Source of the DNA: Halichondria panicea
Taxonomy: Eukaryota > Porifera > Demospongiae > Suberitida > Halichondriidae
Assembly (NCBI RefSeq): GCF_963675165.1
Contig: NC_087383.1
Location: 4,122,979-4,186,978, forward strand
DNA: 64,000 nucleotides
Direction: 5' to 3'
The notes below the pieces were generated by a model, which saw only the letters and a program-made list of their open reading frames with translations, was not told where the DNA came from and did not search any database. Position 1 is the first letter of the stretch. Every line of letters begins with the position of its first letter. The position numbers and the translations under genes were made by a program. Positions 1 through 64,000 of the stretch are shown piece by piece.

Positions 1-1383
1 TCCTTATATTAATCCCACGCTGAAAGTGCTGCTTTGTATAATTATACTCTCTCCTTCACAAAATGGTGTTGGTACATGTACGTACGTCATGTGATTACAG
101 TTGCTTAATTAAGTTTCTTGGCAATTTTGAGAGGCCACTAATAGCAAGAGTTCATAAGTTCATAATAAAAGAGAGGGAGTATCTAACGTAGCATAACATG
201 TATTTGGAAAGTAACGTAACTTCTTGCTTTGCTATTTGCCTCGAGGCAGAAAAAATGTAATTGGCCAAATCATTAGTTGATAACGCGTTTCAGACAGGGT
301 GTAACGTTACACTCTGAATACATTTGATGGAAGGTAACGATATGCTCGATATACTCTCTCTCTTTTATTATGGACTCTTGACAGATTGTTGTCAGCTAGA
401 GCTAGAGGAGGAATGTTTGTGCTCAAACTTCAAATTTTACTTTAATGACCCCTTTACCTGTCAATATCAATTGCAATGTTGTTTGGGAGCAGATCTTTAC
501 CAAATACATATTATGTTTTCATACCTCCTAGATTGAATGAGAAGAAGTCCAGTCCTCTAGACAGTATCAGAGGGCCTCCCTCGTTCCTATACCATCCACA
601 GAGGTGAGAGATACACATGTGCAGTACAAGTTTAGAATATTCAGTGGCCTTTAATCAAAATAGATCTACTATTTGCTAGGCATTACTTTTTTGCTAGTGA
701 GCTGCATTTCAGAGCATTTAGCAATTGATCATGTATATACTGTATGATCTATGCTCTGAATAGCCGATCTGATAGTGTACGTACTGTGTGATTGCAGCTG
801 TATGTACACATACGCTACTATCTCTTTATAATAGTTATTGCAACAACCCTGATAGCAGATGCCTATTTAATACCTAACTACAGTCCAACTTTAGATTACC
901 TTTATCTCAAAGTGGGAGAATACTGTTAAATTTCATTGCCAGATGTTCTGTAGTTGACTGTACATGCACGTCACTATTGTATGTCGAGTATTCTCCACCT
1001 GGCAGCAACTTATTGATGTTCCCCTATCAGGTTGAGGAGAAGAGTGAAACCATTCGATGTCTAGAGGATGACCTGCTGAGGGAGTTGGAGCAGAAGCTGC
1101 TCGAGAGGTCTCAAATCATGGACCTGGGTGTCGTGGCTGAGCTGTAGTGAGAATTGGAACTGGCCAACAGCAAGGCAGGTGTGAGTTTAGTATATTTGTA
1201 TATGTATTATGTATACATTCGGTGAACACTGTATAATTTATGCATGTACCTGCAGTACATGTAACTACTGTACAGCTGTTTGCATTATAGACCTTGCTAA
1301 ATCATTTACTGCATTACCACAAAACCACCATACAATGTTGCTATGCAAATAAATAGTATAAATACATGTACATGCATGTAGTA

Positions 1384-1582
1384 CCGTATAGCGGGTAATT
1401 TTCGTGGGGCAAAATATTCGTGGTTTTCGTGGTTGGTGGTCTAACCAGGAATATTTTACCCACGAATGAAGCGACCTTGCCTACAATCCAAGCAGCAACC
1501 ACGAAAATATTATTACCCACGAAATGTCTCAATATTGCTGAACCACGAATATTTTGTCCCCCGAAAATTACCCGCTATACGG
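1384..1582. mobile_element. MITE, 199 bp, TA target duplication
   Basis: The ends are long inverted repeats beginning CCGTATAGCGGGTAATTTTC and closing with the complement. TA flanks both sides (1382-1383 and 1583-1584). Duplicon copy 2 has the uninterrupted site (GTAGTATAGTAATG near 38478), which proves the insertion borders. TA duplication suggests a Tc1/mariner-type source. Decayed relatives sit near 2670, 10597 and 11010. Confidence 0.9.
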
Positions 1583-3828
1583 TATAGTAATGATGGCTTC
1601 TAGAACTAGACTATACAAAAATAGCAGAGGAGGTTGGCCACGCATCATCAATCATGTGAAATTCCTAAGGTCTCTGCTCACGTTACCATAGATACCGAAT
1701 AACTGTAATATAAAAAAGTTATGGATACTCTTGCTTTGCTGACTTGTAACACCAGACTAGCTGTGTCTGTTGTCTGGCTGGACCAAGATTAGCTAGACTA
1801 TAGGGTAGAGTATAGTTCAGCGGTGCTGTATGTAGCTTGCATTGTACTGGCTGGCAAGAATCTAGTAAACACTGTATGCACTGATAACTCGCCAGAATAG
1901 AGGGGATCGCTGGGGATCGGGTTGGTTAATGAATACTTTATATTCAAAGTAGCCAGAGAGATACATAAATGTCAGTCTCCAATGATCGTGCAACACCATC
2001 TAGAAGTTTACATAGAAAATCCTTGTCAATTTCTGTGCCAGCTCAGCAAAAAAAGTGGTGCACGTGATCGTCTCCAACCTCCTCTGCAAAAATTGGGTCA
2101 AACAGAACAATTTTCAACAGAATAGGCATGAGCTTGCCCCCCCCCCCCCCCCAAAGAACCTACATTGTAAATGTATGTATATAGTCAGTCAAATCGTTAC
2201 AAGCATTGATATAGGTGTGGCTTAGTGGTTAGAGCGAACCAGGGAGGATTTGATGTGGAGAAGGGCCAGCAACACCTTGTGCTGAGACTACTTGCATGCT
2301 GAACGAAAAATTGTTACGCTAAGGAACCTGCAGATGGCTGACTCGCTCACTGTGGTATATCGGTTTGACCAACAATTCCGAACATATTTCACATTTCTCG
2401 TATAAGCAGCAGGCTTAAACTATCTTTTGTGATATGTCAGTGCTTGATGACCTTTGCAGTACTTCGTACTAACAGTTTCTTCAGCCTTCACACTGCTTTC
2501 CATACATTCAGTGGACAGATTAATAGCTACATGTATATCATATCTGCTGGTATATGCAAGCTAGTCCCCGCCCATTCTCCATTTCAGATCCTCACCATAA
2601 TTTGTATGTGAGTTTCCATACCACCAAGAGTAGATCGTGAGAGCAGTTACTATAATATTGATACCACCTTATAGCGGATAATTTTCGAGGGTCTCACAGA
2701 TTATCCATTTTTGTAGCTTGCAACATTGTATGGTATTTTGCAGCTGTACCACTACCATGCACATGACGGTTGCATTACCTGTGTGTGTGTGTAGTGTACA
2801 TGACCATCATGCAATCTATTACCCATGCAGTCTGCTGTGCAGCTAGGAGAGACGTGTGATGGAGGAAGAGCTCAAGAAGGCACTGTGTAGACATATTCGA
2901 GTGCTACGAACAACAGGTGATAAAAGTGGTACAGTATACCTTTACAGATTATGGCATACAATGCATCTATGTACATTACTGGACTAGACTGTTAACCATA
3001 ATTATTTTGCTGAAAAACGCTTGCGATTATGCTGAATCAGCAGACATTTTATTCAATTAGTAACTTTCCATGGCCGGTTATTGAACAGTTCTCTAAGTAA
3101 TGTTTATCATATTTTCCTGCTCTTTTGCATAGTTTGAGGCTGAGTAATGAACTCGTACGCCTTCAAAAAGTGCAGGTAAGAAATGTGATTATCGGAACTG
3201 AAGTTGTGGTCAAATAGTTGAAAGTATGTACTCACTGCACGAAGGAATGGGTGTTTCTAGTATACATTATATATACCACATTACTGCTGGTGAAAACCTT
3301 TGTACGAGCAGAAAACATGACCCTTTGCGATCTAACTATTGCGTTCTGGCAAGGATCGTGTGTATTTTCATTTAGTCTAAAAAGTTGCGACCATCGAAAA
3401 GTTTGCGTATGTTTGATGCTCGTAGTAATACAGTAGAACTTATATACACTCAATGTACCCCCCCCCATGCACAGAGAGTTCTTCCTGCGAGCATCGACAG
3501 TGGACCCCCCGGACAGAAAGCTGGGTATCGACGAGTATTCTGACGTGACCCAGACCATGCTCACCAAACTACATCAGTCAGTGTCCATGGAGATATGCTC
3601 CACCCACTCTGTGAGTCTCCACCTACGTACTGGAGAGCAGTTAATAGCATGCTTGTGTTGTGCGCTTAGAGCTTTAATATAGATTGTCAATGTAAATAGA
3701 ATTTGTGCTTTCAATTCCTAGTCCATTTGGGTACATTGGGGTGTCAGGGTATTGATGCTAAGAGCTTCGTATGTCTCTTGTCATCGAATACTACTGGAAT
3801 CCCTACTAGAATCAAACATCTATGATTA

Positions 3829-4138
3829 TCCATCAACATGTCCCAATAATTGCTCTGGCACGTACTTTTGTCCACGTTTTGACTGAAGCTCAGACTCTAC
3901 TACTATAATCTAGACTTAAACAATTAAAGTGTGAGGCTATTTTGCCCCAATCTTACCTGTTAACGTTACGCCCTATAATAATGTCCATCAACATGTCCCA
4001 ATAATTGCTCTGGCACGTACTTTTGTCCACGTTTTGACTGAAGCTCAGACTCTACTACTATAATCTAGACTTAAACAATTAAAGTGTGAGGCTATTTTGC
4101 CCCAATCTTACCTGTTAACGTTACGCCCTATAATAATG
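3829..4138. repeat. 155-bp exact tandem duplication
   Basis: Bases 3829-3983 are repeated at 3984-4138 essentially without change. Duplicon copy 2 has a single copy (about 42107-42260), so the doubling occurred in copy 1 after the duplicons separated. Confidence 0.9.
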
Positions 4139-4879
4139 TGAACATTATTTTTTACTCGTTCAGGTTCAGGTTCAGAAATGTTGTGTTTGAGATCACATCA
4201 GGCAGATAGAGAAGGTGGAGCTGGTCCTCCAGGTGAGGGTGTGTGTGTGCGTACAGGTATAATTAAGTATGTAAAGTGTTTAAAGTTCACGAGCTGTACT
4301 GTCTTGTGTCAGGTATAGTGTTGGTATGCTTGTACGGTGTATGTAAGTACATGTGTTTACAAATACATGCATTCTTTGTCTTATAGCAGTTGAAGTGTTT
4401 CACTGCCCTCTCTTCTCCCCACACAGGACCTCCTTCAGCTGCAATACGAGGGCCTAGCAATCATGAAGATGTTTGAGACGGTCAAATTGAACGTTAATCT
4501 GCTCATTTTGCTTATGAACAAAAATCGCTAAGCGTTATATTGTATTTCCTGTATTCATGACAATTTTATGTACGTACAGTGCATGTACTCTCTGTGACAC
4601 TGTTTAAAAGCGAAACCATCATTATTGCTGTGCTATTGACCATTAATTTCTAACTTGATTTGTTTAGGTAGTGGTTAAGTAATGTGCCTATTTCTGTCTT
4701 CTGTGCACTAACCGTTCTCAAAGCATTTAAATTGTCATTGAATAATGTAGTACGTACAAAAGTAAATCATGCATGGTTGAGATTAAATAATAGTTAGACT
4801 ATAATTATACATGATTTAGCATTTAAATTATCATTGAATAATTATGGCAGAATAAAATCAAGTAAAATCATGGTTGATA

Positions 4880-7800
4880 TCAGATTGCCACGTAAATCTC
4901 AGGCAGTCCATTTCTCTTTCTCTCTTTGTTAGCGTCCCTGAATACTATCTCGATACAGGATCTTAGGTGATAAGGTATCCACAATCGTGTCAGTTCAGGG
5001 CAGTGGGTGGTTAGATGTCTGGCAAGTGTCTTCATTCCATCTTCTGTTATTGAGTCATTACCTTCAATGTACAGTGTTGTAATCTTGTTAATCAGTCCAG
5101 TTGATAGCTCCTCGATACTCTGATCAGTCAGATTACAGCGACTCAAGTTCAATGTTCTCAGAGTCTTATTGACTGCAAGTCCAGCAGCAATGTGACGACA
5201 GCTAGTCACTGTGTTATAAGACAAATAAAGAAATTCGAGGGCATTCAGAAGTTGATAGAGGGCAGCTCCATTGTCCTCTGATATTGTTAGTGAACAATTG
5301 GTCAGGTGCAGTCTCTTTAATGATGTGTTAGTTGACAAGGCCTCACAGATATACCTCAGTTCAGTGTTACCAATAATATTGTGTGACAAATAAAGGTCTT
5401 TAAGAGTAGTGTTTGTGCTCAGTAGTCGAGGGAGTGCTCCGTGATTGTTGAGAGATAGTGAGCAGTTGGAGAGATTGAGATACTTTAATGATTTGTTAGT
5501 TGACAAGGCCTCACAGAGTGCGCTAAGCCCACTATTGCCAATGGCATTATAAGACAAAGATATTGAACTAGTGTTCTTGATCACCTCAGCGATGTGGTGT
5601 ATCCCATCTTCATGAATATCATTATAATGAAGATTAAGACTAATCTCGAAGGGACACTTGGAAAGTCCTCGGGCCAGAAATTTACAGCCTTGGTCACCAA
5701 TACAGCAATTTTCGAGGCTAAGTGTGAATCCATTACTGGTGTTGGAACAAGCTGATACGAAATATCCAACAGAGAGGCAGTCAATGGGATTCATTGTAGT
5801 GAAATTAAGATCTAGATCATGATTAAGAAGTGTGGCCATAAACACACAAAGTGACGAGTCTTCAGCTTCGTACAAACAATTGATGAGGGACAACAAGAGA
5901 GGTTTTGGCTTAACATAAATATCATTATCATTTATCTTATTCTCACTTTTGACAACCTTTCTGACCAGATCAAAAACAGATGTTGGAAATGGACACAAGA
6001 ATCGAGGTAGCTTGCTGAGGATTGGTCTACTAGTTCTCAGTTTGGTGACACCAGCATAAAACTGGAAGACTGCGCTGAATCGAGGATTACCAAACAGCTT
6101 CTGAAATACAGAAATTTGGTTCCTGGGAGACATGAGAGAGATGTGGATTGCTGCTAGTAACTCTTGAATAGACAGGTGGAGAAAGCAGTAGTAAACCAGA
6201 TGACCATCGCTAATGATACTGGGAACAGTTTGTAATAATCCAACTTTTGAAATCTCCTTCGTAATGCGAAGAGCGGCCAAATCATTGTCAGTAAATGTCA
6301 CTTTGTCTTTTTCAATCCCATAATATGCAAGTTGACACATTTGTACGGACGGTGTTTTGATTTCTGAGGGCAGTGAGTGTGGAAATGTGATGTCTCCCAC
6401 TGAAGTGGTTTTCCCCAACCTATCCTGGAGGTATCTCTTGAGAGTGCTCTGGACAGCAGATGTGAATATCCCGTGGTTGGATGTTGGGAGTGAGTGGTTA
6501 TCAGAAAGGAAGCAATTAACGACAATGGACGCATTGAGGGGGAGGTAGCAGCTACCTTCTACCACTGGGTTCTCTCGAATTCTTTCCAGTAGAGTCTGCA
6601 CAGCTTGTGAGTCACCTTTCAAACACTCAGTGAAATACTGTTCTAGTTCATGAGGAGTGAACCCCAACACCTCCACCCTGGACGAGACTAGTGGGTGGAG
6701 CTCAGCCGAGGATGACGGTCGAGATGTTACAATCAAGGCGGATTCGTGTAGCGGACTTTCTCGTGACATATCTGGTCGGATTAGTTTGTTGATGATGGAG
6801 TCTCTAGGGAGGTCAGAAGGAAGCTCGTCCCATCCGTCTAGCACCCACAGTACACCTTTGCCATACAGTGATTTTATTACTGCCTCTGTCTCATTAGCCA
6901 CGGCCGTATCAATGCAGGGAAGTATGTCAGCAATTTTCTTTGCTTCTCTAACGAGGGGATCTCTCAGTCTCACGAGGATTGCAATATCGAATTCTTGGAA
7001 CAGTTTTCCTTTTGCCCACTCCTGACAGATGTGTAGAGCAAGGGTGCTTTTGCCAGAGCCTGGAGCTCCTTCAATCAACACAAAGTTTCGTCTATTTCTA
7101 ATCTCTGAGAAAATATTTATCAAGTTAACCGGAGACTTTTGAAGTAAAATATCGTCAATTTTTCCTGTGATTGATAGTCTAAAAAATTCATCATTGATTT
7201 TTCCTCTCTGAATTTCCTCCTTCTGAATCATGGCCAGCTTGAAGACTTTGTTTGTTGGGACGGGAGGCCATTGTGTGACTGATGTGGATACTTGTGTTCT
7301 GTAGCGACTTTGTAGGTAGTCCCTGTACGAGGACAGCTTGTGATTCAGCAGAACCCTCTCTCGGGAGGGGGGACACGAGGTGATGGAGTCTGGGGAAACA
7401 AAACAATAGGTGAGTACCATTCCTGGTAATATAGTATTATCTCAATAATTGTACGCGAAGCAATAAAATAAGTTGACTGCCCCTTATTTGGTTGCAATCA
7501 CTCCCACAACGTATGGTACCACAATGACCACACTCTCACATGACAGACTCACATTTGTCAGACAAGTACTTGCACACTCGAACAGCAACGTCTCCATTGA
7601 GCAGAGAGAGTATGATGAGTAGCAGAGCTTGGAAGGTGGCTTGTAGTTGGTTCTTGTTCTGCCAGTATTCTAGGGCAAGCTTCATTCCGGCTTGAGTGCG
7701 GTTTAGACGTGTTTTAGCCTTCACTTCGCTTACGTCAGTTTTCTGTCCAGGTGATAGCTCCAGCTTTTCAAGATAATCATCAGTGTTATCGAAACATGCT

Positions 7801-8026
7801 GCTAACTCGGGTAGATCTGGTTCCTTTATTGCTGTATTGAGCTGCTCATCAGTCAGTTTCATTTCTGTCTTCAGATCGTCAATTGTGAGCTCTGAAAATA
7901 GATAAGCAAGCACACAAGGTTAGCAATCACCAATGAGGGTTTTAAGATGCTTTAGCAATCATTGGGTTTAACCTTTATAGTAAACATGACACTCTTTATA
8001 CCTTGGTTCTGCTCTTTAGTGGCCAT
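4880..8026 (-). CDS. NLR gene 1: DEATH-NACHT-LRR innate receptor
   Basis: Three exons on the minus strand: 8026-8002 (MATKEQNQ), 7891-7553, and 7389-4880 including the stop. Splice phases are 1 and 1, donors are GTATAA and GTGAGT, acceptors are TTTTCAG and CCCCAG. They sum to 2874 nt, 957 residues. Exon 2 codes a helical DEATH-fold domain (about residues 9-121). Exon 3 codes a NACHT NTPase with P-loop GAPGSGKST (about 228-235), Walker B LWVLDGWDE (about 300-308) and sensor IVTSRPSS, then about eight or nine ribonuclease-inhibitor-type leucine-rich repeats to the C-terminus. This architecture is that of sponge NLRs, cytosolic pattern-recognition ATPases. No frame breaks are seen. The start lies 166 bp from the start of the divergent methyltransferase gene, so a shared promoter is likely. 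Confidence 0.92.
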
Positions 8027-8094
8027 TCCAGCAAATAAATCTGTGCCTTGCAGCTCTCTGAGTCTGAAAATCTAAATTAAATTGGGTGTTGACT

Positions 8095-8160
8095 TGCAAA
8101 GAAAAGTGGGTGTATCTCAGATGCCAAATAGAGATAAGCTTACGCCCACTTTTCTTTGCA
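8095..8160. repeat. Inverted repeat in divergent promoter
   Basis: TGCAAAGAAAAGTGGG at 8095 is mirrored by CCCACTTTTCTTTGCA ending at 8160. The arms are about 24 bp with a 6-bp asymmetry. It lies between NLR1 and the methyltransferase start. An equal copy is at about 46901-46967 in the second duplicon. Confidence 0.8.
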
Positions 8161-8191
8161 TTTACCAAACCCACCAAAGACTGTGTTGAAA

Positions 8192-8959
8192 ATGTCAGCA
8201 GAACCTGAGAAGTATCAACACTTTAATGCAAAGACCTACTTGCAGAGAAGATTTGTTGCTCCCAATGGCATCATTGATGAGGAGAGAGGAGTGCAGCCAT
8301 TTTACCTCCAGTGCTACCACCACTTTTACCAAACGTTCCATAGCTCTTGGGATCCCACTAAAGCAAGGCTTCTCGAGCTAGGTGGTGGACCCGTAATCTA
8401 CCCTCTCATAAGTGCTGCACCATATTTTGCCGACATCACTTTCGCTGACTTTTCCAAACGGAATCTCGAACAGGTGGAGCTCTGGGTAAATAAAGATGCT
8501 GAAGCTCATGATTGGACTCCATACTTTAATCACATTGTGGGATCATTAGAGGGCAAGGTTGGTGAATCACAAAGTCGAGTGACATCGCTACGATATAAAA
8601 TCAAGACGATTGTAACATGTGATATTCTCAAAGAAGACCCCAACGGAATTCTCGATATTGGTGATCGTTTTGAATGGTTTGATGTCATCTCTTTCAACTT
8701 CTGTTGTGAAGTCGTATGCAAAACGATTGAGAGCTATCAAGAAACGCTTCTACGACTATGCAAGCTGGTCCGACCCCAAGGATACCTAACTAGCCTGATT
8801 TCGCTGGAAGAGAGCTGGTATATTAATGGAGAGGAGAAGATGTTTAATTTGGGTCTTACGTTTGAAAATGTGACGAGCTCTTTCAAACAAGCTGGATTTT
8901 CGGTCGAGTTTAGGCCACTCCAAGTGATACTCTGGTTTCTGGTCCTGAAGTTTTTCTAA
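8192..8959 (+). CDS. NNMT/PNMT/TEMT-type SAM N-methyltransferase, C-terminus replaced by MITE
   Basis: A single open frame of 255 codons from the ATG at 8192 (MSAEPEKYQHFN). An upstream in-frame ATG at 8156 lies within the inverted repeat and is less likely to be used. The family is the nicotinamide/phenylethanolamine/thioether N-methyltransferases: an N-terminal YxxF-type start, SAM motif I LLELGGGPVIY (about residues 70-80), FADFSKRNLEQVE as the acidic post-I loop, and a late FNFCCEVVC strand. These are cytosolic enzymes methylating small amines, pyridines or thioethers; the substrate cannot be told. The last 15 codons (from 8913) belong to a 277-bp MITE. The original C-terminus reads on after the element at 9193-9287. 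The product may therefore be impaired. Confidence 0.85.
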   Translation: MSAEPEKYQHFNAKTYLQRRFVAPNGIIDEERGVQPFYLQCYHHFYQTFHSSWDPTKARLLELGGGPVIYPLISAAPYFADITFADFSKRNLEQVELWVNKDAEAHDWTPYFNHIVGSLEGKVGESQSRVTSLRYKIKTIVTCDILKEDPNGILDIGDRFEWFDVISFNFCCEVVCKTIESYQETLLRLCKLVRPQGYLTSLISLEESWYINGEEKMFNLGLTFENVTSSFKQAGFSVEFRPLQVILWFLVLKFF

Positions 8960-9189
8960 TTGCAAGCGGGCGGGCGGCTTTTCTCATTATGTCATTATCA
9001 ATTTTTCACCTTATGAATCTCATTATTTTTCAAATGAATATCATTATCACACTATTTTGTACCACATGGACCATTCTGCGCATGCGCAGTAGAAATAATG
9101 AGATAGAAATCCAATAATGAGATAGAAATCCAAGAATAAAATCTGATGCGGGCGGTGGACCAGAAACCAGAGTATCACTTGGAGTGGCC
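8913..9189. mobile_element. Harbinger-like MITE in methyltransferase CDS, TTA duplication
   Basis: Terminal inverted repeats of about 33 bp start GGCCACTCCAAGTGATACTC and end with the complement. TTA is duplicated at 8910-8912 and 9190-9192. GGCC ends and TTA duplication fit PIF/Harbinger. Removing the element and one TTA restores the methyltransferase frame exactly. Inside, a 20-bp unit (AATAATGAGATAGAAATCCA) occurs twice in tandem at about 9094-9133. Confidence 0.93.
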
Positions 9190-9192
9190 TTA

Positions 9193-9287
9193 GTGATGTA
9201 TTCCCAATTCCGAATGAAGCTCAAAATATTCTCAATGATTGTAAAGCAATTGCTTTTGTGGTGGGGAGAAAGACTAATAGCAAATGA
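9193..9287 (+). pseudogene. Orphaned C-terminal codons of the methyltransferase
   Basis: In the frame joined to base 8912, this stretch codes 31 more residues including CKAIAFVVGRKTN, a plausible last beta strand of the NNMT family, then TGA at 9285-9287. It is separated from the gene by the MITE at 8913-9189. Confidence 0.85.
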
Positions 9288-9398
9288 ATGTTTAATCTTC
9301 CATCGTAGCTAGTACTTTTGTCTATACATGTACTTCATTTTTTTGGGCTATACAAACATGATAATTTATATAGAGATACTGTATCTACTTCTAAATTA

Positions 9399-9680
9399 GG
9401 CCATGCAAAGTCAATTTGTAGTTTCTCAGGCTATTGTTCCTAAAATAGCAAGCCGATTGATGCATTTGTTTATAATAATGATATTCATAGAATTTTAATT
9501 GAAACACACCCCTAACTTCCTCAATAAGCGGAAGTGCATAATTTTTACTAATTAATTTTAGTCATAATTATATTCATGACCAAAAACCATACAAATTTAT
9601 CCTCTTAATTTGAGGTCACGTGATATTTATAATTTCCAAGCGCGAGGGCCTGAGAAACTACAAATTGACTTTGCATGGCC
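9399..9680. mobile_element. Harbinger-like MITE, 282 bp, TTA duplication
   Basis: Inverted ends of about 33 bp begin GGCCATGCAAAGTCAATTTG. TTA flanks at 9396-9398 and 9681-9683. A left-half relic of the same family is at about 10551-10596, followed directly by half of a CCGTATAGC-type MITE. Confidence 0.9.
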
Positions 9681-10009
9681 TTACAGCACCATGCGAATTG
9701 ATCAACCATCGCAAAGTTCGCAAAGAATGTATACAGTACATGTACAATTGATATAATTATGATAGCCTCTTGGAAACAGCTACTATATAGTAGATCTACT
9801 CTACGTTCTTATAGCTCAGCGCCAAACTAAAATTATGGTTTTTTTGTGCGCCACTGGAAAATCATAATTAGCGCTGTAATTAAAAGAAAGACGGTATGAC
9901 AAACTCAAGCATGCACAGCTAGATCGAATATATGAAATACAGCGGTCCGCTAAAATAATTATGCCTTTTAGTGTACTGTGTGCCTGCATGCATGAGTAAG
10001 GGCCGAATA

Positions 10010-10500
10010 CATTCAAATTGAAGAACAATACCATTGATCATAGCTAGGATTGAGAACAAGAGTGCATGCACCAATAATGTTTTGCCACTTTTGTCGTAAA
10101 GGCAACCCACTGCATGTATTATATTGGCAGAGTTGAGTGCAAGAACTATAGCTAAGCGGCAGAGTCAGCTCAAGATTGACAAGGGTTTAATTAACAACGA
10201 TATAGACAATTGTAACAACTGACAAAACAGAGACATACATGCACCAAAAACAAGAGAAATGCGCAGGGTCTCTTTACAGCTATTGTTAACTAAGTAAACA
10301 ATGTACATGTACGCAAATAATAACACATAATTATACCATCCAGTTGATCATAAGTAGATCTAGTATAGCAATGTTTTTAAAGCACTTGCACACGTAAGCC
10401 TGACATAAGCGAAGCAATAAATATTAGTTGATAACCGAAATACACAGCCCAGCAAAGAAACGGTATTGGTCTTTGAACGCATCCTGCAGATGTCCAGTAT
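10010..10500 (-). pseudogene. Broken 3' fragment of the beta-helix/membrane protein gene
   Basis: The reverse complement of 10365-10500 and of about 10010-10115 matches two parts of the downstream gene (bases about 15620-15740 and 15775-15860, coding DQYRFFAGL and LLFSILAMIN). About 245 bp of unrelated DNA lies between them. Stops and indels show it is dead. Confidence 0.8.
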
Positions 10501-10550
10501 CAGTTTTACTATACTGGACTCATGTTGACTAGAAAGCTAGCTATAATTAA

Positions 10551-10660
10551 GGCCAAACAAAGTCAATTTGTAGTTTCTCAGGCTATTCCTAAAATACCGT
10601 ATAGCTGGTAATTTTCGTGGGGCAAAATGTTCGTGGTTTTCGTGGTTGAAGCATATATAG
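10551..10660. mobile_element. Two half-MITE relics joined end to end
   Basis: 10551-10596 is the left half of the GGCCATGCAAAG family (see 9399). From about 10597 it runs directly into the left half of the CCGTATAGC family (see 1384). Neither right end is found nearby. Confidence 0.65.
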
Positions 10661-11069
10661 ATAAACCATAGTCTCGCCATACATAATTATGAATTGGTAT
10701 GGTGACTATATATTATAGCCAGGTTTTCACATCGAGTTCTGGAAATTCGGAACGATGGCATTTCCAAGAAAAAAATGTACTGCAAAAGGGGCGTCGTTTA
10801 TACAATTGTCCATGCACCATTGCTAAAAGACGACTGGCTACCAGGCTACATTGTATTACTGTACAGTTGATTGTACAATCAGGCACTCTAAAATTAAGAT
10901 CAATACTATAATAATAATCATATAGTATATGGCCCGGGAGACTATAATATGATAAACCATACTTAGTCTACCATAATTATACTATAAAAATTAAGCCCCT
11001 CAGAAATTTCGCGCTATATACGGTAATTATTAACTGTGTTGGCATAATAATTATAGTCCCAAAGTTTAC

Positions 11070-11660
11070 TCCTGTTAAAACAACTGTCGTGGATCAGCAA
11101 GCTTGTTTGTTTATCGAATGTTTCTGCTGAAATTGTTTGCTCTTTTGTTTTGCCTTTGGGAAGCTATATTATAATGATGTCATGTAGTAATTGTACGGTC
11201 TCATGCAGAAACGTACTTTTTCATTTCACAGTTCCCATGCCACGAGTGTCTCTGATGATACTATATAACTACTGCATGGCACTGACAGTTGGACCTACAC
11301 TATAGATCTATATAAAGTAATATACAAGTATATAAGTCTGTCGTCTTCTATACAATGGAGACTATAAGCTTATGGGTTTGAATATGCATTATATACCCGC
11401 TAATTTTCTTCCTGTTTACGTAGCTGTACCTCCAATGCTTTGACAGTCCACGAACACACTAGCTCACAGCATGTGTTCGATTTGCTGAGAATAAATGAAC
11501 CAGCAGATTACATGTAAAGTCTATAATTATGGAAAAAATCGAGCTAATGTTCAATTCCATCCAGGGTGCATTATATGCTGGGCTGTATTTCGCGTATCGA
11601 CTCAGAGCTTCTCTTATATCTTTATACGTTTGCATGCTTTGAATAATTATGCTATACATG
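11070..11660 (+). pseudogene. Second broken fragment of the beta-helix/membrane protein gene
   Basis: Patches match the intact gene at bases about 15030-15720: AGCAAGCTTGTTTGTTTATCG near 11096, CACGAGTGTCTCTGATGATA near 11237, TGTACCTCCAATGCTTTGAC near 11424, and the stretch around 11560-11640. The frame is broken many times. It points the opposite way to the 10010-10500 fragment and overlaps it in gene content. Confidence 0.8.
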
Positions 11661-11669
11661 TACATGCAT

Positions 11670-12435
11670 GCATGCACCAGCTTGGTATCACCTGCAGAGC
11701 TCAGTATAATTATTTATGGGCTTCTTCTGCATGGTATCACTGCATGTATATAGTATACTAACACGGTCGTCTAGATCAGTTCTACTATATAGACTGTGTA
11801 TTATAGTGCAGCAGTCGGTATTAATATCCTCCACGTCTATAATACTTACATTATAGGTATTTTGGTAGATCTAATAATTTCCTATAGTGTATGGATTTTG
11901 TGTAATTCTATAGATTCCTACACTGCACGGGAAATTTTGCACTATCTTTTGTTAAGTATATACGTTTGCAGGAAACACGAAATATATTTCTCAGGAAAGG
12001 TGCAGATTTTTAAGCCTGCATGCACTGTAGCAGGAAATGTAAGGCATGTCATTGTGCTTACATCACATGTCAGTATAATTATAGTCAAATTTGCTCAGTC
12101 ATAATTATATAACATCACATTTTTGATTGAAGTAAACATTATACAATCCCAAGTTTGATACTGTCAAGTCCATAATAATTATAAGATACGTTTGTGTCTC
12201 TACAATCCCTATATATACATGACTGTATGTGTGTTTTAGACTAGATTATCGTGAAAAGAGAAAGAAAACATGAAAATGTTGAATTAGTTATTTATGAAAG
12301 CTATATAATCTAATCTAAAGTTGACCTGTTACAAAGCTGTAGTGGGGAATTATCAGGCCCTTTAGTATATATCTATATAACACCTACAGACTAGCTAGTT
12401 GTGACAAAATAATTATATAGTAGTATACACAAGCA
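11670..12435. other. AT-rich stretch upstream of the membrane gene
   Basis: No gene, element or repeat is recognised. TATATA-rich DNA lies just 5' of the ATG at 12436 and may contain the promoter. Confidence 0.4.
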
Positions 12436-15400
12436 ATGGCTAGCCTACTTCTTTTTGCCGTCATTTTTAGCCTTTACTTTGGTCCCTCGTTCACCACTAA
12501 CAAAGACTGGAACTATCTGAATGTTCCTTGCAATGAAGGAAATGTATCCTTTGAAGCATTGAGAACTGTAACTAGCAAGACAGATATACACCTGGATCAC
12601 TGTACATTTAATCTGAGGTCCCTACTAAATATTTCAGACATAAACGACCTTCGTATTATTGGCAGTGGTGATGGAACAGTGATTAACTGTACAAGTGGCA
12701 ATGCTGGTCTATTGTTCACAAGGATTACTAACCTTTTGTTAGAGAGTTTGATTATACGCAATTGTGGAGTAAAAGTGCATGGTGATGATGGGTTGCAACT
12801 TGCTAGCGTTCAAATCGTGGAAGGTAAAAAAGTAACCATCATGAATGTGACTATAGAAAATGGTACAGGAACTGGTTTATCTCTTGTCAACATTAAGGGT
12901 GCTGTGATGGTTGAGAATTGCATATTTCGCCACAATCTATATTATGTAGATCGAATGTATCGTGCTGGGAATACTATATATAATGACTTTACCCAAAGAG
13001 GTGGAGGTATGCAAATAATTCTTGGAAGCCAAATTATTAAAAAACACTGCAATAGTACATATAGCATTCAAGGGTGCCAGTTTTTGTACAATTATGCTTC
13101 CAGTGGGGGAGGTCTATTTGTTATGATTTCTCATGCAAATAACAATTGTGTTATTATTGAAAATAGTACCTTTACTGAGAATAGATGCCAAAATGGTGGA
13201 GGCGGAGTACAGTTTGGCTATGCAGTTCCTCGTCATCGTTTCTCACAAAAAGTAAAAGCAAACTTAATTATATTCCAAAACTGTATGTTTAAAGGCAATG
13301 CAGCTGGGTATGGTGGAGGAGCATCAATATTCTCTTCTTTGCATTTGAAAAACATGATTAAGCTGGAAGATTGTTTATGGACTAGAAATACCGCCACTAA
13401 ACATGGAATGGCCCTTGATATTGCTACTGCTCCTTGGGAGACATATAATAGGGCTGATGATTTTCCTAATCTTACACCTACGTTCAGATGTTGTAGTTTT
13501 ACAAACCATACTCATTCTGCTTTTCTCAGCAGCCCGAAAAGTGTTTTCACCGTAACAAGATACCAGGTAACTTTTGAGGGGGAAATACTTTTTGAAAGAA
13601 ATAATGGTACTGCAATTGAGGCCACATCAGCTGAACTGAATTTTGCTAAACAATCAAATGTTAAATTTATTAACAATCAAGGAATCGACGGTGGGGCATT
13701 GAGATTGAAAGGAGTATCCATGATGATTGTTCAGAAGTATTCTACGATTTTGTTTTGGAAAAATAGGGCTGTGAAAAGTGGAGGTGCCATATACGTTGAT
13801 TCTTCTGACAGACTTTCTGAGCCTTTTTGTTTTATTAAGACCAAAAGCATCAAAAACCAAACTTTCTTCATATTCAAAGATAATACAGCAGGTTTTGAAA
13901 ATTCTCGACAAAGAGGTGACTCAATATATGCTTCATCTATTTTGCCCTGTCTTGAAAGATGTTCACATGATTTTCTATATAACGTGTCAGTGCCAGAAGC
14001 GTTAGAATGCATGGGTAACTTCGTATTTGAGGCAGTAAGTTCTAGACGACAGCTTATCTCTGCACCACATCATTTTTCAAGAATTGATTTAGCGAGTGAG
14101 CAAGATTCAATGTGTATGTTGTTTATGGTGAATGAAACAATTTACTCAAACCAGAATTACGTTGTGATGAATGTCGAGGACTGTATTGATATGCACGGAT
14201 GTTTGAAAGCCATACCTGGCAAAACTACCAAGATACCTCTTAAACTAGTGGATGAACTTTGTGGAGAAGTTATTTTTCATATATCAGTAGAAGTGTTGAA
14301 TTCAAACAATGGAAGTATATTTATTGATTCAACACACTCAATAATTACCAACAATTTTATCACAATATATGGAAATCCAAATGACTTCGGCACTTTACAG
14401 TTTTCTGCTCCTGGAGTATCTTGTGTCAAACTGTCTGTCAAATTAGATGATTGCCCCCCTGGTTATATACATGATAATATCAGTAAGAGTTGTGTGTGTT
14501 CTTCGGCTACACTATTAAGCTATGATGGAATTGAGAAGTGCAGCGAAACTAACTTCACAGCGTACGTACATCATGGGTATTGGTTGGGATACACCATTAA
14601 TAAGACTAAGACACAACAGGACCGCTTAGCTTCTGCGATATGCCCCAAAGGTTTTTGCATCACTACATTTTCCTCAGCTGAACACCCACTAACAAATGTA
14701 TCTTTGGACGATTTGAGCCCATACATATGTAACGAAAAAAGAAAAGGCATTATTTGTGGCAGTTGCAAAAAACATAACTCTGCATATTATCGCTCTTCTT
14801 CATTCTCATGCAAACCCAATAATTTGTGCTACCTGGGATGGTTATTCTACATTCTGTCCGAGATAATTCCGGTAACTGTTTTGTTCTTTATTGTCATTTA
14901 CTTCAACTTGTCATTCACATCTGGTGCCTTGAATGGTGTTATTTTCTTCATGCAAATAATAGATACTTTTAAAATCGATGGTGAAAACTTTATACAATTC
15001 ACTAAAGAAGTAAAACAACTGGCACGGATTCACAAGCTTGTTTATCGTGTATTTCTACTCAAATTTGTTGCTCTTGAAGAAGCTTCGTTTTGCCTTTGGG
15101 AAGGTGCTACTGCCCTTGACATGCTAGCGTTTAGGTATGTCACTATCGTGTACAGCTTGTTTCTAGTAATTGTTGCCGTCATCTTTCTAAAGAAATGTAC
15201 ATTCCGACTTCGCTGTTATCAGGTATCGAAACATTTAAAAAACGAACAGCTAAACTTGAAGCATTCCATACTTAATGGACTGTCAGCATTTCTGGTGATG
15301 AGTTACTCTGAATGCACACGAGTGTCTCTGATGATTCTAACTACTGGAACACTGACCGTTGGACCTACAACTAAACAAAAGTTTGAGCCTGTCGTCTTCT

Positions 15401-16131
15401 ATAATGGAGAGTATTCCTTCATGGGTAAAGAACATTTGAAGTATGCGTTGCCAGCCCTTTTCTTCCTTTTTACGATTGTAGTTGTACCTCCAATACTTTT
15501 GATTGTCTACCCACTGTGTTACAAACTGTTCGCTTTGCTGAGGATAAACGAATCAAAGTGTGTCCAAATTACATGTAAGGTCATTCCCTTAGAGAAAATC
15601 AAGCCGATGTTCGATTCCATTCAGGGTGCATTCAAGGACCAATACCGTTTCTTTGCTGGGCTGTATTTCGTTTATCGACTCGGTGCTTCTCTTACCTTTT
15701 CGTTCCCAAGTGCTTTGAAAACATATTACACTGCAACTGGTGCTCAGTTGATATTCATGTTGATGGTACATGCAGTGTGTTGTCCTTACCGACAAAAGTG
15801 GCACAACGTTTTGGATGCCCTCTTGTTCTCAATCCTAGCCATGATCAATGCAATATCGTTCTTCAATTATAAACGTAATCAATCGGATGTAACGTATTTA
15901 GCAGGAGTTCAATGCATACTAATTTTGCTTCCATTGGTATATTTGGTCATATATACCACATACAACATCTATTTGAAGATTAAGACTGCCATGGCCTCAT
16001 GCTCAAAAAGAAACGATACAGAAGACGAAGATCACGATTTAAATGGGATTTTAGATATAGTGGATGCAAGAATTATCGAACAAGAAGATGTTGGGGAAAC
16101 AAATGATTACATGTTACTGAAAGCGAAGTAG
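12436..16131 (+). CDS. Large beta-helix ectodomain protein with multi-pass membrane C-terminus
   Basis: One intronless frame of 1231 codons. Residues 1-20 are a signal peptide (MASLLLFAVIFSLYFG). Residues about 40-500 show the repeating pattern of a right-handed parallel beta helix: NxTF/CxF rungs, glycine-rich turns such as GGGLFV and GGGG, and many NxS/T sites. A cysteine-rich linker follows (about 690-800; CPKGFC, ICGSCKK). From about residue 800 to 1165 there are roughly eight or nine hydrophobic membrane segments. The last 60 residues are charged and cytosolic (DTEDEDHD). I infer a cell-surface receptor- or channel-like protein. Similar beta-helix/multi-pass proteins occur in many copies in sponge genomes as I recall, but no function is assigned. 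Two dead fragments of the same gene lie just upstream, so this is a multiplied family. Lack of introns could mean a retrocopy origin. Confidence 0.8.
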   Translation: MASLLLFAVIFSLYFGPSFTTNKDWNYLNVPCNEGNVSFEALRTVTSKTDIHLDHCTFNLRSLLNISDINDLRIIGSGDGTVINCTSGNAGLLFTRITNLLLESLIIRNCGVKVHGDDGLQLASVQIVEGKKVTIMNVTIENGTGTGLSLVNIKGAVMVENCIFRHNLYYVDRMYRAGNTIYNDFTQRGGGMQIILGSQIIKKHCNSTYSIQGCQFLYNYASSGGGLFVMISHANNNCVIIENSTFTENRCQNGGGGVQFGYAVPRHRFSQKVKANLIIFQNCMFKGNAAGYGGGASIFSSLHLKNMIKLEDCLWTRNTATKHGMALDIATAPWETYNRADDFPNLTPTFRCCSFTNHTHSAFLSSPKSVFTVTRYQVTFEGEILFERNNGTAIEATSAELNFAKQSNVKFINNQGIDGGALRLKGVSMMIVQKYSTILFWKNRAVKSGGAIYVDSSDRLSEPFCFIKTKSIKNQTFFIFKDNTAGFENSRQRGDSIYASSILPCLERCSHDFLYNVSVPEALECMGNFVFEAVSSRRQLISAPHHFSRIDLASEQDSMCMLFMVNETIYSNQNYVVMNVEDCIDMHGCLKAIPGKTTKIPLKLVDELCGEVIFHISVEVLNSNNGSIFIDSTHSIITNNFITIYGNPNDFGTLQFSAPGVSCVKLSVKLDDCPPGYIHDNISKSCVCSSATLLSYDGIEKCSETNFTAYVHHGYWLGYTINKTKTQQDRLASAICPKGFCITTFSSAEHPLTNVSLDDLSPYICNEKRKGIICGSCKKHNSAYYRSSSFSCKPNNLCYLGWLFYILSEIIPVTVLFFIVIYFNLSFTSGALNGVIFFMQIIDTFKIDGENFIQFTKEVKQLARIHKLVYRVFLLKFVALEEASFCLWEGATALDMLAFRYVTIVYSLFLVIVAVIFLKKCTFRLRCYQVSKHLKNEQLNLKHSILNGLSAFLVMSYSECTRVSLMILTTGTLTVGPTTKQKFEPVVFYNGEYSFMGKEHLKYALPALFFLFTIVVVPPILLIVYPLCYKLFALLRINESKCVQITCKVIPLEKIKPMFDSIQGAFKDQYRFFAGLYFVYRLGASLTFSFPSALKTYYTATGAQLIFMLMVHAVCCPYRQKWHNVLDALLFSILAMINAISFFNYKRNQSDVTYLAGVQCILILLPLVYLVIYTTYNIYLKIKTAMASCSKRNDTEDEDHDLNGILDIVDARIIEQEDVGETNDYMLLKAK

Positions 16132-17075
16132 GAAAGTGTCAACAATTAATATTCTCACGCAGTATATATATAATTATACATAATAATAATGCATAATTAT
16201 AATTATTACGCATACATTATACACATACAATCACTACAATCACTGTATTTGTGCTTCACATGCAGTAAAATTCGTAAAAATTATGTCATCACAATGCACA
16301 TGTCTCTTCATACAATATTGAATGTTAGCTATACATTTCTAAATCTGCTAGTCTAGTCTGTTTTAATTATATTCTGTGACAGTATTGCACCCTAGCTAAG
16401 CGGAGAATAGAAATGAACAACAAAACTTGGAGAGAAAGTTGCAATAAATTGAAAACATTACTACAATTCCTTAAATGCAGCGATAATGTTCCAATTGTGG
16501 TATTGGGAAGCAAAAAGTAGAAATGTGAATGGAATATTCAGTATTCGAATCACGAAGAACAATAATTATTATTAGGGGATCAAGAGAATGACTCCATTGA
16601 CATAATTATAGTTTTTTGGTATCTTGTTACTGCATACGTGTAGCTATATATATAGAGGGTGTGCATGTGGCCGTTTGGATCAGCTGGAAAAACAAGCATA
16701 ATTATGATTTGGTGAATGTAAATATGAGCCACATGCTTGTGATAATTATATACAACAAATGATTATGCCTATATAAACATGCATGCATGCATGTGTGAGG
16801 AAGACTTGAAATTTCATTTGGAAATAGCTATAATAGCATGCAGTATACATGTAGCCTCCGAGTTGTCTTTTTAAATAACGCTATAGGTCGCCAACTAGGC
16901 ATTTTGCAAGAACAACACACTTATTAGTTAAAGTTACTTCACTTCATGATGAATGTATTGCTGGATATTCTTGACAAATTTTATAGTGTGTCAATTTTTT
17001 ATTGGACTATAGCTACAGGATCATCAGGGTCTATGTATGCCAATAACTGTGCCCCCCCTCCCTTTTTACACACAG
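16132..17075. other. AT-rich intergenic DNA
   Basis: No gene recognised. It has many TATAATTATA-type palindromes and a (GCAT)n run near 16781. Confidence 0.5.
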
Positions 17076-18040
17076 GCCTCACCACTGTCACCAGGTGTTC
17101 GCTTCATGGGTGAGGGTTACAGACACTTTACCGTGGCTCAGCGAGTGGAGGAAATGGCTATTGAATTCAGAACATCTCAACTCCTACAAGTCAACACTCA
17201 GGTATAATGTAATGTGGTTCACATTAAGCAACTATTATATAATTATAGAGAGTTCATATTTATCTTATTGCTGTGTTAATTCTGTTCCTGTGACTATACT
17301 TTGAGTTGTCATGATAACCTCAACTGCAAGTATAGTACAATAATTATTATTATAGCTCTTATATAATTGTAATTATGGTGTCCTTCATTAATTTCCTGCA
17401 ACCTCCATTCGCTCAGTATCTATATCACACTCGAGTGAGGCTGGACTTGGTTCCTACACTTTTGTGTCTGCCACGCCAATCGATGGCACACCGTCGTCAT
17501 AGCAAAATGAGTATAGTTATAAATATAACTTATATGCCTGGCTATCACAGTACATTTGCATCGTTTCTGCAGCTGCTGTATATACATTTTGCAAGTACGT
17601 ACCATCATCCAAAGCTATTATATACACTTGCATTTCCAAATACACACGTATACCACCTAGTGCAGGTGGGAACATGCATCTCCCACTGATTATAGTGCAC
17701 TCTCCAGCTCAACACTGACTGTGGACGATGAGGCCATAAACCCCCTGGTCTCAGGAGGATCCCCACAGGCCTCCTGGTGGGCGGGTCACCTGATCAGACC
17801 AGTGCCGTGGTGGGAGAGAGTTTGAGAGGATGTGTGAGGAACTTGCAATATTTATAACGGATAGTGAGGAATACTATAGCTTACTCTAGAACAACCATGC
17901 ACCCACCATTTGAACTTACCCTAATGAAACCTCTAATTTATAACGAACATCTTATACATATAATTGTAGTGCAAGTTGCCTCGAGTCTTACAATAACGTT
18001 GCCACTTTCAACACTGACTCATACCTCCAATTATGTAAGT

Positions 18041-18214
18041 TACGGTGGCCGAGAAGGGTCATTAGAAACAACCGCACGCGCTTTATGTACCTACCGCGAG
18101 CATTTATATTTAAGCGCGTGCGGTCAATGGAAACTCTACGCTCGCTTAGAATTGAAGCGTGCGCGGTTCATTGTGGCGGTAGGCGGAGGCGAGTGGCCCG
18201 TTTTGGCCACCGTA
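18041..18214. mobile_element. GC-rich MITE, 174 bp, GTAAGT duplication
   Basis: Ends TACGGTGGCC and GGCCACCGTA are inverted, flanked by GTAAGT on both sides (18035-18040, 18215-18220). The inside is rich in GCGCGTGCGG-type motifs, unlike the AT-rich surroundings. It sits in a laminin-G intron. The duplicated GTAAGT is itself a consensus splice donor. Confidence 0.75.
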
Positions 18215-19670
18215 GTAAGTCTCCTTTTTTTTAGCTCATCCATACATGCATTGTTGAGGTTTTATACCAAATGCTTATTGTGTGTTGTCTTTGCAGTGGA
18301 CAACTTTGATGGTGGAATCAGCTTCTCGTTCTCGCTGCCTTTCCGTACCATTTCCTGTTCCGGACTACTCCTCTACTCCCACATCGCTCTCGAACTACTC
18401 AATGGAACAGTGAGTCCACATGCAGTCATTTCAGCATATATTATAGTAGCTTAGGTGTTGACCTCAAATTAAAGTTAGACTAAGTCTAGTCTGCAAAAAG
18501 AACAATAAAAAATCGCTGCATTACGCTTTTTCTTTTACTAGCTATTTAATTTCGTGTGTGTATTATTATAGGTGCAGTTTGTGTTTGACAATGGTCCCAT
18601 GGAGGCGGTGGTGGAGTACACGCCCCTAGCCCTGCCCACCTGTGTGATAACGAGTGGCATACCCTCTGTGCTGAGAAGGATGGTGTGAGAGGTGTGCTAA
18701 TCGTGGACGAGGGGGACCCTGTCAGTGTCTCCGCCTGCTCCCCCCACCCCAGCTTCAGGGCCGTTAACATCAACGACCCCCTCTATGTTGGGGGTATGGC
18801 TGGTGAGGGCTCATTGATTGCCACTACTGTCATTGTATACTTAAAAAAACGAATGTTTATTGCACAATTAATATGAAGAGCTATAATTATCTGTTATAAT
18901 AATTACAATAGCTATTTAAACCATTTGCTGTATCATTTGCGGACAAAAAAATCAGCATATCAATTTTGTGAACAGGAAAAATTATCACAATTAAAAAAAA
19001 GTATTACATCTATCTACAATCAAGCTGTGTATGTACCAGTCTCTGCCAACTATCTCCAAACTACCCTAGACTGTCTCAGATTTAGTTCTATCACCCCTGT
19101 CCCAAAAAGAAACTTGCTATTCACCTCATATATCCCTGATTTTCAACCTTGCTGCTCTTGAGCGGGTTTATTAAGCTCCAATAAAGCTTGGGCAAGCCTT
19201 AAAGGCTTCAACTACTGCTAAATAATAGTAAATCCTGAGCAGAATCAGCTTTGAACAAGAAAAGTTCTAGAAAACTAATAGATTATGAATGACAGTCCAA
19301 CAAGTGGGCGGGGCTCACTTACTAGACACACTATAACTACTAGTGCAGCCACATCCAGAACTGTGCAGTGATGCTACTGCATGCTGGTCTATCTGGGACA
19401 CCACAGTACTCACATCTTCCATGTAGGAAAACTTGTATTCATTGTTGTTTTTGCACTGAAAATCAGATTCACGCTATTAATTGTTGTCTCAGAGTCTGCA
19501 TGGGCTTAAATTATTGTGAATAAATGTGCCTCCTTCAATGGCAGCAGGGCTGTAACAGGCCCATATTTTTTTTCCTAAATCGGGAAGTTGGCACCAGTCC
19601 TATGCATTCTTTTAGACATTACTAACTTTCATGCTTTAGAAGTCCAAAGGCTGCTTGTAGTATCCACATC

Positions 19671-19706
<36 letters not shown>
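19671..19706. repeat. (TTA)n microsatellite
   Basis: About twelve perfect TTA units upstream of the LINE tail. Confidence 0.95.
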
Positions 19707-19709
<3 letters not shown>

Positions 19710-19844
19710 TTTCAGTAAGTGCTGAACAAAAATGAATAAAGAACTGAGTATACTAGTAAGGAATAGAGCACACTGCCAGTCTTTGACTTCTTAAAAGTCT
19801 AGCTGGAGTACGTACTATACTACAAATAAGGATTTTTAATTAAA

Positions 19845-20195
19845 TTAAATAATACAATTGAAGCAAGGGCAAATCACATGATAAGTACATAGTTTGTCTG
19901 GGTCAAAATTTGTATTGAAATAATCCCAGACGAAATTGAAGAGGAGTCTCTCTATTCTCCGGTACGGCATTTCCAGATCCAGGCTTGGCATTGCATTCCA
20001 AAGGCATACTACTCTATTGAAGTAATAGTGTCGTGTTTTGTTCAATCTGGTGAAATTGTGTGACAGTTTTAGGTTGCTACCGAGCCTGGTTGATGTAGTG
20101 ACAAAGTGAACATGGTCGCGTATGTTGAAATTATCTTGGGGCTGCTTTAGGTGTTTGACTAGGAACATGATATCCCCAGCTCCAGCCAGTGAGAG
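19845..20195 (-). mobile_element. Non-LTR retrotransposon (LINE) ORF2 3' end, truncated
   Basis: The minus-strand frame 20168-19845 reads FNIRDHVHFVTTSTR, YYFNRVVCLWNAMPSLDLEM and DKLCTYHVICPCFNC. This is the typical C-terminus of CR1/L2-like LINE reverse-transcriptase proteins (fixed pattern FNRVVxLWNxLP, then a CTYHxxCPCxxC end). The rest of the element is missing. It is 5'-truncated as usual for LINEs. Confidence 0.85.
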
Positions 20196-20440
20196 TTTTA
20201 TTAGCCCTAGGGCTTGAGGGCTTCTAAGTCATGTAGAAACTAAACAGTGTCTAAGAATTTTATATCATAGTGTCTAGATGGATTTGCTCCTAGCCATGAA
20301 TTGTTATCTAATCTTTGCTACATGATTGTAAGTGTTTCTCTATAAGTGAAGTACATGCATGATTGTCTAGTACACAATTTTCTAAATTGGATAGAACACT
20401 TCCTCTAACTAATCAAATTGCACTATTTATGGCTATATAA
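20195..20440. repeat. Dispersed repeat, relative at about 43215-43470
   Basis: Shares AAACAGTGTCTAAG, ATCATAG, TAATCTTTGCTA and GGATAGAACACTTCCT in the same order with 43215-43470. The type is not known. Confidence 0.7.
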
Positions 20441-20505
20441 GAACATGCTCTAACATTACATAGATAGTTTGTCTTCTAAACCTAATAGTATATAGATCTG
20501 CAACA

Positions 20506-23029
20506 ATGTCCCTACTTCCATCTATAGGTGAAATATCTCAACAGCACAAACGTCGAAAATTACAGACCTCATCCCTTCTCTCTTCTTACGAATCACTGGC
20601 TTCAATCGACCTCAACACATGGAGCACACTCAATAAGTTGAGCAGAGAAGTGAAAGAATCTTGGTTGGTAGCTAAGTTTGGGTTTGTACTTGTGAATGAG
20701 GTGTGCCTTTTACTGCGTTCTATCTCTGGCAAATGTTACTGATTCCGAAAAAAAAAATATCTTGTGTAACTGTGACCTCTCTCTACCTGGTGTCCAACAG
20801 GAAAGTATAGAAATGGTGGCTGAATTTGTCGATAACCACTGCCCACACCTTGTACGATTTACTCCGAATAACTACCCTCCATTGTTGACTCCACCCACAA
20901 ACACCTGTTTTGACTGTGACCGACCATTGGTGTCTAATCATTCTTGCCATGTGAGTTTTTTATTGGCTAAACTATTATTTTTATCCTAAACAATATTTTC
21001 AGATAAAGTGTTACTCTCTGAATGGTTTTGTCAGAGGAAGAAAGTGTACGCTAAGGTGTAAAGCTTGCAACATAACTTATAACTATGCTCACTTTGGAAA
21101 CAAGTCTGAGAATGGATTCCGTATGTACCCCCAAACTCAAACATATGTTGAAGTGTCTGACACCGTTTATTTTTCAAGGGATTTGTTGGAGTGGCAGTGT
21201 AGCCTTGCGTAAGTGAACAATGTTTAGTACTTATAGCAAAACTGTTTCATGAATAAATAATGTCCATCTCAACATAATTATTTGTCCTGTAGTAATCACT
21301 CTTGGGTTTCCTTTCAAGGGTTTGCTGAAAGTTACAATACTGCTTTAGAGATACCACCAGATGAAGGTATAAATAGAGAAGCAAATAATTTATGTCTATA
21401 GATAAATAATGGTGTTCAAGTACAGAGCTTAGTCCCTATATTGTTGGGGAAGCCTTCTATAATGGAGAAGTGGAGAATGAGTTGAGACGAGTCAATAAGA
21501 TCGACTATCGTTTCCATAAAGACAGTGAGAGAGAGGAGTGTATGGAAAGGATTGAAGAAGTAAGGCGGCAATCTATATACCACCACAAAGAAGACACGTG
21601 TACTGCTGAATGCAAGAAAAGAGGTAATTATAGTGCATGACTGTATAATTATTATTGAACCCAATAGGTTGTGGTCAACTGTGGGTTACAGATGGAATTT
21701 GGAAGACTGTTTTCCCACACTGCATGTTCAAAGTTGAGGTGATGGATGGCAACTTATTCATTTCCACAAACATTATAGTTACATTGTAATTTGTAATTTC
21801 AAAACCTTTGCAGCAAATCAGTGATGGAATTCCAGCTCTCAATTTACCTGATGTGTGTACAAACTCCCCAATTCGCAATAAGGCGTTTTGCGAGGAACAC
21901 TGTCTTTTGCTACAGAATGAAGCTCCTGATGTACCTATTGATCTGAGACAGTTTCTCAAATATTGTGGTGCTCAAGCAGTTGGTAATTTAAGATACAGTG
22001 GTACAATTATTTACTTACACGATTTAATTAGAAAATGAAGAGGAGTGTGAGGGTGACACTGATACTGTTGATGCAGTTGTGAACTCTATTAAAGTCAATA
22101 CAAACCAATTTGGAACATCTGCTACCACCTCACAAGGTATGTAATTATGTAGAATTCTCTATTACTTTTATTGAACTTTATCCTAGGTACTGCAGCTTTA
22201 ATTGAGAAGCATCCTGAACTAGTACGAAGTACTGTGTATGATGACCCTAATGAACGAGTTTGCAGGAAAGATACGGGTAAATCCAAACGGTTGAGGAAGT
22301 GGTCTAGAGGGCACCAATTTGTCATCAGAGGGGGTGGTCATATTGACACTTGGCAACCATTGTACAGGTACACGCCATGCATTCACATGACCCTTTTTTC
22401 CTGCATGTATACATTTTAGCATAATAGCTACATTATACTGAACTGTAATAGCTAGTGCCTATAATTATAAGTACTAACCCTCCACTGTTGACATGAATAG
22501 AAACTATGCATGTATAAAACAAATGCACTCTATATATAATTTATATATACCTATATATAGGTCTGAATCGCCATCACAAGTTTTCTTAATTTTGATTCAA
22601 TGGCTGCTGTCTCTAGCTAAGTCTCGTGGTGGTATTGGGAAGCCTATCTCATTGGCCTATGACAACATGTGCAATTTAGCAAAGCTGAAGGCTGCTCGTG
22701 CTCCTCTACCATTTACTCCGCCATTGGACCGTTTGTGGCTTGATGTCAACAAAATCATCGATGTGTTTCATTTTCAAAACCATGTGTCTCCAGATTGTAA
22801 ATTAAAGTTTTCTCCTGCTGAACTGAAGAGCGAGAATCCTGACTTCAATACACAGGCTGGGGAGCAGACATTTGTTTGGGTACATCGGTTTAGTCACATT
22901 CTGTGCTCAATGAACAAGGTTCACCACCTTTTTTATCTCCACCGAATGGTGTTAAGGCGAAACGAGTATACCAGCAAGTGCTATGCTAGAGGAAAAAAGC
23001 CAATTCTCCCAAAAGGAACTGCAAAGTAA
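20506..23029 (+). CDS. KDZ (Kyakuja-Dileera-Zisupton) type transposase
   Basis: Ten exons with matching phases: 20506-20700, 20801-20950, 21003-21208, 21293-21366, 21426-21623, 21668-21738, 21814-21982, 22032-22136, 22187-22367, 22561-23029. They sum to 1818 nt, 605 residues, with no stop. An N-terminal zinc cluster (CFDCDRPL...SCH, KCTLRCKACNITYNY) looks like the CxC cysteine cluster of KDZ proteins. The core has DGIWK (first D, exon 6), AYDNMCNL (second D, exon 10) and NTQAGEQTFVW (E), followed by FYLHRMVLRRN, which are the KDZ RNase-H-fold signatures. KDZ proteins cut and paste DNA. It is shorter than many KDZ transposases. A donor-like GTAACT overlaps the stop, and a KHLQCEKLLGLARGT frame lies at 23150-23275, so a further exon is possible. 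It sits in the laminin-G intron, 0.9 kb before the ATPase/PHD gene on the same strand. Confidence 0.82.
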
Positions 23030-23967
23030 CTGTTTTAGAAGTAAATTGTTTTGCATTGCTTATACATGTGAATGTGTTGAGATATACATGCAGTCACCTA
23101 ATTAGCAATTACTATCACTTTACTTTATATGATACCTATATACGACTAGAAAAACATTTGCAATGTGAAAAATTGCTAGGATTGGCCAGGGGAACCACAA
23201 AAAAGCGTGGAAACAAGAAATCCGACGAGAGCATAACTCCAATCCTTTACAACGTCAATCACATGTACTGGTAGTTTTCCCATGTTTTCCCAGCCAATAT
23301 GCCACGCAATTTTTACTCAGTGGTGTGATGACCAATCCCTATATATTTATTATACATCCATTTTGGAATGTGCGGGCATATAATCATGATGATTTGTGAT
23401 GAATTGATGTTCCTAATACATGCAGTGTTGAGCACAGGTACACACAGTCCATGCGTAGTAACATGCACGGACCGTACTGGTGACCTGCATGGAATGATTT
23501 GGTGGATGTTCAATGCGCATTGAGTGTCTAGTGTGGACAGGCCTTTAGTCAGTCAGACAACGAGCGGTGAAACGTCGAAATAGTGCAATTTTTAAAATGG
23601 CAATATTCATACGTTCATGGATTATGAAATGAGAGATACAAAGAGAGAAAAGGCTAAATAAACTATCTGTCCATTCAGTTTTGATGTGGCCTTTCCCTGC
23701 AGAGATAAAACAGTTTGAACATGAGTCAAAATAAGTGAAATATTGCTAAACACGGGCAAACCCACTGCCAATCCTATGTAAAACCTACTGATCTAAGTTG
23801 ATTGTAAATATTGGCTGTATTAAATATTGAAGTGGTGGGTGTAGATATGTTTGAGAAGGGCGGAGTTTACGACTCATGTGCATGACCGCTGTGCGCAGCA
23901 TCTAAAACAGTGTCTCTCTAGCACACTAGTACTGCAAGCTGCTTGTGCACATAGATCGATCAATTCA
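23030..23967. other. Spacer between KDZ gene and ATPase/PHD gene
   Basis: A possible extra transposase exon (KHLQCEKLLGLARGTTKKRG, about 23150-23275) lacks a phase-compatible donor. The next gene's first exon is open upstream to at least 23851, but without an ATG before 23968. Nothing else is recognised. Confidence 0.4.
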
Positions 23968-26900
23968 ATGAGGCTAGTGCAGGAAAACCACAGCATTGGC
24001 TACTGGAAAGAAAAGAGTGGTCCTGCCAGAAAATTCTATAAGCTTACAAATTTCAGTTTGAGGCTATTGAAGCATGTCCGAGCACCAGAGGAGCTACCAC
24101 ATTTTTCTGGATTTGTAGTGGAAGTGACCCAAAAGCAGAGGTACCGTGGTGAAGTAAACGAAAGTTCAAGCGATATCTCAAAAGGGTAACGAATGCATGC
24201 ATGCATTTTTGCTTATTCAGTTATTTATTGTATAATACAGGTTGGCATTCATACCATGGTACAAGATACCCAACACAGAACAACTTCTGCAATATCTCAG
24301 TCCTGCTATTCCGTCAGGGGCATTATCTTCACAACTCTCACTCTCTCAAACAAAGTCATTATTGATGCAGCTGTGTCAAGAGTTTTTTGAGTAAGCTATA
24401 TTTTTTAGTGTAAGGAATCCATGCAATGACTATAAGTATTATAATTATACCTGTGATGATTTTACTGCTACATCTAGACACTAGTTGATAGTATTTATAT
24501 ACATGGGAAGTATACGTACATGCATGGGAAAAGCGCCTCAGAGCAGGTATATATACTATGGGACTTATAGTATATACGTATGTATATACCTGCAATTTAC
24601 TTATAGTACACCTATATATATAGTAATCCTTTGTCAAGTAATATAATTATAAAGTCAAGCCTTGAGGGCAAGGTTTGCACATGCATGCATGCGCACTATA
24701 GTATCTAGACACTTGCACTCACTGTTTTGTCACTGTCCATGTGATTTAGAAGCCCTTAGCCACTTGTAGTATACCCTCGCTATTAGTTGTACTATATTTT
24801 GGCATGTGACTTTCATTGTTTGTGCAATTTGCTATAGCCATTGGATCACTTTCCACATGTCTTGTTACTATACATGCTGTGTCATTCCCCCATTGTGTTT
24901 TGCAATCCATTCACTACAAGTACCTGTATTTGGATATGTTATGTTCTATCTTCAGTGTGCATGAATTTACAAATTCATATAATTATACATGCACAATATA
25001 CTTTTCAATATACCTTTCAATTGTGCACTCTTATTAAGTCTCCCGTACCCCCTTATATAATTATACCTATTATGTGTTTAGGTGATTTCTCTCTTGGATG
25101 CTAATAAATTAAGTAGCTACTACTGTACAGCCATTTTTACCATGAGATAGTTCTTAACTTTCTAATAGCTAATATACAAAAAACAAATCGAACTATAATA
25201 ATGAGTAATCGAAATACTGTATATTAAGTAACATTGAAGGCCATTACCTATAAGGATTACAAACACATACATTATGATTAATATGCATGCATGCACATGA
25301 ATTATAGGAATGAAGACAGTGATGCAGATGAGGATGACACAGAGCCATCACGATACCACCCTGTATCTTGCACTGGGCTTCAACCTGATTCTAAAGTGTT
25401 TGTATTTGGACCTGAGTTCCAAATTGAGGAGGATGGTGCAGTAATTTCTCAAGAGAACAGCAGTACATTTGGATTGATGCCATCCTTCAGAAATTGCAGC
25501 GGACCGTGAACTCTCTACCACCAATTCCAAATCCTACTCTTCAGCACCTACATACGATTGTCCGAGGAATGCACAGCATCTCTGGAGACAATGTTTTCAG
25601 TGGATTGTTCCTTTTAGGCAAGTTCTGATCAGCTAAGTGCATGCATGCATTACATGATCCAATTTGCTGAAAGCATATAATTATACTACTACCTTTTCAA
25701 CTGTAAGTAATTAAACCAGTACGAATTGAGTGTTATAGCAATACTTTTCTGCCCTTAATAAAAGGTTGGAAATACTTTATATACATAATAATACCTTAAT
25801 TATATAGCAACATTTTCTAGGCACTTATATTTCATGGAATGGCCTCTAAAAACATTTCTTTGCACAATGTTTGAATGCCGCTTACCTGAAGCCACGCTTT
25901 AATCTTTGCAAGTTATAGCTAATAATTTTTGTGGATTTAACTTTTGTAGGATTGCTAACCCACGAAATCAGCAACAATTATATATAAGCCCTTCGAAAAT
26001 GTTGCGCTATACGGGAAGGAGGGGATTGTTCAGTGTATCATAATGCATGATTATAGTGCTAACTATACTGCATGGATGCATTTGCAGCATCTTCCGTGCA
26101 TAATTATGACTATATAATTATATATAGGTGCAGGAATTATGTCAATGCACTATGAGGCCATCATAGCACGATGTGGATCTATTGGTATGGCAATAGCTAC
26201 TAGCGCAATCAGCAGAGGCAAGACCAATTGCGCAAAGCTTGCTATTGCGATGTGTGGAAACTATCCCAAAGGATGCGCAGGCTATCTCACTGATAGTATG
26301 GCAAGGGGTCACTTGAGTGGCAGTCTTCCATTTCTGTACGATGATCCCAGCAGCGATACTGTCTTGAAGCCCCTCCTCATGAATTCATTTGGTGGGACAG
26401 AAATAGGTACTAAGAAGGCACAGTTTTCTGCCAGGTGTTCTCCCATCGTCACGTGCAATGAGTTCGTTATGGAAAAATTGGCTCAAGCAGATGATCGGTT
26501 AGTACATGCGGACATGGTGGGAGGATCCCATATTTTATACAGGAGGTTCCAATGTATATAAATAATTATACATAATTATACATTTGCATAATAATATTAT
26601 AGTGATTACATGCAATTATATAGGTACATGGCCAGAGCAATTTTGGTGCCATTTGTGTTTGAAGCTCCTCCAATGAGAGTGGACACCCTTGATACCATTC
26701 TAGCAGAAGCTCATAGGGCACTGCCGGAGGCAATATCCATTGGCTACTGGTTGAAGAATCTACCCCAAAACCTACTCTATGAAACGGTAGAGAAAGTACA
26801 GGAATCTGTTGAAGGGAAGATGGACGGCAGGCTGGCGATGCAGTATGCTCTATATCTACTGTGTGCAAAAGAGGTATAATTATTATGTATAATAGTGACT

Positions 26901-29900
26901 TACAATAATGCTTGCTTTCATACTTAATTGTTCACTCAATTGTAGATTTCTGATAGGGCTGGGTGCAGTGAGGTGACATCTGATCACATTTGGGATCACT
27001 TTCAGAGTGCGATAGTACCGGCTATTTGCAATTGGCAAATTGGAGAGAGTGACACAAATGAAAAAGCTGAGAGCAACAACTTGGGAAAACTCTTGCACAA
27101 AGGTCTTCAAAAGGCCCTAATTTCTGACGAGCATATGTCCGAGGTGCGTGCATGCATGTGTGCACATTTGACATACTGCATATTATATATAATATATAGT
27201 CCTGCTATTTGTGCAGTTTCTGAACTGTGTCACCCCAAATGTGAATTACCACCTGAAAAACACAAAGGACATGGTTCAAGGAGCAGCCATTCGACTCCAG
27301 GTTTTCTTAAATTACCTAGACAGCCATGGAATTCCTCATGCTTCGCACAAAGTCATTCGAAGGAAGACAAAGAAATGCAAAAGATGTGCTCCCAGAAAGC
27401 GCCAGTATTTCCTTCGAAAGGATGTGGTAGTCTGCTCAAGGAAAATAAGGAGAGAGTTAGCAGAATGCAAAGGGTGCATCTGTATACCCAGAGATCAGCT
27501 AAAGGAAGGATTTATCGAAGCCTTTAAGCACAGTAAGCCCGATTATTGGTAAATTACATCTTGCGCATGCATGCATATAAAATATTATAGTCTGTCAGAC
27601 GTGCATGCATAGGTATACCAATTTATTCTAGTGTTCCATGCATGCATGACTGTGAATATGGCTGATCAATTTGCATACATATATATAGAATCTTCAAGAA
27701 GCTCTACCGACAAACATAACAATTCAGAGGGTTCAAGGGATCAACTAGATGACTCAGGTATATTATATTATACCATCATGCAACTAGTTGGAGCATGCAA
27801 GACTATACCAACCCACAATCTTGTTTTCGAACTTTTTGTTACTTCAGTGCGCATGCTCTTCCAACCCTACTCTTCCCCATTTTTTCACAAAATGTTTTTT
27901 GCACTTGTTTGTACCCTTTTTACTGCATGCATGTATTATACAGTTGTGTCATGCACGTCATTATAAGGAGATGTTCATTGTATATAATCATAGGCATCCA
28001 CATTGAAGACGAATTTACGGATGACACACAGTTATCAGGTTAATAATGATGCATGCAATAATTATATGCTTGCATGTAAAGTATTACTATAATTGCAGGT
28101 GAACCACTAGAACACAATATTGATTATAAAGAACAACAGCCTTGGTTCTTTTATGAAGGTTTGTATTATATTGCAGGTCAAAATTATAATTAGCACGCAT
28201 GCATGCATGCATGCAGATCTCAGTGACAATGAATTTTATTCTCTCCTTGGTGAGCACTACCTCGAAGAGCTTGAGGACCAGTTGGATCCTACGTCTCATC
28301 ATGAGCAACAAGAAGAGCCAGCTCCTCCAAAGAAGAAGACAACACTAAAAATAGGTATATACTTATAGTATTATTATTACTGTATAATATGAAGAACATA
28401 ATTATTATAGGAACTCCGAAGGAATTTGAAGTGCAGTCTACCCCCCAACAAAGACTAACAATATCATCAGCCAATCCATTAGGTATGTCAGTATACTGTA
28501 GTGATATTGAGGTGCAAAATTTCCTTTTTCGAAGGCAAGGCAGTTAATGAGAAAGTTAAAACGGGCCATGGACGCACCGGTATATATACACATGCTAAGC
28601 TAGCTATTGGTAATTGTGGTTTCCTATGACTATTCAGAACACCCAAACATTTCTGCTGAGGGCTCTGCATGTAATTTATATATAATTATATATACCCACA
28701 AATACGATTATTTTAATTATATAAAATTATGTCATATTTTATATACATGGATGCAGTGCTATGTCATTATCCTCTCACACCTGTCCGTCTCCATCGACTA
28801 GGAGTTACACCACCAAGACAGAGGCAATTAGGTATGGTGTATATATTATACATTATAGCTAATTTTTGCTGTTTTTGTGGGCCCCGTAGACTGGCCGTAG
28901 TATAGTTTGCCGCCTTGACTATCTGCTATTATAACTTGCAAAACATATATTATTATTAATGGGGCTGGAGGTGATTCTGATAAGCATGCCGGAGTTAATA
29001 ATTACTCCTGATGATTCAAAGAAATAATGCCCTGCACATACTTTTATCCTGCACTCTCAGTGCAAAAGAAGCGTCCTGTTTCGGTATCACTGACAAAATT
29101 GTATGAAAGAATTGGAGTAAGTCCTGCCAGATTGAGTGGCCATGCACGCAGAAAAGCAACATCTACTACAGTTGTGGTAAGAAGGAACCTGTTAACAGAA
29201 TTGGCCAAAGTGAAGTTGGGCGTTAAAAAAGGTAGCTATAAATATATAATAAATAACATGCATGATGCACTTAAAAACATTGTGCAAATTGTATTCAGAC
29301 AACAGTAAATGTCTCGCTGAATTCAAAGCAACTGGCAAGCAAAGTAAGATGCATGTCAAGTGCCTGCATGTATTGTGCATGTATTATACTATGTTTTTTA
29401 TATATGCTATAGGCTTTAAAGTTATCATAATTATATACTCACATGCAGACAAATCAAATTATGCTGCCAAGAACAGAAGCAAAACCAAAATTGCTAGTAA
29501 ACCACGATCGCCTGCAAATACCAGAAGTAAAACAAAACCTGCTAGTCAACCACAATCTGCCAAGATATTGTCTACCAATGGTGCCAAAAGAAAAAAGAAC
29601 TGTGCTAATAAACCGCAAGGCAAATCTGCTGTACAAGTTGCAATTGTAGGAGGTAATTAGATAATTATTATGTGCTGACAAACAATAATTATATATAGTG
29701 CATGCATGGCATGTAGTGATATAATGTAATTATATTGACTCGGGCAATGCATATAAGTGTATATGATAAATGCAAGTGGCACTTATTTCCATGTATATGT
29801 TTTGATTGTGCAGAAGACAAGGAGCAATGCCCTAAGTATGTATGCGTATACAAAAGAGTGCCTCGTGCTTCAACCATGATTGCTTGTCACACATGTGACC

Positions 29901-29983
29901 AATGGTTCCACATCAAGTGCGTATCGTTATCACAAAAAGAAGCTGGGAAGATAGCACAGTGGCATTGCAGCAAATGCATGTAG
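23968..29983 (+). CDS. P-loop ATPase-like protein with C-terminal PHD finger, KDZ neighbour
   Basis: Seventeen exons inferred: 23968-24140, 24241-24390, 25308-25617, 26128-26545, 26624-26873, 26946-27143, 27217-27532, 27689-27757, 27994-28038, 28099-28158, 28217-28354, 28411-28482, 28802-28831, 29061-29231, 29299-29343, 29449-29652, 29814-29983. Phases agree throughout except for one missing base in exon 3 (near 25470); corrected, it codes about 939 residues. Exon 4 has an SF3/AAA-like core: degenerate P-loop ISRGKT (first glycine replaced by serine), Walker B LPFLYDDP, and sensor PIVTCNE. Exon 7 carries CxxC pairs (KCKRCAPRK, CKGC). Exons 8-16 are small, all multiples of three and all phase 1, coding acidic then lysine-rich tails. 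Exon 17 is a PHD finger (CHTCDQWFHIKC...WHCSKC). Exon 3 ends in a GC donor (GCAAGT). The family is not firmly known. I infer a nuclear chromatin-linked ATPase, perhaps a transposon partner protein. The start is uncertain. Confidence 0.7.
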
Positions 29984-30334
29984 CTAATACTTAATTTTGC
30001 CTGCATGAACTCAATCTATAATAACAGTTATTGTATCTATTATTTAGGTATATAATAATATTATAGTGTTTTGTGTGCTAGTATAGCATGTTGTTTTATG
30101 TATTATGTATATACAATCGAAATGAATGATATCTTGATACCATTGTGATAATAAGTTTTATGGGGGAAGGGTGGTTTTTATGTAGTTACATGCATGCATG
30201 CATGGCTATAATTATGGGGGGAAGGGGTTGTCTATATAATTATAATACCAGTGCATGTTATCATGAACATAATTATACATAATTATTATGCATGGCCGAG
30301 GGCCCTGTGAGGTGCATGCATCATGGGGTTGCCA

Positions 30335-31440
30335 ATAAAAGTCTGTCAATATATAGTATAAACTAAATTTGTGATCATTCTGTCAATTGTGAACGCTTAT
30401 ATCAAACGTATATACTATATTATATAATTATATAGTATAAACTAAAATTTAATTTGTGCATGATCATTCTGTCAATTGTGAACGCTTATATATCAAACAT
30501 ATAATTATACTATATATATAGTATAAACTAAATTTGTGTGATCATTCTGTCAATTGTGAACGCTTATATCAAACGTATATACTATAGTATAAACTATATA
30601 TATAATTATATAGTATAAACTAAATGTGTGAACATTCTGTCAATTGTGAACGCTTATATCAAACGTATATATATATATAGTATATATATAGTATAAACTA
30701 AATTTGTGTGATCATTCTGTCAATTGTGAACGCTTATATCAAACGTATATATAGTATATATATAGTATAAACTAAATTTGTGTGATCATTCTGTCAATTG
30801 TACGCTTATATCAAAAGTATATATAGTATATATATAGTATAAACTAAATTTGTGTGATCATTCTGTCAATTGTACGCTTATATCAAAAGTATATACTATA
30901 GTATAAACTATATATATAATTATATAGTATAAACTAAATGTGTGATCATTCTGTCAATTGTGAACGCTTATATCAAACGTATATATATATATAGTATAAA
31001 CTAAATTTGTGTGATCATTCTGTCAATTGTGAACGCTTATATCAAACGTATATATAGTATATATATAGTATAAACTAAATTTGTGTGATCATTCTGTCAA
31101 TTGTGAACGCTTATATCAAACGTATATACTATATAGTATAAACTATATATATAATTATATAGTATAAACTAAATGTGTGATCATTCTGTCAATTGTGAAC
31201 GCTTATATCAAACGTATATATATATATAGTATATATATAGTATAAACTAAATTTGTGTGATCATTCTGTCAATTGTGAACGCTTATATCAAACGTATATA
31301 TATAGTATATATATATAGTATAAACTAAATGTGTGAACATTCTGTCAATTGGGAACGCTTATATATCAAACGTATACCTTACATGATTCCACAAATAGAA
31401 ACTAATTAATTTTGTGAACATTCTGTTAATTGTGAACGCA
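30335..31440. repeat. Minisatellite, 14 units of about 65-95 bp
   Basis: A conserved core (CATTCTGTCAATTG...AACGCTTATATCAAACGTATA) occurs 14 times, at about 30376, 30466, 30544, 30633, 30712, 30788, 30859, 30948, 31017, 31090, 31186, 31262, 31339 and 31408. Spacers are TATATAGTATAAACTA-type dyads of variable length. It lies in the laminin-G intron just 3' of the ATPase/PHD gene. Confidence 0.95.
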
Positions 31441-31444
31441 TAAT

Positions 31445-31786
31445 AATAAAGGAAAAATGTTGAATTTTCTACATAATATTACTTTCATGCAATAGAGATC
31501 TATATATGCATGTATTTATCATACACATAATGACATAATGATATAAATACGCTATATAGATATACACTATACATGTCTATCAGTTTGCATAATACCACTA
31601 TATATAGGCTATAGAGAATTGGAGACAACTCAAGTTCAGGTAGATTCTTCACCAGTCCTGATAGCAGTAGATCTATATCATGATTGTGATAGTGTGATAG
31701 TATCACAATTTATGCCCCACCAAAAAACCGTCCACAAATCAAACAGTGTATCATTTAAACGTTGATGTGTTTCTTTCTTTCTGCAG
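31445..31786. other. End of the 13-kb laminin-G intron
   Basis: Nothing recognised except the polypyrimidine tract and CTGCAG acceptor before 31787. Confidence 0.5.
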
Positions 31787-32144
31787 CTACTGTTCGTAGA
31801 CGTTTCACATCTCAAGCTCCCTCGTTCCAAGGTTGTATTGCAAACCTCTACCTGAGTCAAGGGGAGGAGGTCCCAGCTAGGAGACTGCTGCTGGCTCAGG
31901 CAGTGGAGGGGAACAATGTGGACCATAACATTTGTAGCCTGTAATCTCAGACTGAAACTTTGTATAAACTATAATTATAGCGGGTAAATTTCATGGCGTA
32001 AAAATTTTTTACCTTGAATGTGTGAGTATATATCCACACCTGCATGTCCACCATTAATGCTTATTCATTAACGACCTTTTTTGGGGAGTAATATAATGGT
32101 TGTGTAATGTGCCAACATAATATAAATTAAAATCATGGTCGAGG

Positions 32145-33420
32145 TTAGAATGCAAGCACAACAATCTCAGGCAGTCTACTTCTCTTCCTATCTTTCTTAG
32201 CGTCCCTGATTACTGTTTCGATACAGGATCTTAGGTGGTCGGGTATGTACAATAGTGTCAGTTCAGAGCAGTGGGTGGTTAGATGTCTGGCAAGGGTCTT
32301 CATTCCATCTTCTGTTATTGAGTGATTACCATCAATGTACAGTATTGTAATATTGTTGATCAGTCCAGTTGATAGCTCCTCGTTACTCTGATCAGTCAGT
32401 TTACAGTCATCCAAGTTCAGAGTCTTATAGACTGCAAGTCCAGCAGCAATGTGACGACAGCTAGTCACTGTGTTACCAGACAAAAAAAGATGTTCGAGGG
32501 AATTGTTTGTATTCAGAAGTTGATAGAGGGAAGCTCCATTGTCGTCTGATATTGTTAGTGAGCAACTGTGCAGGTCTAGGTTCTTTAATAATGTTTTAGT
32601 TGACAAGGCCTCACAGAGTGTCTAAGTCCACTGTTACCAACACAGATATTGAACTAGTACTGTTCCTTGATCACCTCAGCGATGTGGTGTGTCCCTTCTT
32701 CATGAATATCATTATTAGATAGATAAAGACTAATCTCGGAGTGAGAGTTGGGACTCTTGGAGAGTCCTCGGGCCAGAAATTTGCAGCCTTGGTCACCAAT
32801 AGAGCAACTTCCGAGGCTAAATGTGAATCCATTACTGGTGTTGGAACAAACTGATGCAAAATATGGTTCAGCGGCAGGACCCTCTCTCGGGAGGAGGGAC
32901 ACGAGGTGGTGGAGTCTGAGGAAACAAAACAATAGGTGAGTACTATTCCTAGTGATAGTACTATGTTAAAATAATAGATAATTGTATGTGTGTAACAAAA
33001 GCGACAGTTTCTTATGTTGCAATCACTCCCACAACGTATGGTACCACAATGACCACACTCTCACATATGACAGACTCACATTTGTCAGACAAGCATACTT
33101 GCACACTTGAACAGCAACGTCTCCTTTGAGCAGGGAGAGTAAGATGAGTAGCAGAGCTTGGAAGGTGGCTTGTAGTTGGTTCTTGTTCTGCCAGTATTCT
33201 AGGGCAAGTTTCATTCCGGCTTGAATGCGGTTTAGACGTGTTTTAGCCTTCACTTCGCTTACGTCAGTTTTCTGTCCAGGTGACAGCTCCAGCTTTTCAA
33301 GATAGTCATCAGTGTTATCGAAACATGCGGCTAACTCAGGTAGATCTGGTTCCTGTATTGCTGTATTGAGCTGCTCATCAGTCAGTTTCATTTCTGTCTT
33401 CACATTGTCAACTGTGAGCT
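32145..33420 (-). pseudogene. NLR pseudogene with NACHT deleted
   Basis: The DEATH exon is 33420-33080 with a 2-bp insertion near its 3' end (after CKY). Exon 3 starts at 32915 but jumps after about 15 codons, near 32873, from the N-terminal linker straight to the first LRR (YFASVCSNTSNGF), so the whole NACHT domain (about 1.6 kb) is gone. Further breaks occur near 32640. The remaining LRRs (32606-32145) are closest to NLR gene 3 (NTNNSLE type). Exon 1 is absent: the intron sequence is cut at about 33449 by the segment bounded by inverted repeats. Confidence 0.9.
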
Positions 33421-33460
33421 CTGAAAATAGATAGCAAGCACACAAGGTTAATTGCATGCC

Positions 33461-33525
33461 AGTCTCATGAATTAGCCGCCCTTCCTAAGTGAGAGACCTA
33501 GGAAGGGCGGCTAATTTGTGAGACT
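33461..33525. mobile_element. 65-bp hairpin MITE
   Basis: AGTCTCATGAATTAGCCGCC is mirrored by GGCGGCTAATTTGTGAGACT. The loop is about 25 bp. A relative with a nested insertion is at 35128-35266. Confidence 0.75.
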
Positions 33526-33906
33526 AATCAACAAGCTGAAAGACATCATGCAAGACAGCTTGCCATCAATAGAATCATGTCAGGGAACACTCCAAAACAC
33601 CCAGCTATAAGAAGCCATCATCTATGATTAAAAGAAGTTATATCCAGGACCATGCATGTACCACAGCAGAAGAGCCTGAGGCCTCCTTTTACAATAATGG
33701 ATCTATATACGTATAAAGTGGACCGTACATGCATGCTACATGCAACAAAGGCCAGCTATTGAGAAGCCTGGCCAAAATCTCACCCGCCCTGTGTTCGACT
33801 GTGGGAGGGAGCAGCTCAATACATGGTCGCAAAGCAGCTAGGCTAAACGCACAAGTTAGTTTTATTCTCTGTTTTACGTTTTAATAATCCATTCTCGTTC
33901 ACACAG

Positions 33907-34490
33907 TTAATGTGCATGTGACGCTCATTCAACTCCAAAATGATCTTGTTGTTGCCAAACCAGTTCAAGATACGACAAGAAATGAAGATTTTGATGAGCT
34001 CGAGCATTCTTCCTCATTAGTGTTCACACCTGAGTTTGCCAATGTGGTCAATGTCGATGGGATTGAGAATTAAAGACAACAAGGTGTTTGTTATTTGGAA
34101 GTGGCAGGTGCTACATCCACAAGACAAGACGGTAATAATAGTGAGGGGAATTGCTGTTTGTTTTTCCCGGACTATTCAGACGCAGAGTCTGAAACAGTCA
34201 CACACCATACCTTTCAAGGTGATCGGATGTATTAAGGAAAAACTATCCAAAAGTACTCTGAAAAGCAAGTGTACTTATTGACGAAGGTGTCCCTGTACAT
34301 ATATATAGAAGTACATGTTGAACATGACAATCCTGTGACTGCAATTGCGTTGTAGACGGTTCCTTTGGATACGTAGTGAAGGAAGTACGGGATGCTGTGT
34401 ACGATGCCCTCGTAAGGAATGACATTACTGTTGTAACATTCAAGTGGGTCAAATATGTCAGTGACTGGTATATACCGTATGGGCCCAGGG
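33907..34490 (+). pseudogene. Degenerate coding relic of unrecognised family
   Basis: Frame-broken coding-like patches: FTPEFANVVNVDGIEN (about 34030), HTIPFKVIGCIKEK (about 34200), VDGSFGYVVKEVRDAVYDAL and VTFKWVKYVSDW (about 34355-34465). The pattern GYVVKEVxDAVxxAL resembles a domain of uncharacterised invertebrate proteins I recall only vaguely. No function is assigned. Confidence 0.4.
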
Positions 34491-34499
34491 TTTTTTTTG

Positions 34500-35127
34500 C
34501 TAACATAACAACGAAAGGTGTATGGCCGTCAAATTAATGTTGAAGTACACATTAAGTACTGTTATCGCCTAACCTAATTTTGCATTGATCAATTTCCAAT
34601 GACTGCATTAATTTAATTGTATAACACTCGCACGACTATAAACAATCATGTTCTAATAGCATTGTTCACCACTCATGTTCATTTTTTGTTGTATATTTCT
34701 ATTGAAATTCGACCAAGTGCAGCAATAACATGCATCATAATTATACACGTATTAATAGCTGTTAGCCATGAATATAATGCTCATGATTATCAATGTCTAA
34801 TTTATAAATAGTTGTGGTCAGTTATATTGCAGTAACTTGTGAGGGAGGATGATCAACTGGCACATTGTAGTATATATTCGCACATACATCAAATGAAGGC
34901 ATTTGGGTAATAATTGATGGCAACGAGGGATCCATTCGTTTGGGAGAACTTTCCTCCAATTTTACTTGACGGTGTGAAGTGTAAAATGTGCCCACCATAT
35001 CTCTGAAGAAGCATTCCACATCTCACATCTTCAGTTGTGGAAGCTCTTGAATGCTTGATATCTCCTCAGTGCAAGTGAGAGAGATCTTTATAGCAGTTCA
35101 CTCCACCGTACCTGTGTACCCATGGTT
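34500..35127. other. Interior of the 1.8-kb segment
   Basis: AT-rich. No gene or repeat recognised. Confidence 0.4.
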
Positions 35128-35169
35128 AGGCTCTTGAATCAGCCGCCCTTCTCAAGGTCTCTCCCCCCT

Positions 35170-35227
35170 TAGCCTCGAATCCAGGCCGATTAAAATACGT
35201 ATTTTAATCGGCCTGGTCTCGAGGCTA
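35170..35227. mobile_element. 58-bp palindromic MULE-type MITE with 9-bp duplication
   Basis: It begins TAGCCTCGAATCCAGGCCGA and ends TCTCGAGGCTA, a near-perfect palindrome around TACGTA. CTCCCCCCT is duplicated at 35161-35169 and 35228-35236. It is nested in the hairpin MITE 35128-35266. A 9-bp duplication is typical of Mutator-like elements. Confidence 0.9.
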
Positions 35228-35649
35228 CTCCCCCCTAGGTAGGAAGGGCGGCTAATTTATGAGACTGGCATGCAATTAACACAACGGCAACAGGCAATGA
35301 TTAGCAAAGGTTAAGTGCTTCGCGCCTCCTCTGGTGTTTTCCAGTGGGTTGAAATCGATGCTAGGGTGTGGCTATATTTACCTTATTTTAGGACGTGACA
35401 TTTAAGCAGAGTTGAGTTTTCACTCTCCGATTGCCATGTATTAAGTGTGCCCCTCTGGAGAATTATTGTTTTGCTTTGGTCCAAATAATTCAGTATAGGA
35501 AACAGAAGTTGCAATTTCTGCCATTATGATTCTACATGGAGGTCAGAGTTTACAATGGCTGCTGCTTCAGGCAGCACAGCTTTTACTGTACTTTTATGAC
35601 TCTTGTAGGTTAATAAATCAATAGCGCTATAAATCAGTGCTAACTCATA

Positions 35650-36150
35650 AATTGGTTAAGTTGTCTGAGGAGCCGATTTCCCTCTCCCAAGATATTTACC
35701 AGCTCATTGAGATCGGGGAGAGTAAGTCACTATCACTTGTGCACCTTTGTGAACCTGTCTGTCTAATGTGATCACCCTGTAGCCAGGTTAATGGCCCAGT
35801 CTCCATATAGGGTTGGTTCATGCAACCTGTGTTAGCATGTCACCTCTTTATTACAGCCACTGTTAGTATGCCCTAGTGTGACCTCTCAGCCTTAGCCTTG
35901 TGTGTACATGTACATGCACGCTGCCTGCATGTGCACCTGATGTGCTGGTAATGTGTATAATCTCTTCTGCTCAGAGAACCAGACATTTGGATCTCTACCA
36001 ATGCCAATATAAGCACAGCTCCAGATCACACACAATATTCAAGCTGACCATTGAAAGCAGGGTTAGAGATGAGGAACTCAGTGATGGCACTATCAGGGTG
36101 GCCTCTCTGGTGTGTGGGTTGGGCAAGTGTGTGCGTATACAGCTGTGAGT
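35650..36150 (+). pseudogene. Kinesin motor-domain exon relics
   Basis: Near 35660-35727: LSEEPISLSQDIYQLIEIGES, the kinesin segment before the switch I region. Near 36010-36110: SSRSHTIFKLTIESRVRDEE then DGTIRVASL. SSRSH is the kinesin switch I signature, and the spacing and neighbouring residues look most like the CENP-E (kinesin-7) class. Just before it, GGA-TCT-ACC-AAT-type codons are scrambled by indels (RHFGSTNMN-like). A shorter related patch is near 48870-48915 in duplicon 3. Dead exons. Confidence 0.7.
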
Positions 36151-36324
36151 AAATTCTTGACTGATTGACGTCTGCACTGCTCCCAGGGTACATGCATGTA
36201 TAATGAATATACAGGTTGGTTGTTCTGTTGAAGTAAACTTTATGACCACTTTGAGCAGCTATAATTATAAGCACTGCAATTAATAATTATGTCCCTGGTA
36301 ATCTGCTCTTTCAGTGTCTACTAA

Positions 36325-37062
36325 CAGGGCCGTAAGAACCAGGGGGGCTGGGGGGGGGCAACTGCCCCCCCACTCTGAAAACCTGGGGCGCAGAGCCCCC
36401 CTGGTTTTCAGAGTGAAATGGGGTGGGGCACTCCTCTGCAGAGTCCAGCAGATCACAGTCCTGATATTATATTTAGTGCCTTTTAATCTAACCACACTGG
36501 TTAAATGCATGTGCATGGTTTGTTGTAGCCTCGAGACCAGGCCGATTAAAATACGTATTTTAATCGGCCTGGATTCGAGGCTAGATTTGTTGCAACAACA
36601 CTGTACAGTAACTAAAGTAAGTTAATCCACATGCAGCTGAAATTTATATTTATATAGCTAGAACTCACTATGGCACAATATTCATTCTTTTTCCTCTTCA
36701 GTATACCTCAGCCTGCCCATGATGAAGAAAGTATAGGACCTTCTTCTTACGAAGCTCGATGAATCCCCAGCATCTATTCTATACTTTATATACACAAGTT
36801 TTGCTAACTGACTTTGAAGCAGTTGCTCGTGACTTTGCTTCCACGTCGAATAAACTATTTTGCTATAGCTCTCACATGCAGATTATTTCATTTATGTATC
36901 TTTCTCCTGTTATCTCTGAGAACATACAAAATGTAAAAAGTTTGCCTCCGGCGGGGCGGGAGGGGAAATTTCCCCCTCCCGGACCCACCCCATGCGTCGC
37001 AAGGAGAGGGTCTATTCCTTTTTTCTGCCCCCCCTCACCTAAAAAATCTTCTTATGGCCCTG
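36325..37062. mobile_element. CAGGG-ended DNA transposon, 738 bp, ACTAA duplication
   Basis: Ends CAGGGCCGTAAGAA and TTCTTATGGCCCTG. ACTAA flanks at 36320-36324 and 37063-37067. Subterminal G and C runs form a hairpin. A 58-bp palindromic MITE is nested at 36526-36583. The 5-bp duplication and CAGGG end are compatible with hAT5-like elements. Confidence 0.85.
36526..36583. mobile_element. 58-bp palindromic MULE-type MITE, second copy
   Basis: TAGCCTCGAGACCAGGCCGA to GGATTCGAGGCTA, same palindrome as 35170-35227. Flanks GGTTTGTTG (36517-36525) and GATTTGTTG (36584-36592) match at 8 of 9 bases. Confidence 0.88.
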
Positions 37063-37079
37063 ACTAATTAATAATTTAT

Positions 37080-40000
37080 ATTGGAGCTATTTTCTCTTCT
37101 GTCACTTGCAGTTGCACCTCGAGGGGTAGCTCAGAGTTCGGACCAACAGCTGTGATGAGTCAAGCGCTACCAAAGGTGAGCTCAATCAGTTTCAGAGTAC
37201 AGTCAATCGTTGTAACCAAGTGATGTCTGGTGTTTTATTGGTGAGCATTTTTAGTTAGTTATGTGGTACGAATAAAATTATAGTACATGTATTTCGTGCT
37301 TGTGCACAGTTCAATTCCAAATGCTTTACAATTCTCATTCTCCTCACAGCAGCTGTTCAGATGGAGGACCGTGTGTCCGAGTCTTCTCTCACGTGACACT
37401 GCATCCCACCAGCCCTTGTCTGAAGCCCCTCCCCCACAACCTCCTCTCTCGCTTTTGCCCCACTCAAATCCTCAACCAAGTCCGTATCTTTTGCTCCAAG
37501 ATCATGTGACGAGTCCTTCAAAGTGCACTCCTACCAAGTTCATGAAGTTCCTCAATGAGCAGGAGGTGAGAGGAGGAATGTTTATACTCAAATATCAGAT
37601 TTTACTTTAATGACCCTTTACCTGTCAATTGGATCAATTGAATGTTGTTTGGGAGTAGATCTTTACCAAATGCATATTATGTTTCATACCTCCTAGATTG
37701 GCAGTGAGAAGAAGTCTACTCCTCTAGACAGTATCAGAGGGCCTCCCTCGTTCCTATACCACCCACAGAGGTGAGAGATACACATGTGCAGTGTTTAGTG
37801 GCCTTAAATAGATCTACTATTTGCTAGGCATTACTTTTTTGCTAGTGAGCTGCATTTCAGAGCATTTAGCAATTGATCATGTATCTGATGGTGTACTGTG
37901 TGATTGCAGCTGTATGTACATGTACGCTACTATCTCTTTATAATAGTTATTGCAACAACCCTGATAGCAGATGCCTATTTAATACTAACTACAGTCCAAC
38001 CTTAAGCTCTCAAAGTGGGAGAATACTGTTAAATTTCATTGCTTGCCAGATGTTCTGTAGTTGACTGTACATACACGTCACTATTGTATGTCGAGTATTC
38101 TCCACCTGGCAGCAACTTATTGATGTTCCCCTATCAGGTTGAGGAGAAAAGTGAAACCATTCGATGTCTAGAGGATGACCTGCTGAGGGAGTTGGAGGAG
38201 AAGCTGCTCGAGAGGTCTCAAATCATGGACCTGGGTGTCGTGGCTGAGCTGGAGTGAGAATTGGAACTGGCCAACAGCAAGGCAGATGTGAGTTTAGTAT
38301 ATTTGTATATGTATATAATTATGTATACATTCGGTGAACACTGTATAATTTATGCATGTACCTGCAGTAACTACTGTACAGCTGTTTGCATATGCTAAAT
38401 CATTCACTACATTACCACAAAACCACCATACAATGTTGCTATGCAAACAAATAGTATAAATACATGTACATGCATGTAGTATAGTAATGATGGCTTCTAG
38501 AACTAGACTATGGAAACTAATACAAAAATAGCAGAGGAGGTTGGCCACGCGTCATCAATCATGTGACATTCCTAAGGTCTCTGCTCACGTTACCATAGAT
38601 ACCGAATAAATGTAGTTATGGATACTCTTGCTTTGCTGACTTGTAACACCGGACTAGCTGTGTCTGTTGTCTGGCTGGACCAAGATTAGCTAGACTATAG
38701 GGTAGAGTATAGTTCAGCGGTGCTGTATGTAGCTTGCATTGTACTGGCTGGCAAGAATCTAGTAAACACTGTATGCACTGATAACTCGCCGGAATAGAGG
38801 GGATCGCTGGGGATCTGGTTGGTGAATACTTTATATTCAAAGTAGCCAGAGAGATACATAAATGTGACAGGGCCTAGGAAAACAACCCTTATGGAGCAAA
38901 CTAATAATGTTCAGTATGCTACAAAGTAAAATATTTAGAGCTATTTTAGAATTTTGGTTTTCTTTCATAAGAAGTAACTTCAATATCTCCTCTAACTTAA
39001 AAAAAAATTTTTTTATTTGAAATTTTTTTTGTATAGCCGTTACAAGGCAGCCATTGAATTTTTTCATGCTGTTCTTGTATGCGGATAGAACTTAGAACAT
39101 TACTTTCTCAAAACGGTAGGTCAATACTGTCCCCCTTTCACCCGAAAATATTTTGGGGTAGGAAGGTGTAAAGTGAGTGATATTGTAATCAATTTGAAGC
39201 TTAAGCACTGCTTTATTATGCCTCGAGGCGTAGCCGCACGAGGGATACGGTAAAGCTGACTGTGTGTGTGTCTGTGTGTCTGTGTGTCTGTGTGTCTGTT
39301 CCAGCTGTAACTGCTCAACGGTTGCAATGCGACGAAAACTAACAGCTTCTATAGGCTTCTAGCCACGTTCTCTTGGATTTTGATTCGTGGATTAGCAAAC
39401 TAAAGCTTCTTTCTCGAGTTATGGCTAGTTTGACTCACATTGAAGGCTGTTGCAGTCTCTTCAGAATCTTTCATAGCATCATCTGTCCGCACAAACTTTC
39501 TATTCAACATATGAGTTAGCCTTGCACTAAAGCGCTAGCTTTTTGTTAGCTACAAGACTCAGAAAATACCTGTTAAAACAGCTAGCTAGCAGTAGCCATT
39601 TGTGAAATTGATCTCTTTGGACACACCCTTTAATTATTCCTATGGATGTAATGCGCATGCGCGCTCATTCCCCAGATCCAGATCCTCCTGGCAGAATCAT
39701 ATTTTTCTTGAGGGCCTGGTAAGCCACAAAACACTACTATAGATAACAATATGTATGTACACAAGTCTTTTCTTCTTAAATATTATAATTATACACTGCA
39801 TGAACTACAGATCCAATTTTCTTCTTTCTTGACGTCCTGATATTAAAGCCACATAATACAACAATAGATGCATGTAATAAGTCTTTTCTTCTCAGTGACT
39901 TTATATAGATAAGCTAACTTTATGAAATAATTATGCACTTCCGCTTATAATTAATTGAAAACAAAATCTTCTTCTTTGTTGCTTCCTAGATCCTTGAGGT

Positions 40001-43000
40001 CCTGGTATAACAGCCACAAAACACAACAATGATACCATAATTATACAATTGCAAGTCAGTTTTAGACAGATTATTTTATACACTTTTCCTCTTCTATACT
40101 TTCTCTTCTATACTTTTGAACGAAAGCAAATCATGGCGAGAGGCATTAGCACAGCGCCAGCTTGAACACTAGTTTAATTAAGCAATAAAATACAATTAAT
40201 TAGTTTGCTCCATAAGGGTTGTTTTCCTAGGCCCTGTCACAAATGTTGCCTTCAGTCTCCAATGATCGTGCAACACCAGCTAGAAGTTTACATAGAAAAT
40301 CCTTGTTAATTTCTGCGCCAGCTCAGCAAAAAAAGTGGTGCACGTGATCGTGTCCAACCTCCTCTGCAAAATAAGGTCAAACAGAACAATTTTTCAACAG
40401 AATAGGCATGAGCTTGCCCCCCCCCCCAAAAAAAAGAACCTACATTGTAAATGTATGTATATAGTCAGTCAAATCGTTACAAACATTAATATAGGTGTGG
40501 CTTAGTGGTTAGAGCGAACCAGGGAGGATTTGATGTGTCTATCAACACCTTGTGCTGAGACTACTTGCATGCTGAACGAAAAATTGTTATGCTAAGGAAC
40601 CTGCAGATGGCTGACTCGCTCACTGTGGTATATCAGTTTGACCAACAATTCCAAACATATTTCACATTTCTCGTATAAGCAGCAGGCTTAAACTATCTTT
40701 TGTGATATGTCAGTGTTTGATGTCCTTTGCAGTACTTCGTACTAACGGTTTCTTCAGCCTTCACACTGCTTTCCATACATTCAGTGGACAGTTAGTAGCT
40801 ACATGTATATCATATCTGCTGGTATATGCAAGCTAGTCCCAGCCCATTCTCCACTTCAGATCCTCACCATAATTTGTATGTAAGTTTCCATATATACCAC
40901 CAAGAGTAGATCGTGAGAGCAGTTACTATAATATTGATACCACCTTATAGCGGAGAATTTTCGAGGGTCTCGCAGATTAGCCATTTTTGTAGCTCGCAAC
41001 ATTGTATGGTATTTTGCAGCTGTACCACTACCACAGACGGTTGCATTACCTGTGTGTGTGTGTAGTGTACATGACCATCATGCAATCTATTACCCATGCA
41101 GTCTGCTGTGCAGCTAGGAGAGACGTGTGATGGAGGAAGAGCTCAAGAAGGCACTATGTAGACATATTCGAGTGCTACAAACAACAGGTGATAAAAGTGG
41201 TACAGTATACCTTTACAGATTATGGCATACAATGTGCATCTATGTACATTACTGGACTAGACTGTTAACCATAATTATTTTGCTGGTGAAAAACGCTTGC
41301 GATTATGCTGAATCAGCAGACATTTTTATTCAATTAGTAACTTTCCATGGCCGGTTATTGAACAGTTCTCTAAGTATTGTTTATCATATTTTCCTGCTCC
41401 TTTAGTTGAGGCTGAGTAATGAACTCATACGCCTTCAAAAAGTGCAGTTAAGAAATGTGATTATTGGAACTGAAGTTGTGGTCAAATAGTTGAAAGTATG
41501 TACTCACTGCACGAAGGAATGGGTGTTTCTAGTATACATTATATATACCACATTACTGCTGGTGAAAAACCTTTGTACGAGCAGAAAACATGACCCTTTG
41601 CGATCTAACTATTGCGTTCTGGCAAGGATCGTGTGTATTTCATTTAGTCTTTGCGATTTCATTGTTGCGACCATCGAAAAGTTTGCGTATGTTTGATGCT
41701 TGTAGTAATGCAGTAGAACTTATATACACTCAATGTACCCCCCCCCCCCCATGCACAGAGAGTTCTTCCTGCGAGTGGACCCCCCAGACAGAAAGCTGGA
41801 TATCGACGAGTACTCTGACGTGACCCAGACCATGCTCACCAAACTACATCAGTCAGTGTCCATGGAGATATGCTCCACCCACTCTGTGAGTCTCCACCTA
41901 CGTACTGGAGAGCAGTTAATAGCATGCTTGTGTTGTGCGCTTAGAGCTTTAATATGGATTGTCAATGTAAATAGAATTTGTGCTTTCAATTCCTAGTCCA
42001 TTTGGGTACATTGGTGTGTCACGGTATTGATGCTAAGAGCTTTGTATTTCTCTTGTCATCGAATACTACTGGGAATCCCTACTAGAATCAAACATCTATG
42101 ATTATCCATCAACATGTCCCAATAATTGCTCTGGCACGTACTTTTGTCCACGTTTTGACTGAAGCTCAGACTCTACTACTATAATCTAGACTTAAACAAT
42201 TAAAGTGTGAGGCTATTTTGCCCCAATCTTACCTGTTAACGTTACGCCCTATAATAATGTGAACATTATTTTTTACTCGTCCAGGTTCAGGTTCGAAAAT
42301 GTTGTGTTTGAGATCACATCAGGCAGATAGAGAAGGTGGAGCTGGTCCTCCAGGTGAGGGTGTGTGTGTGTGCGTACAGGTATAATTAGGTATGTAAAGT
42401 GTTTAAAGTTCACTGCCTTGTGTCAGGTATAGTGTTGGTATGCTTGTACGGTGTATGTAAGTACATGTATTTACAAATACATGCATTCTTTGTCTTATAG
42501 CAGTTAAAGTGTTTCACTTCCCTCTCTTCTCCCCACACAGGACCTCCTTCAGCTGCAATACGAGGGCCTAGCAATCATGAAGATGTTTCAGAGGGTCAAA
42601 TTGAACGTTAATCTGCTCATTTTCCTTATGAACAAAAATCGCTAAGCGTTATATTGTATTTCCTGTATTCATGACAATTTTATGTACGTGCAGTGCATGT
42701 CTCTCTGTGACACTGTTTAGAAAGCGAAACCATCATTATTGCTGTGCTATTGACCATTTCTAACTTGATTTTAGGTAGTGGTTAAGTAATGTGCCTATTT
42801 CTGTCTTCTGTGCACTAACCGTTCTCAAAGCATTTAAATTGTCATTGAATAACGTAGTACAAAAGTAAATCATGCATGGTTGAGATTAAATAATAGTTAG
42901 ACTATAACTATATACATGATTTATACCTTGTAAACGGGTACGAATTTGTAATTAACGCTAAATTAAGTACGCGCTGCTAATAATAAAACGCAATTAAAAA
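37080..43000 (+). pseudogene. Duplicon copy 2: kinesin/IQGAP-RGC-like exon relics
   Basis: Same order of relics as copy 1. A frame near 38140-38256 reads VEEKSETIRCLEDDLLRELE to VVAELE, ending in TGA. MEEELKKAL is at 41127. FFLRVDPPDRKLDIDEYSDV is at 41760-41885 with a GTGAGT donor. FRNVVFEITS-like DNA is at about 42280-42340 with a base change, and DLLQLQYEGLAIMKMFQRVK is at about 42541-42605. The copies match base for base over long stretches with copy 1, apart from the insertions listed separately. Confidence 0.6.
38864..40240. mobile_element. DNA transposon, 1377 bp, present only in duplicon 2
   Basis: Perfect inverted ends of about 38 bp start GTGACAGGGCCTAGGAAAAC. AAAT flanks both sides, a likely 4-bp duplication. 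Duplicon 1 lacks it (uninterrupted near 1967). No transposase frame is seen inside, so it is non-autonomous. It includes a GT-rich patch (39260-39300). The superfamily is not assigned. Confidence 0.88.
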
Positions 43001-43625
43001 AGTATGAATCTCATTCAAAAAAAAATTTTTTTTCTTTTTTCTTTTTTCTGATGTACTTTTGTATAATGTAATGCATGTACTTTTGAGAGTATGCTAAGCA
43101 AGCTAGTCCGCCAAAATTAGTACCCTAAAAACAGAAAAATCTAAAAACGCTAAAATTACTACCCGTCTATATTATATTAATAGTAGTAACATTAAGGTAC
43201 TGGGTAGAAGCCCAAAGCCAAAGGGCTGGTTGTAGTATTCTGAACGTATAGTGAGAGTTCTACTAGCCCTGAGGACTTCTAAATCATGTGGAAACTTCCT
43301 AAACAGTGTCTAAGCATTTTAGATCATAGCAACCATGAGTATCTAGCCAATCAGTATACCTAATCTTTGCTAATGATTTTCTAAGTGAAGTACGTAATTT
43401 TCTAAGTAAGTACATGATTTTCTAAGTTGGATAGAACACTTCCTTTAGCCAATCAGATTGCGGTATTTATGTAAACATGATAATTATAATCAACAATAAT
43501 TATTATTATAATTATTATTGTATTCACTGAAAATGTACATACAGTATTGCTGTTGTGCTATCCCGGCATTATAACAACCTTTAATTTGTTTTAGGTAATG
43601 GTTGTGTAATATGCCAACATAGAAT
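42930..43625. mobile_element. About 700-bp insertion in duplicon 2
   Basis: DNA absent from the matching place in copy 1 (about 4813). It begins TACCTTGTAAACGGGTACGA. It includes a dispersed repeat (43215-43470) shared with 20195-20440. No clear inverted ends. Confidence 0.55.
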
Positions 43626-43682
43626 TTAAATTGTCATTGAATAATTATGGCAGAATAAAATCAAGTAAAATCATGGTCGATA

Positions 43683-46600
43683 TCAGATTGCCACGTAAAT
43701 CTCAGGCAGTTCATTTCTCTTTCTCTCTTTGTTAGCGTCCCTGAATACTATCTCGATACAGGATCTTAGGTGATAAGGTATCCACAATCGTGTCAGTTCA
43801 GGGCAGTGGGTGGTTAGATGTCTGGCAAGTGTCTTCATTCCATCTTCTGTTATTGAGTCATTACCTTCAATGTACAGTGTTTTAATCTTGTTAATCAGTC
43901 CAGTTGATAGCTCCTCGATACTCTGATCAGTCAGATTACAGCGACTCAAGTTCAATGTTTTCAGAGTCTTATTGACTGCAAGTCCAGCAGCAATGTGACG
44001 ATAGCTAGTCACTGTGTTATAAGACAAATAAAGAAATTCGAGGGCACTCAGAAGTTGATAGAGGGCAGCTCCATTGTCCTCTGATATTGTTAGTGAACAA
44101 TTGGTCAGGTGCAGTCTCTTTAATGATGTGTTAGTTGACAAGGCCTCACAGATATACCTCAGTTCAGTGTTACCAATAATATTGTGTGACAAATAAAGGT
44201 CTTTAAGAGTAGTGTTTGTGCTCAGTAGTCGAGGGAGTGCTCCGTGATTGTTGAGAGATAGTGAGCAGTTGGAGAGATTGAGATACTTCAATGATTTATT
44301 AGTTGACAAGGCCTCACAGAGTGTGCTAAGCCCACTATTGCCAATGGCATTATAAGACAAAGATATTGAACTAGTGTTCTTGATCACCTCAGCGATGTGG
44401 TGTATCCCATCTTCATGAATATCATTATAATGAAGATTAAGACTAATCTCGAAGGGACACTTGGAAAGTCCTCGGGCCAGAAATTTACAGCCTTGGTCAC
44501 CAATACAGCAATTTTCGAGGCTAAGTGTGAATCCATTACTGGTGTTGGAACAAACTGATGCGAAATATCCAACAGAGAGGCAGTCAATAGGATTCATTGT
44601 AGTGAAATTAAGATCTAGATCATGATTAAGAAGTGTGGCCATAAACACACAAAGTGATGAGTCTTCAGCTTCGTACAAACAATTGATGAGGGACAACAAG
44701 AGAGGTTTTGGCTTAACATAAATATCATTATCATTTATCTTATTCTCACTTTTGACAACCTTTCTGACCAGATCAAAAACAGATGTTGGAACTGGACACA
44801 AGAATCGAGGTAGCTTGCTGAGGATTGGTCTTCTAGTTCTCAGTTTGGTGACACCAGCATAAAACTGGAAGACTGCGCTGAATCGAGGATTACCAAACAG
44901 CTTCTGGAATACAGAAATTTGTCTCTGGGAAGACATGAGAGAGATGTGGATTGCTGCTAGTAACTCTTGGATAGACAGGTGGAGAAAGCAGTAGTAAACC
45001 AGATGACCATCGCTAATGATACTGGGAACAGTTTGTAATAATCCAACTTTTGAAATCTCCTTCGCAATGCGAAGATCGGCCAAATCATTGTCAGTAAATG
45101 TCACTTTGTCTTTTTCAATCCCATAATATGCAAGTTGACACATTTGTACGGACGGTGTTTTGATTTCTGAGGGCAGTGAGTCTGGAAATGTGATGTCTCC
45201 CACTGAAGTGGTTTTCCCCAACCTATCCTGGAGGTATCTCTTGAGAGTGCTCTGGACAACAGATGTGAATATCCCGTGGTTGGATGTTGGGAGTGAGTGG
45301 TTATCAGAAAGGAAGCAATTAACGACAATGGACGCATTGAGGGGGAGGTAGCAGCTACCTTCTATACCACTGGGTTCTCTCGAATTCTTTCTAGTAGAGT
45401 CTGCACAGCTTGTGAGTCACCTTTCAAACACTCAGTGAAATACTGTTCTAGTTTTTGTGGAGTGAACCCCAACACCTCCACCCTGGACGAGACTAGTGGG
45501 TGGAGCTCAGCCGAGGATGACGGTCGAGATGTTACAATCAAGGCGGATTCGTGTAGCGGACTTTCTCGTGACATATCTGGTCGGATTAGTTTGTTGATGA
45601 TGGAGTCTCTAGGGAGGTCAGAAGGAAGCTCGTCCCATCCGTCTAGCACCCACAGTACACCTTTGCCATACAGTGATTTTTTTACTGCCTCTGTCTCATT
45701 AACCACGGCCGTATCAATGCAGGGAAGTATGTCAGCAATTTTCTTTGCTTCTCTAACGAGGGATCTCTCAGTCTCACGAGGATTGCAATATCGAATTCTT
45801 GGAACAGTTTTCCTTTTGCCCACTCCTGACAGATGTGTAGAGCAAGGGTGCTTTTGCCAGAGCCTGGAGCTCCTTCAATCAACACAAAGTTTCGTCTATT
45901 TCTAATCTCTGAGAAAATATTTATCAAGTTAACTGGAGTCTTTTGAAGTAAAATATCGTCGATTTTTCCTGTGATTGATAGTCTAAAAAATTCATCATTG
46001 ATTTTTCCTCTCTGAATTTCCTCCTTCTGAATCATGGCCAGCTTGAAGACTTTGTTTGTTGGGATGGGAGGCCATTGTGTGGCTGATGTGGATACTTGTG
46101 TTCTGTAGCGACTTTGTAGGTAGTCCCTGTACAAGGACAGCTTGTGGTTCAGCAGGACCCTCTCTCGGGAGGGGGGACACGAGGTGGTGGAGTCTGGGGA
46201 AACAAAACAATAGGTGAGTACCATTCCTGGTGATATAGTATTATCTCAATAATTGTACGTGAAGCAATAAAATAAGTTAACTGTCCCTTATTTGGTTGCA
46301 ATCACTCCCACAACGTATGGTACCACAATGACCACACTCTCACATATGGCAGACTCACATTTGTCAGACAAGTACTTGCACACTCGAACAGCAACGTCTC
46401 CATTGAGCAGAGAGAGTATGATGAGTAGCAGAGCTTGGAAGGTGGCTTGTAGTTGGTTCTTGTTCTGCCAGTATTCTAGGGCAAGTTTCATTCCGGCTTG
46501 AGTGCGGTTTAGACGTGTTTTAGCCTTCACTTCGCTTACGTCAGTTTTCTGTCCAGGTGATAGCTCCAGCTTTTCAAGATAATCATCAGTGTTATCGAAA

Positions 46601-46832
46601 CATGCTGCTAACTCAGGTAGATCTGGTTCCTTTATTGCTGTATTGAGCTGCTCATCAGTCAGTTTCATTTCTGTCTTCAGATCGTCAATTGTGAGCTCTG
46701 AAAATAGATAAGCAAGCACACAAGGTTAGCAATCACCAATGAGGGTTTTAAGATGCTTTAGCAATCATTGGGTTTATCCTTTATAGTAAACATGACACTT
46801 TTTATACCTTGGTTCTGCTCTTTAGTGGCCAT
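43683..46832 (-). pseudogene. NLR copy 2: near-identical to NLR1 but frameshifted
   Basis: Same exon plan: 46832-46808, 46697-46359, 46193-43683. DEATH, NACHT and LRR sequences are nearly those of gene 1 at 4880-8026. Two changes break the frame: one G lost in a G run near 45761 (after the P-loop, at RLRDP), and TA inserted near 45365 (at ENPVV). The net length is one base off a multiple of three, so the frame is not restored. The P-loop GAPGSGKST and Walker B motif remain readable in different frames. It may be a pseudogene; the single-G loss alone could be a sequence error, but the 2-bp insertion is less easily explained so. Confidence 0.85.
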
Positions 46833-46900
46833 TCCAGCAAATAAATCTGTGCCTTGCAGCTCTCTGAGTCTGAAAATCTAAATTAAATTGGGTGTTGACT

Positions 46901-46967
46901 TGCAAAGAAAAGTGGGTGTATCTCAGATGCCAAATAGAGATAAGCTTACGCCCACTTTTCTTTGCAT
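46901..46967. repeat. Promoter inverted repeat, second copy
   Basis: Copy of the 8095-8160 inverted repeat in the duplicated divergent promoter. Confidence 0.75.
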
Positions 46968-46997
46968 TTACCACACCCACCAAAGACTGTGTTGAAA

Positions 46998-47007
46998 ATG
47001 TCAGCAG
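46998..47007 (+). pseudogene. Methyltransferase start codons cut at duplicon edge
   Basis: ATGTCAGCAG equals the first ten bases of the methyltransferase CDS at 8192. The match to copy 1 then stops. The duplicated promoter is left without its gene. Confidence 0.85.
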
Positions 47008-47030
47008 GAGTCTTTTCTATCCTCTCTTCC

Positions 47031-48215
47031 CAGGGGCGTAGCTACCATTGTTTCCTGGTTGCCCAGAAACCCCCCCAGGAGCTGCTGAGAAAATTGGGCA
47101 GGGCTCCCCAATAATTGAAATCAAGCAGCCCTGCCCATCTTTTCATGCACGTGGCTGCAAATCATGTAGCACCGTGAATCGTTTCACTTTGGCTAGCTTT
47201 GTCTCAGCTAGCTAGCTAGCTACCTCAAACAAAGAAGACCAAGACCTAAGTTCTAGTATCAATCCTGCATGCTCCAGTATTCTCAGACTCACAACTTTAT
47301 TCGATATTCAGGAAGGACAAGTTTAGAACAATCTCAGCCACATGAAACCTCTCAGGTAAATGTAATGGTGCTCAGCTAGACTAGCAATACACAATTGACA
47401 CCTGCCTTTTAGAATGTCTATAGCTAGCTAGACTAGCTAGACAGTCTAGCTAGCTTCTCACAAACATGTAAAAAAAGTCATTACAAACAATGAGCAGTAG
47501 GTGTAACCAGAGTAGGTGTGCCCCAATCAAGAAAGTGTGGCACCGGAAGTGGGCGTGGCTAAAATTTCCCGGCGCTACCGCGCTGGTTTTTCAAAGGAAA
47601 CCCTAGCCTCGGTCCCAGGCCGATTTTTTTTTAATAGAACGAAGTTGAAAAATACGGCCTGGTATTGATTGTATCTGGGCGTGGCAGGAACCGGAAACTA
47701 AAGCAGAGATTCTTCACACTTTGTTTCCTGTCATATTTCACCGTATAAGTTTAATACCGTAATTTAGCTCCGTGTATGCTCTGAAGTAACTGAAATCTAG
47801 CCATAGATTATCTAGCTAGCTAGCTACTGCAAGTTTAAGTTGTTCAGATTAACGTATACATTGTCTGCTTCACAAGAAGGCCCCACTCTCATTGCAAAAC
47901 AGGCCCAGCTCTTGTCAGAAGGAAGAAACGTCTTTGCCATGGTTTTCAACATGATATGGCAAGTCTCTTGCTTTCACTCACTGCCCTTTGTGATGGACTA
48001 CAAACTAGTAGGTAGGACCAACACTGCCGGCCCATGTAGATAGGTGTGTTGTTCTTGCAAATCTCTCTGCTTCTTGTTTTTTGGTTCCTAACCACGCCCA
48101 GATACACGCCCAGATACAATCAACACCAGGCCTAGTTGTCGGCCTAGCTAGAAACAACTCGGGCTGGAATCGAGGCTAAGGAAACCCCTGTGTCAAAAGT
48201 CTGGCTACGCCCCTG
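47031..48215. mobile_element. CAGGG-ended transposon with nested MULE-like element, CTTCC duplication
   Basis: Ends CAGGGGCGTAGCTACC and GGCTACGCCCCTG. CTTCC at 47026-47030 and 48216-48220. The 575-bp element at 47604-48178 is nested inside. Confidence 0.82.
47604..48178. mobile_element. MULE-like element carrying RecQ-helicase fragment, 575 bp
   Basis: Ends TAGCCTCGGTCCCAGGCCGA and GGAATCGAGGCTA. The 9-bp duplication AGGAAACCC is perfect (47595-47603, 48179-48187). Inside on +, a decayed frame (about 47880-48020) reads PTLIAKQAQLLSEGRNVF then LPFVMDYKL, the start of a RecQ-like ATP-binding domain with the P-loop region garbled. It is opposite in orientation to the 796-bp relative at 56393. 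Confidence 0.88.
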
Positions 48216-49897
48216 CTTCCCCCCCCCCCCCCCCCTGAGAAAAGGTTTGGCCGGCATACTAATTTGTCACCTGGGTAAGAATGCAGAATAGATCTACTCA
48301 GTTTATGGTAGACTACATGATAAAGAATGGATGTTCAACCATAAATGCACTTTGATTTTCACATACCCGTACCCCACAGACTAAAGTATTACAGCATTCT
48401 CGGGCTGGAAGATGGTGAGTTAATTTATTAGCCATAGATTATTGTCTGGTTAATCTGTTGGTGCCTTGTAAGCATAGATCATGTTCTCTGTTCCTTTGCA
48501 CAGTTTGAGGCTGAGAATGCTGCCCTGTCTGAAATGAACCCGACGTATTCAAGTTTTCAAGTAAGATTACCATAAGACCTTTAATTAAAACAAAACTTTT
48601 TTTAAATATTTACTAAGCCAGAGGTCGCTTCTTTTGGAGGTTGAAAAATTGTGTTAAAAACCTGATGTCGTATCTAATTATGGATAGCTCTACTCAGTCT
48701 ATACTTGCCTCGATTTCTAGCCGCTTAAAAACGGGGAGTTAGAATCTGTATCTTAATCAATGCTAGGGTGTGTGCCTACATTAGTTTACCTCCATTTAAT
48801 ACGCGACATTAAAAAATAACTGTCAACGCAGCTGTCGCTACTTTTAGAAATTTACCTAACCTCGAAGGTGTCCTCTCTGGTGAGTGGGTTGGGCAAGTGT
48901 GTGCCTACAGCTGTGGACATGTAATTATTCTTAGCCAATTCTTGAGAGGCCACTAATAGCAAGAGTATAATAAGAGAGAGAGAGAGTATCCAACGTAGCA
49001 TAACATGCATTTGGAAAGTAGCGTAACTTCCTGCTTTGTAACTAACTGATCAATCCTAGTTCCTGGAGCCCTCAGGACAACAAAACTCATTGTCATTAAT
49101 TAATGATGTGTTTCAGACAGGGTGTCACGTTACTTTCCGAATATATCTGATGCAAGATAGCGATGCATTCAAACTCTCTCTTTTACTATGAGCTCTTGAC
49201 TGATTGTACTGCTCCCAGGGTTCATGTATAAAGATGTTTAGGATCAAGTATGTATGGTCGACTTTAACTGAGCACTCTTGTATTAGCCATAGTTATAAGC
49301 ACTGCAATAATTATGTCCTTAGACAAAGAACTTGCATGTCTGTTTTTGAGGTACCGTATATCTTCTAATTTATCGCCTCGGACACTTCTGACACTTTTCT
49401 GGGCAATTTTCGTTGTTCTAATACAACGGATACTCTGGTGCTTTAATATTACATTTGTCCGGACAATACCTTGAAAAGTTGAGTTACATTCATAGCCGGC
49501 CAGTAATACTTCGAGTGCTGGTTAGATAGCTTTGAGTAACTAGTTTTAGATAGCTAGTGCAACTATTCAGTCGCACACTGTTCTATTAAACTTAGCTAGC
49601 TCGCATGCAGCTGCTTGCTTGTTTTAATTGTTTCCAGACACTTCGCATGCTCTATATATGTTAAAAAATCTGTTCCAATTATACGCAGACAATTTACAGA
49701 ATAATTACCTTTTGTTCTAATAAATTATAACATATACGGTACTTGTATCTAGTAATCTGCTTATTCATTGTCTAACTAATGTATAAGTTATTGCATGAAA
49801 CTCTTTTCTCAACTTAAATCTTCTGTCATTTGCAGTTGCACCTCGAGGGGAAGCTCAGAGTTCTGGAGAATTGGACCAACAGGCTGTAGCGCTGAGC

Positions 49898-50253
49898 TCA
49901 ATCACTTTTAGGAGTACAATCAATATGTCTTTGAGCAGTATTGGTCTCCAGAGTTGAGAGAGCTGATATCATCACACTATATAGGGAAAGGTAAAGTTGT
50001 TTCTTATATAGTTTTGATCTAGTTGGTAGAAGATTCAGAAGACCTAACACCGTGTAGGCTTTAGCTGATAGTAAGCCTCTCCCATTTTCATATTCGATTG
50101 CACATAAAGCCCAAGATCTTTGTTTATCAGAGAGTACCTGCATTTCATGTGACTCATCAATAGCAACTGAATGCCATGGCCTATACCATTGATGCTCACA
50201 ACAAAAGCCCCTTGCTGGTACATTGCTAAGATGGTGGTGGGCATTTCAAGCAA
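49898..50253 (-). mobile_element. LINE reverse-transcriptase fragment
   Basis: On the minus strand, patches in two frames read INKDLGLYVQSNMKM and SAKAYTVLGLLN, then KKQLYLSLYSVMISAL. The order DLGxxVxSNLK, AxxxLGLL, KxxLYxSLVRSxL is that of the 3' part of LINE RT proteins. Frame-broken relic. Confidence 0.65.
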
Positions 50254-51644
50254 ATCAGCAATATGGGCGTGAGATTATTCTCTGATACGTTTGATGGTCA
50301 AACGCTGTGAAAATAGATTTTCTTTATGCATGATCCAGCAAGTGTGCATGTGGAGGGTTGGGCAGGTTGTCTAGAGGAGCAGAAGTTCATTTAGATTCGT
50401 TAAAGTGTTGTACACCAAGTGGTGTGTGGTGTTTTATTGGTGAGCATTTTTAGTTAGTTACATGTATGTGGTACGAATAAAATAGTACATGTATTTCATG
50501 CTTGTGCACAGTTCAATTCCAGTGCTTTACAATTCTCATTCTCCTCACAGCAGCTGTCCAGACGGAGGACCATGTGTCAGAGTCTTCTCTCACGTGACAC
50601 TGCGTCCCACCAGCCCTGGTCTGAGGCCCCTCCCCCATAACCTCCTCTCTTACTTTAGCCCCACTCAAATCCTCAACCAAGTCCGTATCTTTTGCTCCAA
50701 GATCATGTAACGAGTCCTTCAAAGTGCACTTCACTCGTACTAGATTCATGAAGTTCCTGAATGAGCAGGAGGTGAGAGGAGGAATGTTTGTGCTCAAATA
50801 CCAGATTTTACTTTAATGACCCTTTACCTGTCAATGTGGATCAATTGCAATGTTGTTTGGGAGTAGATCTTTACCAAATGCATAATAATTATGTTTTCAT
50901 ACCTCCTAGATTGGCACAGTGAGTACCGAGCAGCCGCATTTCATGGTGAGTTTTTGCAGTAACGTCCAGCAGCAATCCGTGCTAAACCAAATGGTCGGTA
51001 TATCGAGGTGGCCGTACTTTAGAGAGCCAGAATAGCGAGAGTCTACTGTACCTTTATTATAACTACTGTACCACTACCACGATACTGTGATGGTTGTATC
51101 TGTATACCTGTGTGTGTACATGACCACCATGCAATCTATTACCCAGTCTGCTGTGCAAGAGAGACTTGTGATGGAGGAAGAGCTCAAGAAGGCACTGGAT
51201 CGCTGTAAGGAGTTGGAGCAGAGCAGTGTGCCTGCAGTGGACGGGGTGGACATATTCGAGTGCTACAAAGTAACGGGAGAAGGAAGAGTACTTGAAACAG
51301 GTGATAAAGTGGTACAGCACCGTACGTATAGCGTCCTGGGTATAGTTTCCGTGGGCAAGCTAAACCTTAACGAATATTTATCACTCACGAAAACGTAAGC
51401 ATGGTTGACCGGAACGCATGCAATGCAGTGAAGCAAAGGCAATTTTTACACACAAAATCACTGCTGCACCATGCCTACGTTTTTGTCTCGGATTTTTCAT
51501 CCCACGAAAATGACCTGCTATTACAGTATGTACTGATTAAGGCTTAGGCAAAATACACAATACATGATGCCGATTGTGTCTAGAGACTATTGCCCGTTTT
51601 TTTTCCCATATAAAGGTTGCATTTCTGGTACTGTATCAGTTAGT

Positions 51645-51877
51645 CAGGGTTTCATCTAGTGGGGGGGGTGGTTCTTCCCCCCCATGTTGTAGAATAATGA
51701 CATCATCACATTAGTACTACATGTCACCACATTAGTTAACTAAAGGTAGATATCTCTACTGTGATGCGTTAGGTTAAGCATGGTGTAATCAATTTAAAAA
51801 TAAAAAAGTGGGCATAGCCAAACATTTTGTGACGCGCTTACGCACTCTCAAATCTCCCCCCCCTAGATGAAACCCTG
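51645..51877. mobile_element. CAGGG-ended MITE, 233 bp, TTAGT duplication
   Basis: Ends CAGGGTTTCATCTAG and CTAGATGAAACCCTG. TTAGT at 51640-51644 and 51878-51882. G and C runs lie inside. Confidence 0.9.
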
Positions 51878-53387
51878 TTAGTGTATTAGAGAGTACAAGA
51901 ATGATTTGTCAGAACAATCTCATGTACCTCTTTGGTAAACATACACTAACTGTGTTGTACTGACTTTCATTGAATCACACTGTATCACACGTCACTCCCC
52001 TTGCAGCTGTACAATGAAGTACATAGCTGCGATAAAATCCTTCGATGTTGTGGATAGGCAATCAGCTGTCTACTGACCAGGTGTGTGTGGGCGGGGGGGT
52101 AGAATGGATTGTGCGCTCAATAAGTGATAATCCTTATTAGTTGCTTAAAACCTGATACACAATTTCAGTCAATCAATTTTTCCATGCCCCACAGAGACGT
52201 AACTTATAGCTGTGCTCCATTTACCTCGGCTGGAAAAAATGTGAGTCAATTAGTGACTTTCTATGACATTTATTCCCGGAACTGAATCATAATATGACTC
52301 TCACTGTTCCCCCCCACAGAGGGTTCTTCCTGCGAGCATCGACAGTGGACTCCCCGGACAGATAGCTGGGTATCGACGCATACTCTGACGTGATGAAACC
52401 AATCATCTGCATTAGTGTCCATGGAGATATGCCCCACCCACTCTGTGAGTCTCCACCTAGGTACTGGAGAGTGCATAGCAGATACTAATATACTTGTGTT
52501 TGTGTGCTTAGATCTTTAATACGGGCTGTCTATATACTAAATAGAATATAATTATGCTTTCAATTCCTGCGTACATTGGTGTGTCACGGTATTGATGTTA
52601 AGAGCTTCGTATGTCTCTCATCATTGATGTACTATTCTGGGAATCCCTCTACTATGATCAAACAACATGATAATCATCGACATGTGCTGTTAATATTATT
52701 GCTCTTGTACGTACTTTGTCCAGCTTCTACTACTAATCTATTTCAGAGTGAGGCTATTGACTTATTTTATGCCTCTATGTGTAACGTTAAGCGCTATGTT
52801 AACACTCCCCCAGGTTCAGAAATGTTGTGTTTAAGATCACGTCAGTGGATGTGAGCAAGTTTGAGGTGTCTGGTCGTTTCCTGGGCAGGTAGATAGAGAA
52901 GGTGGAGCTGGTCTTCCAGGTGAGGGGAGCAATAAAGGGAGTACTAATATAATTTTGTGTTATGTAGAATACATGCATTCTTTGTCTTATACCAGTTGAA
53001 GTGTTTCACTGCCCTCTCTTCTCCCCACACAGGACCTCCTTCAGCTGCAATACAAGGGCCTGGCAATCATGAAGATGTTTGGAAGGGCCAAAGTGAACGT
53101 TAATCTGCTCATCTTCCTCATAAACAATAATCGTCAGAGCGTTAAATTGGATTTTTCATTAGCATAATATATTCATTGACAATTCACAGCAGTGCATTTG
53201 AGCATTGAATTATTTATATCATCTGCATGTACTATTGACACGTTGATTAACGACCTAATGTTCTAACATATACTATTATAGTACTTCGCTACTTTTCTCT
53301 AAATAATTAATATAAATGCAGCAATTTTCAAAAAATAATTTAAAATCATGGTCGACCATTGAATGCTTTTAGTAGTAACAAACAACA

Positions 53388-56300
53388 TTAGAATCCACGC
53401 ACAACAATCTCAGGTAGTCTATTTCTCTTCCTCTCTTTGTTAGCGTCCCTGAATACTGTCTTGATACAGGATCTTAGGTGGACGGGTATCCACAATAGTG
53501 TCAGTTCAGAGCAGTGGGTGGTTAGATGTCTGGCAAGCGTCTTCATTCCATCTTCTGTTATTGAGGCATTACTCCATATGTGCAGTGTTTCAATCTTGTT
53601 GATCAGTCCAGTTGATAGCTCCTCGATACTCTGATCAGTCAGTTTACAGGGACCCAAGTTCAATTTTTTCAGAGTCTTATTGACTGCAAGTCCAGCAGCA
53701 ATGTGACGACAGCTAGTTACTGTGTTTTCAGACAAATTAAGATATTCGAGAGAATTGTTTGTATTCAGAAGTTGATAAAGGGCAGCTCCATTGTCGTTTG
53801 ATATTGTTAGTGAGCAATTGCGCAGGTTCAGTGTCTTTAATGATGTGTTAGTTGACAAGGCCTCACAGAGTGTGCGAAGTCCACTGTTACCAATGGCATT
53901 ATAAGACAAAACCAATTCTGATATTGAACTAGTGTTCTCGATAATCTCAGCGATGTGTATCCCTTCTGTAGGTATATCATTATTAGAGTTGGGACACTTG
54001 GAGAGTCCTCGGGCCAGAAATTTGCAGCCTTGGTCACCAATAGAGCAATTGCTGAGGCTAAGTGTGAATCTATTACTGGTGTTGGAACAAACTGATGCGA
54101 AATATCCAACAGAGAGGCAGTCAATAGGATTCATTGTAGTGTGATCAAGATCTAGATTGTGATTAAGAAGATTAGCCACAAACACACACAGTGACGAGTC
54201 TTCAGCTTCGTACAAACAATTGATGAGGGACAACAAAAGGGGCTTCGGCTCACCATACTTCTTCTCTTTCTCAGTTTTGACAATCTTTCTGACCAGATCA
54301 AAAACAGTGGCTGGAACTGGACATAACAATCGAGGTAGCAAGCTGAGGATTGGTCTACTAGTTTTCAGTTTGGTGATACCAGCATAAAACTGGAAGACTG
54401 CACTGAATCGAGGATTCCCGAAGAGCTTCTGGAATACAGAAATTTGTTGCTTGGGAGACATGAGAGAGATGTGGATTGCTGCTAGCAGCTCTTGAATAGA
54501 CAAGTGGAGAAAGCAGTAGTAAACCAAATGACCATCGCTAATGATACTGGGAACAGTTTGTAATAATCCAACTTTTGAAATGTCCTTCGTAATGCGAAGA
54601 GCGGCCAAATCACCATCAGTAAATGTCGCTTTATTTTGTTCAATCCCATGATATGCAAGTTGACACATTTGTACAGTCTCTGTTCTGATTTCCGAGGGCA
54701 GTGAGTCTGGGGATGTGATGTCTCCCACTGGAATGGTGTTCCTCAACTTCTCCTGGAGGTATCTCTTGAGAGAGCTCTGGACCACTGATGTGAATATTTC
54801 GTGGTTGGATGTGGGGAGTGAGTGGTTATCAGAAAGGAAGCAATTAACGATGATGGAAGCATTGAGGGGGAGGTAGCAGCTACCTTCTACCGCTGGGTTC
54901 TCTCGAATTCTCTCCAGTAGAGTCTGCACAGCTTGTGAGTCACCTTCCAGACACTCGGTAAAGTACTGTTCTAGTTCATGTGGATTGAACCCCAACACCT
55001 CCACCCTGGACGAGACTAGTGGGTGGAGCTCAGCTGAAGATGACGGTCGAGATGTTACAATCAGGGTGGATTTGTGAAGCGGACGTTCTTGTGACATGTC
55101 TGGTCGAATTAGTTTGTTGATGATTGAGTCTCTAGGGAGGTCAGAAGGAAGTTCGTCCCATCCGTCCAGCACCCACAGTACACCTTTGCCATACAATGAC
55201 ATACATGTAATTGCAGTCTCTGTTTCATTAGCCATCGCTTTGTTTGTGCAGGGAAGTATGTCAGCAATTGTCTTTGCTTCTCTAACGAGGGGATCTCTCA
55301 GTCTCACGAGGATTGCAATATCGAACTCTTGGAACAGTTTCCCCTTTGCCCACTCCTGACAGATGTGTAGAGCAAGGGTGCTCTTACCAGAGCCGGGAGC
55401 TCCTTCAATCAGCACAAAGTGTCTTCTATCTCCAATCTCAGAGAAAATGTTAGTCAAGTTAACCGGAGTTTTTTTAAGTAAAATATCGTCAATTTTTCCT
55501 GTGATTGTTAGTTTAACAAATTCATCGTCGATTCTTCCTCTCTGTATTTTCTCCTTCTGAATCATGGCCAGTTTAAAGACTTTGTTTGTTGAGACGGGAG
55601 GCCATTGTGTGGCTGATGTGGATACTTGTGTTTTGTAGCAACTTTGTAGGTAGTCCCTGTACGAGGACAGCTTGTGGTTCAGCAGGACCCTCTCTCGGGA
55701 GGGGGGACACGAGGTGGTGGAGTCTGGGGAAAAAAACAATAGGTGAGTACCATTCCTAGTGATCTTAATACAGAATAGGTGTAATAATAGCAATTAAGTT
55801 GAAGAGTCCCTTATTTGGTTGCAATCACTCCCACACCGTATGGTACCACAATGACCACACTCTCACATGACAGACTCACATTTGTCAGACAAGTACTTGC
55901 ACACTTGAACAGCAACGTCTCCTTTAAGCAGGGAGAGTATGATGAGTAGCAGAGCTTGGAAGGTGGCTTGTAGTTGGTTCTTGTTCTGCCAGTATTCTAG
56001 GGCAAGTTTCATTCCGGCTTGAGTGCGGTTTAGACGTGTTTTAGCCTTCACTTCGCTTACGTCAGTTTTCTGTCCAGGTGACAGCTCCAGCTTTTCAAGA
56101 TAGTCATCAGTGTTATCGAAACATGCTGCTAACTCAGGTAAATCTGGTTCCTTTATTGCTGTATTGAGCTGCTCATCAGTCAGTTTCAATTCTGTCTTCA
56201 GATCATCAATTGTGAGCTCTGAGGGAATTCACCATTAAAAATAGTAATAATTTTGTAGCAGTGAGTCAGTGGACTCTAATATCTGTCTATGCACGTCATA

Positions 56301-57315
56301 TCAATAGTTGTTATACTACCAAAGGTGAAAGTGGTGTAGAACCATAGATGATATAGATATAGATCTAGTGCTGATGTCAGTATAGTAGAACCTAGCCTCG
56401 ATCCCAGGCCGATCCGTCTCCAATTGAACGCTAGGTCGCCTACTAGGCCTGGTATTGATTGTATTTGGGCGTGATCTGGGCGTGGTTTTTTAATAAATTG
56501 ACTCTGGTACAACAAAAAATGAATCCTCCAACAGTGGTCTTCAACAACAGCCTCTGGGGCAGTATACAGCAGGAAATACTTCCCAGAAGACACTTCTTTG
56601 GCAGTGGCAACCAAATTTTTGTCGATTCCTTTATTGCTACTGAGCTACTGAGGATGGCAGCAGAAACACCTCTATTGTTTAGACTCCTGCTTGGACAATT
56701 ATGAGTCTCATGACGAGAGATACAAGGGGAGAGACAATTAACAAGAACAACACTTTTGTCAACAGGAGGAGCCTTGGTCCTACCTAGCTTGTAGTCCATT
56801 AAAAAGGGTAGCAACTGATATAGCAGAGAGACTTGCCATACCCCGTTGGGAACCAGATAAACACGTCCCTTCCCTCAAACAGGAGCTTGAGAGCCTGGGC
56901 CTGTTCTGCCATGAGAGTGAGGCCATCTTGCTTCAAACAAACAACGCGTTGCATGCCATAGCTAGCTAGCTATAAATTGAGAACATGACACGGAGCTACA
57001 TTACTGTAAGTTTTACGGGAGTAAAATGCCTCTACGTACACCTTTAGTATTACAGAAAAAAACAGGAAACAAAATGTGAAGAATCTCTGCTTTAGTTTCC
57101 GGTTCCTGCCACGCCCAGATACAATCAATACCAGGCCGTATTTTTCAACTTCGTTCTATTAAAAAAAATCGGCCTGGGACCGAGGCTAAGTAGAACCAAG
57201 ATCTAGATCCCGAGCGAGCTAGATATAGGGCATGTGTCATGTGTAATTGTGTGTACTAATCTAACTGAATCATTCAAGGACTTAGATTACCTTGATTTTG
57301 CTCTTTAGCGGCCAT
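53388..57315 (-). CDS. NLR gene 3: DEATH-NACHT-LRR innate receptor
   Basis: Exons 57315-57291, 56218-55880 and 55723-53388 sum to 2700 nt, 899 residues, phases 1 and 1, no breaks. DEATH-fold exon, then NACHT with P-loop GAPGSGKST, Walker B LWVLDGWDE and sensor IVTSRPSS, then RI-type LRRs. It is 58 residues shorter than gene 1, lacking one LRR pair. Intron 1 contains a 796-bp MULE-like element. The DNA before the exon 2 acceptor differs from gene 1 (CCCTCAG in place of TTTTCAG) and has a weak pyrimidine tract, which may affect splicing. The start is 215 bp from the divergent EFR3-like gene. It is a cytosolic ATPase sensor by family. Confidence 0.9.
56393..57188. mobile_element. MULE-like element with RecQ fragment in NLR3 intron, 796 bp
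   Basis: Ends TAGCCTCGATCCCAGGCCGA and TGGGACCGAGGCTA. The 9-bp duplication AGTAGAACC is perfect (56384-56392, 57189-57197). Its subterminal DNA (TCAATACCAGGCC, CACGCCCAGATAC) is shared with the 575-bp relative at 47604. Confidence 0.92.
56505..56945 (-). pseudogene. RecQ-like helicase N-terminal fragment inside transposon
   Basis: The minus strand reads LTLMAEQAQALKLLFEGRDV, then FPTGYGKSLCY (helicase motif I), then after a 2-bp insertion QLLPFLMDYKLG, SVVLVNCLSP, NNRGVSAAILSS and GKYFLLYTAPEAVVED in shifting frames. This is the order of the RecQ ATP-binding domain (motifs 0, I, Ia, Ib). Motif II and beyond are missing. A captured or internally deleted gene piece. Confidence 0.8.
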
Positions 57316-58103
57316 TCCAACATGTACATCTAGTTTGTTTACTTGCCAGAGTTTGTTTACTTGCTTGGCTAGTTCCCTGCAGTGGACCACTCCCTTTAGT
57401 TGTGAGAGGGTGTGGTTGTTTAATAATTATTTCACATGCATCTGGCCAGCTCTACTGTAAAACCTCTGCTCTCACGTTAAGTTTACAGCTTGGTCTACTA
57501 TCAATCAAGACACAGAACTAGATCTAACTATGGCGACGTGCTTCTGCTGCCCCAAACCTCGCTACAAACGGCTGGTTGATGGGCTCTTCCCAGAGGACCC
57601 TCAAACACCCACACCTGTGTCTGCTAATATGGACAAGCTGCCCTGACCATCTGGACAATATTGGAGAGTACCTCACTCTGAGACTGCGTCGGAGCCTGCA
57701 AAGAGAGAGAAACGGGTTAGACGACTATTTCAGAGACGTACATGTACCTGTACAATGTCGACATGTTATGTATAGCTAGGGGAAAGTTATCGACCATCCC
57801 CATACGTACGGAACAGAAGATGATGTATATATGTGGCTGGGAACTTTAAATGTTATATCTATGATACAACTATAGTATCCAATGGCTTTCTCCCAAACGT
57901 GGTACAAAATACAATTTTCATGCCTCTCCCTCCCCCAGGCATGTGAGTGTGGCTCTGCAAGTGACGGAGAAGCTGCTGTCAGCCTGTGACTCACGAAAGC
58001 TCCAGTTGATTGTCCAGTTGATTGTGGATAGCTACTTGGATATACTGCATAATATGCTGGAAACGAGCAACACAGAACTGCATATCATGGCCACCAATTC
58101 GGT

Positions 58104-58270
58104 GAGTAGGGAGTGGGTGTGTGGTGTGTGTGGGTGTGAGTAGAGTGTGTGTCTGTGATAGTGCCGAGAGTGAACGTGCGTGTATGTGTGTGGGTGTGAG
58201 TAGCGAGTGTGAGTGTGAGAGTGTGGAAAGTGAACATACATGTATATATGTGGGTGTGTGTAGTGGCCAT
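58104..58270. repeat. GT-rich microsatellite in EFR3-like intron 2
   Basis: Imperfect GTGTGAG/GTGTGTG units directly after the exon 2 donor. Confidence 0.85.
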
Positions 58271-59622
58271 TGGCCAGGAGTGAGTGTGTGAAGTGAACTT
58301 GTTTATACAACACATTGACCCTTCCTCCGCACACACACAGTTTGTGAAGTTTACCGAGCGAGAGGAAGGGAACACCCCCTACCACAGACAGTACGACTTC
58401 CTCATCCACCGCTTTGCCTCTCTTAGCCTCACCAAGAATGTCGACGACGCCGATAAATATCACGAGTATGTGTACATTTACTGTTTTGAAATTAGTTTGA
58501 GTGGCCACAGGTCGAAGTGTTAGGTGTCATATTTTAACTGTACTGCCCTTAGGGTACTCTGCCACATGCATAACTTGTGATCACATTGCTTTCATCACCA
58601 ACTCCACCCCTCCCCACTACACCTCACACAGGACGCGGATGGCTGGGTTGCAAGGGCTGAGGGGAGTGATAAAGAAGATTGGTCGGCAAGACAACCTCCA
58701 GATGAACATTTGGGACCTAGATCACATGAACAAGATAGTGCCGCCCTTCCTCTTCAATATGCACAGTCACAGTGTCGCCCAGTCAAGGTATACTGTCTAG
58801 GAAAGTCACTACAATTTGCTTCAGTTCTACTTCTGGAGCACTAGCTAATACACATATTTCAATGAGTAAATGTTGATAGCCTCAGTCTGTATCAAACTTA
58901 CCTATTGATGGTCTTAGATAATTATGCAGTGTGTGCCAATAGTAACCTCCCTCCCACTCTGACAGAGAGTCTGGTGAGATCCAGCCTGTTGTGGAGGAGG
59001 GGGACAGTCTGGGGGGGTATTCTCAGGATAGTCTCACTGAGCTCATCACTTTTGCCGGACTCTCTCACATCGATAGTGTCCTCAAGCCAATACTGCAGTA
59101 AGTCAGTCAATGCCTCGTGTGCTTCGGTGCTACTTGTAGGCAAGGTGGTTTCCCTAATGTATATGTATACATTGTGCGTACGTAGGTGTTACAACACTGT
59201 ACTTGTAGGCAAGGTGGTTTCCCTAATAGGTGTAACTTAAATGGAACTGCATTCAGCAGGAGTTCATTAGGATTCTTATTGAACTCCTGATGTTAGTAAA
59301 GTGCTATGACCTATTGTACAATGTTGTCTCAGCAGGTCTAGTACTATGACAACCATTGTCTCATTTCCTGTGTATATACATGTAGTAACACTCCATTGCT
59401 CCCCTTGTAGACACTTTGACCTAAACAAACTATGGATATCGGACAAGGAATTCACAGCTGGTGTGTACGTCATTGTTGTGGAAGCCATGCAGGTACACGT
59501 ATATACATGCACTGGTGGCCAAGTGTTCTCACCATAGTGTATAGTGCATCATAAAAATACTTGTGGTCATACGATCGACTGTAAATTCTGACTTGACTGT
59601 CCACAACGGACTGTCAACAGTA

Positions 59623-60466
59623 CAGTAGCCCTCATATAAAAGTTCCCGTTGCGTTTCAGTTGCACGTAACGTTCCCGTTTTTACGGAGTCAGAAAACGCT
59701 AACTAAACGGTAGCGTGTTATTCATAAACGCACCGTAATTACCTACACCGTTCTAGGAGAAAAAACGGGTGGAATTTGCTGAGTTAGCAATAATAATTTT
59801 TATTTATTCTGTATGTACTAAGCAAGCTACAAATGTACTAACTTCTCTAGTGTAATCCAGGGGCATACAAATAGCACTGGGAATACTGCAGAACTTACAT
59901 GCAAGGCTGGAAGAAGATGAGAAAGTTGGTAGTAGCAAGTCAACCGGATCTCTCAGTCTGGAATCTTAGATACAGCTACATTATATTATGATCTGATTGT
60001 ACTATTACTTTTGTTGAACACTTCATTATAAATTATACACTATCGTATACAATGTCCTGTATCATTAAAACATCATGTCAAATGAAGAATAACAAATTCA
60101 TGTACAGTGCTATAAATATAAATATAAATGTTCAAACTAAATGTCAGTAATTATTCTAACTAGATCTAGCTCGCCTTGACCTTGCTTCTTAGGGATTCTG
60201 TACTTGCTCCGTAGCTGTTTGTGAAGGATGAGGATTCTTTGTTTAGTAGAACAGTTCACCAGCTTGATTTCTTGGAACACACTAGCCAGCTAGCTACGGA
60301 GCAAATCATGCAGCTACACGTGCGAACGTTATTTCAGAATTAAAACGGTTATTTCCGTACCGTATTAAATTTTAATGAGCTGGCTTCCGTTTTCATTCCG
60401 TTTCTACGAGAACCGTTGTACGCAAATTGAACGGTACGAACGGGAACTTTTATATGAGGGCTACTG
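59623..60466. mobile_element. Tc1/mariner-like non-autonomous element, 844 bp
   Basis: Inverted ends CAGTAGCCCTCATATAAAAG and complement. TA at 59621-59622 and 60467-60468. CAGT ends with a TA duplication fit Tc1-type elements. No transposase frame. Inserted in EFR3-like intron 6. Confidence 0.9.
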
Positions 60467-60605
60467 TATTTCGTTGCTCTCTGCTTTATTCTGTTGTGTA
60501 ACATTGATAGCTTTCAGGTCCAACATACTCCGTCACTTTCTGAACAGGATTGTTTATTCAAGCATTTCAATTGTACCCTCCAGTGTCCACTTACAGTGTA
60601 GACAT

Positions 60606-61370
60606 GTACCCCCCAGTGTACATTATCTTATCCCCCCACAGCCCCCCAGTGTACATTATCTTATCCCCCCACAGCCCCCAGTGTACATTATCTTATCCCC
60701 CCACAGCCCCCAGTGTACATTATCTTATCCCCCCACAGCCCCCCAGTGTACATTATCTTTATCTTATCCCCCACAGCCCCCAGTGTACAGTATCTAACAC
60801 GTACCCCCACAGCCCCCCAGTGTACATTATCTTATCCCCCATAGCCCCCCAGTGTACAGTATCTTATCCCCCACAGCCCCCAGTGTACAGTATCTAACAC
60901 GTACCCCCACAGCCCCCCAGTGTACATTATCTTATCCCCCACAGCCCCCCAGTGTACAGTATCTTATCCCCCACAGCCCCCAGTATACAGTATCTAACAC
61001 GTACCCCCACAGCCCCCCAGTGTACATTATCTTATCCCCCACAGCCCTCCAGTGTACAGTATCTAACACGTGCCCCCACAGCCCCCCAGTGTACATTATC
61101 TTATCCCCACAGCCCCCCCAGTCTTATCCCCCACAGCCCCCCAGTGTACAATATCTAACACGTACCCCCACAGCCCCCCAGTGTACATTATCTTATCCCC
61201 CACAGCCCTCCAGTGTACAGTATCTAACACGTGCCCCCACAGCCCCCCAGTGTACATTATCTTATCCCCACAGCCCCCCCAGTCTTATCCCCCACAGCCC
61301 CCCAGTGTACAATATCTAACACGTACCCCCACAGCCCCCCACTGTACATTATCCACTGTACATGTACCCC
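60606..61370. repeat. Minisatellite of splice-acceptor-like units
   Basis: About two dozen units of 31-33 bp, each reading like CCCAGTGTACATTATCTTAT then CCCCCACAG, in EFR3-like intron 6. A larger period of three units is visible (TATCTAACACGTACCCCCACAG variants). Every unit ends in a pyrimidine run plus CACAG. The real exon 7 acceptor (CCCCCACAG, 61375) directly follows the array. All three + frames stay open here only because of base composition. Confidence 0.95.
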
Positions 61371-63136
61371 CACAGAGACAGGATCGGTACAAGGCCGTCC
61401 AGTCGCTGGTGGACCACCTGGATGCCAAGGTGAACTGGATGCCAAGGTGAAGGAGACTAAACAAGGGATCCTCGGCACACTCTCTAAGTGTGTTGCCGTG
61501 GCAGCAGACAGCTCTCTAGGTGAGTCTCCATGGTAAAGTACTTGTATGGTTTCAACACTATTTTTGGGCCATTTTCTAAAGAAGGCTATACGCATTTATT
61601 CTTCATACGTAGATGCTTTCATAGCTGTTATTAAAGTTTCTGCATGACTGTACATGTATGTTTTGACACGGTTTAATTCCACGCTTTAATTACATTACTT
61701 AGCTTGTGTCCACTCATGCAGGTCCGTCTGTACTGGATATATTCCGTACACTGGTCCGCCACCTCCGTATCTCCATAGAAACTGTTTCAGAAGGCCCCTC
61801 TGACCTCACGTCCTCTCTGACCCGTCAGCAATCCATCACTATCATGCACTGTGGGGGAGTTTGCAGGAGTCCTTCCTGACTATCACAAGCCAGATATACT
61901 GGGGCTCATCAACTCTTATGTACCCGTGGCCTCAGGGGGTCTTGATAGCGGAGCCACCACTGGACTGTCTGTACATCCTCTGGCAGCTCAGGACACTCAA
62001 AACAGGTGAGAATGATATTTTAAAGCAGTTGCTTCATTTAGCTATTTGTGTACATGTATGTGTTTAGTTTCCTGTCATAAACACTGTTTGTACATGTACG
62101 TGTTCTCTGATTCTGGTGCCTTCGTGAATCCTGTTTATAGCAGTAACCTTTGAGTAGTTATACTTATTGTCCATATACATCAGAATTTATGGCAGTAAAC
62201 CTCCGAGGACGAGGGCGAAGAGAATGATCTGCTTATAATTATGTGACCATGCACAATAGACTGCATGCTTCCATAATTGTATTCTCTCCTTTATTATGCA
62301 GCCCCATGTTGACTACCTCCCTGGTCAAGTGTTTGAGGGCGGTGGCTGACACCTTTCACGCATCAGTGCTGGAGACTGCGTTCCCAGGGCAACTGTTTGC
62401 CTCCCTCGTCCAATTGCTCCTCATACGAGAGCCCATCACACAGGCCCTACTCTGGCATCGTCTCGTAGATCACCATGCCAATAAAGACAAGATTCCTCTC
62501 AACACGTGCGTGGATGTGTGTGTGTGTGTGTGTGCACCTTGCTATGTTCAGTGTGCATTTGAGGCGTACTAGATTTTATTTGTCAGTTACACAGGTCCAT
62601 ATGAGCTTTTGTCTTAACTTTCACTATAATTATATACAATCATATGTGCAGTGCTTACAGCTACATGTACGTGTATTTCCTTGTGCAGTGATTGGGTGAG
62701 TCTGGAGGCTGTCGGGCTCTCACTGGGTGTGGTTTTGAAAGGATTCATCTCTAAAACAGTCAACTCTCTCTTCACCAATCTCCTGGAACTGGCCAAAGCT
62801 CTCTGCACTAGCCCTGCTAACACACTCGCTTTCTACCAACTCGTATTTCTCCTGACACTGGAATTCTCTCATCAAGGGCTCTCAGATATACTGGTCTTCC
62901 TACACCAGCTGCAAGAGCTTGCTGTGAAGGAGAAAGGCCTTGAGGCACATCACAGAGTGGTGCTACATACTACAGTGGCGGGTGTGCTGTATCTAGCATC
63001 CAAGATTAGTCGAAACGAGGTACTCAAGATGCACATCGATGGAGTGATTGCTAAGAGGAGGGAGCCAGCTCCAAAGGCTATGGTGGGACATTGGGGTGAG
63101 TGTGTGTGTATGGGGGGCAGTCTTCTAAAGGGTGAG

Positions 63137-63404
63137 CAGGGTGTCATATAGGGGGGAAGGGGGATATCCCCCTCTAACTCCAATCCCCCTAAAATTTACA
63201 TTTAGGTACTAGTCGGAGTTCATAGCTGGCAATTTTACATACTAACAGCAAGAGCATACTAACAGCAAGAGTTTACTAACAGCAAGAGTTCATGATAAAG
63301 GTCTATTATGAACTCTCTTGCTAACAGTTGACCTTTTTTTGGCAAAATTTTTTAGTCACTTTTCTTATTACCCTCTCTATTTTAAAATTTTGTATGACAC
63401 CCTG
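63137..63404. mobile_element. CAGGG-ended MITE, 268 bp, GTGAG duplication
   Basis: Ends CAGGGTGTCATA and TATGACACCCTG. GTGAG at 63132-63136 and 63405-63409. Subterminal G/C runs (GGGGGATATCCCCC). Contains three tandem CTAACAGCAAGAG units near 63243-63285. Confidence 0.85.
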
Positions 63405-63459
63405 GTGAGTATGGGGCAGTCTTGTACATGTGTGGGGGACGGTATTGAGGGTTGAGTAT

Positions 63460-64000
63460 ACCTACCAGATCACGAAACTCCTGAATGGGCGGGCGCAGGA
63501 GTTGTTCTAAAAATCATAATTATTTTGCTTTGTTGACCCTTTACCCGTCAATTTGGTAACGATCATCACATGCATATACTAATTACAATGTTGTTTGCAT
63601 GGGAGTACATCTTTACCAAATGCATTAATTTTGATGTGTTTTCCTTTTACCTTCTAGAGTGGTAGTAAGGTCATCTAGACATGGAGGAGAAGCTGCTCAA
63701 GAGGTCTCAAATCATGGACCCGGGTGTCATGGCTGAGCTGGAGTGAGAATTGGAACTGACCAACAGCAAGGCAGATGTGAGTAGTTTTAAATTGGTATGT
63801 ACACAAGCACACTGTTTCTGTGGTACATGTATATCAGACTAGTCTTACAGGTTGCAGTAGATTTATTGTGTCATATCCGCGAGGTACCGGTGTAAGCAGA
63901 TGTTACATGTACGTGCCCATTCATATCTCTCATGCTAGAGGTTTGGGGTCACGTGACTGCGATTAGATTTAGGGTGAGTACGGAAAGAGGGGCCACTGTG
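63460..64000 (+). pseudogene. Duplicon copy 4, partial, runs off the window
   Basis: Matches copies 1-3 in order: CTTTACC..GTCAAT near 63538, GGGAGTACATCTTTACCAAA near 63600, and GAGAAGCTGCTCAAGAGGTC to GGCTGAGCTGGAGTGAG near 63690-63747. It begins about 370 bp after the last EFR3-like exon. Confidence 0.8.

Follow-up and report, generated by a model that had tools for sequence, protein, structure and literature searches.

Does the close pairing of a KDZ-type transposase gene with an ATPase/PHD-finger gene in the genome of Halichondria panicea reflect a mobile two-gene system, a domesticated one, or merely chance? We addressed this question in a 64,000-nucleotide stretch of contig NC_087383.1 (positions 4,122,979 to 4,186,978, assembly GCF_963675165.1; referred to as the window, whose numbering we use throughout). 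An initial annotation had inferred the pairing from position only, and had proposed a possible undescribed mobile or domesticated system.

We first examined the two genes. The KDZ transposase gene is located on the forward strand at 20506-23029 and consists of 10 GT-AG exons (20506-20700, 20801-20950, 21003-21208, 21293-21366, 21426-21623, 21668-21738, 21814-21982, 22032-22136, 22187-22367 and 22561-23029), which together encode an open frame of 605 aa without a stop. The protein matches the Pfam CxC5 family (PF18718), a cysteine cluster associated with KDZ transposases, with an E value of 2.4e-15 (57.2 bits, cut-off 26.9). There is no direct Pfam match to the KDZ catalytic domain PF18758, but an indirect link is provided by locus L032, which matches both PF18758 (E 3.2e-5) and a profile built from the group A-C transposases described below (1.7e-12). 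The putative DDE residues were assigned by motif, with the Asp of YDNMC and the Glu of (G/A)EQTF being invariant in the three groups, and a first Asp (DGIWK) seen in the window protein. The second gene lies on the same strand at 23968-29983 and has 17 exons, one with a GC donor after 25617. Exons 3-5 (25308-26873) contain a DUF927-like ATPase core with a beta region, a P-loop (SAISRGKT, 26202-26225), a Walker B motif (DDP) and a sensor Asn, and the last exon (29814-29983) encodes a PHD finger (E 1.3e-6, above the Pfam cut-off). The initial annotation correctly stated that almost every splice phase agrees. The exception is a 1-bp frameshift inside exon 3 (about 25451-25456), where a sister copy on C1, 99.4% identical over the left 7.7 kb and 97.7% over the right 4.2 kb, has one base more. 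We considered an intron or a programmed shift at this position, but a mutation or a sequencing error is the simpler explanation. SAISRGKT represents a P-loop without its first glycine, which is present in the two other subfamilies (GEVNRGKT, GNVSLGKT).

We next defined the borders of the mobile unit. Both genes are contained in a single transposon copy of 12,831 bp (18922-31752, forward strand), which is larger than the unit anticipated in the initial annotation, whose guess for the ends (20.2 and 30.3 kb) was too narrow. The copy is bounded by imperfect terminal inverted repeats (18922-18944 on the forward and 31730-31752 on the reverse strand), identical in 16 of 23 positions (shuffle frequency 1e-5), and is flanked by a perfect 8-bp target-site duplication (18914-18921 and 31753-31760, 8 of 8 identical). 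Seven copies, which we term group A, share these two end points to within two bases, and 5 of 7, including the window copy, have perfect 8-bp duplications. A subterminal tandem array of about 74-bp units (30349-31439, forward strand) is a candidate transposase binding region, a function that is inferred. A nested insert, LINE-like by eye (19674-20187, reverse strand), is present in the window and C1 9.05-Mb copies and absent from the other five. No Rfam match was found in 18500-32200.

We then asked if the pairing recurs elsewhere in the genome. The ATPase/PHD gene is multicopy, and 19 of 20 ATPase loci lie within 10 kb of a KDZ locus, with a chance expectation of about 0.4% per locus; conversely, 18 of 24 KDZ loci have the companion nearby, and 6 of 24 have no companion match. 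Of the 19 adjacent ATPase loci, 5 match only by C-terminal exons or a fragment, and one (C1:15661872) is counted through the KDZ gene of a neighbouring group B element. The loci fall into three subfamilies (A, B and C), the KDZ C-terminal part being 49-65% and the motor 25-30% identical to the window. In two subfamilies the genes are divergent, so the pairing outlives rearrangement. Group B (KDZ 65% identical over the C-terminal 183 aa) has related ends (imperfect inverted repeats, 18 of 21 positions identical to each other) with KDZ and ATPase genes between them, as in L013, and with the KDZ gene turned round. Eight-bp duplications were found in 2 of 6 group B copies examined, one of them a repeat-like ATGCATGC, whereas the ends of group C elements were not found. 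dN/dS values of 0.27-0.46 for KDZ and 0.14-0.46 for the companion provide signs of purifying selection, although they rest on small counts. These findings exclude chance neighbours and a single-copy host gene, and together with the shared ends and duplications indicate that the system is mobile rather than domesticated. The identity of the window copy as a two-gene mobile unit is nearly certain.

The origin of the companion motor was less apparent. Pfam, NCBIfam and PDB sequence searches with the motor alone led nowhere, PHROGs returned only weak primase-like hits, PADLOC returned none, and scans of viral contigs and a genome-contig scan, performed with narrow peptide patterns, confirmed no relative. 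The motor misses the Pfam DUF927 cut-off (PF06048): the window gene has no match, a genome scan yielded none, and the best relative, L042, scores 21.3 bits against 22.6. We thus refer to it as DUF927-like only. A profile built from the motors of groups A, B and C alone, however, hits a plasmid primase-polymerase protein from the cyanobacterium Gloeothece with 57 bits, and the helicase domain of this protein, when used as query, recovers KDZ companions of all three subfamilies (group B E 5.7e-6 at best, C 3.9e-4, window 0.0056). A Lys, the DDP motif, an Asn and an Arg are invariant in five aligned sequences. A phage protein hit by L027 is not supported by the KDZ-companion profile. A first structure model was poor (pLDDT 37); for a second, low-confidence model of a non-KDZ relative (pLDDT 46), the best Foldseek match is the SCCmec Cch helicase 5dgk (E 7.8e-4, TM 0.30, rmsd 16). 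It is very likely, but not certain, that the motor is of DUF927-like helicase ancestry.

The PHD finger scores above the Pfam cut-off in groups A, B and C. The closest solved fingers are those of CFP1, PHF2, Spp1, TAF3 and BPTF for group A, of BPTF for group B, and of TAF3 and ING for group C. These named readers probably bind methylated H3K4; the companion's finger is more likely than not an H3K4me reader. A second KDZ family (L031, L033, L034), with 89-bp inverted repeats and 7-bp duplications, carries an apparent, weakly Ulp1-like protease followed by a PHD finger closest to those of BPTF and PHF2.

How could such a companion contribute to transposition? We envision that the transposase binds the ends, and probably also the subterminal repeats, and cuts and joins the DNA. 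The companion may dock with its PHD finger on H3K4-methylated nucleosomes and use its ATPase ring to open or prepare DNA there, bringing the transposition complex to accessible chromatin. One protein would thus do what the PHD finger of RAG2 (chromatin reading) and TnsC/MuB (ATPase target adaptor) do in other systems. In the absence of expression, binding or insertion-site data, and with only one genome searched, we consider this overall scheme only slightly more likely than not, and the use of the companion in target choice rather than in another step, although our best mechanism, is inferred and somewhat less likely than not. Only 2 of 7 group A copies keep the motor, and 4 of the 5 copies with perfect duplications (L007-L010) lack it, three of them by one shared deletion. 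The motor is therefore not needed in cis, and may act in trans on such derivatives. In addition, the window companion is frameshifted, both full group A copies lack the first P-loop glycine, and the C1 copy has its own indels.

The copies without the motor and the broken window gene would also fit a captured passenger without a role in movement, as would DUF927-like genes in other multicopy loci without a listed KDZ nearby. We regard this as unlikely, because the pairing has been kept across three subfamilies with diverged motors and two gene arrangements, and because of the signs of purifying selection noted above. Somewhat less improbable, though still doubtful, is that the companion is a replicative helicase acting on the element itself, unwinding ends or copying an excised form, with the PHD finger only keeping it on chromatin. 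Its nearest named relative is fused to a primase-polymerase on a plasmid, DUF927 proteins, which are thought to serve SCCmec and other mobile elements, are described as helicases for mobile-element replication (PMC5862659, PMC7581432), and Cch is the best hit of the low-confidence fold model. Yet Pfam scans, which covered the two window proteins but not the rest of the element, returned no primase or polymerase match, and ordinary 8-bp duplications do not require replication. The companion could also counteract silencing by binding active marks on the element's own chromatin and displacing repressors, much as TET/JBP enzymes are proposed to help KDZ and other transposons in fungi (PMC12730594). 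The PHD finger following the weak protease match in the second KDZ family is in line with this idea, but a helicase motor would be an unusual tool for this purpose and there is no evidence on silencing in this genome, making this scenario improbable.

We compared the element to previously reported systems. Zisupton/KDZ transposons of fish, fungi, algae and nematodes share the KDZ-type transposase, many exons, a cysteine cluster, terminal inverted repeats and 8-bp duplications (PMC12730594), and accessory genes are known in the group. Reported companions include TET/JBP dioxygenases (PMC12730594) and unnamed genes of giant elements (PMC12477816), and no helicase-PHD companion is named in the limited literature passages we searched, which did not extend to Repbase or the original KDZ description. 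The transposase is short (605 aa, compared with up to 1400 aa; PMC9297572). RAG1/RAG2 and ProtoRAG-like pairs combine a DDE transposase, which by its motifs the KDZ protein also appears to be, with a separate PHD-bearing partner, and the RAG2 PHD finger binds H3K4me3 (PMC9885083), but they belong to a different transposase superfamily, with 5-bp duplications and convergent gene order, and RAG2 is probably a beta-propeller without a motor. Pfam scans of the window proteins, in which no RAG model was run by itself, returned no RAG-like match. The parallel with Tn7 (TnsB/TnsC) and Mu (MuA/MuB), which appear to pair a DDE transposase with a AAA+ ATPase in a two-gene arrangement, was raised for Tn7-like elements in the initial annotation and is analogy only. 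The DUF927 helicases (SCCmec Cch, SaPI Rep, primase-polymerase fusions) share the motor region, Walker A and B motifs, sensor Asn, arginine and a mobile-element setting, whereas our motor is below the family threshold, resides in an intron-rich eukaryotic gene and is followed by a PHD finger, with no primase match.

It is possible, although we hold this view only tentatively, that motor-driven target choice, as in Tn7 and Mu, and histone reading, as in RAG2, are joined here in one transposon-borne protein, a dedicated AAA+ helicase that reads H3K4 methylation and works with a DDE transposase in a eukaryotic cut-and-paste system, and that PHD-bearing companions apparently arose at least twice among KDZ transposons of this genome. 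Eukaryotic cut-and-paste transposons are usually thought of as a transposase plus host factors. An element that carries a helicase-type motor and a histone reader would make chromatin-targeted integration directly testable and suggest new parts for targeted DNA insertion tools. It would also give an independent parallel to RAG1/RAG2, and show a plasmid-type replication helicase recruited into eukaryotic transposons.

In the 131-Mb genome of 39 contigs, the window lies at C7:4122979-4186978 (contig C7). We found that the KDZ gene is as proposed in the initial annotation, with ten GT-AG exons from 20506 to 23029 giving 605 aa without a stop, and Pfam detects CxC5, the cysteine cluster associated with KDZ transposases (E 2.4e-15). 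The second gene has 17 exons from 23968 to 29983, with a GC donor after exon 3 and a C-terminal PHD finger that scores above the Pfam cut-off. Its exon 3 contains a 1-bp frameshift. The copy located on contig C1 at 9.05 Mb, which is 99.4% identical over the left 7.7 kb and 97.7% identical over the right 4.2 kb, has one more base at this position. This copy however carries its own damage, namely a 1-bp gap in KDZ exon 10, and an 18-bp and a 2-bp gap in companion exons 5 and 7, respectively. Thus, neither full copy of the window's subfamily (group A) has both genes intact. An insert at window 19674-20187, with an ORF on the minus strand that by eye looks like a LINE C-terminus, is shared by the window and C1 9.05-Mb copies only and so probably entered before these two separated. 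Repeated genes that by eye look like NACHT-LRR receptors are found on both sides of the transposon (window 4880-7919, 32145-33484, 43683-46725 and 53388-56228 (-)), and a single-exon ORF of 1235 aa (window 12424-16131 (+)), by eye a beta-helix-like and multi-pass membrane protein, is located upstream of the insertion.

We next defined the mobile unit. Searching the genome with the two proteins gave 125 KDZ and 61 ATPase exon matches, which represent lower bounds, as only the best candidates were scored. Six further loci carry near copies of the window KDZ. When aligned to the window, all seven copies end at the same points, 18922 and 31752, to within two bases. The ends are imperfect inverted repeats, with 16 of 23 positions identical, a value reached by 1 in 100,000 shuffles. 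The flanking sequences show perfect 8-bp duplications in 5 of 7 copies: ATTTAAAC in the window and, in the group A copies L007 to L010, CGATTCCA (L007), GGTTGATT (L008), TCATCTGT (L009) and ATGCTATC (L010). No duplication was found for the C1 9.05-Mb copy and for the remaining copy, L011. With an assumed 62% A+T, an 8-bp match has a chance of about 2e-5. The window copy has both genes between its duplications, so the two genes moved together at least in that insertion. It is the only one of the five that keeps the motor: L007-L010 lack it, and only the window and the C1 9.05-Mb copy contain the whole companion gene.

We compared group A to two further subfamilies. The group B KDZ is 65% identical to the window over the C-terminal 183 aa, and that of group C 49%, while their motors are 30% and 25% identical to that of the window, respectively. 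In both groups, the ATPase gene lies next to KDZ but divergently. In the 6 of 9 detected group B loci that we examined, the ends are related to those of group A, with the left end at the same point in 5 of 6 (L012 lacks 11 bases) and the right end in 6 of 6. Perfect duplications were found in 2 of 6 loci: CAATCGAT in L019, a copy without a motor match, and ATGCATGC in L013, which has both genes. The latter is a common-looking repeat motif here and thus represents weaker evidence. L014, L015 and L016 had none. Relative to the ends, the KDZ gene is inverted between A and B, while the ATPase gene keeps its direction. The ends of group C elements could not be found. Both A and B have a subterminal tandem array towards the ATPase-side end (window 30349-31439 and L019 5462-6427, with about 74-bp and 102-bp units, respectively), possibly representing transposase binding sites.

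After clustering of all 125 and 61 matches, 19 of 20 ATPase loci lie within 10 kb of a KDZ locus, and 18 of 24 KDZ loci lie near an ATPase locus, with chance being 0.4% per locus. Of the 19, five (C11, C10, C4, C6 and C1:12.32 Mb) match only by C-terminal exons or a fragment, and one (C1:15661872, group C) is counted through the KDZ gene of the neighboring group B element. The copies are related by descent and some lie close together on C1, and they are thus not 20 independent events. The stronger point is that three diverged subfamilies and two gene arrangements keep the pair. Six KDZ loci lack a match, and the ATPase locus on C12 has no KDZ.

We investigated the relationships of the companion motor, which has no Pfam match of weight and no PDB sequence match. 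Its distant relative on C12 (L027, with a canonical P-loop GESGTGKST) hits a Gloeothece plasmid protein (E 2e-6, 97% covered) annotated as bifunctional DNA primase/polymerase, with Prim-Pol and a weak DUF927 match. A Nostoc plasmid holds a relative of that protein. A profile of the three KDZ companions alone, with L027 left out, hits the Gloeothece protein with 57 bits over the P-loop region, but does not support a phage protein that L027 also hit. In the reverse direction, the plasmid domain used as query recovers KDZ companions of all three subfamilies, with best E values of 9e-9 for the non-KDZ locus C1:5241755, 5.7e-6 for group B, 3.9e-4 for group C and 0.0056 for the window exon. The P-loop Lys, DDP, Asn and Arg are invariant in the five aligned sequences. 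A weak AlphaFold model of a relative on C1 (L042, pLDDT 46) has the SCCmec Cch helicase as best Foldseek hit (5dgk, E 7.8e-4, TM 0.30), but poxvirus E5 and proteasome ATPases follow closely, so this is only a hint. As the curated DUF927 cut-off is not reached, we refer to the motor as DUF927-like. It has been reported that Cch contains DUF927, that DUF927 domains occur fused to primases of mobile elements, and that a staphylococcal one is a true helicase (PMC5862659, PMC7581432, PMC10061031).

DUF927-like motors also occur away from the listed KDZ loci, in L042, in L027 and in a family matched at seven places (L040 3400-4254, L041, C10:5845045, C7:119333, C2:7741140, C7:2260115 and C2:976395). 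In L042, the ATPase exon (21.3 bits to DUF927, just under cut-off) is found beside a 384-aa ORF without Pfam match (2753-3613 (-) and 4329-5480 (+)). No duplications were found in the two copies of the multicopy family that we compared (L040 and L041). In L040, the motor has an intact P-loop and lies beside a divergent ORF of unknown family, with no PHD by eye among the ORFs listed, and L027 has an ORF that looks similar. This resembles the sharing of TET/JBP genes among transposon groups in fungi (PMC12730594).

The PHD finger passes the Pfam cut-off in groups A, B and C (28.8, 31.4 and 28.2 bits, respectively, against 24). The nearest solved fingers are those of CFP1, PHF2, Spp1, TAF3 and BPTF for A, BPTF for B, and TAF3 and ING proteins for C, which are likely readers of H3K4 methylation. 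We next analyzed four other KDZ loci (L029-L032). In L031 (2780-10410, with L037), a PHD finger (7e-9) is located on the opposite strand, just after an ORF with a weak Ulp1-protease match (0.043, below cut-off). That both belong to one gene is inferred from position. Three of the four listed loci of this family (7.6-9.7 kb; copies in L033/L035 and L034/L036) were compared and share 89-bp terminal repeats, with perfect 7-bp duplications in 3 of 3. The PHD finger is again closest to BPTF and PHF2. KDZ elements here thus appear to have PHD-bearing companions with two unrelated partner domains. In L029, L030 and L032 (10 kb each), we found no motor match, and no PHD match to the window's finger.

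To assess selection, we estimated dN/dS ratios, which for KDZ range from 0.27 to 0.46 against six copies. The ratio for the companion is 0.46 against the C1 copy, and 0.14-0.43 over 220 codons of its last exons in L007-L009. L010 gave no ratio (37 codons, with 0 synonymous and 1 other change), and gapped codons and stops (one, in L009) were left out. As counts are 1-14 changes per class, this analysis is supportive only. L007-L009 share one internal deletion (window equivalent 23792 joined to 28595) that removes the motor but keeps the PHD exons, plus a 2-bp gap each in KDZ exon 5. They have three different 8-bp duplications at different sites, so this derivative moved, presumably with proteins supplied in trans.

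KDZ transposons, their 8-bp duplications and accessory genes are known (PMC12730594, PMC12477816, PMC9297572), but we saw no mention of a helicase-PHD companion in a partial survey of the literature that did not extend to Repbase. Alternative roles for the companion include a replication role as for Cch, an anti-silencing role, and that of a passenger, which we rank in that order behind our best reading. In this reading, which is inferred, the transposase cuts and joins, and the companion ties the complex to H3K4-methylated chromatin and prepares DNA with its motor. The closest working parallels are RAG2, a partner protein with an H3K4me3-reading PHD finger (PMC9885083), and probably the bacterial ATPase partners TnsC and MuB.
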